This document shows, piece by piece, positions 1-49,033 of a DNA stretch of 49,033 bases. This DNA comes from Anaerolineae bacterium (GTDB taxonomy: Bacteria > Chloroflexota > Anaerolineae > B4-G1 > SLSP01). The translations under genes and the position numbers were made by a program. Below the pieces are notes generated by a model. That model saw only the letters and a list, made by a program, of their open reading frames with translations, was not told where the DNA came from and ran no database searches. The stretch covers positions 1 through 49,033 of the forward strand of contig JAFGSL010000408.1 of assembly GCA_016934645.1 (NCBI GenBank). The letters run 5' to 3'. The first letter of the stretch is position 1; the number at the start of each line of letters is the position of its first letter.

Positions 1-142
1 CCTCCTTGGTTTGCTTTTCCAAGCCCAAGTATGGTTAAAAATGGCTCTTTTACAATCTAATATCCGGCCCATTGCGATCTACTGATTGTATGTTATCTGC
101 TCAATTCAGCAAAACCAATCTCACATCCGATTTCCTGTTCCT

Positions 143-1279
143 TTATAGCCATCCTGTCAACTCGGCGAGTAGCCGTGTATATTCGATAAAATTCGGCCAC
201 GATATGTCCGGCGGGACGCCGTGATCGCAGCCGGGAATGAAGCCCCCGGTTTCCAGCAGCGGCGGGATCACGCGCATAAGCTCGGCGTGCATTGCGTCTC
301 CGCCCTTCGCCAGCGCACGCTTGTCGATACCGCCAAGGTAGGCTATCTGCGTTCCATACTGCTTGCGGAAAGCCACGATGTCGTTTCCCGCGGCGACCTC
401 CATCGGCGAGCACGCGTCCACGCCGGCCTCAATCCACAGTGGAATCAATTCACCCACATAGCCATCGGAATCGATCTCCACCACGCAGCGCGGATTGGCA
501 GCCTTGATGGCCTTGATCCACGCTTCCCATCCCGGCATAATGAACCGCCGCACCATCTTGGGCGAGATCATGCTGTGCATCTTGTAGGCCATATCCTCGT
601 TGAAGCGAATGTGATCGGGCGGGGCCAGGCGCAGAATAGGTTCCAGGGTTTCGAGGACGAAATTCATCCAGAATTCGGCCATCTCCGCGACAAAGTCCGG
701 CTGTTCGACCATCAAGAAGCACAATCCCTCAAAGCCACACCACTCGCGCAGTTGCCAGAACGGTCCGCTGAAGGTGAGGTGTAGCACATAATCTCGCTCG
801 AGTAGCACGGCGCAGCGTGCCTCAAAGTCGGTGGGGAAGCGCTCTGGGTCGTGGGGATCGTAGCGCCATTTGATCTTCTCCTCCCAGTCGGCGCGGGTTT
901 TGACCGGGAATTCGTGCCACTTGCGGGTGACAAAGTCTTTGGCGGAACGGATGTAGGTGTAATCGTACGTGTCGGAGATTTCGGTAATCGCGCCCATCCA
1001 GTCCTGGACGATGTAGTGTCCATCGCGATGTTCAAGCACCTTTTCTTCAAAGGTGGGGATCATAATGAACGAAACGTCTGTGCCTACGCGTGGTTTTGTG
1101 GAAGATTGCTCAATCCCCAGCAAATCCATCAGGTAATCATACCAAGCAATACCCTCCGGTAATCCTTGTGTGTGCCATGCTTCCAAGGTGGATTCGCGTG
1201 GCCCGCCAGGCGACAGGGGGATTTTGTCTGGATTGCCGAAAAACAAAGTCTGAAGGAAACGTTCGCGTTCCGTTAGCAT
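143..1279 (-). CDS. URO-D family protein (corrinoid methyltransferase-like)
   Basis: A 378-residue protein of the uroporphyrinogen decarboxylase fold. Visible family marks are the N-terminal ERFLQTLFF segment, the C-terminal GGIDKRAL stretch and the GCDHGVPPDISWPNF segment near the end. Members of this branch beside sugar genes are usually MtaA/CmuA-type methyltransferases or enzymes of unknown role, not haem enzymes. The RQAGRY signature of HemE is absent. The ATG start has an AAAGGA ribosome site about seven bases upstream. It lies downstream of the histidine kinase on the same strand with a 105-base gap. Substrate unknown; the family call is secure, the reaction is not. Confidence 0.8.
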   Translation of the reverse strand: MLTERERFLQTLFFGNPDKIPLSPGGPRESTLEAWHTQGLPEGIAWYDYLMDLLGIEQSSTKPRVGTDVSFIMIPTFEEKVLEHRDGHYIVQDWMGAITEISDTYDYTYIRSAKDFVTRKWHEFPVKTRADWEEKIKWRYDPHDPERFPTDFEARCAVLLERDYVLHLTFSGPFWQLREWCGFEGLCFLMVEQPDFVAEMAEFWMNFVLETLEPILRLAPPDHIRFNEDMAYKMHSMISPKMVRRFIMPGWEAWIKAIKAANPRCVVEIDSDGYVGELIPLWIEAGVDACSPMEVAAGNDIVAFRKQYGTQIAYLGGIDKRALAKGGDAMHAELMRVIPPLLETGGFIPGCDHGVPPDISWPNFIEYTRLLAELTGWL

Positions 1280-1384
1280 GATGTTGTCCTTTGTTACAGC
1301 AGTTATGTGCTTTTTGCCAGGATTGACAGGACATAAGTCTTTCTACCTGTATCCTATCAAAAGGAAAGTTGCGAAACTACTACG

Positions 1385-4300
1385 TTATAGATGTGAGAGG
1401 GTGAATGTGAAGGTTGTGCCTCGCTCATCGCTTTTCTCTACCCAGATTTTCTCTTTGTGCGCGTTAAGGACCATTTTGCAGAAAGCTAGTCCCAGTCCGG
1501 TGCCACGCCCAGACTGCTTACCACTCGCAAATTTCTCGAATAGCCGGCCCTGGATTTCCGGCGGAATGCCTGTCCCGGTATCGGTGATTGAGATGTAGAG
1601 TTTGGTGGGATCTTCATCTCCCTCTCGTCCGGTGATGCGCACCGTTCCTTCAGAGGGGGTAAATTTGATTGCATTGCCAATGAGGTTTTGAAAAACTCGC
1701 TCCAACAATCCCCGGTCGCCGACAATGGGTGACAATTCCGTGGAAAGCACGTTTTCGATGTGTAGGGCTTTGTCCATAGCAAGTGGCATTTGAGATTGGA
1801 TAACGTCTTCAACAAAATCGTGCAGGTTGATGATGGTATGCTCCAATGGCATCTGCCCGTCTTCCAAGCGGCTGATGTCCAGAATCGCATTGATCAAGTT
1901 CAGCATGCGCAGCGTGCTGCGGTTGGCAATGTCCAAGAGTTGCTGTTGTTCGCTCGTGAGTGTATCCCGAATCCCCTCCTCCAACAATTTAATCGCGCCG
2001 GAGATGCTGGTGAGGGGATTACGCAGGTCATGGACTGTGGTGCGTGTCAGATCTTCGCGCATACGTTCCACAAGGTGTTCTGCGGTCACGTCATGGAGAA
2101 GAATCAGGCGGCCTAATGCTGCGTCTTCGGCTGTCACAGGGAGATTGTACCAGTGGATGGCTCGCGGGAACACTTCGAATTCCCCTTCGCCAGGTTCCGC
2201 ATCAGCGCCCTGTACACGCTTAAGCTCTTTGATCAGTGTTTGCGCGGCTTCGGGGGCACACTGCCGCAAGATGCCCAGAAAATCGAGTGTGGTGCGGTTG
2301 ATCCATTCCTGTGGTGCGACTGGTAAGGCCAGGAACTCGAGCGCAGCGGCATTGATGACCGGCACTCTCTGGTTTGCATCGATAAAGATGATGCCATCGC
2401 TCGAAGACTCAATGAGCGCGTGCAGGCGGCTGCGTTCGTCGGTGATGGCTTGAAAGAGGCGCGTGTTGGTGATCGCTGTGGCGAGATGTTGAACTAGGGT
2501 GACTTGCAGAGCTTGATCGTTCGAGGACAGTACGCGTGCCTCGCGCGCGACCATGCCAATAATTCCCAATGCTTGTCCTTGCTGGACCAAGGGTGTCCCA
2601 ATGTAGGTGTGTATGCCCCACTCCTGGAAGCGCTCAAAGAGCTGCGGTGCTCCAGTCTTCAACCGGGCAATCAATGGTGTTTGTTTGGATAGGTCCTCAA
2701 TCAGCAAGGGAATATGCTGATGCGAGATATAATCGCGGACCGTATCCTGGTTCAGAACGGCTTGCAGCTGCTTCATCATTATGATGGGGATACCGTGTGT
2801 GGCGATGAGTTGGAGTTGTCCATCTTGCGGATTGAAGAGGCTGATGAAGCCGGCCTCAAATTCGAGGGAATCCAGGATAGAATCCAATGCCTCGGGCAGT
2901 ATAGTTTCGAGGTCTAGCGAACGGCTGGTCACTTGCGCTAACGAGTACATCATGTTGAGGTTTGCTGCGTATTGGCGCACATGGCTGTGTATTTGCGCGT
3001 TTTCCAGCGCTAGCGCGATGGCATCGGCCAGCGATTCTGCCAGGATAACATCATCAGCTCTGAAGGCGTAGACACCCTCGTGTTCGATATTCAAAATGCC
3101 CAGGGTGCGTTGTCCGTAGCGCAAGGGGACGGCGATCTGGGAACCGGCTGTTTCGTATACGGTCACGCCAGCGGTATGCGTCTGTGTATTGTCGACATAG
3201 AGCAGTTCGCCTGTGCGGAATGCGCGCCCGATGTTACCATAGCTGGGATCGATGCTCCATTGCTCAGGGAGAGGGAGTTGACCCGCGCTTGCTCGCAATG
3301 TCAGTTTTTCGGTCCTTTTGTCGGGCAAAAGAATCGTAACGACAGACCAGTCCGTCATCTGGGCGATTCTTTCGACTGCTACCACCAGGACGGCGTCTGG
3401 GTCGAGTAGTGTGCCAAACGTACGTAGTGCTTCGTAGAGCGTGGTCTGGCGTTCAGCCAAGCGCCGCTGATCATCGTAGATTTGTGCGTTCCGAATCGCC
3501 AGGGCCATTTGATCGGCAGCGGCCTGCATCAGCTCTAAGTCATCCTGGTCGAAATGTCCGACCTCGGGATGGGTGAGTGTCAGGATACCGAGTTTGCGCG
3601 GCCCACTAAAGATGGGGACGACCAATGCGGAGTGTACCACGTAAGGGATGTCTGGCAGCGGGTACCAGCGTGGATCTTGTTCGGTGTCATCCACCAGGAC
3701 GGCTTGACGATGGCGTACTACCCATCCGGCCAAGCCGATATCCATTACCTGACCGACCACTTCTTGTTGTTCGACATTGCTCACGTTCTCTCGAGAGAGG
3801 ATGCTGTGTGTCACCACGCCGAGTTCATCTAGCACAAACACGCTACCGCGTTCAGCGTCGGTGATCACACGCGCGGCTTCCAATGCGTTTTTCATGGTCG
3901 CTTCGAGATCGGGACGTTCAACAGTCGCACGAGCTACTGAGACGAGATTCTCAAAGCGTTGTTTTTGGATTAGCAGTTCTCTCTGGTTCTGTTCCAGGCT
4001 GTCCAACATCACGTTAACCGTAGTGCCGAGTTGGGAGAGTTCATCTTCGCCTTCTACCGGCACACGCCTGGAAAAATCGCCAGCGCTGCCCAAAACACCG
4101 ATGTGAGCGACGTCGGCGCGGAAGTCGCTCAAGCGCGCAAGCACAAACTGCCTCAGGAGCCACCACATTGCTGCACTGAAGGCTGCACCCGCGAGCATGA
4201 TTGCTGAGCCTAGATAGACCAAAGTGGTCCTGCCCTGCGCAAAGATCTCCCTGGGACTATTGATACGCATGATTACGGCAGGATTGTCGTATATGTCTTT

Positions 4301-5056
4301 CACGATCGTGTAGCCGCTGATGCTCTGTTGCCCCTCCGGCTTTACCAGAAGATTTGTATCTGTCTTCAGCATCGTATCCCTGGCGGCTTGGAATTGTGGG
4401 TCAATCACCGGCCTTGCTGTGGAAGCGGTTTCCAGAGACAATTGTAAGGTCTCAGAGAGGTGCGTGACCATATCCTCGTTCAGAAAGCGCGCCATAATCA
4501 GTGCGCCGCGAGTTGGCCCTTCCGAGCTGCTGGTGAGAATGGGCTGGGACGCAATAAACATGGGCTGATCTCCTACGACGAGGAGCCCTTCCACCTCATC
4601 TTCTGAGTGAATGGGAGTCAGTAGAAGATCGTCAGGATTGAGTGCCAGGAGTTGTTCCGGGATTTGGATGAAGGTTTCCTCGTTGAAATCGTAGGCACCG
4701 GCGAATATGATTTTCCCGGATGTATCGATCAACAGAATAATGTTGATCCGGTTGTTGCTATAGGTAGTATCGATGTAGTTGGAGTCGATATAAGCCTGAT
4801 TGAGTGTTTCCATATAGGCATATGTATCATCCCAACTGGCATAGTCTGCGGCAATTTTAGTGACATCTTCGACGGTGCCGGTGATTTGATTTAGGGCGCG
4901 CTGAATATTGCGGGATATAGTCTGCTCTTCTAGGTTGGTGTAACTCTTGATCAGGATTTGTCGCATAGGGATATAGAACAGCAGTAGAATAATCGTCGTT
5001 ATGACGAAAATGCTGCCGATGATCTTTATGCGTAATGGGACAGACTTATTCCGCAT
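1385..5056 (-). CDS. Membrane multi-GAF/PAS sensor histidine kinase
   Basis: A 1223-residue membrane sensor kinase. Order seen: TM helix (about 11-29), extracytoplasmic CHASE4-like sensor (about 50-250, with the DYASWDD motif), TM helix (279-301), HAMP (300-355), three GAF domains (about 385-525, 550-690, 712-868), a PAS domain (880-990), HisKA with phospho-acceptor His1009 in VHDLRNP, and HATPase_c with the N box around Asn1124/Asn1128, G1 DTGTGIP at 1159 and G2 GRGTGLGL near 1183. All catalytic motifs are intact. No response regulator lies beside it, so it is an orphan kinase in this window. Ligands of the CHASE4 and GAF domains cannot be told from sequence. Confidence 0.95.
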   Translation of the reverse strand: MRNKSVPLRIKIIGSIFVITTIILLLFYIPMRQILIKSYTNLEEQTISRNIQRALNQITGTVEDVTKIAADYASWDDTYAYMETLNQAYIDSNYIDTTYSNNRINIILLIDTSGKIIFAGAYDFNEETFIQIPEQLLALNPDDLLLTPIHSEDEVEGLLVVGDQPMFIASQPILTSSSEGPTRGALIMARFLNEDMVTHLSETLQLSLETASTARPVIDPQFQAARDTMLKTDTNLLVKPEGQQSISGYTIVKDIYDNPAVIMRINSPREIFAQGRTTLVYLGSAIMLAGAAFSAAMWWLLRQFVLARLSDFRADVAHIGVLGSAGDFSRRVPVEGEDELSQLGTTVNVMLDSLEQNQRELLIQKQRFENLVSVARATVERPDLEATMKNALEAARVITDAERGSVFVLDELGVVTHSILSRENVSNVEQQEVVGQVMDIGLAGWVVRHRQAVLVDDTEQDPRWYPLPDIPYVVHSALVVPIFSGPRKLGILTLTHPEVGHFDQDDLELMQAAADQMALAIRNAQIYDDQRRLAERQTTLYEALRTFGTLLDPDAVLVVAVERIAQMTDWSVVTILLPDKRTEKLTLRASAGQLPLPEQWSIDPSYGNIGRAFRTGELLYVDNTQTHTAGVTVYETAGSQIAVPLRYGQRTLGILNIEHEGVYAFRADDVILAESLADAIALALENAQIHSHVRQYAANLNMMYSLAQVTSRSLDLETILPEALDSILDSLEFEAGFISLFNPQDGQLQLIATHGIPIIMMKQLQAVLNQDTVRDYISHQHIPLLIEDLSKQTPLIARLKTGAPQLFERFQEWGIHTYIGTPLVQQGQALGIIGMVAREARVLSSNDQALQVTLVQHLATAITNTRLFQAITDERSRLHALIESSSDGIIFIDANQRVPVINAAALEFLALPVAPQEWINRTTLDFLGILRQCAPEAAQTLIKELKRVQGADAEPGEGEFEVFPRAIHWYNLPVTAEDAALGRLILLHDVTAEHLVERMREDLTRTTVHDLRNPLTSISGAIKLLEEGIRDTLTSEQQQLLDIANRSTLRMLNLINAILDISRLEDGQMPLEHTIINLHDFVEDVIQSQMPLAMDKALHIENVLSTELSPIVGDRGLLERVFQNLIGNAIKFTPSEGTVRITGREGDEDPTKLYISITDTGTGIPPEIQGRLFEKFASGKQSGRGTGLGLAFCKMVLNAHKEKIWVEKSDERGTTFTFTLSHL

Positions 5057-5122
5057 AGCTTAGTGCCCTCGCTTTAGCCGCTGGCAGGTCGTTATCAGCC
5101 AAGGCTCTTTTTGGTCATAGGT

Positions 5123-6106
5123 TTACCAATAGTGATGCACCAACTCACGGATGTATTGATCGTAAATGCGCCGTACTTCGGCCATCACCGTATCCGAGAG
5201 TGGCGGCATATCGGCAGCGGCGATGTTCTCCTCGGCCTGCGAAGGGCGCTTGGCGCCAGGAATCGCGCACGTCACTGCGTCGAACATCAGAATCCAACGC
5301 AGTGCAAACTGCACCATACTCATATCCTCTGGGCAGATCGCTTTGAGTTCCTCGACCGCTTGCAAGGCTACATCGTAATCCACACCGGAGAAGGTTTCGC
5401 CCCGGTCAAAGGCCTCGCCGTCGCGGTTGAATGCCCGGTGATCCTCGGCTGCGAATTTGCTGTCGGGCTTGAACTTGCCGGTGAGCATCCCTGAGGCCAG
5501 CGGGACGCGTGCCAGAATGCCGACGTTGCGCTTTTTTGCCTGCTCGAAGAACAACTCGGAAGGCCGGTGGCGGAACATGTTGAAGATGATCTGTACTGTC
5601 TTTACATTCGGATATTCGATGGCTTTGAGCGCCTCCTCAACCTTTTCCACACTCACGCCGTAGTGGCGTATTTTCCCGGCGTCGACCAGGTCGTCGAGTA
5701 CACCGAAGACCTCCGGCATATAAAACACCGGTGTCGGCGGGCAGTGGAGTTGTAGCAGGTCGAGGGCGTCGGTATCCAGGAGCTTGAGACTGCGATCGAC
5801 GAAGGCGGTGAGATTCTCGCGATTGTATCCCTCGGCGACATGAGGGTTCAGGCGTCGCCCGGCTTTCGTGGCGATGTAGATGTTTTCACTGCGGTCCTTG
5901 CGCAGACGACCAAGCAGTCGCTCGCTGCGACCGTTGCCATAGACGTCGGCAGTGTCGAAAAAGTTGACGCCCAAATCAACCGCGCGATGCAGCGCTGCTA
6001 GGCTTTCGCTATCCTGCACCTTGCCCCACGTTCCACCGATAGCCCACGCGCCAAAACTAATCGCGGATACTTTCCATCCGATCCTTCCTAAGTCACGATA
6101 TTGCAT
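5123..6106 (-). CDS. Aldo/keto reductase
   Basis: A 327-residue NADPH-dependent oxidoreductase of the AKR (beta/alpha)8 barrel family. The catalytic tetrad is present as Asp51, Tyr56, Lys81 and His121 (FFDTADVYG, IATKAG, LQLHCP). The C-terminal AIPGAKRPSQAEEN segment is the usual cofactor-binding part of YajO/IolS-like members. I chose the ATG at 6106, five bases after GGAGG, over the GTG one codon upstream. It lies between the histidine kinase and the EamA gene, all on the minus strand. Probable substrates are sugar aldehydes or ketones, inferred from the surrounding sugar genes only. Confidence 0.9.
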   Translation of the reverse strand: MQYRDLGRIGWKVSAISFGAWAIGGTWGKVQDSESLAALHRAVDLGVNFFDTADVYGNGRSERLLGRLRKDRSENIYIATKAGRRLNPHVAEGYNRENLTAFVDRSLKLLDTDALDLLQLHCPPTPVFYMPEVFGVLDDLVDAGKIRHYGVSVEKVEEALKAIEYPNVKTVQIIFNMFRHRPSELFFEQAKKRNVGILARVPLASGMLTGKFKPDSKFAAEDHRAFNRDGEAFDRGETFSGVDYDVALQAVEELKAICPEDMSMVQFALRWILMFDAVTCAIPGAKRPSQAEENIAAADMPPLSDTVMAEVRRIYDQYIRELVHHYW

Positions 6107-6138
6107 CACACCCTCCTGATTTTTAAGTTGGAAATTGC

Positions 6139-6189
6139 ACGTTGAAGGTTGAAAGTTGGCGAGAGCCTTTAACTTTCAACCTTCAACGT
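6139..6189. repeat. Perfect 19-bp inverted repeat
   Basis: Arms 6139-6157 and 6171-6189 are exact reverse complements with a 13-base loop. The right arm touches the stop codon of the EamA gene (6190-6192). It may end EamA transcription, but no T-run follows. The arms consist of short GTTGAAGG/TTGAAAG words, like other word-built repeats in this window. Confidence 0.85.
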
Positions 6190-7050
6190 TTAATTTGTAA
6201 CCTCTTGTATAGCGATGACTGCACTGAGAGCTAACAGCCCGCTGGCGATATAGAACGGCTTGTGCGGGATTTCGCCAAGGGTAAAATATGCCAGAATCCC
6301 TGCAAACACGAACTGTCCCATATTGACGATACTCACCCGCTGCCCACGGAAATACTTCATCGCGCGGTTGATCAACGAGTGCCCGATTACTGTAGGGATG
6401 ATCCCCAAACCGAGTATGAGCCAGATGTCTTTTCCGCTGTATGGCTGAAAGGGATTGACGAGAAAGAGGGCGATGACGAAACAGACCGTTCCCGCTACAG
6501 CGTACAGCGGAACGAGATACAACCACACGCTCGGAAAGTGACGATTCTTGCGCCCGAGCGCCATATAACCGGCGTAGAAGAGCATAGAGACGAAACAGAT
6601 CACGTCGCCCCAGAAATATTCGGCGCTAAGATTCAGGTCGGCGACGGTAAGCACGATCACTGCCCCAAGCGCGATGGCCGTCGCCAAGACCTCGTTGCGG
6701 GTGAGGTGTTCCCGGATCAGTATCGCAAGGAAGAACGGCATTGCCAGCGGCACCAGACCGATGATGAAACTGGCGTTGGCGGTGGGCGTCATCCGTGCGC
6801 CGATGGTCCACGAGATGAAATGCGCCGCCAGGATCAGGCCCGGCAGCAGCGAAGCGCGTATCTGCGTCCACGAGTATGTGCTGCGGTGGCGGCGATATTC
6901 GCGGATGAAGACGGGCGTCAGAACTGCTGTCGCCACAAACAGGCGCAGCGCAGCCAGCAGCACTGGATGTAGCGTGCTGACCTTGATCATAATTACGGCG
7001 GTTGATACGGCGAAGACACTGGTAAAGAGCAAAACGACGTTAAGAGTCAA
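6190..7050 (-). CDS. EamA (DMT superfamily) transporter
   Basis: An integral membrane protein with about ten hydrophobic segments arranged as two EamA repeats, the usual layout of drug/metabolite transporters. I place the start at the TTG ending at 7050, giving 286 residues beginning MTLNVVLLF. An AGAAGGA ribosome site lies at the right distance, and a perfect TATAAT lies further upstream at 7083-7088. A longer frame opening with TTG at 7092 would start upstream of that -10 box and adds a polar, non-family leader. Exported substrate unknown; EamA proteins often export amino acids or metabolites. Confidence 0.85.
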   Translation of the reverse strand: MTLNVVLLFTSVFAVSTAVIMIKVSTLHPVLLAALRLFVATAVLTPVFIREYRRHRSTYSWTQIRASLLPGLILAAHFISWTIGARMTPTANASFIIGLVPLAMPFFLAILIREHLTRNEVLATAIALGAVIVLTVADLNLSAEYFWGDVICFVSMLFYAGYMALGRKNRHFPSVWLYLVPLYAVAGTVCFVIALFLVNPFQPYSGKDIWLILGLGIIPTVIGHSLINRAMKYFRGQRVSIVNMGQFVFAGILAYFTLGEIPHKPFYIASGLLALSAVIAIQEVTN

Positions 7051-7082
7051 GCAGCTTGTCCTTCTCGATAGTCTACGCTCAT

Positions 7083-7088
7083 TATAGC
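7083..7088 (-). promoter_or_regulatory. Candidate -10 box for the EamA gene
   Basis: Reads TATAAT on the minus strand, 32 bases before the chosen TTG start at 7050. No convincing -35 hexamer is seen, so the promoter call is tentative. Confidence 0.4.
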
Positions 7089-7108
7089 CCAACCCTATAA
7101 AAAGGGTA

Positions 7109-7148
7109 GACGGCAGACGGTAGACGGGTCAGTTTACTGTCTGCCGTC
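7109..7148 (-). terminator. Hairpin after the sugar-binding protein gene
   Basis: Arms 7109-7122 and 7135-7148 pair at 13 of 14 positions. On the minus strand the stem is followed within about five bases by TTTTT, so it can act as an intrinsic terminator for the gene ending at 7177. It is built from the TAGACGG word family also seen near 8421, 29046 and 30033. Confidence 0.6.
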
Positions 7149-7176
7149 GCATGAATCTTCGCGTTCCGTTTGCTGA

Positions 7177-8412
7177 TCAGAAACCTGTTTTTTCTTGTGC
7201 TGTGTTCAGCGCGGCCTCTGCAGAGGTTTGTCCATCGCGGATGGCGGTGAAGGCTTCTCCGAGCGCGTTCAGGCCTTGCTCAAATCCGATCAAATTGGGA
7301 TTGACTAAAACGGCATCGCGTGCCGCAGCGCGAGCAGCTTCCGCGACTTCTACACCAACGAGTTGCACATACTTATTTGATTCCGCCAGCGACATCCGCG
7401 CGGGCAAGTTCATTGTGGGCATTTGTTCGGTGAGGAACATCATCCACTTCCAACATGCTTCTGGATGTCGTGTATTCGTCGAGATATAGAAACCATTGAC
7501 GGTCGCCAGTGTGAATGTAGCGCGGTCGCGGGGCAGCGGGACGACACCCCACTGCATCTGCCAGCGCATAGGCCACGTTGCACCGCCTTGGTCAGAGAGC
7601 ATGCCCATCCACATCCCGTATTTACTCTGGAATATGCCGCCATACGGATAGTACTGGGTGCTGTCTGGACCTTGCTGGCGTGTGGGAGCAACACCGTACG
7701 TGTGGATCAGGCTCCCATACCACTCCAACGCTTGGACGTTTAATGGATCGTTGAGCGTGATGTTGGTGGGATTCTGCCAACTGTCGAAAAGTTGTCCGCC
7801 GTGCTGGTAGATGAAGAGTATCGGTTCCATGACGGCGAGGTCGTCATCGTGTTGGATAGCGTAACCGAAGATGTCTCTGCCTGGATCGGTAACACCTTCG
7901 GCGCGGTCGAGAAAATCATCCCACGTCCAGTCATTGGTAGGGTAGGGGACAGAATACATGTCAAACAGATCCTTGTTGTAGTACATCAACAGCATATTGA
8001 TGTCAGAGGGAATGCCCCACGTTTTGCCTTCGTACTGGAACGATTCGAGTGCACCGGGGTAAAATACACTACTATCAAAGGTATAGTCCTGTTCAATCTG
8101 GGGGGAAAGATCGAGGATGGCGCCTTGTTGCACAAGTTGCGATAGCGAGAGCTGGTCAGCTATGAACACGTCGTTTTCGGTCACCTGGTTGGTGTTTCGC
8201 CGATTTAGCTGGACTAATTCGATTGTGATATTCGGATAAAGCGCGTTGAATTGCTCTGCCAGGGCTGTGTAGTACGCCGCATCGCGCTCGTAATGCGGAA
8301 ACTTGATCGTGACCGGCTCCAGCGTGGGAATTGGCTCTGTGCAGCCTGCGACTAAAAGCAGCAGACATAGTCCAAATATAAAATATCTACGCATAGTTTT
8401 CTGAGCGAACAT
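7177..8412 (-). CDS. Sugar ABC transporter solute-binding lipoprotein
   Basis: A 411-residue family 1 extracellular solute-binding protein, the sugar-capturing part of a CUT1 importer. The N-terminus has a charged start, a hydrophobic stretch and the lipobox LVAGC, so the mature protein should be lipid-anchored at a Cys. The body carries the usual PTNDWTWDDFLDRA and GIPSDINMLLMYYNKDLFD segments. The ATG is six bases after AAGGAG. It follows the GH63-like gene by 11 bases, so both are probably co-transcribed. No permease or ATPase lies next to it, making it an orphan binding protein here. The sugar is probably a product of the linked glycosidase, an inference. Confidence 0.9.
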   Translation of the reverse strand: MFAQKTMRRYFIFGLCLLLLVAGCTEPIPTLEPVTIKFPHYERDAAYYTALAEQFNALYPNITIELVQLNRRNTNQVTENDVFIADQLSLSQLVQQGAILDLSPQIEQDYTFDSSVFYPGALESFQYEGKTWGIPSDINMLLMYYNKDLFDMYSVPYPTNDWTWDDFLDRAEGVTDPGRDIFGYAIQHDDDLAVMEPILFIYQHGGQLFDSWQNPTNITLNDPLNVQALEWYGSLIHTYGVAPTRQQGPDSTQYYPYGGIFQSKYGMWMGMLSDQGGATWPMRWQMQWGVVPLPRDRATFTLATVNGFYISTNTRHPEACWKWMMFLTEQMPTMNLPARMSLAESNKYVQLVGVEVAEAARAAARDAVLVNPNLIGFEQGLNALGEAFTAIRDGQTSAEAALNTAQEKTGF

Positions 8413-8423
8413 AGAATCTCCTT

Positions 8424-9653
8424 TTACTGTCTACCGCCTAGCGTGTCCCACAGTCTCGCCATCGCTATCAATGGGTTGTGCCCCAGATAATCGCGGCATG
8501 GGGTGTTGAATGGGGTATGCGGTTTGCGCTGCAGTGTTTCTGGATTGCCGCCATGTGGATGGTAGAATTCCCATACCGTACCGGTGCGCGCAAACTGCGC
8601 AGCGGAGGCATCCAGTGCTTTTTCTACCAGAAGGTGCGCTGTGTCCACGTGCCCGTACTGGACGCAGCCGCGAGCGGCCCAGTATGTCATGCTGTTCCAT
8701 GTAGGGCCGCGCCACATGCGCAGTTCGAACAACGGGTCTTTCACCCCTACGGTGGATACCGGGTGCGCGCTGAAGAAACGCTTTGGATTGAGCAGATTTT
8801 CGTCAATGACGCGCTGTGCCTGTTCCGCTGTTGCTGCGCCAACGACGACAGGCCACATCCCCTCCAGAGCGAAGGGCCGTTGGGCAGCGTTGTTGACTGC
8901 CCACACGTCGTGAAAGAATCCGGTTTCAATATCGAAGAGCGTCTCCCGGATGAACCTTTGCAACGCCTCACGTTTTTTAGCGAATTTGGCGCTATCCTTG
9001 CTGAGACGGGTAGCCCATTTTGTCGCATAGTCATAGAGCGCGTATCCGTGTGCGGTTGCATCCACGCAGGCGAACGGTCCAGTTTGCACGTTGTGGAAGC
9101 GTACCCCTTCGTCGATGCCGCTTTCCCAGGAATGGGTGAGGATGTCAGTGTAATAGAAGCCATCCGGTTCGGCTTTACGCTGCGTCTCGAACCACGCGAT
9201 TTGGCGGAGCAGCGGGTCGTAACACTGGGGGATGAGGTCATCACTGCCGGTTAGATCGGCGTAATCTTGCACGGCGATCATCCACACCGGTGGGTGCCCG
9301 ACGGTCTTGCTCCACCGGAGTTGTGTCCGCGAAGGGTCGTTGTCGCGTGGCATCCAGATGGCGCCTGGCACCAGCCCGTCAGCTTCTTGGTTGGCGAGAT
9401 TGTTCAGCAGTTGCTGCCTGGCGTGTTCTGGCGCATCAGGTAGAACGTCGAGGATCGCGTGGATCAGATCCCAATGCCCGAAGGCTGGGCCGTAACAGTA
9501 GCCCGGTCCGATCTCTTCCCAGGGATAGGGAAATAGTCGCTGTGCGGGATGCGTGCTCCGCGCGTGCAACGCGGCGACATAGGCCAGCATGGGCCGCCAT
9601 TCGGGTTTTCCCATCGTGACAGCAGACTGTGAAAGCTTTTCTAAAGTGGACAT
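8424..9653 (-). CDS. GH63-like (alpha/alpha)6-barrel glycosidase
   Basis: A 409-residue cytoplasmic protein (no signal peptide) resembling the catalytic barrel of GH63/GH37 enzymes such as mannosylglycerate hydrolase and YgjK. Visible marks are HSWESGIDEG (residues 174-183; Asp181 is the expected general acid), WRGPTWNS (314-321) and Glu362 in TVWEFYHPHGG as the expected base. It lacks the large N-terminal beta domain of classical GH63 and matches the short bacterial form. It is directly upstream of a sugar-binding lipoprotein. The stop codon lies inside a TAGACGG-family repeat and the last residues (GGRQ) are read from it. Substrate is probably a small alpha-glucoside or mannoside; not certain. 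Confidence 0.8.
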   Translation of the reverse strand: MSTLEKLSQSAVTMGKPEWRPMLAYVAALHARSTHPAQRLFPYPWEEIGPGYCYGPAFGHWDLIHAILDVLPDAPEHARQQLLNNLANQEADGLVPGAIWMPRDNDPSRTQLRWSKTVGHPPVWMIAVQDYADLTGSDDLIPQCYDPLLRQIAWFETQRKAEPDGFYYTDILTHSWESGIDEGVRFHNVQTGPFACVDATAHGYALYDYATKWATRLSKDSAKFAKKREALQRFIRETLFDIETGFFHDVWAVNNAAQRPFALEGMWPVVVGAATAEQAQRVIDENLLNPKRFFSAHPVSTVGVKDPLFELRMWRGPTWNSMTYWAARGCVQYGHVDTAHLLVEKALDASAAQFARTGTVWEFYHPHGGNPETLQRKPHTPFNTPCRDYLGHNPLIAMARLWDTLGGRQ

Positions 9654-9699
9654 AAGCTATTATGGTTCCTTATCTGTATCTATTCGGCATGTACTCAAT

Positions 9700-9791
9700 C
9701 CTTGCGAAGGTTGCGAACGGGATTGCCAGGCACGACGGTTTTGTCATTCACTAACGTTTTTACGCCAAGACCGTGCAAAACCTTCGCAAGG
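9700..9791. repeat. 13-bp inverted repeat pair in gap
   Basis: CCTTGCGAAGGTT at 9700-9712 and its exact reverse complement at 9779-9791. A third copy of the core runs into the end of the Gfo/Idh gene (about 9820-9833). The word is itself almost palindromic. This fills most of the 157-base gap between the GH63-like and Gfo/Idh genes. Confidence 0.8.
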
Positions 9792-9810
9792 GTGGCTGAA
9801 TAGTTTACCC

Positions 9811-10806
9811 TTATCTTATCTTCGCAAGGTTTGGATTGCGCAAGATCGTATCAATGATGCGGTTGGTAAGTGCGGCAGTTTGCCCGGTGCTGGGACATTC
9901 ACCGCGCCCCAACAGCGTATCAACGATGGTTTGGATAAGGGGTTGCTGGATGTGCTGTGGGTTCTCGATGTAAATGCTCTCGGTCTGCCCCCGGCTTTCC
10001 AGTACCACCGGCTCATTGTCGAATGTAGCGTAGTGGATGACGCCAGTTGTCCCCACGATTTCGGTACGGTCCACGCGCTGCTGTGTGCTGAAGTGCCACG
10101 TGCCCGTCCCATGGGCGCCGCTTTCAAACAGCCACGTCGCGCTGACGGTGTCTTCGGCCTCGTAGCACCCGCCCTGGTTGGTGGCGTAGCCTGTCACCAA
10201 CTCGATCGGCCCCAGGAGATACTGGAGCAGGTCGAGGATGTGCGAGCCGAGGTCGCAGAAATAGCCGCAACCCGCGATCTCAGGATCGAGCCGCCAAGGC
10301 TTTGTATCGCTGCAATCCTCCGGCGATGGTGGACGGTGGAGCACGGTGTTCACGCTGCGCACCTCGCCGATCGCGCCTGCATCCAGCCAGGCCTTGACCT
10401 TGAGGAAGCGCGGCAGCATCCGCCGGTAGTACGCCACAAACAGCGGCACACCCGCTTGCGTGCACGCCTGAATCATCGCCTGACATTCTGCGTAGGTACG
10501 GGCCATCGGCTTTTCGACGTACACCGGTTTTCCGGCCTGCGCGACCGCCAGCACGTAATCCTTGTGCGACGACGGTGGCGTAGCGATGTACACGGCGTCG
10601 ACCTCCGGGTCGTTGATCAGCGCATCGGCGTCATTATACCACTTGGGGACACCGTGGCGTTGCGCGTAGTCCCGCGCCAGGTCGCCGTTGCGCCGCATCA
10701 CCGCGACCAACTGCGATCCGTGCGCTTTTTGCAGCGCCGGCCCGCTCTTCACTTCGGTCACATTCCCGCAGCCGATAATGCCCCAGCGGATTGTGTTTGT
10801 CGTCAT
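9811..10806 (-). CDS. Gfo/Idh/MocA family oxidoreductase
   Basis: A 331-residue NAD(P)-dependent dehydrogenase. The Rossmann motif GIIGCGNV is at residues 9-16, the cofactor/catalytic motif VEKPMA follows near residue 95, and the C-terminal domain holds CDLGSHILDLLQYLLG, the conserved D-x-x-x-H pair of the family. The ATG follows an AGGAG ribosome site. Family members oxidise or reduce sugars, inositols and sugar derivatives. It precedes the glycosidase and binding-protein genes on the same strand. It could supply the aldose dehydrogenase step for the pentose route described here, but nothing in the sequence proves this. Its last residues (NLAKIR) are coded by a dispersed repeat. Confidence 0.9.
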   Translation of the reverse strand: MTTNTIRWGIIGCGNVTEVKSGPALQKAHGSQLVAVMRRNGDLARDYAQRHGVPKWYNDADALINDPEVDAVYIATPPSSHKDYVLAVAQAGKPVYVEKPMARTYAECQAMIQACTQAGVPLFVAYYRRMLPRFLKVKAWLDAGAIGEVRSVNTVLHRPPSPEDCSDTKPWRLDPEIAGCGYFCDLGSHILDLLQYLLGPIELVTGYATNQGGCYEAEDTVSATWLFESGAHGTGTWHFSTQQRVDRTEIVGTTGVIHYATFDNEPVVLESRGQTESIYIENPQHIQQPLIQTIVDTLLGRGECPSTGQTAALTNRIIDTILRNPNLAKIR

Positions 10807-10841
10807 TTTACGCTCCTATAGTCTCAGTCATTCTCGCCAGC

Positions 10842-10865
10842 AACGAGTAACCAGTAACCAGTAGC
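10842..10865. repeat. GGTTACTCGTTACT-family repeat, copy 1
   Basis: The complement reads TACTGGTTACTGGTTACTCG. A related copy lies at 14405-14426. Short word repeat of unknown function between the Gfo/Idh and nucleotidyltransferase genes. Confidence 0.6.
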
Positions 10866-10889
10866 GGGTGATGATTGAGTATACGCGGA

Positions 10890-11438
10890 TCACAAGGAAT
10901 TTCGCAATTCGGTGGAATACGCGACGCCGAACTTCTTATGGAGTCGCTCCAGGTCGCGCACCTGTTTGTCCGGCAGTTCGTACCCTGTATGGCACGCCAT
11001 CTGCATTTCTGGGGTATAGCATAGGACGGTCACCCCCGCGATGATACCTCCGCCGGCGAGGTCCTGGCGCTTGAGGATGCGACCCTCGGCATCCCACGCC
11101 GGAATTCCGTTGCCTTCAGCGTCAAGGCGCATCGCGTGCGCATCCACCTCGTCTCCCTCAGCATTTTGCAGGACAAAGGCGGTAGCCGTCTCGACTCCAT
11201 GTGCGTCGACGGTCCCAATGTTCTCTTCCCAAAGATAGCCAAATTCATAACCGTCGTGACTCAGAAGCTCGCGCATACGACCTACGTCGTCTACCAGCAT
11301 AATCACGTCGAGGTCTTTGTGGGGCCGAGTCTGTTCGCCGAGCAAGGCGTCAATCCCCCATCCACCCACCAGCCAGACTTGGATATTGTTTTCCAAAAGG
11401 CGTTGGTAAATACGAATCGCTTCTTCAGCCGTAATCAT
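10890..11438 (-). CDS. LinA/AadA2-like nucleotidyltransferase domain protein
   Basis: A 182-residue protein with the nucleotidyltransferase signature VGGWGIDALLG followed by HKDLDVIM; the Asp pair in DLD is expected to bind metal. Similar proteins adenylylate lincosamides or aminoglycosides, but many family members have no known substrate. The ATG at 11438 follows GAAAGGGG; a longer frame begins inside the next gene and is rejected. It lies 10 bases after the DUF4091 gene and is likely its operon partner. Context does not suggest drug resistance. Confidence 0.75.
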   Translation of the reverse strand: MITAEEAIRIYQRLLENNIQVWLVGGWGIDALLGEQTRPHKDLDVIMLVDDVGRMRELLSHDGYEFGYLWEENIGTVDAHGVETATAFVLQNAEGDEVDAHAMRLDAEGNGIPAWDAEGRILKRQDLAGGGIIAGVTVLCYTPEMQMACHTGYELPDKQVRDLERLHKKFGVAYSTELRNSL

Positions 11439-11448
11439 TGCACCCCTT

Positions 11449-14376
11449 TCAATTCCGCATGACCAGCGGTAAGTATACCTCAAAGCTCGGCCAATAGGCA
11501 TTGTTGGACAGTCCAAGCCACGCGCCGCTGGCATCCTGTGACTTGAGCGCGAAGTAGACGGTCCCGCCCGCATAGTGCACGTGCGCGGTGAAGGTGTCCG
11601 TGCTGCCCGGCAGGCTATCGCTGATGACGGTCGCCGCCGCCCAGGTTCCGTCGGTGATGAACGTGGACGAATAGCGCAGCGTCGTCGTGACGACCTGCGG
11701 CAGGGGCGTCCAGCAAAGGTGGGCGGTGAGCGAGCCTGTTTCGGTCAGGACATCGATGATGCGCAGATTGTCCACGGCGGGTAGACTCACGGTGATGTAG
11801 TCCGGTTTGACCTCTTCATCGCTGCCACTCGCATCGATCACCACCAGGCTGACAGTGTAGACACCTGGCGTAGTGTAGATGTGTGTGGGATTCTGTTCCA
11901 GGCTATCCGTCGTTCCGTTATTGTCGAAGTCCCATGCCCACGCCGTTGGCCCGTCGTTGGTTGAGGTGTCGGTAAAGTGAACGGTGAGCGGGGCGTCGCC
12001 GGAAGTCACGTCCGCGGTGAAGGCGGCGGTCGGCCCAGCGGTTTCGATGTCGAGGTAATTGAGCATCGTGTACTCGTCGAAAATGCCCATCGCCATCGTC
12101 AGTTTGTTGTCGGTGACGGTGACGCGCTGGGTGCGGACGATGTATGGGCTGGTTGCCTCGTTGTTGACGAAGACGACGCCTTCGATGGCGATGTAGTTGT
12201 GAGCATACGTTCGCCCCTCCCAGCCCACAGAGACGGTGATATCGTAATCGCCGTTGGGTAGGTCGAACTCGAAGGTGGAGGGACGGCCCCAATCCGAGTA
12301 GAGGATGCTGCGCTGCAAGACGTTCGGGCCGCTGCTCAGATAGCGCGTTATCCAGTTGACGTCGGAAGGCGCGTACCAGCCATATCCGGCAGTGGCGCTG
12401 TAATCCGCGCTGCCGATCTTCATATATGTGTGATTGTTGACGATGAGCGGGTCGGCGGCTGGCTCTCCGGCAGGGTCTTGAAAGTTGATGTAGTAGTTGC
12501 CGGGTGGCCCCTCCGCGCGAGGGTGCGTGGGCGGCGGTGTGATGTCGGGGATTGTGGCGATCTCGCCGCCGTTCTTCAGCCCGATGAGACGGCGCAGGTT
12601 GTACATAAACTCGCTGTTGCGCGTGTAGCTCGTTAGCCCGGTGATGATTTTGTCTGCCTGCGCATCGGCGGCGTTGGTCACGTCCACCTGCGGCTGCCCG
12701 CCGCCGAGGACGTAGAGGTATTCGTAGTCCTCGAAGCCGTCGCGCAGCATCTCCAGGCGGATCGAGGGGACGAGTCGATGCCCGTTGGAGCCGTAGGGGA
12801 TGGGGGTATTGCTTACGGAAGGCGGGTAGAACAGGAAGGTGTTGCCGTTCTGCCCATAGGTCATCGGATCCGTCCAGGGATTCTGGCTCCAATTGTTGAT
12901 GGCGTAGTAAGCGATGCCGCGCACGCGGTACTTCCACAGGAACCAGCCGGTGAACTTGCCCTCAATGGCGGGATGGTCCAGCGTGATGGGGTTGAAGTAG
13001 GGCGGGCGTGTGCCGTGCAGGAAGTAGATCCACGTCGTCTCGTCATAGTCGCGCTCACGGGCATGGGAGATGGTGGGGTTGTAGTTGTTCAGCACCGGCA
13101 GCCAGATGTCGATGTGCGCGCCGGGCTGATCGTAGATTTCCGGTTTTGGCTCCTCGGAGACCATCAGCTTGAGATCTGGCGCGGCTTGATGGCTATATTG
13201 AGAATACCATGCCACCGCATCATAATCTGCTTGATCCTGTGGTTCGTTGGCGAAGTAGTGATAGGCCTTGTCGAGATCGCCGTGGCTATTGAGATAGTTC
13301 TGCATCGCGGTTACGTAGGTGAGCCACGCCGTGTTGTAGGCCGAGGTGGGATTTTGCAGCCAGTCGCTCGCGCTGCGCGTGATGCCGCAGAATGTAGACG
13401 GTCGCTGGTCGGCGGACGGGTCGTTGTGCGCAAAGCCCGCCGCCGTGAACGAAGGGAAGCCCGCCCCTTCGTTGAACGGCTGTGTAAACTCTCCGTCGAG
13501 CAAGCCTGTTCCGTCGAGGTAGCGCTCCGCCAGCAGGTCATAGCCCCAGATGCCGTGCGGATCGGAGAGGGTGTGCGTGTTGCAGTCGTAGTCGATGAAT
13601 GGGTTGGCGAACGTGCCGCCGCCGGTCAGTCCGCCGGGCCAGAGCGGGCTGATGGGCGTCAGCCGGTGGTCGATGAAGTACTGCTTGATGCCATCGACGT
13701 ACATCCAGTATTCCGTATCCGTGCCGGGGACGCTGTAGGCACTTAGGAAGATCTGGTGCGAGTAGTTCATCTGCGATTCGACGTGGAGTTCGTCGGGGAT
13801 GGCGAAGTTGAAGACGTGGAGCGTCACCGGGATCGCCACGCCGCCGACGGTCATAGTGGTGGTGTAATCGCCGGACGCGACGCCCGCTGGAACGAAGACG
13901 CTGAACCAGAACGCCGTGTTCTCGCCAGCGGTCAACGCTACGCTGGCGTTGTTGGCAAGCGGCCACAGCGGATCGGGATACGGGCCGGTGCGTCCCAGGC
14001 TGTCGGTCGTCTCATCCAGATAGACGTACTTGACCTGATAGAGTTCGACGGTGATCCCGCTGCCGAAACTGCCCATATTGACGGTGACGTTGCCCGACGC
14101 CGCCGGTTTGACGACGATTTGGAACGGCTCAAACTCGTTGCGGGCCGCGTAGACTTTGACCCCACTGCCGGTCATGGTGGGCGCGACAGCGTCCTTGAAG
14201 ACTCGCTCGCTCGGTGTCGTCGTCCAGAACTGGTAGGCGCTGGTGGATTGTGTGAGGGTGTAGGTGTAGTCTTCCCAATCGTCGCTGGGTGCTGCGATGC
14301 CGGGCGACGACGGCGGGATGACGATAAGTGCGGCGATACCACACATCATCAGAAGACTACGGATTGTGGCCTTCAT
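11449..14376 (-). CDS. Secreted DUF4091/PKD glycoside hydrolase-like protein
   Basis: A 975-residue exported protein. A signal peptide (ending near GIAAPS) is followed by a beta-sandwich, a TIM-barrel-like DUF4091 region (about 180-600, with HYFANEPQDQADYD and the aromatic segments KFTGWFLWKYRVRG and YYAINNWSQNPW), a malectin/CBM-like module (about 650-800), a PKD domain (about 805-880, WAWDFDNNG and NPTHIYTTPG) and an FN3-like module. It ends in FEVYLPLVMRN, a motif shared with the giant protein ending at 36573. The start is the ATG at 14376 after GGGGGAGAG. DUF4091 proteins are probable polysaccharide-degrading enzymes without an assigned substrate. It sits after GT2 and MFS genes. Confidence 0.85.
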   Translation of the reverse strand: MKATIRSLLMMCGIAALIVIPPSSPGIAAPSDDWEDYTYTLTQSTSAYQFWTTTPSERVFKDAVAPTMTGSGVKVYAARNEFEPFQIVVKPAASGNVTVNMGSFGSGITVELYQVKYVYLDETTDSLGRTGPYPDPLWPLANNASVALTAGENTAFWFSVFVPAGVASGDYTTTMTVGGVAIPVTLHVFNFAIPDELHVESQMNYSHQIFLSAYSVPGTDTEYWMYVDGIKQYFIDHRLTPISPLWPGGLTGGGTFANPFIDYDCNTHTLSDPHGIWGYDLLAERYLDGTGLLDGEFTQPFNEGAGFPSFTAAGFAHNDPSADQRPSTFCGITRSASDWLQNPTSAYNTAWLTYVTAMQNYLNSHGDLDKAYHYFANEPQDQADYDAVAWYSQYSHQAAPDLKLMVSEEPKPEIYDQPGAHIDIWLPVLNNYNPTISHARERDYDETTWIYFLHGTRPPYFNPITLDHPAIEGKFTGWFLWKYRVRGIAYYAINNWSQNPWTDPMTYGQNGNTFLFYPPSVSNTPIPYGSNGHRLVPSIRLEMLRDGFEDYEYLYVLGGGQPQVDVTNAADAQADKIITGLTSYTRNSEFMYNLRRLIGLKNGGEIATIPDITPPPTHPRAEGPPGNYYINFQDPAGEPAADPLIVNNHTYMKIGSADYSATAGYGWYAPSDVNWITRYLSSGPNVLQRSILYSDWGRPSTFEFDLPNGDYDITVSVGWEGRTYAHNYIAIEGVVFVNNEATSPYIVRTQRVTVTDNKLTMAMGIFDEYTMLNYLDIETAGPTAAFTADVTSGDAPLTVHFTDTSTNDGPTAWAWDFDNNGTTDSLEQNPTHIYTTPGVYTVSLVVIDASGSDEEVKPDYITVSLPAVDNLRIIDVLTETGSLTAHLCWTPLPQVVTTTLRYSSTFITDGTWAAATVISDSLPGSTDTFTAHVHYAGGTVYFALKSQDASGAWLGLSNNAYWPSFEVYLPLVMRN

Positions 14377-14404
14377 ATTGTCTCTCCCCCTCAAAATGGT
14401 TGCT

Positions 14405-14426
14405 GGTTACTCGTTACTCTTTACTC
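14405..14426. repeat. GGTTACTCGTTACT-family repeat, copy 2
   Basis: Overlaps the MFS stop codon (14414-14416) and codes its last residues (MSKE). Related to 10842-10865. Confidence 0.6.
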
Positions 14427-15700
14427 ATTTCCGCTTGCTTCCCTTCTTTGCCGCGCAGGAACATCACGAAGGCGACGAGCCGCACGCCCGTACCAATCCC
14501 CAACGCTGCCGGGATGCCGATGACGTTGGACAGGCCCGTGCTGATGAGTGGCGCGCTCATCGCTAGGGCATTCTGTGCGCTTTGATCCACGGAGATAAAG
14601 GTCGCGCTGTGTTGCGGGGGCACGGTCTTCATCAGTTCATCGAAGAAGACTAGGTTCATGCCGGCCTGGAAGATGCCCGCGATGCCCGCGTAGATGACCA
14701 GCATCCACGGCAGCCGTGTGATGGCGGTCAGTGCCGGATAAAGCCCTAGCGCCAACGTCGTGCTCAGCAGGATGAAGCGTGAGCCGCGTTTGCGATGCTG
14801 CTGCGTCCACAGCGAGTAGCCAATCAGCAAGACGAAGCTCTGCATCGTGACGATGGCGCTGATCCAGGCGTCGCTCGCCTTCACCACGCGCACGTAGTAC
14901 AGCGTGAAAAGCGGACCGACGAGGGTGGAGCCAAAAATGTAGATGAGGCGCTTGACGGACATCGCGATGAAGGGCCGTTCAGAAAACACCAGGCGCACGT
15001 CGCGTTTGAGCTGTTGGAACAGCGGCGTCTTGTCGCCCACCGCGTCGACGTTGAGCGGCGGGACCTGCATCCGGCTGGAAAAGCGGAAACTGACCAAGCC
15101 ACCCATCGAGAAGAGCAAAAAAACGATGGCGTAGTTCAGCGGAAAGGTGATCCGGTCGAGAAGTTGCCCGGCGAGCATCGTCATAATGGCCGAGGTCAGC
15201 CCCAGAATTGACCAGCGGCGACTCATCAGCGCGTAGCGGCCTTCCGGCCCGGCGATGGCGTTCATCACCACCGTGAAGGCGACGCTGAGGATGGCTTGCG
15301 GCACGCTCGCCAGCGCCCAGATCACGAGCATGGCGATGATGGTCGCCTTCTGTGGCAGGATCAGCGCCATCAGCCCGGTGAGCGTGTAAGCCGAGAAGAC
15401 GATCAGCCGCACGCGGCTGTACCACGGCACGATGTTCGACCTGGTTTGCAGGAACCGCCCGATGATGAGTCCCAGAAACAGCCCGGTGAAGCCCGGCATC
15501 GCGCTCAGCAACCCTACCTGGAAGTTCGTCCCGCCGAGACGGGTGAGGAAGACCGCCAGGAACGGCGCTGCGCCGTTGACCAATCCCACGCCCAGGGCGT
15601 CCATTTGGGTGTAGAAGAAGTTCTGGCGTTGTGTAGGCGTCAGCCCTGGTGGGATGCTAAAGACGTCGATGCGTCTGAGTAGGTGTATAATTTTGTGCAT
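14414..15700 (-). CDS. MFS transporter
   Basis: A 428-residue major facilitator superfamily permease with about twelve hydrophobic segments. The start is taken at the ATG ending at 15700 (MHKIIHLLRR), 16 bases after the end of the GT2-like gene. A longer frame would overlap that gene. No strong ribosome site is seen, which suggests coupling with the gene upstream. It has no substrate-defining motif I can name. Position between a glycosyltransferase-like gene and a secreted glycan-active protein suggests sugar transport, an inference. Confidence 0.85.
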   Translation of the reverse strand: MHKIIHLLRRIDVFSIPPGLTPTQRQNFFYTQMDALGVGLVNGAAPFLAVFLTRLGGTNFQVGLLSAMPGFTGLFLGLIIGRFLQTRSNIVPWYSRVRLIVFSAYTLTGLMALILPQKATIIAMLVIWALASVPQAILSVAFTVVMNAIAGPEGRYALMSRRWSILGLTSAIMTMLAGQLLDRITFPLNYAIVFLLFSMGGLVSFRFSSRMQVPPLNVDAVGDKTPLFQQLKRDVRLVFSERPFIAMSVKRLIYIFGSTLVGPLFTLYYVRVVKASDAWISAIVTMQSFVLLIGYSLWTQQHRKRGSRFILLSTTLALGLYPALTAITRLPWMLVIYAGIAGIFQAGMNLVFFDELMKTVPPQHSATFISVDQSAQNALAMSAPLISTGLSNVIGIPAALGIGTGVRLVAFVMFLRGKEGKQAEMSKE

Positions 15701-15716
15701 TGTTGTAGGTGCAATC

Positions 15717-16760
15717 CTACACGAATAACGGCTGAAGTCCAGTCGTTTCATCGCTTGCTTGCGCGAACGCCTCGCCGATGTAATGCCGGACCTGCTCCAC
15801 TTGTTCTTTCCCCTGGGGGACGATGGTAGTGAGCAGCAGGCGTGGTGCGTGATTCGCCAGCCATTGGGCGACGAAAGGGTAGGGGATGCCGAGCCGCTTG
15901 CAGCCCCAGATGATCATGTCCGCCGTGGCGCGCGCCTGATTGAGCTTGCCGAAGTGCGTCACCGGCTGCTCGTTGAACGTGCTGCGGTTGACCACGCCCA
16001 GCCGTGCTCCGCTTTCCAGCGCCTCGATGGACATCACAGTCTCGCAGGCGTGGCGGTAATACGCCGTATCTGAGACGCCAGCCTGGCGTGTATCGGTATT
16101 AAAGACTGCCTCAGCGGTCGCCCGGCTGAATAGCTTGTACCCCGACTGGAAATCTGGGGTTTCGTCGAGCAGCGTGGCATATTCCAGCCGCAACGGATTG
16201 TCGGTCACAGTGGCGTGATAGTGGAGCGCGTCGAGCAGAACGCGGTCAGCCAACGCCTCCAACTCGCCGCGTACAAACCCCATCGGGCGGTGCAGCGAGA
16301 TGCGCCGCCCCAACACCATCACGCGACCGTCGCGGTCGCCGTCGTCGCCGGTCTGCGTGCGGATGTGATCGGCGGCGCGCACGAAGTTGAGCAGCTCATT
16401 GGCGAAGTGGTCGCCGTCCTGATCGACGACGGCGATATACGTCAAGTCTGGGTTGTCCAGCAGCATTCGCGCGCCATGCATCGCGCCCCACAGTTTGCCA
16501 CGATTGTCCGGTACGACGCACAACGATACGCCGTACTCAGCCGACAGTCGTTGCGCAACATTTACGCCGCAGTCCACACCGTCCACGCTCAAGCAGATGG
16601 CAGCGGGATCGGCAACTTGCATACAATACGAGGCGACAGTCTCTTGGAGTAACGCCGCATCGGGAGTGGTTTCCGTTTGTTGCGGCAGATAGACGGGGAT
16701 GACGACACCCGTGTTGTGTCGCAGCCGGGCGAGCGTCTGGTGAAATGAGGATGAAGTCAT
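15717..16760 (-). CDS. GT2-like glycosyltransferase
   Basis: A 347-residue protein with a GT-A-like nucleotide-sugar domain: VVIPVYLPQQ near the start, a conserved SVDG/VPDNRGKLWGAMHGAR region, and the acidic VVDQDGDH at 111-118 in the position of the metal-binding DxD. The C-terminal half (PDFQSGYKLFSRATAEA, YYRHACETVM) resembles the acceptor part of family 2 enzymes. No membrane helix is evident. Its ATG follows AAGGA. It heads a row of four genes (GT2, MFS, DUF4091, nucleotidyltransferase). Donor and acceptor unknown. Confidence 0.7.
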   Translation of the reverse strand: MTSSSFHQTLARLRHNTGVVIPVYLPQQTETTPDAALLQETVASYCMQVADPAAICLSVDGVDCGVNVAQRLSAEYGVSLCVVPDNRGKLWGAMHGARMLLDNPDLTYIAVVDQDGDHFANELLNFVRAADHIRTQTGDDGDRDGRVMVLGRRISLHRPMGFVRGELEALADRVLLDALHYHATVTDNPLRLEYATLLDETPDFQSGYKLFSRATAEAVFNTDTRQAGVSDTAYYRHACETVMSIEALESGARLGVVNRSTFNEQPVTHFGKLNQARATADMIIWGCKRLGIPYPFVAQWLANHAPRLLLTTIVPQGKEQVEQVRHYIGEAFAQASDETTGLQPLFV

Positions 16761-16807
16761 TCTGTATCCTTGAATTTGTTATCAGGTGAGAAAAATCCAG
16801 ACGGGAC

Positions 16808-16864
16808 TAACAAGATTGACAGGATGAAAAGAAAAATCCCGCAAATCCTGTTAATCCTGTCCAA
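16808..16864. repeat. GATTAACAGGAT-family palindrome
   Basis: Imperfect inverted repeat with arms around 16810-16825 and 16844-16862 (about 12 of 14 core bases pair). It is the same family as 48423-48489, with a weaker half-copy near 1321. It lies between the sugar isomerase stop and the GT2 start and could act as a terminator. Confidence 0.7.
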
Positions 16865-16870
16865 TTCTCT

Positions 16871-17746
16871 CTACCCAGCCATGCGGACGAATCGCCGCAG
16901 GTTCTCTAGCCCGATTTTGATTCCGCGGAGCGGTTCTTCGATCCCTTCGAACTCGATGGAGAGCACGCCGTCGTAGTTAGCTTTCTTCATCAGGCGCAGG
17001 CATTGCACGACAGGGACGTTCCCATGGCCGACGATCGCGCCGCGCAAGTAATTCCCGCCGCGCGACTGGAACCACCCTTCGCCGGGATTTGGCTCGTTCC
17101 CCGATTTGACGTGGAAGTCCTTGGCGTGGACGTGGAAGGCGTAGGGCATCAACCTCCCCAGCGCGGCGGTCGGGTCTTCGTCCACGCAGAGGAAGTTGCC
17201 CATATCGATGAGGACGCCGAAGTTGGGATGGCCTACGCCGTTGACCAGTTTCTCCACCCGCTCGCTGTCCTGCGCGAAGAAGCCGTGGTTTTCCACCATC
17301 GTCTTGATGCCCAGGTCGGCGGCGAACTCTGTGACGGCGCGGCAGCCGTTGATGAGCGTGGGCAGCGCGTCGTCGAAGCCTCGCGGCCCGACGTGATCCG
17401 CGGTGAAGCCCCACGCGGCGTCGTGGCGCATGCCGGGTACGCCGAGAATCTGCGCGACGCGCACTTCGTCCTTCAGGCGCTCGACTTCCACCTGCCAATC
17501 TCCCCCACTTCCATTAAGGAAGTCCGCACCGATGGTGTAGTTGGCAATCTCGATGCCCACACGGTCGCATTCCGCCCTCACCTGTGGTGCGAAGCCGAGC
17601 GGTGTCTCGCCCGCCGGCAGGTGAAACGTCGAGAACTCGATCACGTCGAAGCCCATCTCCTTGGCTTTGGCGATCACGTCAAGCTGACTTATCGCCCCGT
17701 CGCGCACCAAACGATGGAAACTGTAGGAACTGACACCGATTTTCAT
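16871..17746 (-). CDS. Sugar phosphate isomerase/epimerase-like TIM barrel
   Basis: A 291-residue AP-endonuclease-2/xylose-isomerase-like barrel. Metal ligands are visible in MVENHGFF (Glu), LIDMGNFL (Asp), HVHAKDFH (His) and VLSIEFEG (Glu), all in the expected order. This family includes IolE, IolI and tagatose epimerases as well as many unassigned sugar isomerases. The ATG follows AAGGAGG. It sits just downstream of an amidohydrolase on the same strand. Substrate unknown, likely a keto-sugar or inositol derivative. Confidence 0.85.
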   Translation of the reverse strand: MKIGVSSYSFHRLVRDGAISQLDVIAKAKEMGFDVIEFSTFHLPAGETPLGFAPQVRAECDRVGIEIANYTIGADFLNGSGGDWQVEVERLKDEVRVAQILGVPGMRHDAAWGFTADHVGPRGFDDALPTLINGCRAVTEFAADLGIKTMVENHGFFAQDSERVEKLVNGVGHPNFGVLIDMGNFLCVDEDPTAALGRLMPYAFHVHAKDFHVKSGNEPNPGEGWFQSRGGNYLRGAIVGHGNVPVVQCLRLMKKANYDGVLSIEFEGIEEPLRGIKIGLENLRRFVRMAG

Positions 17747-17770
17747 GTAGTTTCCTCCTTGTGAAAAGTG

Positions 17771-17840
17771 AATCGCGAATCTGCACCATTCTTCACGAAT
17801 GGGAAAACTAGATTGGTGTAGATTCGTGAAGATTCGTGGT
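17771..17840. repeat. AATCTTCACGAAT-family repeat, copy 1
   Basis: Left arm about 17774-17801 and right arm 17811-17840 are imperfect reverse complements. The right arm is translated as the last ten residues (TTNLHESTPI) of the amidohydrolase and supplies its stop context. A second copy lies at 35527-35620. Confidence 0.7.
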
Positions 17841-18674
17841 AAAACTCTGGCCTAAGAACCGCTTCAGATTCTCGCCGAAGACATTATTCACCGTTGTTTC
17901 ATCCACCCCGATCTCCGTGAAGATAGCGCGGTCGCGCTCGATCCAGGTACGCGCGTAGTCCGGATTGTACTGATTGGCGTGATTGTCGCTGCCGAAGAGG
18001 ACATTGTGCGCTACGTTGTAGCCCACGCTGAAGAGCCGGGTCAGCGCATCACAGCGGTAGATGGGCGGCGTGCCGGGCGTCGTGTCGATGAACATCTCCA
18101 CATCACTGTCTGCGGTGGCATCGTCCCAGCGGCGCATCGCAGACCGGAACTTGCCGTAGACGGCGATGCACTCATCGGTCCAGGGCCATGAGATGTGCGC
18201 CAGCGCGAACCGCAAGCCTTTGATGTCCAGCAGCGCCTCGAAGTTGGCGGGGCGGTTGTGCGGCGACGAGGGTTTGCCGTCCCACAGGATGCCGGAGTGA
18301 AAGAGGATGGGGCGACCGGCGTCGGCGATGGCCTGATACGTGCGCATCGCGCGGGGATTGCCGGGATCGTGGGTGGAGCAGATGACCTTGAATCCGGCGA
18401 CACCCTTGCCCACGGCGAGGTCGACCTGCTTCAGCGCGTCCGTCTCCGTAGGGTCGATCCAGTAGAAGGGATACAGGTTCGGTCCGGCGTCGCACCAGAA
18501 CAGGACTTTCTCCAGCCGCTCAAGGGGCGATGCCGTGTGGATTGCCCCAGCAAAACACGCTGGGGCGGGTGAGAGCAAGATGCCACCGTCTACCCCCGCT
18601 GCCCGGAGCCGCTGCACGAAATCACCCCGATCTTCTGGGCCATTGTCAATGTGAATGTGTCCGTCAAGAATCAT
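17808..18674 (-). CDS. Amidohydrolase family (PF04909-like) protein
   Basis: A 288-residue metal-dependent hydrolase or decarboxylase-like TIM barrel. The metal-binding HIHID motif is at residues 6-10; a GFKVICSTHDPG strand, an ALAHISWPW strand with His, and FGSDNHANQY with Asp near the end complete the usual set. It begins at an ATG after AAGGGGG. The last ten residues look repeat-derived and the family core ends around LKRFLG. It lies between the GNAT gene and the sugar isomerase. Substrate unknown; lactone hydrolysis is one possibility in a sugar-acid context. Confidence 0.8.
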   Translation of the reverse strand: MILDGHIHIDNGPEDRGDFVQRLRAAGVDGGILLSPAPACFAGAIHTASPLERLEKVLFWCDAGPNLYPFYWIDPTETDALKQVDLAVGKGVAGFKVICSTHDPGNPRAMRTYQAIADAGRPILFHSGILWDGKPSSPHNRPANFEALLDIKGLRFALAHISWPWTDECIAVYGKFRSAMRRWDDATADSDVEMFIDTTPGTPPIYRCDALTRLFSVGYNVAHNVLFGSDNHANQYNPDYARTWIERDRAIFTEIGVDETTVNNVFGENLKRFLGQSFTTNLHESTPI

Positions 18675-18705
18675 AGAAAAGCCCCCTTAAACATCGCAAG
18701 ACGTA

Positions 18706-18746
18706 GAGGCAAACTGTCAGTTTGCCTCGCAAGCTAACAGCTTGCG
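18706..18746. repeat. Two adjacent perfect hairpins
   Basis: Hairpin A: arms 18706-18716 and 18718-18728 around a single T. Hairpin B: core arms 18729-18735 and 18739-18745 with an AAC loop. Hairpin B overlaps the GNAT stop codon (18734-18736) and codes its last residues (CSASC). Confidence 0.8.
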
Positions 18747-19201
18747 CTACATTTATCCGGATACGCGATGAAACCGGTTTTCACATCACGCTGAAAACCG
18801 GCCTTTTCGTAGAAGCGGAACACGCTCTCATCCTTGCGCCCGGTGAGTAGCATCACCTTGTAACAGTTGTTTTCCCACGCGACACCGAGCGCGTGCCGCA
18901 AAAGCGCCGTGCCGATCCCCTGGCGTCGATACTCCGCGTGCGTGACGACGTTCTCGATCAATCCGTACGGTCGCGCGCCCCGCGTCAGGTTGGGGATGAT
19001 CGCTAGGATGTACGATGCCACGAAAACACCATCCGTTTCTGCAACCAGGCAATGCAGCTTGGGATCGCAGCAAATCTCCTCCCAGACCTGCGCGACCGTT
19101 GCCGCGTCCGGCAGCGGTTTGTCGGTGCCGTGCAAGTGCTTGTACAGCGCCAGAATTGCAGACAACTCGTGTGATTCGGCTTCTCGAATTTGTATATCCA
19201 T
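18734..19201 (-). CDS. GNAT family N-acetyltransferase
   Basis: A 155-residue acetyl-CoA-dependent acetyltransferase. The acetyl-CoA motif A is seen as RRQGIGTALLRHAL, followed by NCYKVMLLTG and a C-terminal FYEKAGFQ segment, the typical GNAT order. Start ATG has only a weak ribosome site (GACGGATGG nearby). The final CSASC residues are read from a palindromic repeat, so the natural end is probably near PDK. Acceptor substrate unknown. Confidence 0.85.
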   Translation of the reverse strand: MDIQIREAESHELSAILALYKHLHGTDKPLPDAATVAQVWEEICCDPKLHCLVAETDGVFVASYILAIIPNLTRGARPYGLIENVVTHAEYRRQGIGTALLRHALGVAWENNCYKVMLLTGRKDESVFRFYEKAGFQRDVKTGFIAYPDKCSASC

Positions 19202-19206
19202 CCGTC

Positions 19207-19260
19207 AGCAATGAAGCGTGATACGTGATTGGTCTCTCACGCATCACGCTTCACGTATCA
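19207..19260. repeat. GTGATACGTGAAGC word repeat
   Basis: Short words GAAGCGTGATACGTGAT and the complement of ATACGTGAAGCGTGATGC lie in opposite orientation, giving an imperfect palindrome in the 56-base gap. The stop of the aldehyde dehydrogenase gene lies at its edge. Confidence 0.6.
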
Positions 19261-20838
19261 TGCGACATCCTTCTGTGTCCATACCCCATCAACCAACCGC
19301 CACATCGTCCCCGTCGGGTTCTTGTCCTGCAACTCCGGCGGCAGGCGATGCGGGCGCACAGCGTCGTAGCTGTGCAGCGCGCCGAAGCGCAATAGCGACG
19401 CGGGGACGCCAACAGCGGTGAAGCCGGGATGACCCGTCGCAGGGTAGGGGCCGCCGTGGTTCATCGCCGGACTGACGGCGACGCCGGTAGGCATCTTGTC
19501 GTTGAGCAGCCGTCCCACTTTGGTGCGCAGGAGCGGCGCGACCTGACCATAGAGTGCGTCATCGTCGCCGCCGGTGTGAGAGTAGAAGCAGCCGGTGAGA
19601 TTGCCTTCCAATGCCTGCGCGATGGCCTGCATCTGCGCGATGTCCCTGGCAAAGACGACGAGTGATACGACGCCAAACGCCTCGATTTGCAGTTCGTGCG
19701 GGCACTTCAGGAAGTCGTCGCCCGAAACACGGAGGAGCGTGTTCGCATAGCGATAGCTTGACCCCTCGACTTCGTGTCCGCCGGTGATAAGCTTCGCGCC
19801 GGCAGCCTGCAACTTCTCCACCGCATCGGCGATGGTCCACACGCCGCCTGAACCGAGCAACACGCCGGGTGGATTCTGGAAGTGCTCCTTCACTTTGTCC
19901 AGGAACGCTTCACTCTGTGCGTTTTGCAGGACGACGACGAAGCCGGGCTTGGTGCAAAATTGTCCCACACCCAGTGAGCAAGAGTTGAACAACTCCGCTG
20001 CCACCGCATCCAGTCGCTCTTCCAGCACACCTGGTAGTACAAAAATCGGGTTGATGCTCGACATTTCCAGGTAGATCGGCTTTCCTGCCTTGTCCGCCGC
20101 TTCCTTCAGGCGAATCCCGGCGCTACGGCTGCCGGTGAAGCCCGTTGCGCCGATCAGCGGATGGCTCACCAGCCTGTAGCCGACGTCCGGTTTGACGCGG
20201 TAGAGTAACTGCACCAGCGCTTTGGGGAGTCCGGTAGCCTGGATCGCTTCGAAGGCTGCTTCGGCGAAGATCCTGGTCGTGCCGGGATGCCCGGTGTTGG
20301 CCTTAGCGATGACGGGATTGCCCGCTGCAATCGCCGCAGCGAAATCCCCGCCCGACGCCGATCCGAAAGCGAAGGGGAAGTTGTTCGGGCCGAAGACGAC
20401 GACCGGGCCGCCGAGCGGCCCGTACATCGCGCGGATGTTGCGCGCCGTGTCGATGGTCGCCAGACACCAGGAGCGCTCGCGGGCGGCGGCAGCGGCCTGG
20501 CGCAATTGATCCGTCGTGCGGGGGAGTTCCACGTCGCGCAGGCGCGGTGACTTGGGCAGCGCGGTCTCGGCGTAAGCCAGATCGACCAGCGCCTCGGTGC
20601 GTGCTTCAATCGCATCGGCGTAAGCTTCTAGAAAGCGTGCAATCGCATCGGGTGACATTGTGCGCAGCGCGACTGCCGCTTCGTGCCCGGCGAAGATTGC
20701 TTCTTCAGTTTCTGCCGCGCTCGACACGGGATAGGTGTCCGGCAGGGGCATCTTCGTCGATGGGTTGATGGCCTCGAACTCGCCCACCGCATCCGACGCG
20801 CGCCATTCGCCGTTGATTAAAACTGGTTGTAGTGGCAT
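19258..20838 (-). CDS. NADP aldehyde dehydrogenase, likely 2-oxoglutarate semialdehyde dehydrogenase
   Basis: A 526-residue aldehyde dehydrogenase of the NADP-dependent type that includes bacterial 2-oxoglutarate semialdehyde dehydrogenase (KGSADH-III). Seen: Asn153 in FGPNNFPFAFG, Glu258 in YLEMSS, the nucleophile Cys295 in GQFCTKPG, and the C-terminal EAFGVVSLVV segment. Expected reaction: 2-oxoglutarate semialdehyde to 2-oxoglutarate. It follows the FAH-fold dehydratase, which would make that semialdehyde, with a 79-base gap, and starts after a strong AAGGAGG site. Pathway partners at 20918 and 33541 make the functional call likely. Confidence 0.88.
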   Translation of the reverse strand: MPLQPVLINGEWRASDAVGEFEAINPSTKMPLPDTYPVSSAAETEEAIFAGHEAAVALRTMSPDAIARFLEAYADAIEARTEALVDLAYAETALPKSPRLRDVELPRTTDQLRQAAAAARERSWCLATIDTARNIRAMYGPLGGPVVVFGPNNFPFAFGSASGGDFAAAIAAGNPVIAKANTGHPGTTRIFAEAAFEAIQATGLPKALVQLLYRVKPDVGYRLVSHPLIGATGFTGSRSAGIRLKEAADKAGKPIYLEMSSINPIFVLPGVLEERLDAVAAELFNSCSLGVGQFCTKPGFVVVLQNAQSEAFLDKVKEHFQNPPGVLLGSGGVWTIADAVEKLQAAGAKLITGGHEVEGSSYRYANTLLRVSGDDFLKCPHELQIEAFGVVSLVVFARDIAQMQAIAQALEGNLTGCFYSHTGGDDDALYGQVAPLLRTKVGRLLNDKMPTGVAVSPAMNHGGPYPATGHPGFTAVGVPASLLRFGALHSYDAVRPHRLPPELQDKNPTGTMWRLVDGVWTQKDVA

Positions 20839-20847
20839 TGTTCCTCC

Positions 20848-20925
20848 TTATGGGTTTTGGGTTGTGAGTCTTGGGTTATGGGAAGGGAACGCTTACCCCA
20901 CAACTCTCAACCCACAACTATAGTA
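20848..20925. repeat. TTGGGTTGTGAG word repeat
   Basis: Imperfect inverted repeat made of GGGTTGTGAG-like words, filling the gap between the dehydratase and aldehyde dehydrogenase genes. Function unknown. Confidence 0.55.
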
Positions 20926-21730
20926 CAGAATTACGCAACATTAGTTTGCCGACCTGAATCGTGACTTCGTCGCCCGGCGTGAGCGTGAAATCATCCAGTG
21001 GAACGAGGCAGGTGCCGGTCATCAGGAACGCGCCATGAGGGAAGTCGAGTTCGCGGAACAGGTAGGTTGCCAGTTCCTCGAGGGCGCGCTTCATTTGGGA
21101 TGTGCTGGCCTCGCCGGTGTACACCGTTTCGCCATTGCGAGCGATTTCGATGCGAATGGGGACGTCACGCAACGCATCCGGCGCGGAGATTTCGATGCCC
21201 GGCCCTAGCGCGCAGGAGCCGTTGTAGACTTTCGCCTGCGGCAGATAGAGCGGATTCTCACCTTCGATGCTGCGCGACGAGACGTCGTTTCCGGCGCAAT
21301 AGCCGAAGATTTCGCCGTGGCGGTTGATGACGAGCGCAAGCTCCGGTTCCGGCACGTTCCAGTCGCTATCGGGCCGCACGCGGATCGCGCCGCCGGGCGC
21401 GACCACGCGCCAGCCCGCTGCCTTGAAGAACAGTTCCGGGCGCTCGGCGGTGTAGACGCGCGTGTAGATGTCGCCCGTTTGCGATTCGGCCTCGCGGGCG
21501 TCACGGCTGCGCAGGTAGGTCACGCCGGCAGCCCACACCTCCTGCGCGGGTTCGATGGGGGCGAGCAGATCGCCATCCGCCGCACCCTCTTGCGGCAACG
21601 CCGCCAGGAACGGCACGAGCGCGCTGCGGGGCAACTCTAACAGCAGGCTCAAGTTGTAACTCGGCGGCAGATATTTGCCATCCAATGCCCAACGCGGTCC
21701 ATGTGGGGTTGTGTGTCGTGTCAGATACAT
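20918..21730 (-). CDS. FAH-family 2-keto-3-deoxy-D-pentonate dehydratase
   Basis: A 270-residue fumarylacetoacetate hydrolase-fold protein. The segment [13 protein letters not shown] with [14 protein letters not shown] is typical of 2-keto-3-deoxy-arabinonate/xylonate dehydratases. Metal ligands are the EPE pair (Glu128, Glu130) and Asp149 in GNDVSSR; Lys167 lies in QAKVYNGS. Expected reaction: 2-keto-3-deoxy-D-pentonate to 2-oxoglutarate semialdehyde, the Weimberg pathway step. The ATG follows AGGAGG. It heads a two-gene operon with the aldehyde dehydrogenase and is divergent from the LacI-type fusion gene. Confidence 0.85.
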
Positions 21731-21762
21731 ATCAACACCTCCTATTTCTCATTGTGGGCAGT

Positions 21763-21791
21763 ATTATCGTAGCTCTTTGCAAAATCTGCAA
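21763..21791 (-). promoter_or_regulatory. Candidate promoter for the dehydratase operon
   Basis: On the minus strand TTGCAG (21786-21791), 17 bases, then GATAAT (21763-21768), 33 bases before the start codon. The -10 matches 5 of 6; the -35 is weak. Confidence 0.4.
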
Positions 21792-21809
21792 CTGCCAAGA
21801 AGTGTTATG

Positions 21810-21854
21810 AGGGGATTTTTGTGGCGGGGCGAAGCCCCGCCACAAAAATCCCCT
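21810..21854. repeat. Perfect 21-bp palindrome with GAA loop
   Basis: Arms 21810-21830 and 21834-21854 are exact reverse complements, very GC-rich near the loop. It sits between two divergent promoters and has no T-run, so it is not a terminator. It is more likely a repeat element or regulatory structure. Confidence 0.9.
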
Positions 21855-21903
21855 AACAATTCGCTTTAGCGGCAGGATATGACACAAAAGCCCGTCAGTT
21901 CGC

Positions 21904-21921
21904 GAGAATGATAAAGCTCTG
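21904..21921 (+). repeat. End fragment of the structured repeat family
   Basis: GAGAATGATAAAGCTCTG matches the terminal part of the elements at 36295-36410 and 46960-47091. Only 18 bases, so it may be a remnant. Confidence 0.45.
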
Positions 21922-21929
21922 TTTGCCTA

Positions 21930-21958
21930 TTGACAAAGGGTAAAATCGGATATATCAT
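21930..21958 (+). promoter_or_regulatory. Sigma70-type promoter of the LacI-fusion operon
   Basis: TTGACA (21930-21935), 17 bases, TATCAT (21953-21958). Perfect -35 and 5 of 6 in the -10. Transcription should begin near 21965, giving a leader of about 57 bases. Confidence 0.7.
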
Positions 21959-21964
21959 AAGTAT

Positions 21965-21980
21965 GGTTAAGCGATTAATC
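21965..21980 (+). promoter_or_regulatory. Candidate LacI-type operator 1
   Basis: GGTTAAGCGATTAATC, a near palindrome with central CG (5 of 7 arm positions pair), placed at the predicted transcription start. LacI-family operators commonly have a central CG. Shares TAAGCGATT with site 2. Confidence 0.45.
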
Positions 21981-22004
21981 ATAACAAACTTCTCAATTTC
22001 ACCT

Positions 22005-22020
22005 AAGATAAGCGATTTAC
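22005..22020 (+). promoter_or_regulatory. Candidate LacI-type operator 2
   Basis: Contains GATAAGCGATTTAC just before the TTG start. The shared TAAGCGATT words are 41 bases apart, close to four helical turns, which would suit cooperative binding. Confidence 0.4.
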
Positions 22021-22021
22021 C

Positions 22022-23599
22022 TTGAAGAAAAAGCAAAAAGTCACGCTGGAAGATATTGCGAATCAAGTTGGTGTCTCCGCTGCAACTGTGTCGCAGGCGC
22101 TATCGGGCAAGGGGCGGATGGCCGATGCTACCCGTGAACGTATCTTGCAAGTGGTGGAGGAACTGGCTTATCAGCCGGATCAATACGCGCAAAACCTGGC
22201 GCGCCGTCACGCGACGCAAGCCGGCGGGAAGCGCCTCCGCCGTTCCAAAGGGAAAAACGTCCCGCCGCCCGGACTGATGGCGTTTTACGATGTGCCGCAA
22301 ATTCTGGAAGTGGTGCAGCTTGAGCTGCAACAGCGAGAGGAAGAAGGTTATGGGGTCAATGGTTATCGCGAACAGTTGGAGGCGCTAGGCAAACCGTCCA
22401 AGCGGAAGTTGTACCGTCTGTATAGCGACCTTGTATCCTCTTCGCTACGATCTGACTTCGGCTACGATGAACCCGATACTTTGCCGGGGATCCACGATGT
22501 CCGTCCCGAGGGGCCACGTGCCACGTCGTTAGTCATAACTTCCGATGTGCTTTATGACCGTATCTACGGCGCGTGGCTGGGGCGGATTGCTGGCTGCGTG
22601 TTGGGTAAGCCGCTTCAGATGGGGTGGTCCAAGAGCAAGGTTATCCAGTACCTCCAATTGGCTGACAGTTATCCTCTGACAGATTACGTCCCCCGGGTCG
22701 TGTCGCCACCGCCGGGGTTTGAACTCAAGTCTGAGGCGAACGGCCATTTTCGTGGCGAGATTCACGGCGCGCCCTGCGACGATGATACCGATTTTACGCT
22801 GCTCGCGCTGCACATTCTCGAAACGTATGGACCGGATTTCAAAACGACGGATGTCGCTACCGAGTGGTTGCGATGTTTGCCCTATTTCGGCATCCATACG
22901 ACCGAGCGCACGGTCTACCGCAACCTCGTGTGGAACGTCCATCCCGACGAAGCGGCCTCTTTCGTGAACCCGGAACGCGAATTCGTCGGTGCGCGGACGC
23001 GAGCGGATGTGTATGGCTACATCGCGCCCGGCAAACCGGAATTGGCTGCGGCGCTGGCCTACAAAGATGCTGCGCTCTCCCACACCAAGAACGGCGTATA
23101 TAGCGCGATGTTGATGGCGGGGATGATTGCTTGGACTTTTGTGACGGATGACCTGGAAGAGATCGTTGGCGTGGGGCTGTCGGAAATCCCGCGCAACTGT
23201 CGTCTGGCGGAGGCCGTCAATGGGGTGTTGGCAGCACGACGCAACGGCGATGATTGGGAATTGACCTACGAACAACTCCTCCTGAATTACGGCGCTTATT
23301 CTCCCATTCACACGGTCAACAATACTGCCTGGGTCATTCTGGCTTTGCTGTACAGCGGCGGCGATTTCAACCGCGCGCTTGGTCTGGCTGTTGCCTGCGG
23401 CATGGACACCGGCAGCAATGCCGCCAGCGTCGGGTCGCTTGTGGGATTGCTGTATTCAAGTATGCGGATTCCCACCCACTGGACGGCGCCGCTCGAGGGT
23501 ACCTTGTGTACCGGGCTTGCGCAATTCCCGACGACCTGGATTTCTGAGTTAGCGCGCCGCACTGCCATCCTTGCGGAAAAAACGCTCTCCGGATTGTGA
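22022..23599 (+). CDS. LacI-type HTH fused to ADP-ribosylglycohydrolase-fold domain
   Basis: A 525-residue protein. Residues 6-62 form a complete LacI DNA-binding head: TLEDIANQVGVSAATVSQAL, then the third helix and a hinge helix QNLARR. Residues 63-175 are a charged linker. Residues 178-485 match the ADP-ribosylglycohydrolase (DraG/ARH) fold: DRIYGAWLGRIAG, metal motif DDDTD (253-257) and C-terminal MDTGSNAASVG. In the last motif the usual DTD is DTG, so one metal ligand is missing. The usual LacI sugar-binding domain is absent. The only in-frame start is TTG at 22022; the upstream frame is closed by TAA. It leads a plus-strand sugar operon, so I infer a regulator whose effector domain is an ARH fold. 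Confidence 0.88.
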   Translation: MKKKQKVTLEDIANQVGVSAATVSQALSGKGRMADATRERILQVVEELAYQPDQYAQNLARRHATQAGGKRLRRSKGKNVPPPGLMAFYDVPQILEVVQLELQQREEEGYGVNGYREQLEALGKPSKRKLYRLYSDLVSSSLRSDFGYDEPDTLPGIHDVRPEGPRATSLVITSDVLYDRIYGAWLGRIAGCVLGKPLQMGWSKSKVIQYLQLADSYPLTDYVPRVVSPPPGFELKSEANGHFRGEIHGAPCDDDTDFTLLALHILETYGPDFKTTDVATEWLRCLPYFGIHTTERTVYRNLVWNVHPDEAASFVNPEREFVGARTRADVYGYIAPGKPELAAALAYKDAALSHTKNGVYSAMLMAGMIAWTFVTDDLEEIVGVGLSEIPRNCRLAEAVNGVLAARRNGDDWELTYEQLLLNYGAYSPIHTVNNTAWVILALLYSGGDFNRALGLAVACGMDTGSNAASVGSLVGLLYSSMRIPTHWTAPLEGTLCTGLAQFPTTWISELARRTAILAEKTLSGL

Positions 23600-23649
23600 G
23601 GTTTGTTGATGGGAGATTGGGTGATTTGTGATTGTTGAGAGAGGTCATT

Positions 23650-24816
23650 ATGCTTTCTGAATTAACTCGCTTGCGGGATCGAAAAACCGGACGGTGTTCT
23701 TCTTGGGATAAATCGGGGCGCAACCATGATCTGTGGATCGTCCAACCTGGTGAATCCGTTGTGCTGGCGGATATTGCCGGTCCCGCACAAATCACGCATA
23801 TCTGGATGACGCAGCTTAATCATTACCGCGAGTGCCTGCTCAAGATCACCTACGACGATGCGCCATATCCAAGTGTGTTGGCCCCACTCGGCGATTTCTT
23901 CTGCCTGGGGCATGGGCTGATGAACTCGTTCCAAAGCGCGCTGTTTTCTTCTGCTACGCTTTTCCCCTATCACTTCAACAAACCAACCGCGCTGAACAGC
24001 TACGCGCCGATGCCGTTCCGCGAACGGGCCGTGGTGGAGTTGGTCAACGAGAGTGATGAACCTCATCGCCAGTACTTCTACGTGGATTACGAAACCCTGG
24101 AAGATTTTCCCGACGACACGGCCTATTTCCACGCCGAGTTTCGCCGTACCAATCCCTTCGGCGGGTGGGGGTCGGAGATTCGCGTGAATACTCCCGATGC
24201 CAACGCCGCCAACAAGGCGCGTGAGGCGTGGGAGAACAACTACGTCATCCTGGAAACGCAGGGGCGCGGGCACTACATCGGCTGTAATCTGTCGGTGACG
24301 AACTTCAAGGATACCTGGTGGGGCGAGGGCGACGACATGATCTGGGTGGACGGTTACAAGTGGCCGCCCGATTTGCACGGCACCGGCACGGAGGATTATA
24401 TTGGGCAGGCCGGGGGGATGCAGCCGGATGCTTTTTGGCGCAACGGTTCCTCCATTTTTGAGGGCTACACCATCCCGTCGCCGGAGATCGAGCTGTGGCG
24501 CGGCAACGGCGGCTATCACACCGGCTACGTCTTTCACCTGGAGAACCCGGTGCGCTTCACCCGCGAAATCAAGGTGACGATTGAGCACGGTCACGCCAAC
24601 CACCAGGCCAACGAGATGAGCAGCGTGGCCTACTGGTACGCCGAACGGCCCACGCAGGTAATCGCGCCGCCGCCGGTCGCGCAGCGCCTTCCCGTGCGGC
24701 GCGACAATCAGGGCGCGTGGCTCCACGACCCGGAGCGCGAATGTCCCGGCAAACCCGTCCCGCTGAACGATGAAATGCGGGCGATGAAGGCGCGCTGGGC
24801 AAAAGGCTTCAAATAA
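23650..24816 (+). CDS. GH172 (DUF2961) glycosidase
   Basis: A 388-residue cytoplasmic protein of the DUF2961 family, now GH172. Seen: N-terminal SSWDKSGRNHD, then WWGEGDDMIWVDG with Glu226 and GTGTEDYIG with Glu248. Two glutamates at this spacing match the known catalytic pair of the family. Known GH172 activities are on alpha-D-fructofuranosides (difructose dianhydride) and D-arabinofuranosides. The ATG at 23650 follows AGAGGT; an in-frame TTG six codons upstream is less likely. It is the second gene of the operon and is followed 13 bases later by an esterase. Confidence 0.88.
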   Translation: MLSELTRLRDRKTGRCSSWDKSGRNHDLWIVQPGESVVLADIAGPAQITHIWMTQLNHYRECLLKITYDDAPYPSVLAPLGDFFCLGHGLMNSFQSALFSSATLFPYHFNKPTALNSYAPMPFRERAVVELVNESDEPHRQYFYVDYETLEDFPDDTAYFHAEFRRTNPFGGWGSEIRVNTPDANAANKAREAWENNYVILETQGRGHYIGCNLSVTNFKDTWWGEGDDMIWVDGYKWPPDLHGTGTEDYIGQAGGMQPDAFWRNGSSIFEGYTIPSPEIELWRGNGGYHTGYVFHLENPVRFTREIKVTIEHGHANHQANEMSSVAYWYAERPTQVIAPPPVAQRLPVRRDNQGAWLHDPERECPGKPVPLNDEMRAMKARWAKGFK

Positions 24817-24829
24817 CCGGAGGGTGTTT

Positions 24830-25624
24830 ATGGCATTTGATCCCGCAAAACTCGGAACGACAGAGCCGGATGTAACCTATGGGACGGCAGACGGCCACGA
24901 ACTCAAGATGGACGTTTATTACCCCGCTTCTGGCGGACCCTGGTCGGGGGTGATCTTTGTCCACGGCGGAGGGTGGACGGAAGGCGACAAAGCGCCGCTG
25001 CCGGTGATTCCCACCGCGAGCGGCTATCTGGTTGTCTCCATCAACTACCGCATGTACCCGGCCTACCGCTTCCCGGCGATGATCGAGGACGTTAAGTGCG
25101 CCATCCGCTTTTTGCGCGCTCACGCCGATGGCTACAATCTCGACCCCGATCGTATCGCTTTGATCGGTCACAGCGCGGGCGGGCATCTGGCGGCGCTGGC
25201 CGGGCTGGTCGATGAATCTGCCGGCTGGGACGTCGGCTCGTACCTTGAGCAATCCAGCCGCGTTCAGGCTGTAGTCGAGATGTCCGGCCCCTCCGATCTT
25301 GCCGGACGGTTTCCCGAAGTGGTGGAGGCGTTGACGGTCAACGTCTTTGGCCCAGAGCAGTTTGTCAGCGCCAGCCCTGTGACGTACGTGAGGCCGGACG
25401 CGCCGCCTTTTCTGATTATCCATGGTGAAAAAGATGAAGTTGTGCCAGTGGCGCAGGCCTACCGGCTCCACGAGGCGCTGCGCACAGTGGGAGCGTCATC
25501 GGAACTGGTTATCTTGCAGAATGCGGGGCACGGCTTCGAGCCGGTGGATGGGATACCTACGCCTTCGATGGAAGAAGCCATGGCGTTGATGCTGGCCTTT
25601 TTAGCACGATACTTGATTCGGTAA
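24830..25624 (+). CDS. Alpha/beta hydrolase, esterase (BD-FAE/HSL type)
   Basis: A 264-residue serine hydrolase without signal peptide. HGGGW forms the oxyanion motif, GHSAGG holds the nucleophile Ser, GEKDEVVP holds Asp and NAGHGFEP the catalytic His. The ATG follows GGAGGG. Its position between GH172 and transporter genes suggests removal of acyl groups from imported oligosaccharides, an inference. Confidence 0.88.
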   Translation: MAFDPAKLGTTEPDVTYGTADGHELKMDVYYPASGGPWSGVIFVHGGGWTEGDKAPLPVIPTASGYLVVSINYRMYPAYRFPAMIEDVKCAIRFLRAHADGYNLDPDRIALIGHSAGGHLAALAGLVDESAGWDVGSYLEQSSRVQAVVEMSGPSDLAGRFPEVVEALTVNVFGPEQFVSASPVTYVRPDAPPFLIIHGEKDEVVPVAQAYRLHEALRTVGASSELVILQNAGHGFEPVDGIPTPSMEEAMALMLAFLARYLIR

Positions 25625-25676
25625 GAACATTTGGCGACGTTGTGCAGATGTGTGGTTAAGCTTTGGAGGTAGACAC

Positions 25677-26399
25677 ATGAGCAAAAAGAGCAAACAACCG
25701 TTGATGCGGAAATCTCACTTGCCGCTGATTCTGCTTGGCGCAGTGATGACCGGTTACGGATTGGTGACAGCCCTGGTAGGGAGTTGGTTTGCAAACCGGG
25801 CCATGCGCGGATTGATCACCGCGGGCGTGTATCGTCTCCGGCTGGCGGCCTTTGATCAAACCGCCGGTCTCATCGCCGGACTCGTGTTCTTTGTGCTCTT
25901 CGTCTGGTGTGCAGTCAACGCTGCCGGCATCGTGCGCGTCGCTTTTGGCATCGGCGCGCTGTCGTCCTTCTCGCCCATGTTGGTTGGCCGGGCTGAGAAT
26001 CTGCTGTTTGGGGTGATCGGCCTTCCCACGATGAATGCGGGCAGCGTGCTGGCCGGGGCTGTGACTACCCTTTTGTTCGCCCTGCCTATGCTTATCCTGT
26101 TCGTCTTGCTGGCGTGCGGGCGGCGCGTGCCTCGCGGCTGTCGCTGGCTGTCACTGGCGTCCATCTTCATCGTACTGGCGACGGCCTTATTCCCCATCTA
26201 TGTGACCGTATTGGCTTTCTTGATCAGGCCCGGTGATCCCGCGGTCGGACGGATGATCGAGGTCAGCTCGCAGGTCATCAAGCTGCGCTTCATCCTGCCG
26301 GGCTTGAGCTTCCTGTTGCTGGCGTTTATAGGCACACGCTTTGCCCGTCGGCAAGCGTTGGTTGGGGCTGTGGGCACTGCCGTTGAGGAAGGAGCATAG
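25677..26399 (+). CDS. Multi-pass membrane protein of unknown function
   Basis: A 240-residue protein with five to six hydrophobic segments, starting at an ATG after GGAGGT. I do not recognise a domain. It ends two bases before the solute-binding lipoprotein gene, which points to translational coupling and a role with the transporter. It is not a typical CUT1 permease: no EAA loop is seen. Confidence 0.7.
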   Translation: MSKKSKQPLMRKSHLPLILLGAVMTGYGLVTALVGSWFANRAMRGLITAGVYRLRLAAFDQTAGLIAGLVFFVLFVWCAVNAAGIVRVAFGIGALSSFSPMLVGRAENLLFGVIGLPTMNAGSVLAGAVTTLLFALPMLILFVLLACGRRVPRGCRWLSLASIFIVLATALFPIYVTVLAFLIRPGDPAVGRMIEVSSQVIKLRFILPGLSFLLLAFIGTRFARRQALVGAVGTAVEEGA

Positions 26400-26401
26400 C
26401 A

Positions 26402-28084
26402 ATGCGAAAATCTGCTGGAAGAACACTATTGTACAGGCTGACAGCCTTGTTGATGTTGGTGATGCTGCTGGCATCCTGCGGTAAGCCAGCGAGTAAAGCG
26501 ACACCCGCGCCGGCGAGCGCGCCGGCCGCTGACCCCTTTGCCGGACTCGATCTTTTTGTCCCCAACCCTTACAACCCACCCATCGAGATGAGTTCCGTCA
26601 CTACCGTTAATGCCACGGTCAAGTTTCTGGAAGGGGACGACATCCACAACAACATCTGGACGCGGGCTTACGAACAACTCCTCGGCATCAAACTCACCTA
26701 CAAGTGGGTGGTCGATGGCTCGATGTATGACCAGAAACTCGGCCTGTCGATCAATTCGGGCGACATCCCGGATATGTTCATGGTTAATGGGACGCAGCTT
26801 CAGCTCTATCACGAAGCAGGCTTACTCGCCGATCTGACCTTGGTCTACGACGCTGACGCCTCCGCCACCACGCGCGACATTCTGGCGCAGAACCCGGTCG
26901 CGCTCAAGGCCGCGACGATCGATGGCGCGTTGTGGGGCATCCCTTTGACGGATGCGCCCGTCGCCACGGCCTCGGTGCTGTGGGTCCGCCTGGATTGGAT
27001 GGACAAACTCGGCATCGCCGCCCCAACCAGTATGGTGGACGTGCTCGACATCTCGCGGCGCTTCACCGAGGAGGATCCCGACGGCAACGGTGTGGCCGAT
27101 ACGATTGGCCTGTGTATGAGCAAAGGGCTTTTTGGCGCCATCGCCGGGCTGCAGGGGTTCTTCAACGGCTATCACGCCTATCCCGGCATCTGGTTCGAGC
27201 GGGATGGTGAGTTGGTGTATGGATCGGTGCAGCCGGAAATGCGCGATGCCCTGCTCGCTTTACAGAAGATGTACGCGAGCGGCCAGATCGATCCCGAGTT
27301 CGGGGTCAAGGACATCAACCAGGTCACGGAAACCATCGCGCAGGGGAAATGCGGCATGGAGTTTGGCGTCTGGTGGAATCCCTACCATCCGCTTAACCTG
27401 AGCCAGGCGAACAATCCGGATGCTTATTGGCAGGCGTATCCCATCCCCTCCGTGGACGGTGCGCCCGCCAGGAGCCAGTATTCCTCGGCGATCGGCGCTT
27501 TCCTGGTGATCAGGAACGGGTACGAACATCCTGAAGCCCTGATCCGCATGGTCAATTTCTGGACCGATAACATCGTGCGCTCGCAGGAGGACACCATCCG
27601 CACCGTTTTCCTGGGCGATATCGACAATCCCGATGTGGTACTCTACAAATACACGCCGGTCGTCCTGTGGGAACCCAACGCCTCGATTGAGGGCGGTCGC
27701 AAGCTGCGCGAGGCGCTGGCGAAGCACGATCCCTCCGGCCTGGATAACGAGATGGCGTGGCGCTACCGGATCATCCAGGCGTATTTCGAGCAGGGTATCA
27801 AGGAGGCGTGGGTCGAAGTCGCCACCAATGGGCCGGACGGGGCCGTCACCATCCTCGAAGGCGTTCTGGGGGATCATGGGATGCTGAACCGTTTCTACGG
27901 CACGCCCACACCAGCGATGGCGGAGAAAATGCCCACGCTCCAGCCGATGGAAGCCGAGGTGCTGACGAAGATCATCATGGGCGATTCGATCGACGCGTTC
28001 GACCAATTCGTGGAGAACTGGTACAAGCTGGGCGGAACGGAAATCGTCCAGGAGGTCAATCTCTGGGCCGAGGAGAACCAGTAA
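26402..28084 (+). CDS. LplA/YtcQ-type sugar-binding lipoprotein
   Basis: A 560-residue extracellular solute-binding lipoprotein of the large CUT1 type. Signal region ends in the lipobox LASC. Then come a low-complexity Ala/Pro linker, GDIPDMFMVNG, ALWGIPLTDAP, an EF-like loop EEDPDGNGVADTIG that probably binds calcium, and a C-terminal QEVNLWAEE segment typical of this type. It is followed by LplB- and YtcP-like permeases. Expected ligand: an oligosaccharide. Confidence 0.93.
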   Translation: MRKSAGRTLLYRLTALLMLVMLLASCGKPASKATPAPASAPAADPFAGLDLFVPNPYNPPIEMSSVTTVNATVKFLEGDDIHNNIWTRAYEQLLGIKLTYKWVVDGSMYDQKLGLSINSGDIPDMFMVNGTQLQLYHEAGLLADLTLVYDADASATTRDILAQNPVALKAATIDGALWGIPLTDAPVATASVLWVRLDWMDKLGIAAPTSMVDVLDISRRFTEEDPDGNGVADTIGLCMSKGLFGAIAGLQGFFNGYHAYPGIWFERDGELVYGSVQPEMRDALLALQKMYASGQIDPEFGVKDINQVTETIAQGKCGMEFGVWWNPYHPLNLSQANNPDAYWQAYPIPSVDGAPARSQYSSAIGAFLVIRNGYEHPEALIRMVNFWTDNIVRSQEDTIRTVFLGDIDNPDVVLYKYTPVVLWEPNASIEGGRKLREALAKHDPSGLDNEMAWRYRIIQAYFEQGIKEAWVEVATNGPDGAVTILEGVLGDHGMLNRFYGTPTPAMAEKMPTLQPMEAEVLTKIIMGDSIDAFDQFVENWYKLGGTEIVQEVNLWAEENQ

Positions 28085-28136
28085 CGCATTTTCTGATTTT
28101 CGATTTGCAGATTTGTTGATTTTCCAGGGAGTTCGT

Positions 28137-29039
28137 ATGTTATCACGCAGGAAGTTTTCTCGGCAGATCCCGCTCTATGTGATGCTGGCCCCGGCCATTG
28201 TGCTGGTGCTGGTGTATGCCTACGCGCCGATGATCGGGATCGTGATGGCGTTCCAGCGTGTCTTGCCCGGCAAGGGCCTCTTCGGTTCGCCCTGGGTAGG
28301 GCTGGATAATTTCCTGTTCGTCCTGAAGATGCCGAACATCGTGCAGGTGATCTGGAACACGGTCCGCATTGCCGGTCTGAAGGCCGTGGCGGGTGTGGTC
28401 GTGCCGGTGACGGTGGCGCTGATGCTCAACAACGTCACCAGCCAGGCGTTCAAACGCGCGGTGCAGACCGTCATCTACTTGCCGCACTTCCTCTCGTGGG
28501 TCATCCTGGCGGGCATCTTCGTGGACATCCTCTCGCCTTCGGAAGGCGTGGTCAACCACTTGCTCGGGCTGGTGGGGCTACAGCCGATCTTCTTCCTGGG
28601 CGATGACAAGGTTTTCCCCTGGACGATGGTCTTCACCGACGTGTGGAAGTCGTTCGGCTTCGGCACCATCGTCTACCTGGCGGCGCTGACTGACATCGAT
28701 CCGACACTGTACGAAGCCGCCGTGGTCGATGGCGCGACCCGCCGGCAGCAGACGTGGTACATCACGCTGCCGGGCATCTCTGGGACCATCATCATGCTGT
28801 CCACACTCAGCCTGGGCAACATCCTCAACGCGGGATTTGATCAAATCTTCAACCTTTACGGCCCGCTGGTCTACCGTACCGGCGACATCATCGACACGCT
28901 GGTCTACCGCATCGGTATCCTCAACTCCCAGTATGGCGTGGCGACGGCGGTCGGGCTGCTGAAGTCGGTCGTTTCCCTGGTGCTGATCGGCATCGCCTAC
29001 AAACTCGCGGCCAAATGGGCCGACTATCGGATTTTTTAG
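28137..29039 (+). CDS. LplB-type sugar ABC transporter permease
   Basis: A 300-residue CUT1 permease with six hydrophobic segments. The EAA loop reads YEAAVVDGATRRQQTWYITLPG. The ATG at 28137 follows AGGGAG. It pairs with the permease at 29151. No ATPase is coded nearby, so a shared MsiK-like ATPase elsewhere is expected, as in other systems of this type. Confidence 0.93.
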   Translation: MLSRRKFSRQIPLYVMLAPAIVLVLVYAYAPMIGIVMAFQRVLPGKGLFGSPWVGLDNFLFVLKMPNIVQVIWNTVRIAGLKAVAGVVVPVTVALMLNNVTSQAFKRAVQTVIYLPHFLSWVILAGIFVDILSPSEGVVNHLLGLVGLQPIFFLGDDKVFPWTMVFTDVWKSFGFGTIVYLAALTDIDPTLYEAAVVDGATRRQQTWYITLPGISGTIIMLSTLSLGNILNAGFDQIFNLYGPLVYRTGDIIDTLVYRIGILNSQYGVATAVGLLKSVVSLVLIGIAYKLAAKWADYRIF

Positions 29040-29045
29040 GGGAAA

Positions 29046-29134
29046 GTAGACGGTAGACAGTAGACGGTAGACGGGGACGTGCTCACCATTCGTCATTTGC
29101 TATTCGTAATTCGTTATTCATAATTCGTAATTCT
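29046..29134. repeat. TAGACGG and ATTCGTA word repeats
   Basis: 29046-29075 holds four TAGAC words (GTAGACGG type). 29088-29134 holds several ATTCGTAA/ATTCGTT words. Together they fill the 108-base gap between the two permease genes. Confidence 0.75.
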
Positions 29135-29150
29135 TCGGGGACGTGGTGTG

Positions 29151-30035
29151 ATGAATGAAAAGATCGTCAAACTGCCATTTTTTGAGAACCTGGTCAACCT
29201 GGTCTTGTTGGCATTGCTGGGGGTGCTGTGCGCATTTCCCATCGTCCATACCCTGGCGCTTTCGTTTTCGACGGCTGGCGCTGCATCCAGCGGGCGGGTG
29301 ACTATCTGGCCGGTCGAGTTCACCACGCAGGCTTACCGGTTTGTATTGGAGAATTCAGCCTTCATCAAATCGTTCGGGGTTTCCTTGCTGCGCGTGCTGG
29401 TCGGCGTGCCGGTCAACATGATTTTGACCATCCTGGTCGCTTATCCACTGTCACGGACGAAGGCCGAATTCCGGGCGCGCGACTTCTTCGCGTGGTTCTT
29501 CATGATCACCGTACTATTTTCCGGCGGTTTGATTCCCTGGTACATGGTCATCCGCCAGACCGGCTTGATCGACAGCTTCTGGGCGCTCATCATTCCCGGA
29601 GCGCTGCCGGTGTTCAACGTGATCCTGCTCGCGAATGCTTTCAGAGGCATCCCGAAAGAGCTTGAGGAAGCCGCTGCGATGGACGGCGCCGGGCACTGGA
29701 CCATCCTGCTCCGCGTCCTGCTGCCTCTATCGCTGCCTGTCCTGGCGACCGTGACGTTGTTCGTGGCGGTCGGGCACTGGAATTCCTGGTTCGACGGGCT
29801 GATCCTGATGAATTCGCCGGATAAATACCCGTTGCAGAGCTATCTGCAAACCGTCGTCATCAACCCCGATCCCCGGATGCTCACCGAACGCGACCTGGCC
29901 TTGTTGCAACTGATCAGCAACCGCACCACGCGGGCCGCGCAAATCTTCATCGCGATGGTGCCGATCCTGGTGATTTATCCGTTTTTGCAGCGGTATTTTA
30001 CGGCTGGGGTGAAGTTGGGGTCGGTAAAGGGATAG
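29151..30035 (+). CDS. YtcP-type sugar ABC transporter permease
   Basis: A 294-residue CUT1 permease, second subunit. Six hydrophobic segments and the EAA loop LEEAAAMDGAGHWTILLRVLLPLS cut here as residues about 170-195. I use the ATG at 29151; a GTG directly before it is also possible. The stop TAG lies inside a TAGACGG-family repeat. Confidence 0.93.
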   Translation: MNEKIVKLPFFENLVNLVLLALLGVLCAFPIVHTLALSFSTAGAASSGRVTIWPVEFTTQAYRFVLENSAFIKSFGVSLLRVLVGVPVNMILTILVAYPLSRTKAEFRARDFFAWFFMITVLFSGGLIPWYMVIRQTGLIDSFWALIIPGALPVFNVILLANAFRGIPKELEEAAAMDGAGHWTILLRVLLPLSLPVLATVTLFVAVGHWNSWFDGLILMNSPDKYPLQSYLQTVVINPDPRMLTERDLALLQLISNRTTRAAQIFIAMVPILVIYPFLQRYFTAGVKLGSVKG

Positions 30036-30062
30036 ACGGTAGGCAGTAGACGGTAGACGGGG
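30033..30062. repeat. TAGACGG word repeat
   Basis: Starts with the permease stop codon TAG and continues as TAGACGGTAGGCAGTAGACGG-type words (family of 7109, 8421 and 29046). Confidence 0.7.
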
Positions 30063-30093
30063 GGAGAAAGGGACGGGGGAAAATGTCAGGTCT

Positions 30094-30141
30094 TATCTTT
30101 GTGCTTTGAGGGGATCGCTAGATCCCCGCTTGTTATCAAAA
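30094..30141 (+). repeat. Half copy of the structured repeat family
   Basis: Matches the left half of 36295-36410, including the hairpin GGGGATC-GCTA-GATCCCC shape and the TTG-TAT-AAAA tail. The other half is missing. Confidence 0.6.
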
Positions 30142-30155
30142 GGGCATCTCACATT

Positions 30156-31157
30156 ATGGACTTTTCCGAATTCACTACATTTCCTATCATAGATGGGCAC
30201 GTGCATTTCATCCATCCGGAGGCGATGGAGGCGATGGTGACGGTGCTGGATCAGACCGGGTGCGTCAGCGCCAATCTCGTCTGCCTGCCCAACCCCGACG
30301 GGACCACGGGCAATCCGGCTGCGTTGACCTTCAGGGAACGCCATCCCGACCGGGTGTACCTCTCCGGCGCATTGGAGTACGGCCCGGCGTTGGCGGACCT
30401 GGCCCGCGCGCCGGAGATGTTGGCGCGGCAAGTGCTGGCGTTGAAATCTCAAGGCTTCGACGGCCTCAAGCTCATCGAGGGCAAGCCGCAGGTGCGCAAG
30501 CTGTTGCCGTACCCGCTCGACGGGTCGCTGTACGCGGAGCTATGGGCGGCTTTGGAGCAGGAACAGTTTCCGGTGGTGTTCCACGTCGCCGACCCGGACG
30601 AGTTCTGGGATGCCGTACGTTGTCCTTCCTGGGCGCGGCGGAGTGGGTGGGACTACTCTGACGGCAGCTACCCGACCAAAGAGGGTCTCTACACTGAAGT
30701 GGATCGCATTCTCGAGCGTCACCCGCGCTTGAAGCTCACGCTCGCGCACTTCTATTTCCTCTCGCGGGATTTGCCACGCGCAGCTCGTTTCCTCGATGCG
30801 CATCCCAACGTGTGTTTCGACCTCACGCCCCACGTGGATATGTACGACGATTTCAGCCGCGAACCGGCCCGCGTTCGTGAGTTCTTCCTGCGCTACCAGG
30901 ACCGGTTGATCTACGGCACCGACCTCGACACGCGGGTGTTGCAGCGCGGCGCGGCGGACACGCAGTGGGTTTTGAGCCTGGCGTGGCTCATCCGCGCGAT
31001 GTTGGAGAAGGATGGACCGTTCGTTGTGCCGGATGACGGTGTGCATCCCGCTCCTGATGTGGGGTATCACCACGGGTTGGGTCTGCCGCGCGATGTTTTA
31101 GAGAAGATTTACCGTATCAACTTCGAGCGGGTGTACAGTATTTGTTCGGCAGATTGA
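30156..31157 (+). CDS. Amidohydrolase family (PF04909-like) protein
   Basis: A 333-residue metal-dependent TIM barrel. Metal motif HVHF near residue 12, GFDGLKLIEGKP with a Lys in the strand-4 position, VVFHVADPDEFWD with His, LTLAHFYFLS with His, and IYGTDLDTR with Asp complete the expected set. The ATG at 30156 has a weak AAGGG. It is the last gene of the plus-strand operon and belongs to the same broad family as the gene at 17808. Substrate unknown. Confidence 0.82.
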   Translation: MDFSEFTTFPIIDGHVHFIHPEAMEAMVTVLDQTGCVSANLVCLPNPDGTTGNPAALTFRERHPDRVYLSGALEYGPALADLARAPEMLARQVLALKSQGFDGLKLIEGKPQVRKLLPYPLDGSLYAELWAALEQEQFPVVFHVADPDEFWDAVRCPSWARRSGWDYSDGSYPTKEGLYTEVDRILERHPRLKLTLAHFYFLSRDLPRAARFLDAHPNVCFDLTPHVDMYDDFSREPARVREFFLRYQDRLIYGTDLDTRVLQRGAADTQWVLSLAWLIRAMLEKDGPFVVPDDGVHPAPDVGYHHGLGLPRDVLEKIYRINFERVYSICSAD

Positions 31158-31183
31158 CCGTAAGAAATGGGTTCTGAACTCGT

Positions 31184-32389
31184 TTAGGTCAGGCAGTTCT
31201 GGCTTGCTTTGACCTGTTCCAGCCGTTCGAGCGGGATGTGCCACAAATCCCACGACAAGACCAGCCCATCCACATCTGTTGTACGCAACGTTGCCAGATC
31301 GTGTTCGAGTCGCGTGGGGTCCAGATGGCTAACGCCTGGAATTTCGACCAATTCAATCCCCATCCACAACGGGTGCACCCCTGCCGCTCGTGCCCGGTTG
31401 ACCTCGATAGCAAGGGCCGCGGATGGTAGCCCCTGTTCCCGGAGTGCCTCGCGCGTGGCGGGGAGCGGAAGCTGTGTCGCCGTCGCGAGCCACGTCAGGG
31501 CTTGGTCTTCGGGCACGGACTTTTTCTCGATCAACCATTGCGCCAGGTCCAACAGTTCGAAGGGCAGCCCTGCCGGGCCGATGGTGTGCAGGTAGGTCAT
31601 CACCTTGATCCAATCGCTACACGGGTTGAGTTGCGCAAGGTCTTGCCCGACCATGCGTGTCAGGGCCGGCGTGAAGCAGTCTAGCCCGACTTCTAGCCCC
31701 ATCGCGTAGGCTATCTCCGCCGCTTCCCGGACGATATTTTGCACGCTGGCTGCTCGAAAGTCCAGAAAAACATTCAACAGCGCGTCATCGGTATCTACGT
31801 TTTCCTGAGAAGAAAGCAAGCCGCGGATGAAAACCTCGATCCGTTGCGGGCTTGCCAGCAGACGCGCCAGGGCATGTTGCACGGCAGTTAGGTCCAGCCC
31901 AGATGCGGCTGCTGCGCGGTGACAGTGTTCGCAGAAGCACGCGAGCCGCCGGCCGGGATCCACAGCGGGCGAGGGATAGCGAATGCGATCCAGGAACACG
32001 CCGTCGTAGAGGCCACCGGCAAGGCTCCGTTTGAGCCGTTGAAGGATCATCCCGCGTACTGCCGGGTTATTGGGGCAGAGGAACGTGAACTCCGGCATAT
32101 TCTGGAAGCCCGGCACCGGTTCGCCACCCGGCCCGCGGGTGAACCAATCTGGATCAGCCGCAGCGTCATTCGCCGTGAGCAAGGGGTGCCAGAGGAACAA
32201 CTTTGCCCCGGCCTGTTCGGTGACCTCACGGCACACCTGCACAAGCGGCGCTGGCAAGTCCCAGCCGAGGAGTACGTGACTGATGGGCAGCCGTTCGAAG
32301 GTTGCCTGCAATCGATCCCCGACAACTTGTGGCGCGAGGGCCACGGTTTCGGGGTTGGGTTCGAGATATTGGACGGTGTAGGTGGGCAT
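31184..32389 (-). CDS. Putative glycoside hydrolase-like TIM-barrel protein
   Basis: A 401-residue cytoplasmic protein. LFLWHPLL, the strand GLYDGVFLDRIRYPSP and the CFCEHCHRAA motif (two Cys pairs, perhaps metal-binding) resemble GHL10/DUF4015-like putative glycosidase barrels. The end has WMGIELVEIPG and LVLSWDLWHIP strands, consistent with a barrel. The start overlaps closely with the gene upstream (gap four bases). No function assigned. Confidence 0.6.
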   Translation of the reverse strand: MPTYTVQYLEPNPETVALAPQVVGDRLQATFERLPISHVLLGWDLPAPLVQVCREVTEQAGAKLFLWHPLLTANDAAADPDWFTRGPGGEPVPGFQNMPEFTFLCPNNPAVRGMILQRLKRSLAGGLYDGVFLDRIRYPSPAVDPGRRLACFCEHCHRAAAASGLDLTAVQHALARLLASPQRIEVFIRGLLSSQENVDTDDALLNVFLDFRAASVQNIVREAAEIAYAMGLEVGLDCFTPALTRMVGQDLAQLNPCSDWIKVMTYLHTIGPAGLPFELLDLAQWLIEKKSVPEDQALTWLATATQLPLPATREALREQGLPSAALAIEVNRARAAGVHPLWMGIELVEIPGVSHLDPTRLEHDLATLRTTDVDGLVLSWDLWHIPLERLEQVKASQNCLT

Positions 32390-32393
32390 GACG

Positions 32394-32735
32394 TCAAACC
32401 TGTGTCTTTGCTGCTACCGGCTGTGTCAACACCTGATATTCCTCCCACGTGATAAACGTGCCGCCCTCAATCTCCCGTTCTACAATGCGATAAGCCTCGT
32501 CGAAGCGGAGGGTAGCGTAGATCAGGCTGAAACACCCGCCGTCCATAATCTCCTTGCGCAGCGTGTAGCCGCCGTGCTCGAAATTGCGCTGCAGGTCGTG
32601 GTGTTTGTCGGCGCGGATGCGCACGGGTGCGCCGCATGTATCGCACTTCACGTAGAAGTAGATACCGTCGGGATCGCGCAGTTGGCTATCCGCCGAACCG
32701 AAGAATAACTTGCGTAGTTTGTCCAGAAAGCTCAT
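32394..32735 (-). CDS. Small protein with a zinc-ribbon-like CxxC motif
   Basis: A 113-residue protein of unknown function. One CDTC knuckle near residue 31 and a further Cys in DGGCFS; basic N-terminus. It lies between the PIN gene (gap 11 bases) and the barrel gene (gap four bases), so all are probably one transcript. Confidence 0.65.
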   Translation of the reverse strand: MSFLDKLRKLFFGSADSQLRDPDGIYFYVKCDTCGAPVRIRADKHHDLQRNFEHGGYTLRKEIMDGGCFSLIYATLRFDEAYRIVEREIEGGTFITWEEYQVLTQPVAAKTQV

Positions 32736-32746
32736 CGGTTGCCTGC

Positions 32747-33187
32747 CTATGGTGTGGGTTGTTGGGAATTGATTATCTGCTCCAAGAACTCCGTTGCCGT
32801 CAATACCGCTACCTGTCCGACTTGTTTCAGTGTAAGCAAGTCTTTGTCACCACTGATGATAACGTCGGCGCGACCGACTACAGCGCAGGCGATAACCCGG
32901 TCATCGTCAGGATCGCGGCTGATGGGCGGGATGGTTTCCGGCAATTCCACTATTTCACTCAGCGCGGCGATAAGCGCCACGAAGCGGTCGCGGGTCGCGG
33001 CATCGTAATAGCGCTGCAGGCGGGGATAGCGGAGCACGCGGGCCAGTTCTGCCAGCAATTCTGGCGCTGTGATCAGGACAAAGTGTCCTTCGGCCAGGTG
33101 AACATCCAGTAACATCGCAATGGGCGGGCGATGGACGAGAAGGTAGCTGACCAGGAGGTTAGTGTCGAAGACGGCGCGCAGTGTCAT
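32747..33187 (-). CDS. PIN-domain toxin (putative ribonuclease)
   Basis: A 146-residue PIN-fold RNase. Acidic residues are seen in AVFDTN (Asp), PELLAELARVL (Glu), DPDDDRVIA (Asp cluster) and SGDKDLL (Asp). The ATG at 33187 overlaps the antitoxin stop as ATGA, the usual arrangement in type II toxin-antitoxin pairs. A longer frame starting at 33316 lies inside the antitoxin and is rejected. Confidence 0.88.
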   Translation of the reverse strand: MTLRAVFDTNLLVSYLLVHRPPIAMLLDVHLAEGHFVLITAPELLAELARVLRYPRLQRYYDAATRDRFVALIAALSEIVELPETIPPISRDPDDDRVIACAVVGRADVIISGDKDLLTLKQVGQVAVLTATEFLEQIINSQQPTP

Positions 33188-33468
33188 GCGCGGCGCGCCT
33201 CTTCGATCAGTGCGGTGGCTTCGTCCTCGGTGAGGGCGGCGCGGGTACTCACTTCCTCGGCAATGGCGCGCAGTTCCGCCAGCCACGCCTGGCGCTCCAC
33301 CCGACCGCTTTGCCACTTACGGTACGCCTCGAAATCCTCGTAGGGGATAATGACGGCTTGGGGCGTGCCGTAATTTTGCACGATCACTGGCTCGCGCTTG
33401 ACCCGCACACGGTCGAGCACATCACGTACCCGGCGGCGCAGGTCGGTAGACTGAATGGTTTCGACCAT
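33184..33468 (-). CDS. Phd/YefM-family antitoxin
   Basis: A 94-residue antitoxin. The N-terminal part (STDLRRRVRDVLDRVR, then EPVIVQNYGTPQAVIIPYEDFE) is the Phd/YefM DNA-binding fold; the C-terminal helix would bind the toxin. Translationally coupled to the PIN gene. Expected to repress its own promoter. Confidence 0.88.
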   Translation of the reverse strand: MVETIQSTDLRRRVRDVLDRVRVKREPVIVQNYGTPQAVIIPYEDFEAYRKWQSGRVERQAWLAELRAIAEEVSTRAALTEDEATALIEEARRA

Positions 33469-33540
33469 AGGTTTGCTCCCTTTTTAGCACAATTTGTGAC
33501 ACATTTTATGTCAATATGTTGTGCTTATTGTACCACCGAT

Positions 33541-35514
33541 CTACAGATTTGTCATCCTCTTTACAATCGCCTCCACGTCATACACGCACCCGCCCCACGT
33601 GCCACCGCTGACCTGTTGCAGCGCGGCCCAAAGGCGGGTATCGTCGGGTAGATTTGGATCGGGCGCAAGATCTGGGTGTGACGGACGCGCATCCAGCACG
33701 CGCGCGCCTTCTTCTGGGGAGTATCGCCGGCCCTCATGCCCCACCAGGTTGACGCTGCCGTGCAAGTTCACACGGTCGATGACGATCTCGATCAGATCGC
33801 CCTCCTGCACGCGCCCCAGCGGACCGCCCGCCAGCGCCTCCGGGCCGGCGTGGCCCACGCACGCGCCTGTGCTCACGCCGCTGAAGCGCGCGTCGGTGAT
33901 CAGCGCGACCTCCTTGCCCCACGAGATGTGCTTCAACGCCGCCGTGACCTGGTATGTCTCCTCCATCCCGCAGCCCAGCGGCCCGCGCCCGATGAGGACG
34001 ATGACGTCGCCGGGACGCACTGGGTTCGCCGTTTGCCCTTTGATCGCCGCGATGGCGTCCCGCTCGGTGGTGAAGACCCGCGCCGGGCCGGTTTTGCGGT
34101 AGACGCCGTCGGCATCGACCACGCTTGGATCAATCGCCGTGCTCTTGACGACGGAGCCTTCCGGGGCGAGATTGCCGGTGGGGAAGGTGAGTGTGCTGGT
34201 GATGCCGCGCGCTTTGGCTTCCTGCGGTGAAAAGATCACGTTATCGGGATCGACGCCGTCTTCTGTGAATAGCCGCTCGCGCAGAAGTGTGCGGCGTTCG
34301 GAGCGTTCCCATACGTCCAGCGACTCGCCCAACGGACGTCCCTGCACGGTGAGGGCGTCGAGGCGCAGCAGGCCCAGGTCGCGCAGGTGCAGCATCACTT
34401 CCGGGACGCCGCCCGCCAGGTAGACGCGCACCGTCGGATGCCCGACCGGACCATTGGGCAGCACGTCCACCAGCCGGGGGGTGCTGCGGTTGACGCGATC
34501 CCAATCCGCGACGGTAGGGCGTGGCAGCCCGGCGGCGTGGGCGATCGCAGGCAGGTGCAGCAGCAGGTTCGTGCTCCCGCCGAACGCCGCGTAGACGACC
34601 ATCGCGTTGTGGACCGCGTCCTCGGTGACGATGTCATACATCGTAATCCCTGCCTCTGCCAGCTTAACCAGCGCCTCCGCCGACCGCCGGGCGATATCGA
34701 GCCAGAGCGGTTGCCCTGAGGGCGCCAGCGCGGAATGGACGAGCGCCATCCCCAACGCCTCGCCGACGACCTGGCTGGTCGCCGCGGTGCCGAGGAACTG
34801 GCATCCACCGCCGGGAGAGGCGCAGGCCCGGCAGCCGAGGACGGCGGCTTCTTCCAGCGTGATCTCGCCCTGGGCGAAGCGCGCGCTGAGGGTCTGGACT
34901 TTGCCCGCATCCTCGCCCACGGTGGGCGGGAGCGTGACGCCGCCGGGTATGAGCACGCACGCGCCGTCGCGTTGCGCCGCCAGGGCCATCATCATTGCGG
35001 GGAGGCCCTTGTCGCAGGTGGCGACGCCCAACACACCGCGCCGCGTCGGCAGCGAGCGGATAAGGCGGCGCATGACGATCGCGGCGTCGTTGCGGTAGGC
35101 GAGGCTGTCCATCATCCCCGGCGTGCCCTGGGTGCGCCCATCGCACGGATCGGTCAAATAGCTGGCGAAGGGGACCGCGCCGTGCTGCGTGAAAGTTTCG
35201 GCGGCGGCGTGCACCAGCAGGTCGGTCTCCCAATGCCCGGTGTGAAGGCCCAGGGCGAGGGGCGTGCCATCTTCCGCTCGCAAGCCGCCACTGATGCCGA
35301 GGATGAGGTATTCCGGGCGGCGCAATTCGCCGGGCGTCCAGCCCATCGCCGCGTCCATCGTCAGCCCGAAGAGATCGCCGCTGGAGATGTTGCGCAAGTA
35401 GTCGGCGTCCAGCGGGAGCGCGCCCTGCGGCCCCGCCGCGTGGGTCTGCACATCGTAAAAGCGGCTATCCGCTGCTTCGATGGAAACCGGTTCGGGAATG
35501 TGTTTTGTGCTCAA
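33541..35514 (-). CDS. yjhG: YjhG/YagF-family D-xylonate dehydratase
   Basis: A 657-residue IlvD/Edd-superfamily iron-sulfur dehydratase. Length and segments such as [41 protein letters not shown] and [13 protein letters not shown] are close to E. coli YjhG and YagF. Cluster ligands are Cys124, Cys167 and Cys238. Expected reaction: D-xylonate (or a related D-pentonate) to 2-keto-3-deoxy-D-pentonate. It supplies the step before the FAH-fold dehydratase at 20918. The gene follows an alpha/beta hydrolase gene on the same strand. Confidence 0.92.
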
Positions 35515-35526
35515 GAGACCTCCATC

Positions 35527-35620
35527 AGAGAAACTGCGAATCTACACGAATAGAAGACAATCTGTGTAGATTCGGCGAATGCGGACATTCGGCGAATGTG
35601 AACATTTGTGAAGATTAGTG
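35527..35620. repeat. AATCTTCACGAAT-family repeat, copy 2
   Basis: Words of the 17771-17840 family in the gap after the alpha/beta hydrolase. The complement reads ACCACTAATCTTCACAAAT beside the stop codon, compared with ACCACGAATCTTCACGAAT at the amidohydrolase end. Confidence 0.65.
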
Positions 35621-36268
35621 GTTGAAAAAATCGGCGACCGCGCGCAAGGCATTTTCCAGCGCCCGCAGCGACCGGAAAACGTCGTCGCCAACATTCATGC
35701 CGTGGTCGGCGCCGTCGATGATAGCGAATGTGCGCATTGCTGTCTCGCCAATCTCCGCAAGCAGGGCCGGATCATAGTATGAGTCGGCAGTGCCGATGAC
35801 GACGAGTGAGGGGCCGGCAAAGGATGCGATTTGCTCGCGCACGGCAGCATTCGTCAGCACCGGTGTCAGCCAAAGCGCCTCCGCGCGTGCAGGAAGCTTC
35901 TGCGTGGCGAGCAGGTGCGTCATCGCCTGCGTGCCCAGGGATTTGCCGACGATGGTGAGATGCGTGTACGGGCGCTGTTCACAGAGCGTGTGATAGGCGG
36001 CGTCGCTGTCGGCGAAGAGCCGGCGCTCTCGTGTGGCGCCGTCCAGGCCGCGGAAAGTGTCCATATAGTCGTAGTTCACCTGCAACACGTCAGCACCCAA
36101 GCTCAGCAGGTGGTTGGTGACATAGAACAGCAGCGGCATCTGCGCCGTGTAACCCAGCCCCGGCAAGACGATGGCAGCGTGTGACGTTTCATCGCGCTGG
36201 CGAATGAAGGTGTTGGGTACGGGTTTGTGCTCGTAACCGGTGATGGATAAAGTGTTCCAGGTGACCAT
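35615..36268 (-). CDS. Alpha/beta hydrolase
   Basis: A 217-residue hydrolase. Nucleophile Ser in GKSLGTQ, Asp in IGTADSYYD and His in DGADHGMN form the triad. Start ATG at 36268 after GAAGGAAG. It precedes the sugar-acid dehydratase gene by 100 bases. Specific substrate unknown; lactone or ester cleavage is possible. Confidence 0.82.
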   Translation of the reverse strand: MVTWNTLSITGYEHKPVPNTFIRQRDETSHAAIVLPGLGYTAQMPLLFYVTNHLLSLGADVLQVNYDYMDTFRGLDGATRERRLFADSDAAYHTLCEQRPYTHLTIVGKSLGTQAMTHLLATQKLPARAEALWLTPVLTNAAVREQIASFAGPSLVVIGTADSYYDPALLAEIGETAMRTFAIIDGADHGMNVGDDVFRSLRALENALRAVADFFNH

Positions 36269-36294
36269 TGTTCTTCCTTCTTCTTCCAAGGTCA

Positions 36295-36410
36295 TATCAT
36301 TCTCGCTCCAAGGGGATCACCAGATCCCCGTTTGCTATACAAAAACACTTTATGCACGTGGATTTGGCAATCCACTTCGAGCAAAAAACAGAAGCGTAGT
36401 GAGAATGATA
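36295..36410 (+). repeat. Structured repeat element with 10-bp terminal inverted repeats
   Basis: Ends TATCATTCTC (36295-36304) and GAGAATGATA (36401-36410). Inside are hairpins around GGGGATC/GATCCCC and GTGGATT/AATCCAC. It codes no protein. An inverted copy lies at 46960-47091. The 304-base gap 36269-36572 contains this element and the hairpin at 36515. Confidence 0.8.
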
Positions 36411-36514
36411 AAATCCTGCTCCTTCCTCAAACCTCGACGGCAGGTAAATGAGTTATACCCACGATAGCGAATAGGTCAACTCACGACTGCACCGCGATGC
36501 AGTGCTTCTAAAGA

Positions 36515-36542
36515 CTGGCGGCCTCCTCAGGGAGGCCGCCAG
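36515..36542 (-). terminator. Terminator hairpin of the FG-GAP gene
   Basis: Perfect 12-bp stem (36515-36526 with 36531-36542) with a four-base TCAG loop, 31 bases after the stop. On the minus strand it is followed by TCTTT, a weak U-run. Confidence 0.75.
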
Positions 36543-36572
36543 GTGTGGGTAACGTATGAGAGGCGAAGAACG

Positions 36573-39500
36573 CTAAGGACTATTGCGCAGCACCAGCGGC
36601 AAGTGGACCTGGAAGTGGGCTCCCGGTCCTTCTGATGCGACGATGACGAGACCCGGTTTGGTCCGGGTATCGATATCCAGAGCATTGCTGGCGGTGAGGG
36701 TGACGGTGTAGATGCCGGTGCTTGTGTAGACATGGGTCGGATCCTGTTCGTCAGAGAAGTTGCCATCGCCGAAGTCCCAAATCCAGGCGTTGGGAAGGCC
36801 GAGGGTCAGATCGGCGAAGGTCACCGTCAGCGGAACTCCGCCGGTCAAAGGTGTGCCAGTGAAGTCCACCTGGGGCGGTGCCGCGTCGCTGACCTGGATG
36901 CGCGCCGACCCGGTGATCTTGCCGGTGGTTGCCAGAACCGTGGCCTGTCCCAGTGTCGTGCCTGCGTTGAAGGTGACGACAGCTTCCCCGTTTACCGTCT
37001 GGGTAACTTGTGGGGTCACGGTACCCAAGTCTGTGGTGAAGGTGATGGTATGAGTCTCGGTGATGGGCTCCATATCCGCGTCATACAAGGTGGCGGTGAT
37101 CACTGTGCTGTTACCAGGTTGTATTGACCAGCTACCCGCGGTCAGCACGAGACGTTCGCCACCGGATACGCCGGGTCGCGAAGCAACGAAACCGCCCTGT
37201 GCTACGATGAGGGTGGGCAGCAGATTCTCGATCGTGCCGGTGTAGACTGCTTTCAGGACATCGCCGCCGTCCTCGGCGTGACCGGCCAGGGTCAGGGTTT
37301 GGGTGACCGTGCGACCTTCTATCGTCGTGGTGAAGGGATCGGAGGTGAGGCTGAATATCTCGTTGTCGGTGACGCCCTGGAGGTGGATGCCCTCAGTGTA
37401 GAGCGCCGTCCGCTCGATATCGACCGTACCGGTGAGGACGCCGCCGTCGTTCCACAGGTATAGATCCAATATCTGGATGGCAACGGTGATGGGACTAGTG
37501 ATCATCACATTACCGAAGTAGGCACCACCGATCTGATTTGGTAAACTCGGCGGCGGAGCGACCAGTGCCAATGTCGGGACAGCCAACGTGTTGACAGTGA
37601 CCTCACGCGTCGCCGGTTCCATTTCCAAACCGGCTTGCAGGTTCTGCGCATCTTGTACGGCTTGCGCTTCCAGGCCCGGCAATGCCCGGCCGGTGGTATC
37701 GAGGATGATCTGGATGTCCTCGATCTGGCTGTAGTCGAGGTTGCCGCGCGAGGTCGACGGGATGCGCAGTGTCCAACTCGATGCGGCGACGCTCAGGTTG
37801 AGCAGCCCGCTGTTGGCGATGCCGCCCACGCCGTTGATGGCAGGCCGCAGCACGACGGTGGTGTTTTCGGGATCGAGTCCCGCGGGCAAGACGTAGCCCA
37901 CCGGCACGGCTGTGTCCGGATCGTAGTAGGCCGTCTCGTTGTTGACGTTGCGATAGGCCTCGGCGCCCCCAGTGGCGCTGCCGTGGATCAGCAACACTTC
38001 GACGTCGCTGACGCCGCTCTGGCGTGTGACGATGTTGAGCTTCACACCCTCATTCGCAGCCAGCGGCATACCGATACCGGCAATGCGGTTGTTCCAGATG
38101 TTGGGGCTGAAGAGATACTGCCCTTCTGCCCGCTGTTGATCCAGCGCGGTGGTGAACCATGCTTCGAGCTTGCCCTCACCAAGATTGGCCTGCAGCAATT
38201 CCTGGAACTTCTCATAGCGTTTCTGGTCGCGCTCGCTCGCGCTGAGGACGCCCTCCGGATCGATGATCTGATCGGTTAGCCCCCACAAGTCGCGCGCCAG
38301 TGAGAGCGTGTAGGGATAGCGGTTGAGCTGCCCAGGCAGGTCGAGGGCTTGCACCCACACCGCCAGGCCGTCCAGGAAGATACGGATATCGTTGGAAGTG
38401 CGCGCTCGGAAGATCTTCCCCAGGTTGGGGTAGGGGGTGAGCAGTTCGTACTCGGCGGCGCGAGCGGTGAGGTAGGCGAACTGGGCCGCCAGAGCGTGAG
38501 CCTGATTGGACTGGATGGTGAGTGAGTCGCGCCAGATGCGGTAGGCCGGATTGAGCAGATGGCTGTTATGGCTGGCGACGCGGTTGATGGCTTGCTCGCG
38601 CATGCTGAGCAGGCGACTGCGCCGCTCCGCCAGGTGATTGTGCTCGTCGACTAGCGTGTTGAACTCCTCCGCGGCGATGTAGAACTCCTGCACCGCCTCC
38701 GCCTGTTGTAGAAGCAAATTACGGACGAGGGCGGCGCTGTTGGCGCCTTCGATCTCGGCCTCGGCCTGAGCCTGCTTGAGCGCCTGGATGCTCTCCCACT
38801 GTCCGATATTTGCCTCGGCCGGGTCCCAAACTGTAGATGTTGAGTCGATCCATGTCCAGGCATGTTCCCAGCCTACTGTTCTTTTCAGGGACGCTTTTAC
38901 ACCGGCCTCGGTTTCCGGAAACGGGAATTTGAAGACTGCCTGAGCCCAGGCTTCGGCCGCGATCTCGATCCCTAGGCTGATCTGGTCCTCTGAGGAGCTT
39001 ACACTGGTCCGGGTGGTTTTTACAGCGCGGAGGACGCCCTTGGCCAGTTCCGCCGCGGAAATCTCCTGCCCCAGTGCGAGCCGTACGCTGATGACTTGCC
39101 CTGCCCGCTCCTCCTCAATGACGATCTGTTCGGTGAGGTTTTGAGCGTGCAGTAGGGCCAGTGCCGCGCGCCGGCCAGCCACGTCCAGGGTATCCAGGTT
39201 CTGCAGCATCAGGCCGCCTTCGCATATATCGACATCGTTCCCACATAGCTCGAACAACTGGCTGTTAAGTTCGACGGTCAGGTTATCTAACTCAGTGTCC
39301 ATATCCGATTTGTTGGTGTCGAAGGTGCGCTGGGCATCGCGAGCCTGATCCTCCAGATCACGGGCTGTGCCCAGCAGGCCGGTGTCGCCGGTCGGACCTT
39401 CGGTGAGGATGCGCAACTGTTCGTAGGACTGCAACGGCACGTAGTCAGGCGCGAAGCCGAAGAAGTCCAGCCCTTCGTGGATCGCCTGAGCGCGCTCGCG

Positions 39501-42500
39501 CAGTTGGCTCAGGTTGTTGAGCATCTCCCAACTTCCGTTCTGGAGATATGCAGTGTCCGTCTCGCCGGCCATTTCGGACAATGCCATGAGGTGCATGTAC
39601 TGTTGGGTGTACGCGCGGTTGTAGACGTCCAGTGCCGCCGCGCTGTTACGTAGCATAAAGTAACGGGCGGCGGTCTCGTTAAGTGTGCTGACCAGCAGGC
39701 CACTCGCCATACCGAACTGTTCGAACTGGTCGTTGTTGCAATATGCTCCCACGCCCCATTCGTTGAAGGCGCGGAACACCAGATCGATGGTCAACTCGAA
39801 CTGCCGCTGTGCCTCGCCGAGTTCATCCAGCTCCTGGTTGATGATCTGATCGGCGTAGGGGATGCCGGCAGTGCTGAAGCGGTAGTCGGTGGCGTCGACC
39901 AGGTACTCGTTCCCGAAGATCATGTGCACGTTGGCGATTTCGGTCGTGGACGACAGTACCCCCTGGCCACCGGCCTCCCACGCCAGGAGGGGCATGCCGC
40001 GGGTTGGCGTAAAGACCTGTGTAGGCCAGCCCAGTGCCACCCGGTAGAGATCAATGGCATCCAGCAGGATGTTGCGGATGCCCGGTGGATCACTGTCCGG
40101 GCAGTAGCCGTCGGCATCGACCTGGCTGTAATTACCGCAGAAGGCGTAGTACCATTCCCCATCGTTGAAGTTGGCGTAGTTCTGCAGGGCCTCGGCCATA
40201 GTATCGGAAGACAGAAGCTGTAGGTTCTCCAGGCGGAAGGCCTCCCCTTGCTCAAACAGCGCTCCCCCTTTGGCGAGCACATCGACGATGGTGGCCTCGT
40301 AGGCTCCCATATCCACAGTGGGAGTGATGCTCTTGAAACCGATCAGGCGCCAGCGGTCGCTCAGATCACGAGGCAGGGGCTCAGCGGTGTTACCGTCGCC
40401 ATCCAGATCCCAGGTGTCGGCAGGGAGAGCGGTCGTCAACCCGGCGTCGATGACGAGCGAGGGATGCCGATACGTCGTGTGGATGCGCAGGTTGTCGTCC
40501 GGGGTGCCGAGGACGTCGTCAGGCCCGTCGAAATCGGCGAACTGCGGATTGCTCGCGATGTTGCCGGTCCCGGTGTGGCCGCCCTGGATGTCGCTGTAGT
40601 TAACGGTGGCACTGCTTGTAGCATCGTTGGCAATCTGATCCGGCGTGTTGCCCCACAGGATGGCATTGGTGAGGGTGACGGTGCTGCTGATGTTAAAGAT
40701 GCCACCGCCAATGTAGGCGTCGTTGGCGCTGAAGGTGACGTTGATGAGTATGGGACTGCTGCTGGTGTTGTACAGCGCGCCGCCTTCCTCCTCGGCGGCG
40801 TTGCCACTGAAAGCGACGTTGGTCAGCAGCGGCACGCTGTCCTCCAGGTAAATAGCGCCACCCTGGAGAGCCGAGTTCCCGGCAAAGAGGACGTTGATGA
40901 GGGTGGGGCTGCCCCCGATGCTGATCATACCGCCGCCTACACCGTCGAGATCGGTCCCGTCGGCGTTGCCATAGGCGATGATGACACCTTCCAACACCGC
41001 GGCTGCGTCGACACCGCTGGCATCCACGACGTGGAAGACATTGTCAGCCGGGTTGTTCGGCGTGCCGACGTCGCCGCTGAGGATGGTAGGATGGCTCGCC
41101 GTGTCGCGCTCGTGAAGCCAGACTTCGGTGCCGTCAAAGCCGCCGTGTATTGCCACGCCACTTGTCAGGTGGAAGGAAGCCGTACGGAGGTCGCCCTCAG
41201 TGGCTGTAGGCTTGTAGACACCCTCTGCGATCCATATCTGATCGCCGGGCGCTGCCTCGTGCAGAGCGTCCTGCAGGTCGGTGTAGGCGTTGGCCCACGA
41301 TTGGCCGTTGTCCGCGCCCGTGGCGTCCGCCTTCACGTAGAGAACACCGGGGATGTGGGTCTGGACAGTGGCGCTGTTGTTGTCGGGGTTGGGATCCGGC
41401 GAGGTCCCGGCGATAACCGCCGTGTTGGCGAAGCGCTCCGCCTGGGCCACACCGGTGATGATGATCACGCCGCCTTCACTGGCCTCCAAATCCTGCACGG
41501 ACCAGACGCAACAGGGCGTGTGACCGGTATCGCTGATGAGCGCGCCGCTGCTGGTGACAGTGATGTCTGTGATGTCGCTGGAAAGGATGTCGGTGATGAC
41601 GATCCCGCGGGCCGGGCCGGAACTGGTGAAGGTGAGGGTGTAGGTGATGGGGCTACCGGTCGCTACCGGCTCTGTGGGGAATATAGTCTTGCTGATGGTG
41701 AGATCGGCGGGCAGACGGGTGCTGCGCACGTCGCCTTCCAGCGCCTGGGCCATGACGCGCCGCCATGGCCCCTGGGCATAGAAGGGTGAATCGTAGAGAA
41801 CGCGGGCGCGCCAGCGGTAGAGTGCGCCTTCCGTTAAGCCGCGCACGGTCTCCTTCAGCACGACGCCATCCTCGCCTGATACTGCTGTCCAATTGTTGGA
41901 GGTTTTTTCGATGCAAAGCGCGTCGCCGAAGGGGACACCTGATGGACAGACCTGCACCTGAAGTTTGGCCCGGCCTCGACCCAGTGGATGAACCGCCTGT
42001 AGGGCGACGCCGAAGCTATCACGGGTGTAGGACGGCCCCCAGGGTTGGACGGTGATGCCGCTGATGTCGCCGCGAACCTGGGTGGCCAGCGCGCGTCGCC
42101 CGCCGCCGTTGTTCCCCTGGTAGATATAGACCTTGCCTGTGTAAGTGATGTAGCCGCCCGCGCTGGCGATAACGTCGGCGTAGCCGTCGCCGTTTACATC
42201 CCCTACTGTCGCCACAGATGAGCCAAAACGGTCCCCCTCCGTCTCTCCGGCGGCAACCGGATCGAAGCCCGCGCTTAGCCCCAGCGGCGAGCCGTAATAG
42301 AGGTAGACCCGGCCAGTGTCGGTGAAGGCGCGACCAGCGCCGACGATTAGATCGGTGAAGCCGTCGCCGTTCACGTCTCCGGCAGTGCCCACAGACGATA
42401 TAGCGCCCTCGTTGGTTTCACCCTCGTCTCCGCCGCTAAAGGTGGCAAAGGGTACGTCCAGACCTTGAGGTGAACCATGATAGACATAGATTCTGCCCCG

Positions 42501-45500
42501 CCAGTTGTCGTAGCCATAAGCCCAGACAACCATATCGGCGTACCCGTCGCCGTTCACGTCGCCGGCGCTGCCCACCGACTGGCCAAAACGGTCACTGTCA
42601 CCCTCGCCGATGGCGATCCAGTCGGGATTTCTGTCACTCTGACCGAGCCCGGTTGACGAGCCATAGTAGACGTAGGCCTTGCCCCGCCATCCGTCGTAGA
42701 GACCATGACCGACGACCAGGTCGGCGAAGCCGTCGCCGTTTACGTCCCCTGCCGTCGACACCGAGCGAGCAAAGCCGATCGTGTCTCCGACGGCAGTCCA
42801 TACCGGGGTGTTTTCCAAACCCGCCGCCGAGCCGTAGAAAATGTACAGCTTGCCCCGCCATCCATCGTATCCTATCGCGCCAATAGCCAGGTCGGCGTAG
42901 CCGTCGCCATTGACGTCTCCTGCGGTCGCTATGGCTCCGCCGAACTGATCATACTCGGTGATGCCTGTGGCGGTCCAGGCAGGCGTATCGCCTAGGCCTG
43001 TCGCCGAGCCATAATACACGTATACCTTTCCCGTGGACATTAAGTAGTCAGTAGCAGCAACGGCCAGGTCGGCGTAACCGTCGCCATTGACGTCCCCCGC
43101 CGCTGCAACCATGCCACAGGCGTCACCAGTATTCTCACCAACGGCGGTCCAGTCGGGATCCCTGCCACTCTGGCCTGGACCGGCTGCGGAGCCGTAGTAG
43201 ACGTAGACCTTGCCCCGCCATCCATCGTATCCTCTAGCACCGACAGCCACGTCTGCATAACCGTCGCCGTTGACGTCTCCCGCTGCCACGGCGTTTTCAA
43301 AGTAGTTGTAGGTGCTCTCACCGAAGGCTGTGAAGGCGGGCACGCCGCCCAACTTCAACGCCGCACCATAGTAGACGTAGACCCGGCCGACGTTGGTATG
43401 TGCCGGGTCGTCGTAGCCCCAGGCGCCGGCAACAAGATCGGAGAAACCATCCCCGTTCACGTCGCCCGCGGTGCCCACCGCACTTCCCAGGCGGTCGCCG
43501 GGATTGGCGCCGGAAGTTGTCCAGGAGCGGGCGGCGTCCAGGCCCGTCGCGCTGCCGTGGTAGAGATAGGCCGCCCCAGCAGCGGTGGCGTAGCCCTGTG
43601 CGCCGACGATCAGGTCGGCGTAGCCGTCTCCGTCCACATCGCCCGCCGTCGCCACGGCGAAGCCAAAGGTGTCGTTGTCATTTTGGCCGGTGGCGGTGAA
43701 GGCGGACGTGGCACCCAGGCCCGCCACGCCGCCATGATAGACATCTACCCGGCCGGCGTCGGTGTTCGCCGCGTCATCGTAGCCCCACGCGCCGGCGACG
43801 AGGTCGGCGTAACCATCGCCGTCCACGTCGCCCGCCATCGCCGTCGACCACCCAAAGTAGTCACCGGCATTCACACCTTCCGTCGTCCAGGCAGGGGCTG
43901 TCCCAAGGCCAGTGGTCGAGCCGTGATAGACGTAGGCCTTGCCCTTGTTCTCGTCGTAGCCCCAGGCACCTGCTACAAGGTCGGCGCAGCCATCGCCGTT
44001 GACGTCGCCCGCCGTACCCACAGAAAAGCCGAAGTGGTCAGCAGCGTGTTCGCCGCTGGCCGTCCAGTTGGCCGGGCCTGAGGTAGGTCCGACCGGGCTG
44101 CCGTAGTAGACATAGGCCTTGCCGTTGCCGGTTCCCTGGGGGTAGCCCGTAGCGCCGACGACGAGGTCGGCATAACCGTCACCGGTCACATCCCCGGCAG
44201 TGGACACCGCTGTTCCGAAGTTATCGCCGGCGTAGACCCCGGTGGCCATCCAATCAGCCGGGCCTGGGGTGAGTCCTGTCATACTGCCGTAGTAGAGGTA
44301 GGCCTTTCCAGCGTTAGTCCCACCGGTGTCGTTGTAGGGTGCGCCGATGATGACGTCAGCATAACCGTCACCGTTGACATCCCCCGCTGCACCCACGGCG
44401 CGGGCGAAGTTATCTCCGGCTCCCTCGCCAAGGACGCTCCAGGCTGGGACAGCACTTAGGCCGGCAGACGAGCCCTGGAAAAGGTAGGCTCTGCCCCGTC
44501 CACCGTCGTAGCCGTAGGCGCCGACGATCAGGTCGGCGAAGCCATCACCATTGACATCACCTGCAGTGCCCACGGCGTAGCCAAAGCGGTCATAGGCATT
44601 CTCACCGCCGGCCGTCCAGTCGAAGGCGGGGTTCAGACCCCAGCGAGTGCCGTAGTAAACATAAGCCTTGCCCCGATTGCCGTCGTAGCGGTAAGCGCCG
44701 ACGACGAGGTCGGCGTAGCCGTCGCCGTTCACGTCCCCCACTGTTGCCACGGCATAGCCAAAGGAGTCACCGGTATAGTAGTCACCGGTATGCTCGCCGA
44801 TGGCGGTCCAGGCGGGCGTGGCGCCCAGGCCGACGTCCGAGCCGTGGTAGACGTAGGCCTTGCCCCGGTAGTCATCGTAGCCATAGGCGCCGACGACCAG
44901 GTCGGCGTTGCCGTCGCCGTTGACGTCCCCCGCCGTCGCCACCGAAGAGCCAAAGCAGTCGTAGGCATTCTCGCCGGTGGTGATCCAGTCGGCTTCCCTG
45001 TCGTTCTCGCCCAACCCGGCGGCTGAGCCGTGGTAGATGCGGACCTTGCCCCGCGAGTCGTCGTAGCCAGGGGCGCCGACGACCAAGTCGGCGTTGCCGT
45101 CGCCATTGACGTCCCCCGCCGTCGCCACCGAAGAGCCAAAGGAGTCATAGCTATCCTCGCCGGTGGCGATCCAGGCGGGCGTGGCGCCCAGGCCGGCGGG
45201 CGAGCCGTGGTAGACGTAGACCTTGCCCCGGCCTTCTACGTGGGGTGCGGCGACGACCAGGTCAGCATAGCGGTCGTCGTTGACTTTGCCCGCCGTCGCC
45301 ACGGAATAGCCAAAGCGGTCGTAGGTATTCTCGCCGGTGGCGGTCCAGGCGGGCGCGGCGCCCAGGCCGGCGGGCGAGCCGTGGTAGACGTAGGCCTTAC
45401 CTGCGGAGTAGCCGGCGTCGTTGTTTTCCGGCGCACCGACGACGAGGTCGGCGTAGCCGTCGCCGTTGACGTCCCCCGCTGTTGCTACGGAAGAGCCAAA

Positions 45501-46748
45501 TTCGTCGGCGTCATTCTCGCCGACAGCGGTCCAGTCGGGCTCCTTATTGTTTTGGCCCAGGCCGGCGGGCGAGCCGTGGTAGACGTAGGCTTTGCCCACT
45601 CCGGTGCCATTGTTGCTGCTGTGCAGCGCGCCGACGACGAGGTCGGCGTAGCCGTCGCCGTTGACGTCCCCCGCTGTTGCCACGGAGTAGCCAAAGAAGT
45701 CCCAGAAGTACTCGCCATAGACGAACCATGCGGGCAAGCCATCTAGGCCGGCAGGCGAGCCGTGGTAGACGTAGACCTTGCCCATCCCACTGTTGAACAA
45801 GTGTGCGCCGACGACGAGGTCGGCGTAGCCGTCGCCGTTCACGTCGCCCGCCGACGCCACGGAAATGCCAAAGTGGTCAGAGCTATTCTCGCCGGTGGCG
45901 CTCCAGGATGGCGTTGCGATCAGGGGATCGATGGTCAGGGGATAGGCCGCACCGGCGGCATCGATCACCAATGCCAGAGTACAACTTTCTGGGGGTATAT
46001 TGTCCTCACAGCCTGACAGGGCCATGTGTGCGGTGAGTGCGCGTCCGGCAGCATCGTAGGCGGAGAGGTCGCTGTAACGCAGCAGAACAACGTTACCTTC
46101 TGGCTGCGTGAATTCCACCGCTTGCTCCGCGCCCGCTTCAGCATCTCCGACCAGCGTGGGACTCAGACCGGTATCGAGGGCCAGTTCCAGCACGAGGGTC
46201 TCGCCTTCCCCCTGGGGTGGGGCGTCGAGGGTGAAACCTTGTTCAAGGCCGCGCTCGTCGTTGATGTACCACTCGGTGAGGCCGGCGCGGTGGAACTCGA
46301 GACGGTTACCGTCGGTGGTGGTCTCCGCAGGGGTGGGCAGCGGATGCACATCCCCCTCGTAGCCGTAGCCCGTGGTACGCAGTTCCAGGGCCCAGCCTGG
46401 ATCGGGAGGGGATTCCGGGTCAGTGACCGCCTGCGCCAGGCGCACTCCGCCGGTGTTGACGGTGAAATCGAAGCGTTGATCGGGATTATAGCCGCGATAG
46501 GTGAGGGCTTCGCCCTCAGTCTGCTCCGCAGTGATGCCGTAGAGGTCGTTGCGGAGCAGGGCCTGCACCTGCGCCCACCAGTCGTCGGTCACGCCGGGCA
46601 TGCCGGCGATTGCTTCGGGGATGGGCGTGCTTTCGGCGGGTGGGGGTGGGGTGGCAGCCCTCAGGGCGATAGGGGAGGGCTGCGCAATGGGCCAACCGGT
46701 CAGCAGCAAGGCAGGGATCAAGACAAGCAGCAAGAGTCTGGTTTTCAT
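36573..46748 (-). CDS. Giant secreted FG-GAP/PKD multidomain protein
   Basis: A 3391-residue exported protein. The start is the ATG at 46748 after AAGGAAG, followed by a signal peptide; a longer frame to 46871 lacks support. Order: N-terminal beta module (about 40-275); 21 FG-GAP repeats (281-1545); about 130 residues unassigned; DUF11-like domain (about 1680-1800); right-handed beta-helix with PMP-like repeats (about 1800-2150); a helical region (about 2150-2880); a beta domain (about 2880-3030); Ig-like Big_1 domain (about 3196-3286); PKD domain (about 3293-3372, IWDFGDG); C-terminal FQVHLPLVLRNSP. It is surely extracellular or surface-bound, with many calcium loops. Role unknown: adhesion and sugar binding are both possible. 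Confidence 0.9.
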   Translation of the reverse strand: MKTRLLLLVLIPALLLTGWPIAQPSPIALRAATPPPPAESTPIPEAIAGMPGVTDDWWAQVQALLRNDLYGITAEQTEGEALTYRGYNPDQRFDFTVNTGGVRLAQAVTDPESPPDPGWALELRTTGYGYEGDVHPLPTPAETTTDGNRLEFHRAGLTEWYINDERGLEQGFTLDAPPQGEGETLVLELALDTGLSPTLVGDAEAGAEQAVEFTQPEGNVVLLRYSDLSAYDAAGRALTAHMALSGCEDNIPPESCTLALVIDAAGAAYPLTIDPLIATPSWSATGENSSDHFGISVASAGDVNGDGYADLVVGAHLFNSGMGKVYVYHGSPAGLDGLPAWFVYGEYFWDFFGYSVATAGDVNGDGYADLVVGALHSSNNGTGVGKAYVYHGSPAGLGQNNKEPDWTAVGENDADEFGSSVATAGDVNGDGYADLVVGAPENNDAGYSAGKAYVYHGSPAGLGAAPAWTATGENTYDRFGYSVATAGKVNDDRYADLVVAAPHVEGRGKVYVYHGSPAGLGATPAWIATGEDSYDSFGSSVATAGDVNGDGNADLVVGAPGYDDSRGKVRIYHGSAAGLGENDREADWITTGENAYDCFGSSVATAGDVNGDGNADLVVGAYGYDDYRGKAYVYHGSDVGLGATPAWTAIGEHTGDYYTGDSFGYAVATVGDVNGDGYADLVVGAYRYDGNRGKAYVYYGTRWGLNPAFDWTAGGENAYDRFGYAVGTAGDVNGDGFADLIVGAYGYDGGRGRAYLFQGSSAGLSAVPAWSVLGEGAGDNFARAVGAAGDVNGDGYADVIIGAPYNDTGGTNAGKAYLYYGSMTGLTPGPADWMATGVYAGDNFGTAVSTAGDVTGDGYADLVVGATGYPQGTGNGKAYVYYGSPVGPTSGPANWTASGEHAADHFGFSVGTAGDVNGDGCADLVAGAWGYDENKGKAYVYHGSTTGLGTAPAWTTEGVNAGDYFGWSTAMAGDVDGDGYADLVAGAWGYDDAANTDAGRVDVYHGGVAGLGATSAFTATGQNDNDTFGFAVATAGDVDGDGYADLIVGAQGYATAAGAAYLYHGSATGLDAARSWTTSGANPGDRLGSAVGTAGDVNGDGFSDLVAGAWGYDDPAHTNVGRVYVYYGAALKLGGVPAFTAFGESTYNYFENAVAAGDVNGDGYADVAVGARGYDGWRGKVYVYYGSAAGPGQSGRDPDWTAVGENTGDACGMVAAAGDVNGDGYADLAVAATDYLMSTGKVYVYYGSATGLGDTPAWTATGITEYDQFGGAIATAGDVNGDGYADLAIGAIGYDGWRGKLYIFYGSAAGLENTPVWTAVGDTIGFARSVSTAGDVNGDGFADLVVGHGLYDGWRGKAYVYYGSSTGLGQSDRNPDWIAIGEGDSDRFGQSVGSAGDVNGDGYADMVVWAYGYDNWRGRIYVYHGSPQGLDVPFATFSGGDEGETNEGAISSVGTAGDVNGDGFTDLIVGAGRAFTDTGRVYLYYGSPLGLSAGFDPVAAGETEGDRFGSSVATVGDVNGDGYADVIASAGGYITYTGKVYIYQGNNGGGRRALATQVRGDISGITVQPWGPSYTRDSFGVALQAVHPLGRGRAKLQVQVCPSGVPFGDALCIEKTSNNWTAVSGEDGVVLKETVRGLTEGALYRWRARVLYDSPFYAQGPWRRVMAQALEGDVRSTRLPADLTISKTIFPTEPVATGSPITYTLTFTSSGPARGIVITDILSSDITDITVTSSGALISDTGHTPCCVWSVQDLEASEGGVIIITGVAQAERFANTAVIAGTSPDPNPDNNSATVQTHIPGVLYVKADATGADNGQSWANAYTDLQDALHEAAPGDQIWIAEGVYKPTATEGDLRTASFHLTSGVAIHGGFDGTEVWLHERDTASHPTILSGDVGTPNNPADNVFHVVDASGVDAAAVLEGVIIAYGNADGTDLDGVGGGMISIGGSPTLINVLFAGNSALQGGAIYLEDSVPLLTNVAFSGNAAEEEGGALYNTSSSPILINVTFSANDAYIGGGIFNISSTVTLTNAILWGNTPDQIANDATSSATVNYSDIQGGHTGTGNIASNPQFADFDGPDDVLGTPDDNLRIHTTYRHPSLVIDAGLTTALPADTWDLDGDGNTAEPLPRDLSDRWRLIGFKSITPTVDMGAYEATIVDVLAKGGALFEQGEAFRLENLQLLSSDTMAEALQNYANFNDGEWYYAFCGNYSQVDADGYCPDSDPPGIRNILLDAIDLYRVALGWPTQVFTPTRGMPLLAWEAGGQGVLSSTTEIANVHMIFGNEYLVDATDYRFSTAGIPYADQIINQELDELGEAQRQFELTIDLVFRAFNEWGVGAYCNNDQFEQFGMASGLLVSTLNETAARYFMLRNSAAALDVYNRAYTQQYMHLMALSEMAGETDTAYLQNGSWEMLNNLSQLRERAQAIHEGLDFFGFAPDYVPLQSYEQLRILTEGPTGDTGLLGTARDLEDQARDAQRTFDTNKSDMDTELDNLTVELNSQLFELCGNDVDICEGGLMLQNLDTLDVAGRRAALALLHAQNLTEQIVIEEERAGQVISVRLALGQEISAAELAKGVLRAVKTTRTSVSSSEDQISLGIEIAAEAWAQAVFKFPFPETEAGVKASLKRTVGWEHAWTWIDSTSTVWDPAEANIGQWESIQALKQAQAEAEIEGANSAALVRNLLLQQAEAVQEFYIAAEEFNTLVDEHNHLAERRSRLLSMREQAINRVASHNSHLLNPAYRIWRDSLTIQSNQAHALAAQFAYLTARAAEYELLTPYPNLGKIFRARTSNDIRIFLDGLAVWVQALDLPGQLNRYPYTLSLARDLWGLTDQIIDPEGVLSASERDQKRYEKFQELLQANLGEGKLEAWFTTALDQQRAEGQYLFSPNIWNNRIAGIGMPLAANEGVKLNIVTRQSGVSDVEVLLIHGSATGGAEAYRNVNNETAYYDPDTAVPVGYVLPAGLDPENTTVVLRPAINGVGGIANSGLLNLSVAASSWTLRIPSTSRGNLDYSQIEDIQIILDTTGRALPGLEAQAVQDAQNLQAGLEMEPATREVTVNTLAVPTLALVAPPPSLPNQIGGAYFGNVMITSPITVAIQILDLYLWNDGGVLTGTVDIERTALYTEGIHLQGVTDNEIFSLTSDPFTTTIEGRTVTQTLTLAGHAEDGGDVLKAVYTGTIENLLPTLIVAQGGFVASRPGVSGGERLVLTAGSWSIQPGNSTVITATLYDADMEPITETHTITFTTDLGTVTPQVTQTVNGEAVVTFNAGTTLGQATVLATTGKITGSARIQVSDAAPPQVDFTGTPLTGGVPLTVTFADLTLGLPNAWIWDFGDGNFSDEQDPTHVYTSTGIYTVTLTASNALDIDTRTKPGLVIVASEGPGAHFQVHLPLVLRNSP
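42112..45908 (-). repeat. 21 tandem FG-GAP coding repeats
   Basis: Units of about 60 residues with the core AGDVNGDGYADLVVGA and YVYHGSPAGL. 21 is three times seven, which fits three seven-bladed beta-propellers. Unit 4 reads KVNDDRYAD in place of DVNGDGYAD, so its calcium site is broken. The DNA repeats are coding; they are not a CRISPR or satellite. Confidence 0.85.
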
Positions 46749-46959
46749 CGGGTCAATTCTTCCTTTACCAACTATGGCTTCGATGATTGCAGCGATGAAG
46801 ACTATAGATAGTGTAGCAGGCAGCGCTGTAGGTAGTGAAATCAAAACATTGTATGATAAGATGAGGGGCACGTGGGCCTCAGCGTATGGGGGCTACTATA
46901 CTTTTATTATAGCAAGGATTTTGCGGATGTCTATAGCAAAATGTGTTATTGCAGGGCTT

Positions 46960-47091
46960 TATCATTTTCGTCACGCTGCTGTTTTTTGCTCGAAGTGGAC
47001 GCGGATGCTGCGCATCCGGCCAAATCCACACGTGCAAAGGATTTTTTATACCAAACGGGGATCTGGCGATCCCCTTGGAGCGAGAATGATA
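46960..47091 (-). repeat. Inverted copy of the structured repeat element
   Basis: Reverse complement of 36295-36410 in overall sequence, 132 bp, with TATCATTTTC and GAGAATGATA ends. The extra length is mainly an added hairpin (GGATGCTGCGCATCC type). Confidence 0.8.
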
Positions 47092-47102
47092 ACATTCTGG
47101 CG

Positions 47103-47130
47103 TTGACTATCACGGGGATAGGACTACCAT
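47103..47130 (+). promoter_or_regulatory. Candidate promoter of the MFS gene
   Basis: TTGACT (47103-47108), 16 bases, TACCAT (47125-47130). 5 of 6 and 4 of 6 matches to the sigma70 consensus. Confidence 0.4.
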
Positions 47131-47184
47131 CAGAAATCTGAGCCACAACAGATGCACACTATTTATCCTGAGGAGGTATTTTTC

Positions 47185-48423
47185 ATGACACGTTCATCCA
47201 CTTCGTTTAGAGAAAGGCTGCGCGAGTTGCCGCGCAACGTGTGGGCGGTCAGCTTGACCAGTTTCTTTATGGATATTTCCAGCGAAATGGTCATCAACAT
47301 TCTGCCGTTGTTTTTGTCGAACGTGTTGGGGGTCAAGACCAACATCATCGGTTTGATCGAGGGTATCGCCGAGGCGACTGCCAGTATCCTCAAAATTTTC
47401 TCCGGCTGGTTGTCGGATAAGCTGCGCGCGCGCAAGTGGTTGGCGGTGGCGGGCTATGGAATTTCGGCGCTCGCCAAGCCGTTCTTCTACATCGCCAATA
47501 CCTGGGGAATGGTGGCGGGTGTGCGTTGGGCTGACCGGGTCGGCAAAGGCGTGCGCACTTCGCCGCGCGACGCTCTTGTGGCCGACAGTATTGATGAGAA
47601 GCAGCGCGGGATAGCCTTCGGCTTCCATCGCGCCGCCGACACTGCCGGGGCTATGCTAGGGCTGGTGATCGCTTTGATCGTGGTTTGGCTTGCGCAACGC
47701 AGCGTCGGCGAACTGACCCGCCAGACTTTTCAGACTGTGGTGCTGATTAGCTTGATTCCGGCGGTGCTGGCTGTGATCGCGCTTGTTGTCGGTACACAGG
47801 AGGTGGCCGTGACCAAGGTGCGCGAACTGCCGCGCATCTCGTTCCGGGGATTGGGCAAGCGTTTCCTGGTTTTTATGCTTATCGTTGGTATTTTTGATCT
47901 CGGCAACTCGTCGGATGCCTTTTTGGTGCTCCGCGCGCAGGAACGCGGATTGAACATACTTGGCATTTTGGCGATGCTCGTCACCTTCAACGCCGTCTAC
48001 ACGTTGGTCAGCGCGCCGGCAGGTGCATTCTCCGATAAGATTGGACGGCGGCGTGTCATCATCGGCGGGTGGTTGGTCTACGCGATCATCTATTTGGGGT
48101 TTGCGGTTGCCGGGACCGGCTGGCACATCTGGGTGCTGTACGCTATCTACGGCGTCTACTACGGTCTGGCCTATGGCACGACGAAGGCGATGGTCGCCGA
48201 TCTCGTGCCGGAAGCGCTGCGCGGTACGGCCTACGGAACGTACAACGCGGTTTTGGGCATCCTGGACTTTCCGGCGTCGCTCATCGCCGGGATTTTGTGG
48301 CAAGGCCTGGGAAACTGGGGCGGCTTTGGGGCCTCGGCACCGTTCTTCTTCGGTGCAGCGCTGTCGCTGATCGCGGCGGTGCTGATGGCTGTGTGGGGAC
48401 CGAAAAAGTCAGCAGCTCTTTAG
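47185..48423 (+). CDS. MFS transporter
   Basis: A 412-residue permease with about twelve hydrophobic segments. The motif WADRVGKGVRTSPRDALVADS after segment 4 and the GRRRVIIGG loop mark an MFS group found in many bacteria, with unknown substrates. ATG at 47185 after GAGGAGG. The stop TAG at 48421-48423 opens a GATTAACAGGAT-family repeat. Confidence 0.88.
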   Translation: MTRSSTSFRERLRELPRNVWAVSLTSFFMDISSEMVINILPLFLSNVLGVKTNIIGLIEGIAEATASILKIFSGWLSDKLRARKWLAVAGYGISALAKPFFYIANTWGMVAGVRWADRVGKGVRTSPRDALVADSIDEKQRGIAFGFHRAADTAGAMLGLVIALIVVWLAQRSVGELTRQTFQTVVLISLIPAVLAVIALVVGTQEVAVTKVRELPRISFRGLGKRFLVFMLIVGIFDLGNSSDAFLVLRAQERGLNILGILAMLVTFNAVYTLVSAPAGAFSDKIGRRRVIIGGWLVYAIIYLGFAVAGTGWHIWVLYAIYGVYYGLAYGTTKAMVADLVPEALRGTAYGTYNAVLGILDFPASLIAGILWQGLGNWGGFGASAPFFFGAALSLIAAVLMAVWGPKKSAAL

Positions 48424-48489
48424 ACAGGATTTACAAGATTAACAGGATGAAGAAGGCTCTCTCATCCTGAACATCCTGTTAATCCTGTC
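48423..48489. terminator. Bidirectional palindrome between convergent genes
   Basis: Imperfect inverted repeat of 28-base arms (48423-48450 and 48462-48489), GATTAACAGGAT family. It touches the stop codons of both converging genes, so it may end transcription in both directions. Confidence 0.65.
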
Positions 48490-49033
48490 GAAAATGCACA
48501 GGCCGCGAGACGAGGATGCCGTCTTCACGCTGGACGCGAATGGCAAAATCACGACCGGAAATCTTTCCGGCGTCGATTTGCAGGCCGATTTCTCCGTCGG
48601 TGGGGTAGCCATCGTTGTATTCCTGCAAATACCAGGCGTAGGAATTGCCCGTGCGCACTAGCGCTTTGACGGCCTCTTTGTCCGGCTGGCGGCCTTCGAG
48701 CCGGTTGTGGAGGTAGTAGGCGCATAGTTCGTCCTCGTCGGTGCGCTGTTCCCACGCGCCCATCGCCACAATGGAGACGACGTCGGGTGCGTCGCGCAGT
48801 ACAGCATGGACGGTGGCTTCGGCGGTCAGGAACGAGGCTGCGTACAGACGTTCTGCACCCGGTGCGGCGGCGCAGATCCCGGCGACGCCCGCGCTGGTGC
48901 GCTGGATAAGCGTCTTCCCGCGTACGTCGTGTAGGTAAAAGTTGCGCGGCGAGTTATCGAAGTCGAAACCGGTTTCTTCGTAGGTCATCAGGTTGCTGAC
49001 CTCGCCCATCGTGTAGTCGCCGCGCCCTTCGGC
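48479..49033 (-). CDS. comB: 2-phosphosulfolactate phosphatase-like protein (ComB), partial
   Basis: The N-terminal part is cut by the window end; the frame is open to 49033, so the ATG at 49009 is probably internal. The visible 184 residues carry the ComB segments GFDFDNSP, LIQRTSAGVAG and LYAASFLTAEATV, and an EDELCAYYL segment. In methanogens ComB makes sulfolactate for coenzyme M; in most bacteria its role is not known. The last residues (RQD) and stop are read from a GATTAACAGGAT-family repeat. Confidence 0.85.
   Translation of the reverse strand, partial: AEGRGDYTMGEVSNLMTYEETGFDFDNSPRNFYLHDVRGKTLIQRTSAGVAGICAAAPGAERLYAASFLTAEATVHAVLRDAPDVVSIVAMGAWEQRTDEDELCAYYLHNRLEGRQPDKEAVKALVRTGNSYAWYLQEYNDGYPTDGEIGLQIDAGKISGRDFAIRVQREDGILVSRPVHFRQD

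Follow-up and report, generated by a model that had tools for sequence, protein, structure and literature searches.

A candidate sugar-operon repressor from Anaerolineae in which a LacI-type DNA-binding head is fused to an ADP-ribosylglycohydrolase fold

A fusion gene encoding 525 residues, in which a LacI-type helix-turn-helix (HTH) is followed by an ADP-ribosylglycohydrolase (ARH) fold, is located at positions 22022..23599 on the forward strand of an Anaerolineae contig (JAFGSL010000408.1; the whole stretch of 49,033 nucleotides that was analysed is called the window here). The reading favoured, with fair confidence, is that the protein is an autoregulating one-component sugar repressor in which an ARH pseudoenzyme serves as the effector domain and probably senses an alpha-furanoside imported by its own operon. 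The LacI-type head would bind an operator at the start of the operon's own transcript and block transcription. The effector domain would descend from an ARH-fold glycosidase; with Gln199 in place of the catalytic Glu, Gly464 in place of a bridging metal ligand and the rest of the domain kept, it would bind a sugar ligand rather than hydrolyse it. The ligand, probably of the alpha-D-fructofuranoside or alpha-D-arabinofuranoside type, would be imported by the ABC transporter of the operon and cleaved by its GH172 glycosidase, and its binding would release the operator and turn on the uptake and breakdown genes. An inducer-released repressor is suggested because the operator is found at the transcription start of its own operon and a sugar importer is encoded downstream. 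That the protein dimerises, binds DNA, represses rather than activates and has lost catalysis is what we infer from its sequence; the weakest step is the proposal of an alpha-furanoside, or a product of one, as the ligand.

All features of the fusion gene described here are on the forward strand. Pfam places the LacI HTH at residues 8-53 (22043..22180) and the ARH domain, PF03747, at residues 183-485 (22568..23476), and the scan of the 525 residues returned only LacI and ADP_ribosyl_GH, with neither a periplasmic-binding domain nor a ROK domain. The hinge region occupies residues 54-66 (22181..22219). Its AQxLAR motif covers residues 56-61, and Leu59, which is presumably the minor-groove residue of LacI-type regulators, is invariant across the 76 fused proteins of alignment A2, composed of the window protein and 75 of 77 fused homologues (P0107 and P0109 were left out, being fused, yet only 383 and 390 residues long). 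Hinge residues 54-64 have a pLDDT below 50 in the predicted model. Residues from about 91 to 170 (22292..22531) form a helical N-terminal extension, a feature of the ARH subfamily that unfused relatives share, and in the predicted structure the all-helical ARH fold spans about residues 170-525. A phmmer search of the PDB with the ARH part alone gave weak matches only (best E 0.13); the fold is assigned from Pfam, a profile search that reached DraG and MJ1187, and the structure model. The initial annotation had described a full LacI HTH and hinge at the N-terminus, followed by an ARH/DraG fold in place of the periplasmic-binding effector domain. Pfam and the hinge motif agree with the first statement, and Pfam, the profile search and the predicted structure with the second. 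Unfused relatives are about 440 residues long and start at about window residue 90, so the HTH seems to have been added to a whole protein.

The fusion is real. Both Pfam domains are present in 77 of the 120 homologues listed, out of 280 found, and fused genes occur in five genomes, at L001 (G001), L002 (G002), L113/L121 (G679), L114/L122 (G452) and L125/L132 (G855). These occurrences rule out an assembly or frameshift artefact joining two genes, for which the metagenomic origin of the sequence is the sole reason to ask and which is left with a negligible probability. The initial annotation had named the lack of a conserved fusion in relatives as grounds for giving up its proposal; the domain search shows that the fusion is conserved. 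Searching again with the fused protein of L122 as query gave 8 fused proteins among the 120 listed of 7825; seven of these are new with respect to the first search, L122's own protein, P0122, being one of the seven. The 84 fused proteins examined are the window protein, the L132 protein and 82 database proteins. LacI-ARH fusions are rare among the genomes searched. In the phylum, a match at 1e-60 was obtained in 23 of 400 genomes, one of them with a fused protein, while in the class 10 of 396 genomes passed at 1e-145 and four were fused (L081, L082, L113 and L114); L118, from the class search, is cut by the end of its own contig. Further sets gave matches in 2 of 24, 2 of 48, 1 of 3 and 2 of 147 genomes. 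Automatic JGI names already pair 'ADP-ribosylglycohydrolase/transcriptional regulator' for homologues; annotation pipelines have met the architecture, which as far as we found has apparently never been studied. The earlier remark that no regulator of this form had been characterised agrees with the open-licence PMC literature, in which no description of a LacI-ARH regulator was found.

Two residues of the ARH site have been lost from the window protein. Position 199 (22616..22618), equivalent to the catalytic Glu41 of ARH3, is Gln in the window protein and Glu in 38 of 38 unfused relatives. The second metal motif (23405..23416) reads D462-T-G464-S465 instead of DTDC, and D464, the counterpart of ARH3 Asp316, is gone. 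The first metal motif, Asp253-Asp254-Asp255 (22778..22786), is intact, and we take it to be the first motif of ARH3 on the strength of its TDD motif. Of the set matching the ARH3 metal Asp residues 77, 78, 314 and 316, the window protein has D254, D255 and D462, and 464 is Gly. In a profile alignment, residue 199 corresponds to the Glu of LGxxxE, and D464 to the second Asp of DxD, in MJ1187 and DraG; the ARH3 equivalences come from this alignment and from structural ranges rather than from superposed coordinates. Glu41 has been identified as the catalytic Glu of ARH3 (PMC8319183, PMC7050489, PMC6309922), and Asp316 is reported to bind both metals (PMC8141533). The D77A, D78A, D314A and D316A variants of ARH3 are reported as impaired or inactive, with D314A retaining some PAR hydrolysis, and D77A bound ADP-ribose 23-fold tighter (PMC8141533); E41A is inactive, yet compatible with ligand binding (PMC8319183). 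By this comparison, the window protein looks like a mutant that is dead but still able to bind. Judged by its residues it is not a functional ARH, and a simple active ARH enzyme, tried as a candidate, is not favoured for it because Glu199 and Asp464 are lost; with three metal Asp residues left, it may still bind metal or be active to some degree.

Glu199 is found in all 38 unfused proteins and in all 46 fused proteins that keep D464, while 37 of the 38 fused proteins without D464 have Gln199, the exception being P0019, which keeps Glu199. An analysis of 107 rows gives the same picture with the same exception; in it, and in the comparison of switching positions below, the near-identical L113 and P0013 are both counted among 39 degraded fused rows. 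Within A2, Gly or Ser is found at 464 in every one of the 37 fused proteins in the range P0001 to P0040, and among the other 39 proteins D464 is kept in 38 and absent in P0060. At a cut of 80%, only 4 of 431 positions (95-525) switch between the groups with and without D464, namely 199 from Glu to Gln, 326 from Ile to Thr, 464 from Asp to Gly and 465 from Cys to Ser. Losses of D253 and/or D254 occur in a few fused proteins that are also without D464; D254 is lost in five rows (P0003, P0013, L113, P0016 and P0060, with L113 and P0013 near-identical), all five lacking D464. P0060 is without the catalytic pair and without D253/D254, its three nearest relatives in the tree keep both residues of the pair, and its lineage appears to have lost the catalytic Glu and D464 independently. 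The fewest changes on the trees are 2 or 3 for D464 and 4 for residue 199, and a test of independent pairs, in which there are only 2 pairs on starred branches, leaves significance out of reach.

Glu199 and Asp464 are both kept in 46 of the 84 fused proteins, that of L132 included, and the L002 protein keeps both beside the same kind of operon. These proteins speak for a trigger enzyme, that is, a protein that represses and still hydrolyses its ligand and so both senses and consumes its inducer. For the window protein such a role is rather unlikely, because its lineage lost the catalytic Glu and the bridging Asp together and the matching ARH3 mutants are inactive or nearly so, but it is probably the ancestral state and likely holds for the relatives that keep the pair. 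Regulators with an intact pair (L002 and L132) and those that have lost it (window, L001 and L121) share the operator and much of the operon, so regulation is seemingly independent of catalysis; judging from these sequences, it probably preceded the loss of catalysis.

The absence of the catalytic residues would also suit an ARH domain that serves as a structural or dimerisation scaffold or that responds to a metal ion, the regulator then being a simple autorepressor, and autoregulation alone would account for an operator at its own promoter. We consider this improbable, given that 53 of 431 positions (95-525) are at least 95% conserved in the unfused, fused-intact and fused-degraded groups alike and that the gene is found in a sugar uptake operon. 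The ARH part has a pN of 0.14 against a pS of 0.66 (L001) and 0.62 (L113), with synonymous sites near saturation, and is thus maintained by purifying selection.

The repressor favoured here would act at a promoter whose layout is shared by close relatives. A sigma-70-type promoter (TTGACA, 17 nt, TATCAT; 11/12) was called computationally at 21930..21958 on the forward strand. The putative primary operator, GGTTAAGCGATTAATC, is a near-palindrome with a central CG at 21965..21980 (+), 6 nt past the -10 hexamer, a position that would put it at or near the transcription start. A weaker candidate with 3 mismatches, AGATAAGCGATTTACC, is found just before the start codon (22006..22021, +), and a weak site similar to it is present in L001; the window has 8 matches to the pattern at up to 3 mismatches where 5.7 are expected, so such weak sites are uninformative, being expected by chance. 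One 16-mer pattern, GRTTAARCGNWTAAYC, is present upstream of the gene in the window and in all four close fused loci (L001, L121, L002 and L132). It begins 6 nt past the -10 hexamer, or 3 nt in L121, and the -35/-10 pair, called by a tool in the window, can be made out by eye at the corresponding position in the four other loci. The pattern was fitted to the sites of the window, L001, L121 and L002, and L132, fetched after the pattern had been fixed, is the sole hold-out. It carries the window's identical operator 16-mer, and the stricter form of the pattern occurred in none of 20000 random 120-bp sequences of L132 composition. Across the G001, G002 and G679 genomes the exact pattern is found only at the fusion gene, and each has one further one-mismatch site. 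At up to one mismatch on both strands the counts for G001, G002, G679 and G452 are 3, 3, 3 and 0, against 2, 3, 0 and 0 when the pattern is reversed as a control; discrimination therefore comes from exact matches alone. The pattern is absent from G452, including the more distant fused locus L122, upstream of which a different 15-bp palindrome, GATTAACCGTTAATC, was noted by eye. A GC-rich inverted repeat (hairpin) at 21823-21841, between the divergent genes at 20918-21730 (-) and 22022 (+), is unique in the window when up to 3 mismatches are allowed.

Downstream of the fusion gene and all on its strand are genes for a GH172 (DUF2961) glycosidase (23632..24816), a BD-FAE family esterase (24824..25624), a hydrophobic protein without a Pfam family (25650..26399; conserved, at 61% in L132, 78% in L002 and 79% in L001), the solute-binding protein (26402..28084) and two permeases (28113..29039 and 29148..30035) of an ABC importer, and an Amidohydro_2 family hydrolase (30099..31157). 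The initial annotation had placed the fusion gene at the head of a GH172-esterase-ABC operon, which these downstream genes bear out. The amidohydrolase is present in all four neighbourhoods compared (the L121 copy is cut by the contig end), the ABC importer genes in the three with sufficient sequence (that of L132 stops after permease 1), and the esterase is kept in L001 and L002. GH172 was considered as a strict partner of the regulator and rejected: it is present in three of four neighbourhoods, twice in L132 and not beside the L001 regulator, though the G001 genome has one elsewhere. The L132 paralogues (9737-10912 and 12102-13274 in reverse-complement coordinates) share 81% and 68% identity with the GH172 of the window. 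Across loci the permeases are 82-89% identical, compared with 54-77% for the regulator. The L122 locus, too, has ABC importer genes of its own downstream of the regulator. Elsewhere in the window are a 3432-residue reading frame (36573-46871, -) for a giant protein of surface type with DUF11 and PKD domains and 21 stretches of FG-GAP repeats, and a 1223-residue sensor histidine kinase (1385-5056, -) with CHASE4, HAMP, several GAF and one PAS domain.

Among solved structures the window GH172 is closest to the alpha-D-fructofuranosidase alphaFFase1 (5.7e-92), followed by 4kq7 (2.5e-47), 8ah3 (1.6e-40) and 8ic8, an exo-alpha-D-arabinofuranosidase (1.6e-31). It keeps the equivalents of W267, E270, E291 and D292 of alphaFFase1, of which E270 and E291 are catalytic. 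Substrates reported for GH172 are alpha-D-fructofuranosides and alpha-D-arabinofuranosides (PMC8605356, PMC10115798). The initial proposal that the ARH fold acts as a sensor is strengthened by the conserved fusion, the operator, the largely conserved operon and the loss of catalytic residues with the domain kept, whereas for the ligand, which it suggested might be ADP-ribose-like, a nucleotide sugar or an N-glycoside, the GH172 and ABC importer genes point rather to an alpha-furanoside. ARH enzymes take off ADP-ribose, and on that ground the HTH might instead bring a working hydrolase to DNA, where it could, for instance, strip ADP-ribose from the DNA itself or from proteins bound to it. This is very improbable, as the catalytic residues are lost, the operator is found at one promoter and no ADP-ribosyltransferase family was detected among those window genes scanned with Pfam.

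Trees of the ARH part were built with unfused rows hand-chosen for spread, 28 in two trees and 38 in another, in which L113 was dropped and L122 replaced by its database copy P0122. The fused proteins split into groups of 77 (SH-aLRT 34) and 7 (SH-aLRT 89) with unfused proteins between them. One protein listed as unfused nests inside the large fused group; P0089, listed without the HTH, nests among fused proteins. The fused or unfused state changes at least 3 times on the tree with 38 unfused rows and 4 times on that with 28, and in both the starred branches force 3. An AU test of one fused clade without L122 gave p 0.061. The second LacI-ARH group comprises L122:5557-7179 (-), P0122-P0125, P0147, P0176 and P0201, and the source of P0125 is a MAG labelled Candidatus Hadarchaeum. 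Its members keep the catalytic Glu and the Asp of the second motif, and the group is possibly an independent fusion whose members are candidate trigger enzymes. In two actinobacterial loci, L030:8783-11136 and L033:2536-4791, an unfused ARH gene is immediately preceded by a full-length LacI gene, and in L030 the two overlap by 4 nt. This arrangement, seen in 2 of 78 unfused loci (some on short contigs), is a possible precursor of the fusion, and loss of the periplasmic-binding domain between adjacent LacI and ARH genes is a lead as to how it came about. Two other unfused relatives that were inspected likewise have sugar-type neighbours. In L124 (9471-11767) the ARH relative is directly followed by a PfkB kinase, and the neighbourhood also has a Gfo/Idh oxidoreductase and a URO-D-like protein; L123 has Gfo/Idh and xylose-isomerase-like proteins. 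By analogy, the PfkB neighbour suggests a role for the unfused enzymes in the catabolism of sugars or nucleosides.

LacI-family heads are familiar in combination with sensors of the periplasmic-binding type, and a second, unrelated sensor fold on such a head shows the head to be modular. If the reading as a pseudoenzyme sensor is true, ARH is to be added to the few enzyme folds that have been put to new use as transcription sensors. Since the kind of operon and the operator are common to intact and degraded versions, the step from enzyme to sensor is directly testable in close relatives. A wider proposal, to which we give even chances, is that these proteins constitute a new sugar-regulator class that arose when a LacI head captured a whole glycosidase, with trigger and dead versions under the same operator making up a living series from enzyme to furanoside receptor. 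This route was possibly reached twice, as there are two fused groups and two apparent losses of the catalytic pair. For annotation, the case is a warning that 'ADP-ribosylglycohydrolase' entries in sugar operons can denote regulators and not ADP-ribose enzymes.

The window protein resembles LacI/GalR regulators such as CcpA, PurR and RbsR in its HTH, hinge motif and sugar operon context, and in a putative near-palindromic, central-CG operator at the promoter. However, its effector has an ARH fold where theirs has that of periplasmic-binding proteins, and by its domain content it is not a full member of that family. Compared with ARH3, ARH1, DraG and MJ1187, it has gained an N-terminal HTH and is without the catalytic Glu and one of the metal Asp residues, both of which are retained in all 38 unfused members of its ARH subfamily that were examined. 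In the alphaFFase1 operon of Bifidobacterium dentium, a LacI-family regulator, GH32, GH172 and an ABC importer are described (PMC8605356). As far as that description goes, a LacI-type regulator, GH172 and an ABC importer are common to both operons; here the regulator is a LacI-ARH fusion, an esterase and an amidohydrolase are present, and no GH32 is seen. E. coli yegTUV is reported to encode a predicted ARH-family protein, a transporter and a sugar kinase, with its own regulator YegW/GgaR adjoining (PMC10819704). By that account regulator and ARH are separate genes in E. coli and the regulator is of the GntR type, and the ARH and PfkB kinase pair of the unfused L124 locus recalls yegUV. A parallel in principle is provided by the ROK repressors NagC and Mlc, described as sugar kinases that became carbohydrate-responsive repressors by acquiring an N-terminal DNA-binding domain (PMC12696579). 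The LacI-ARH protein would work alike, as an enzyme that gained a DNA-binding domain, but with another enzyme fold and another type of HTH. LacI-ARH is a new pairing of a head with an enzyme-derived sensor, parallel to the ROK repressors.
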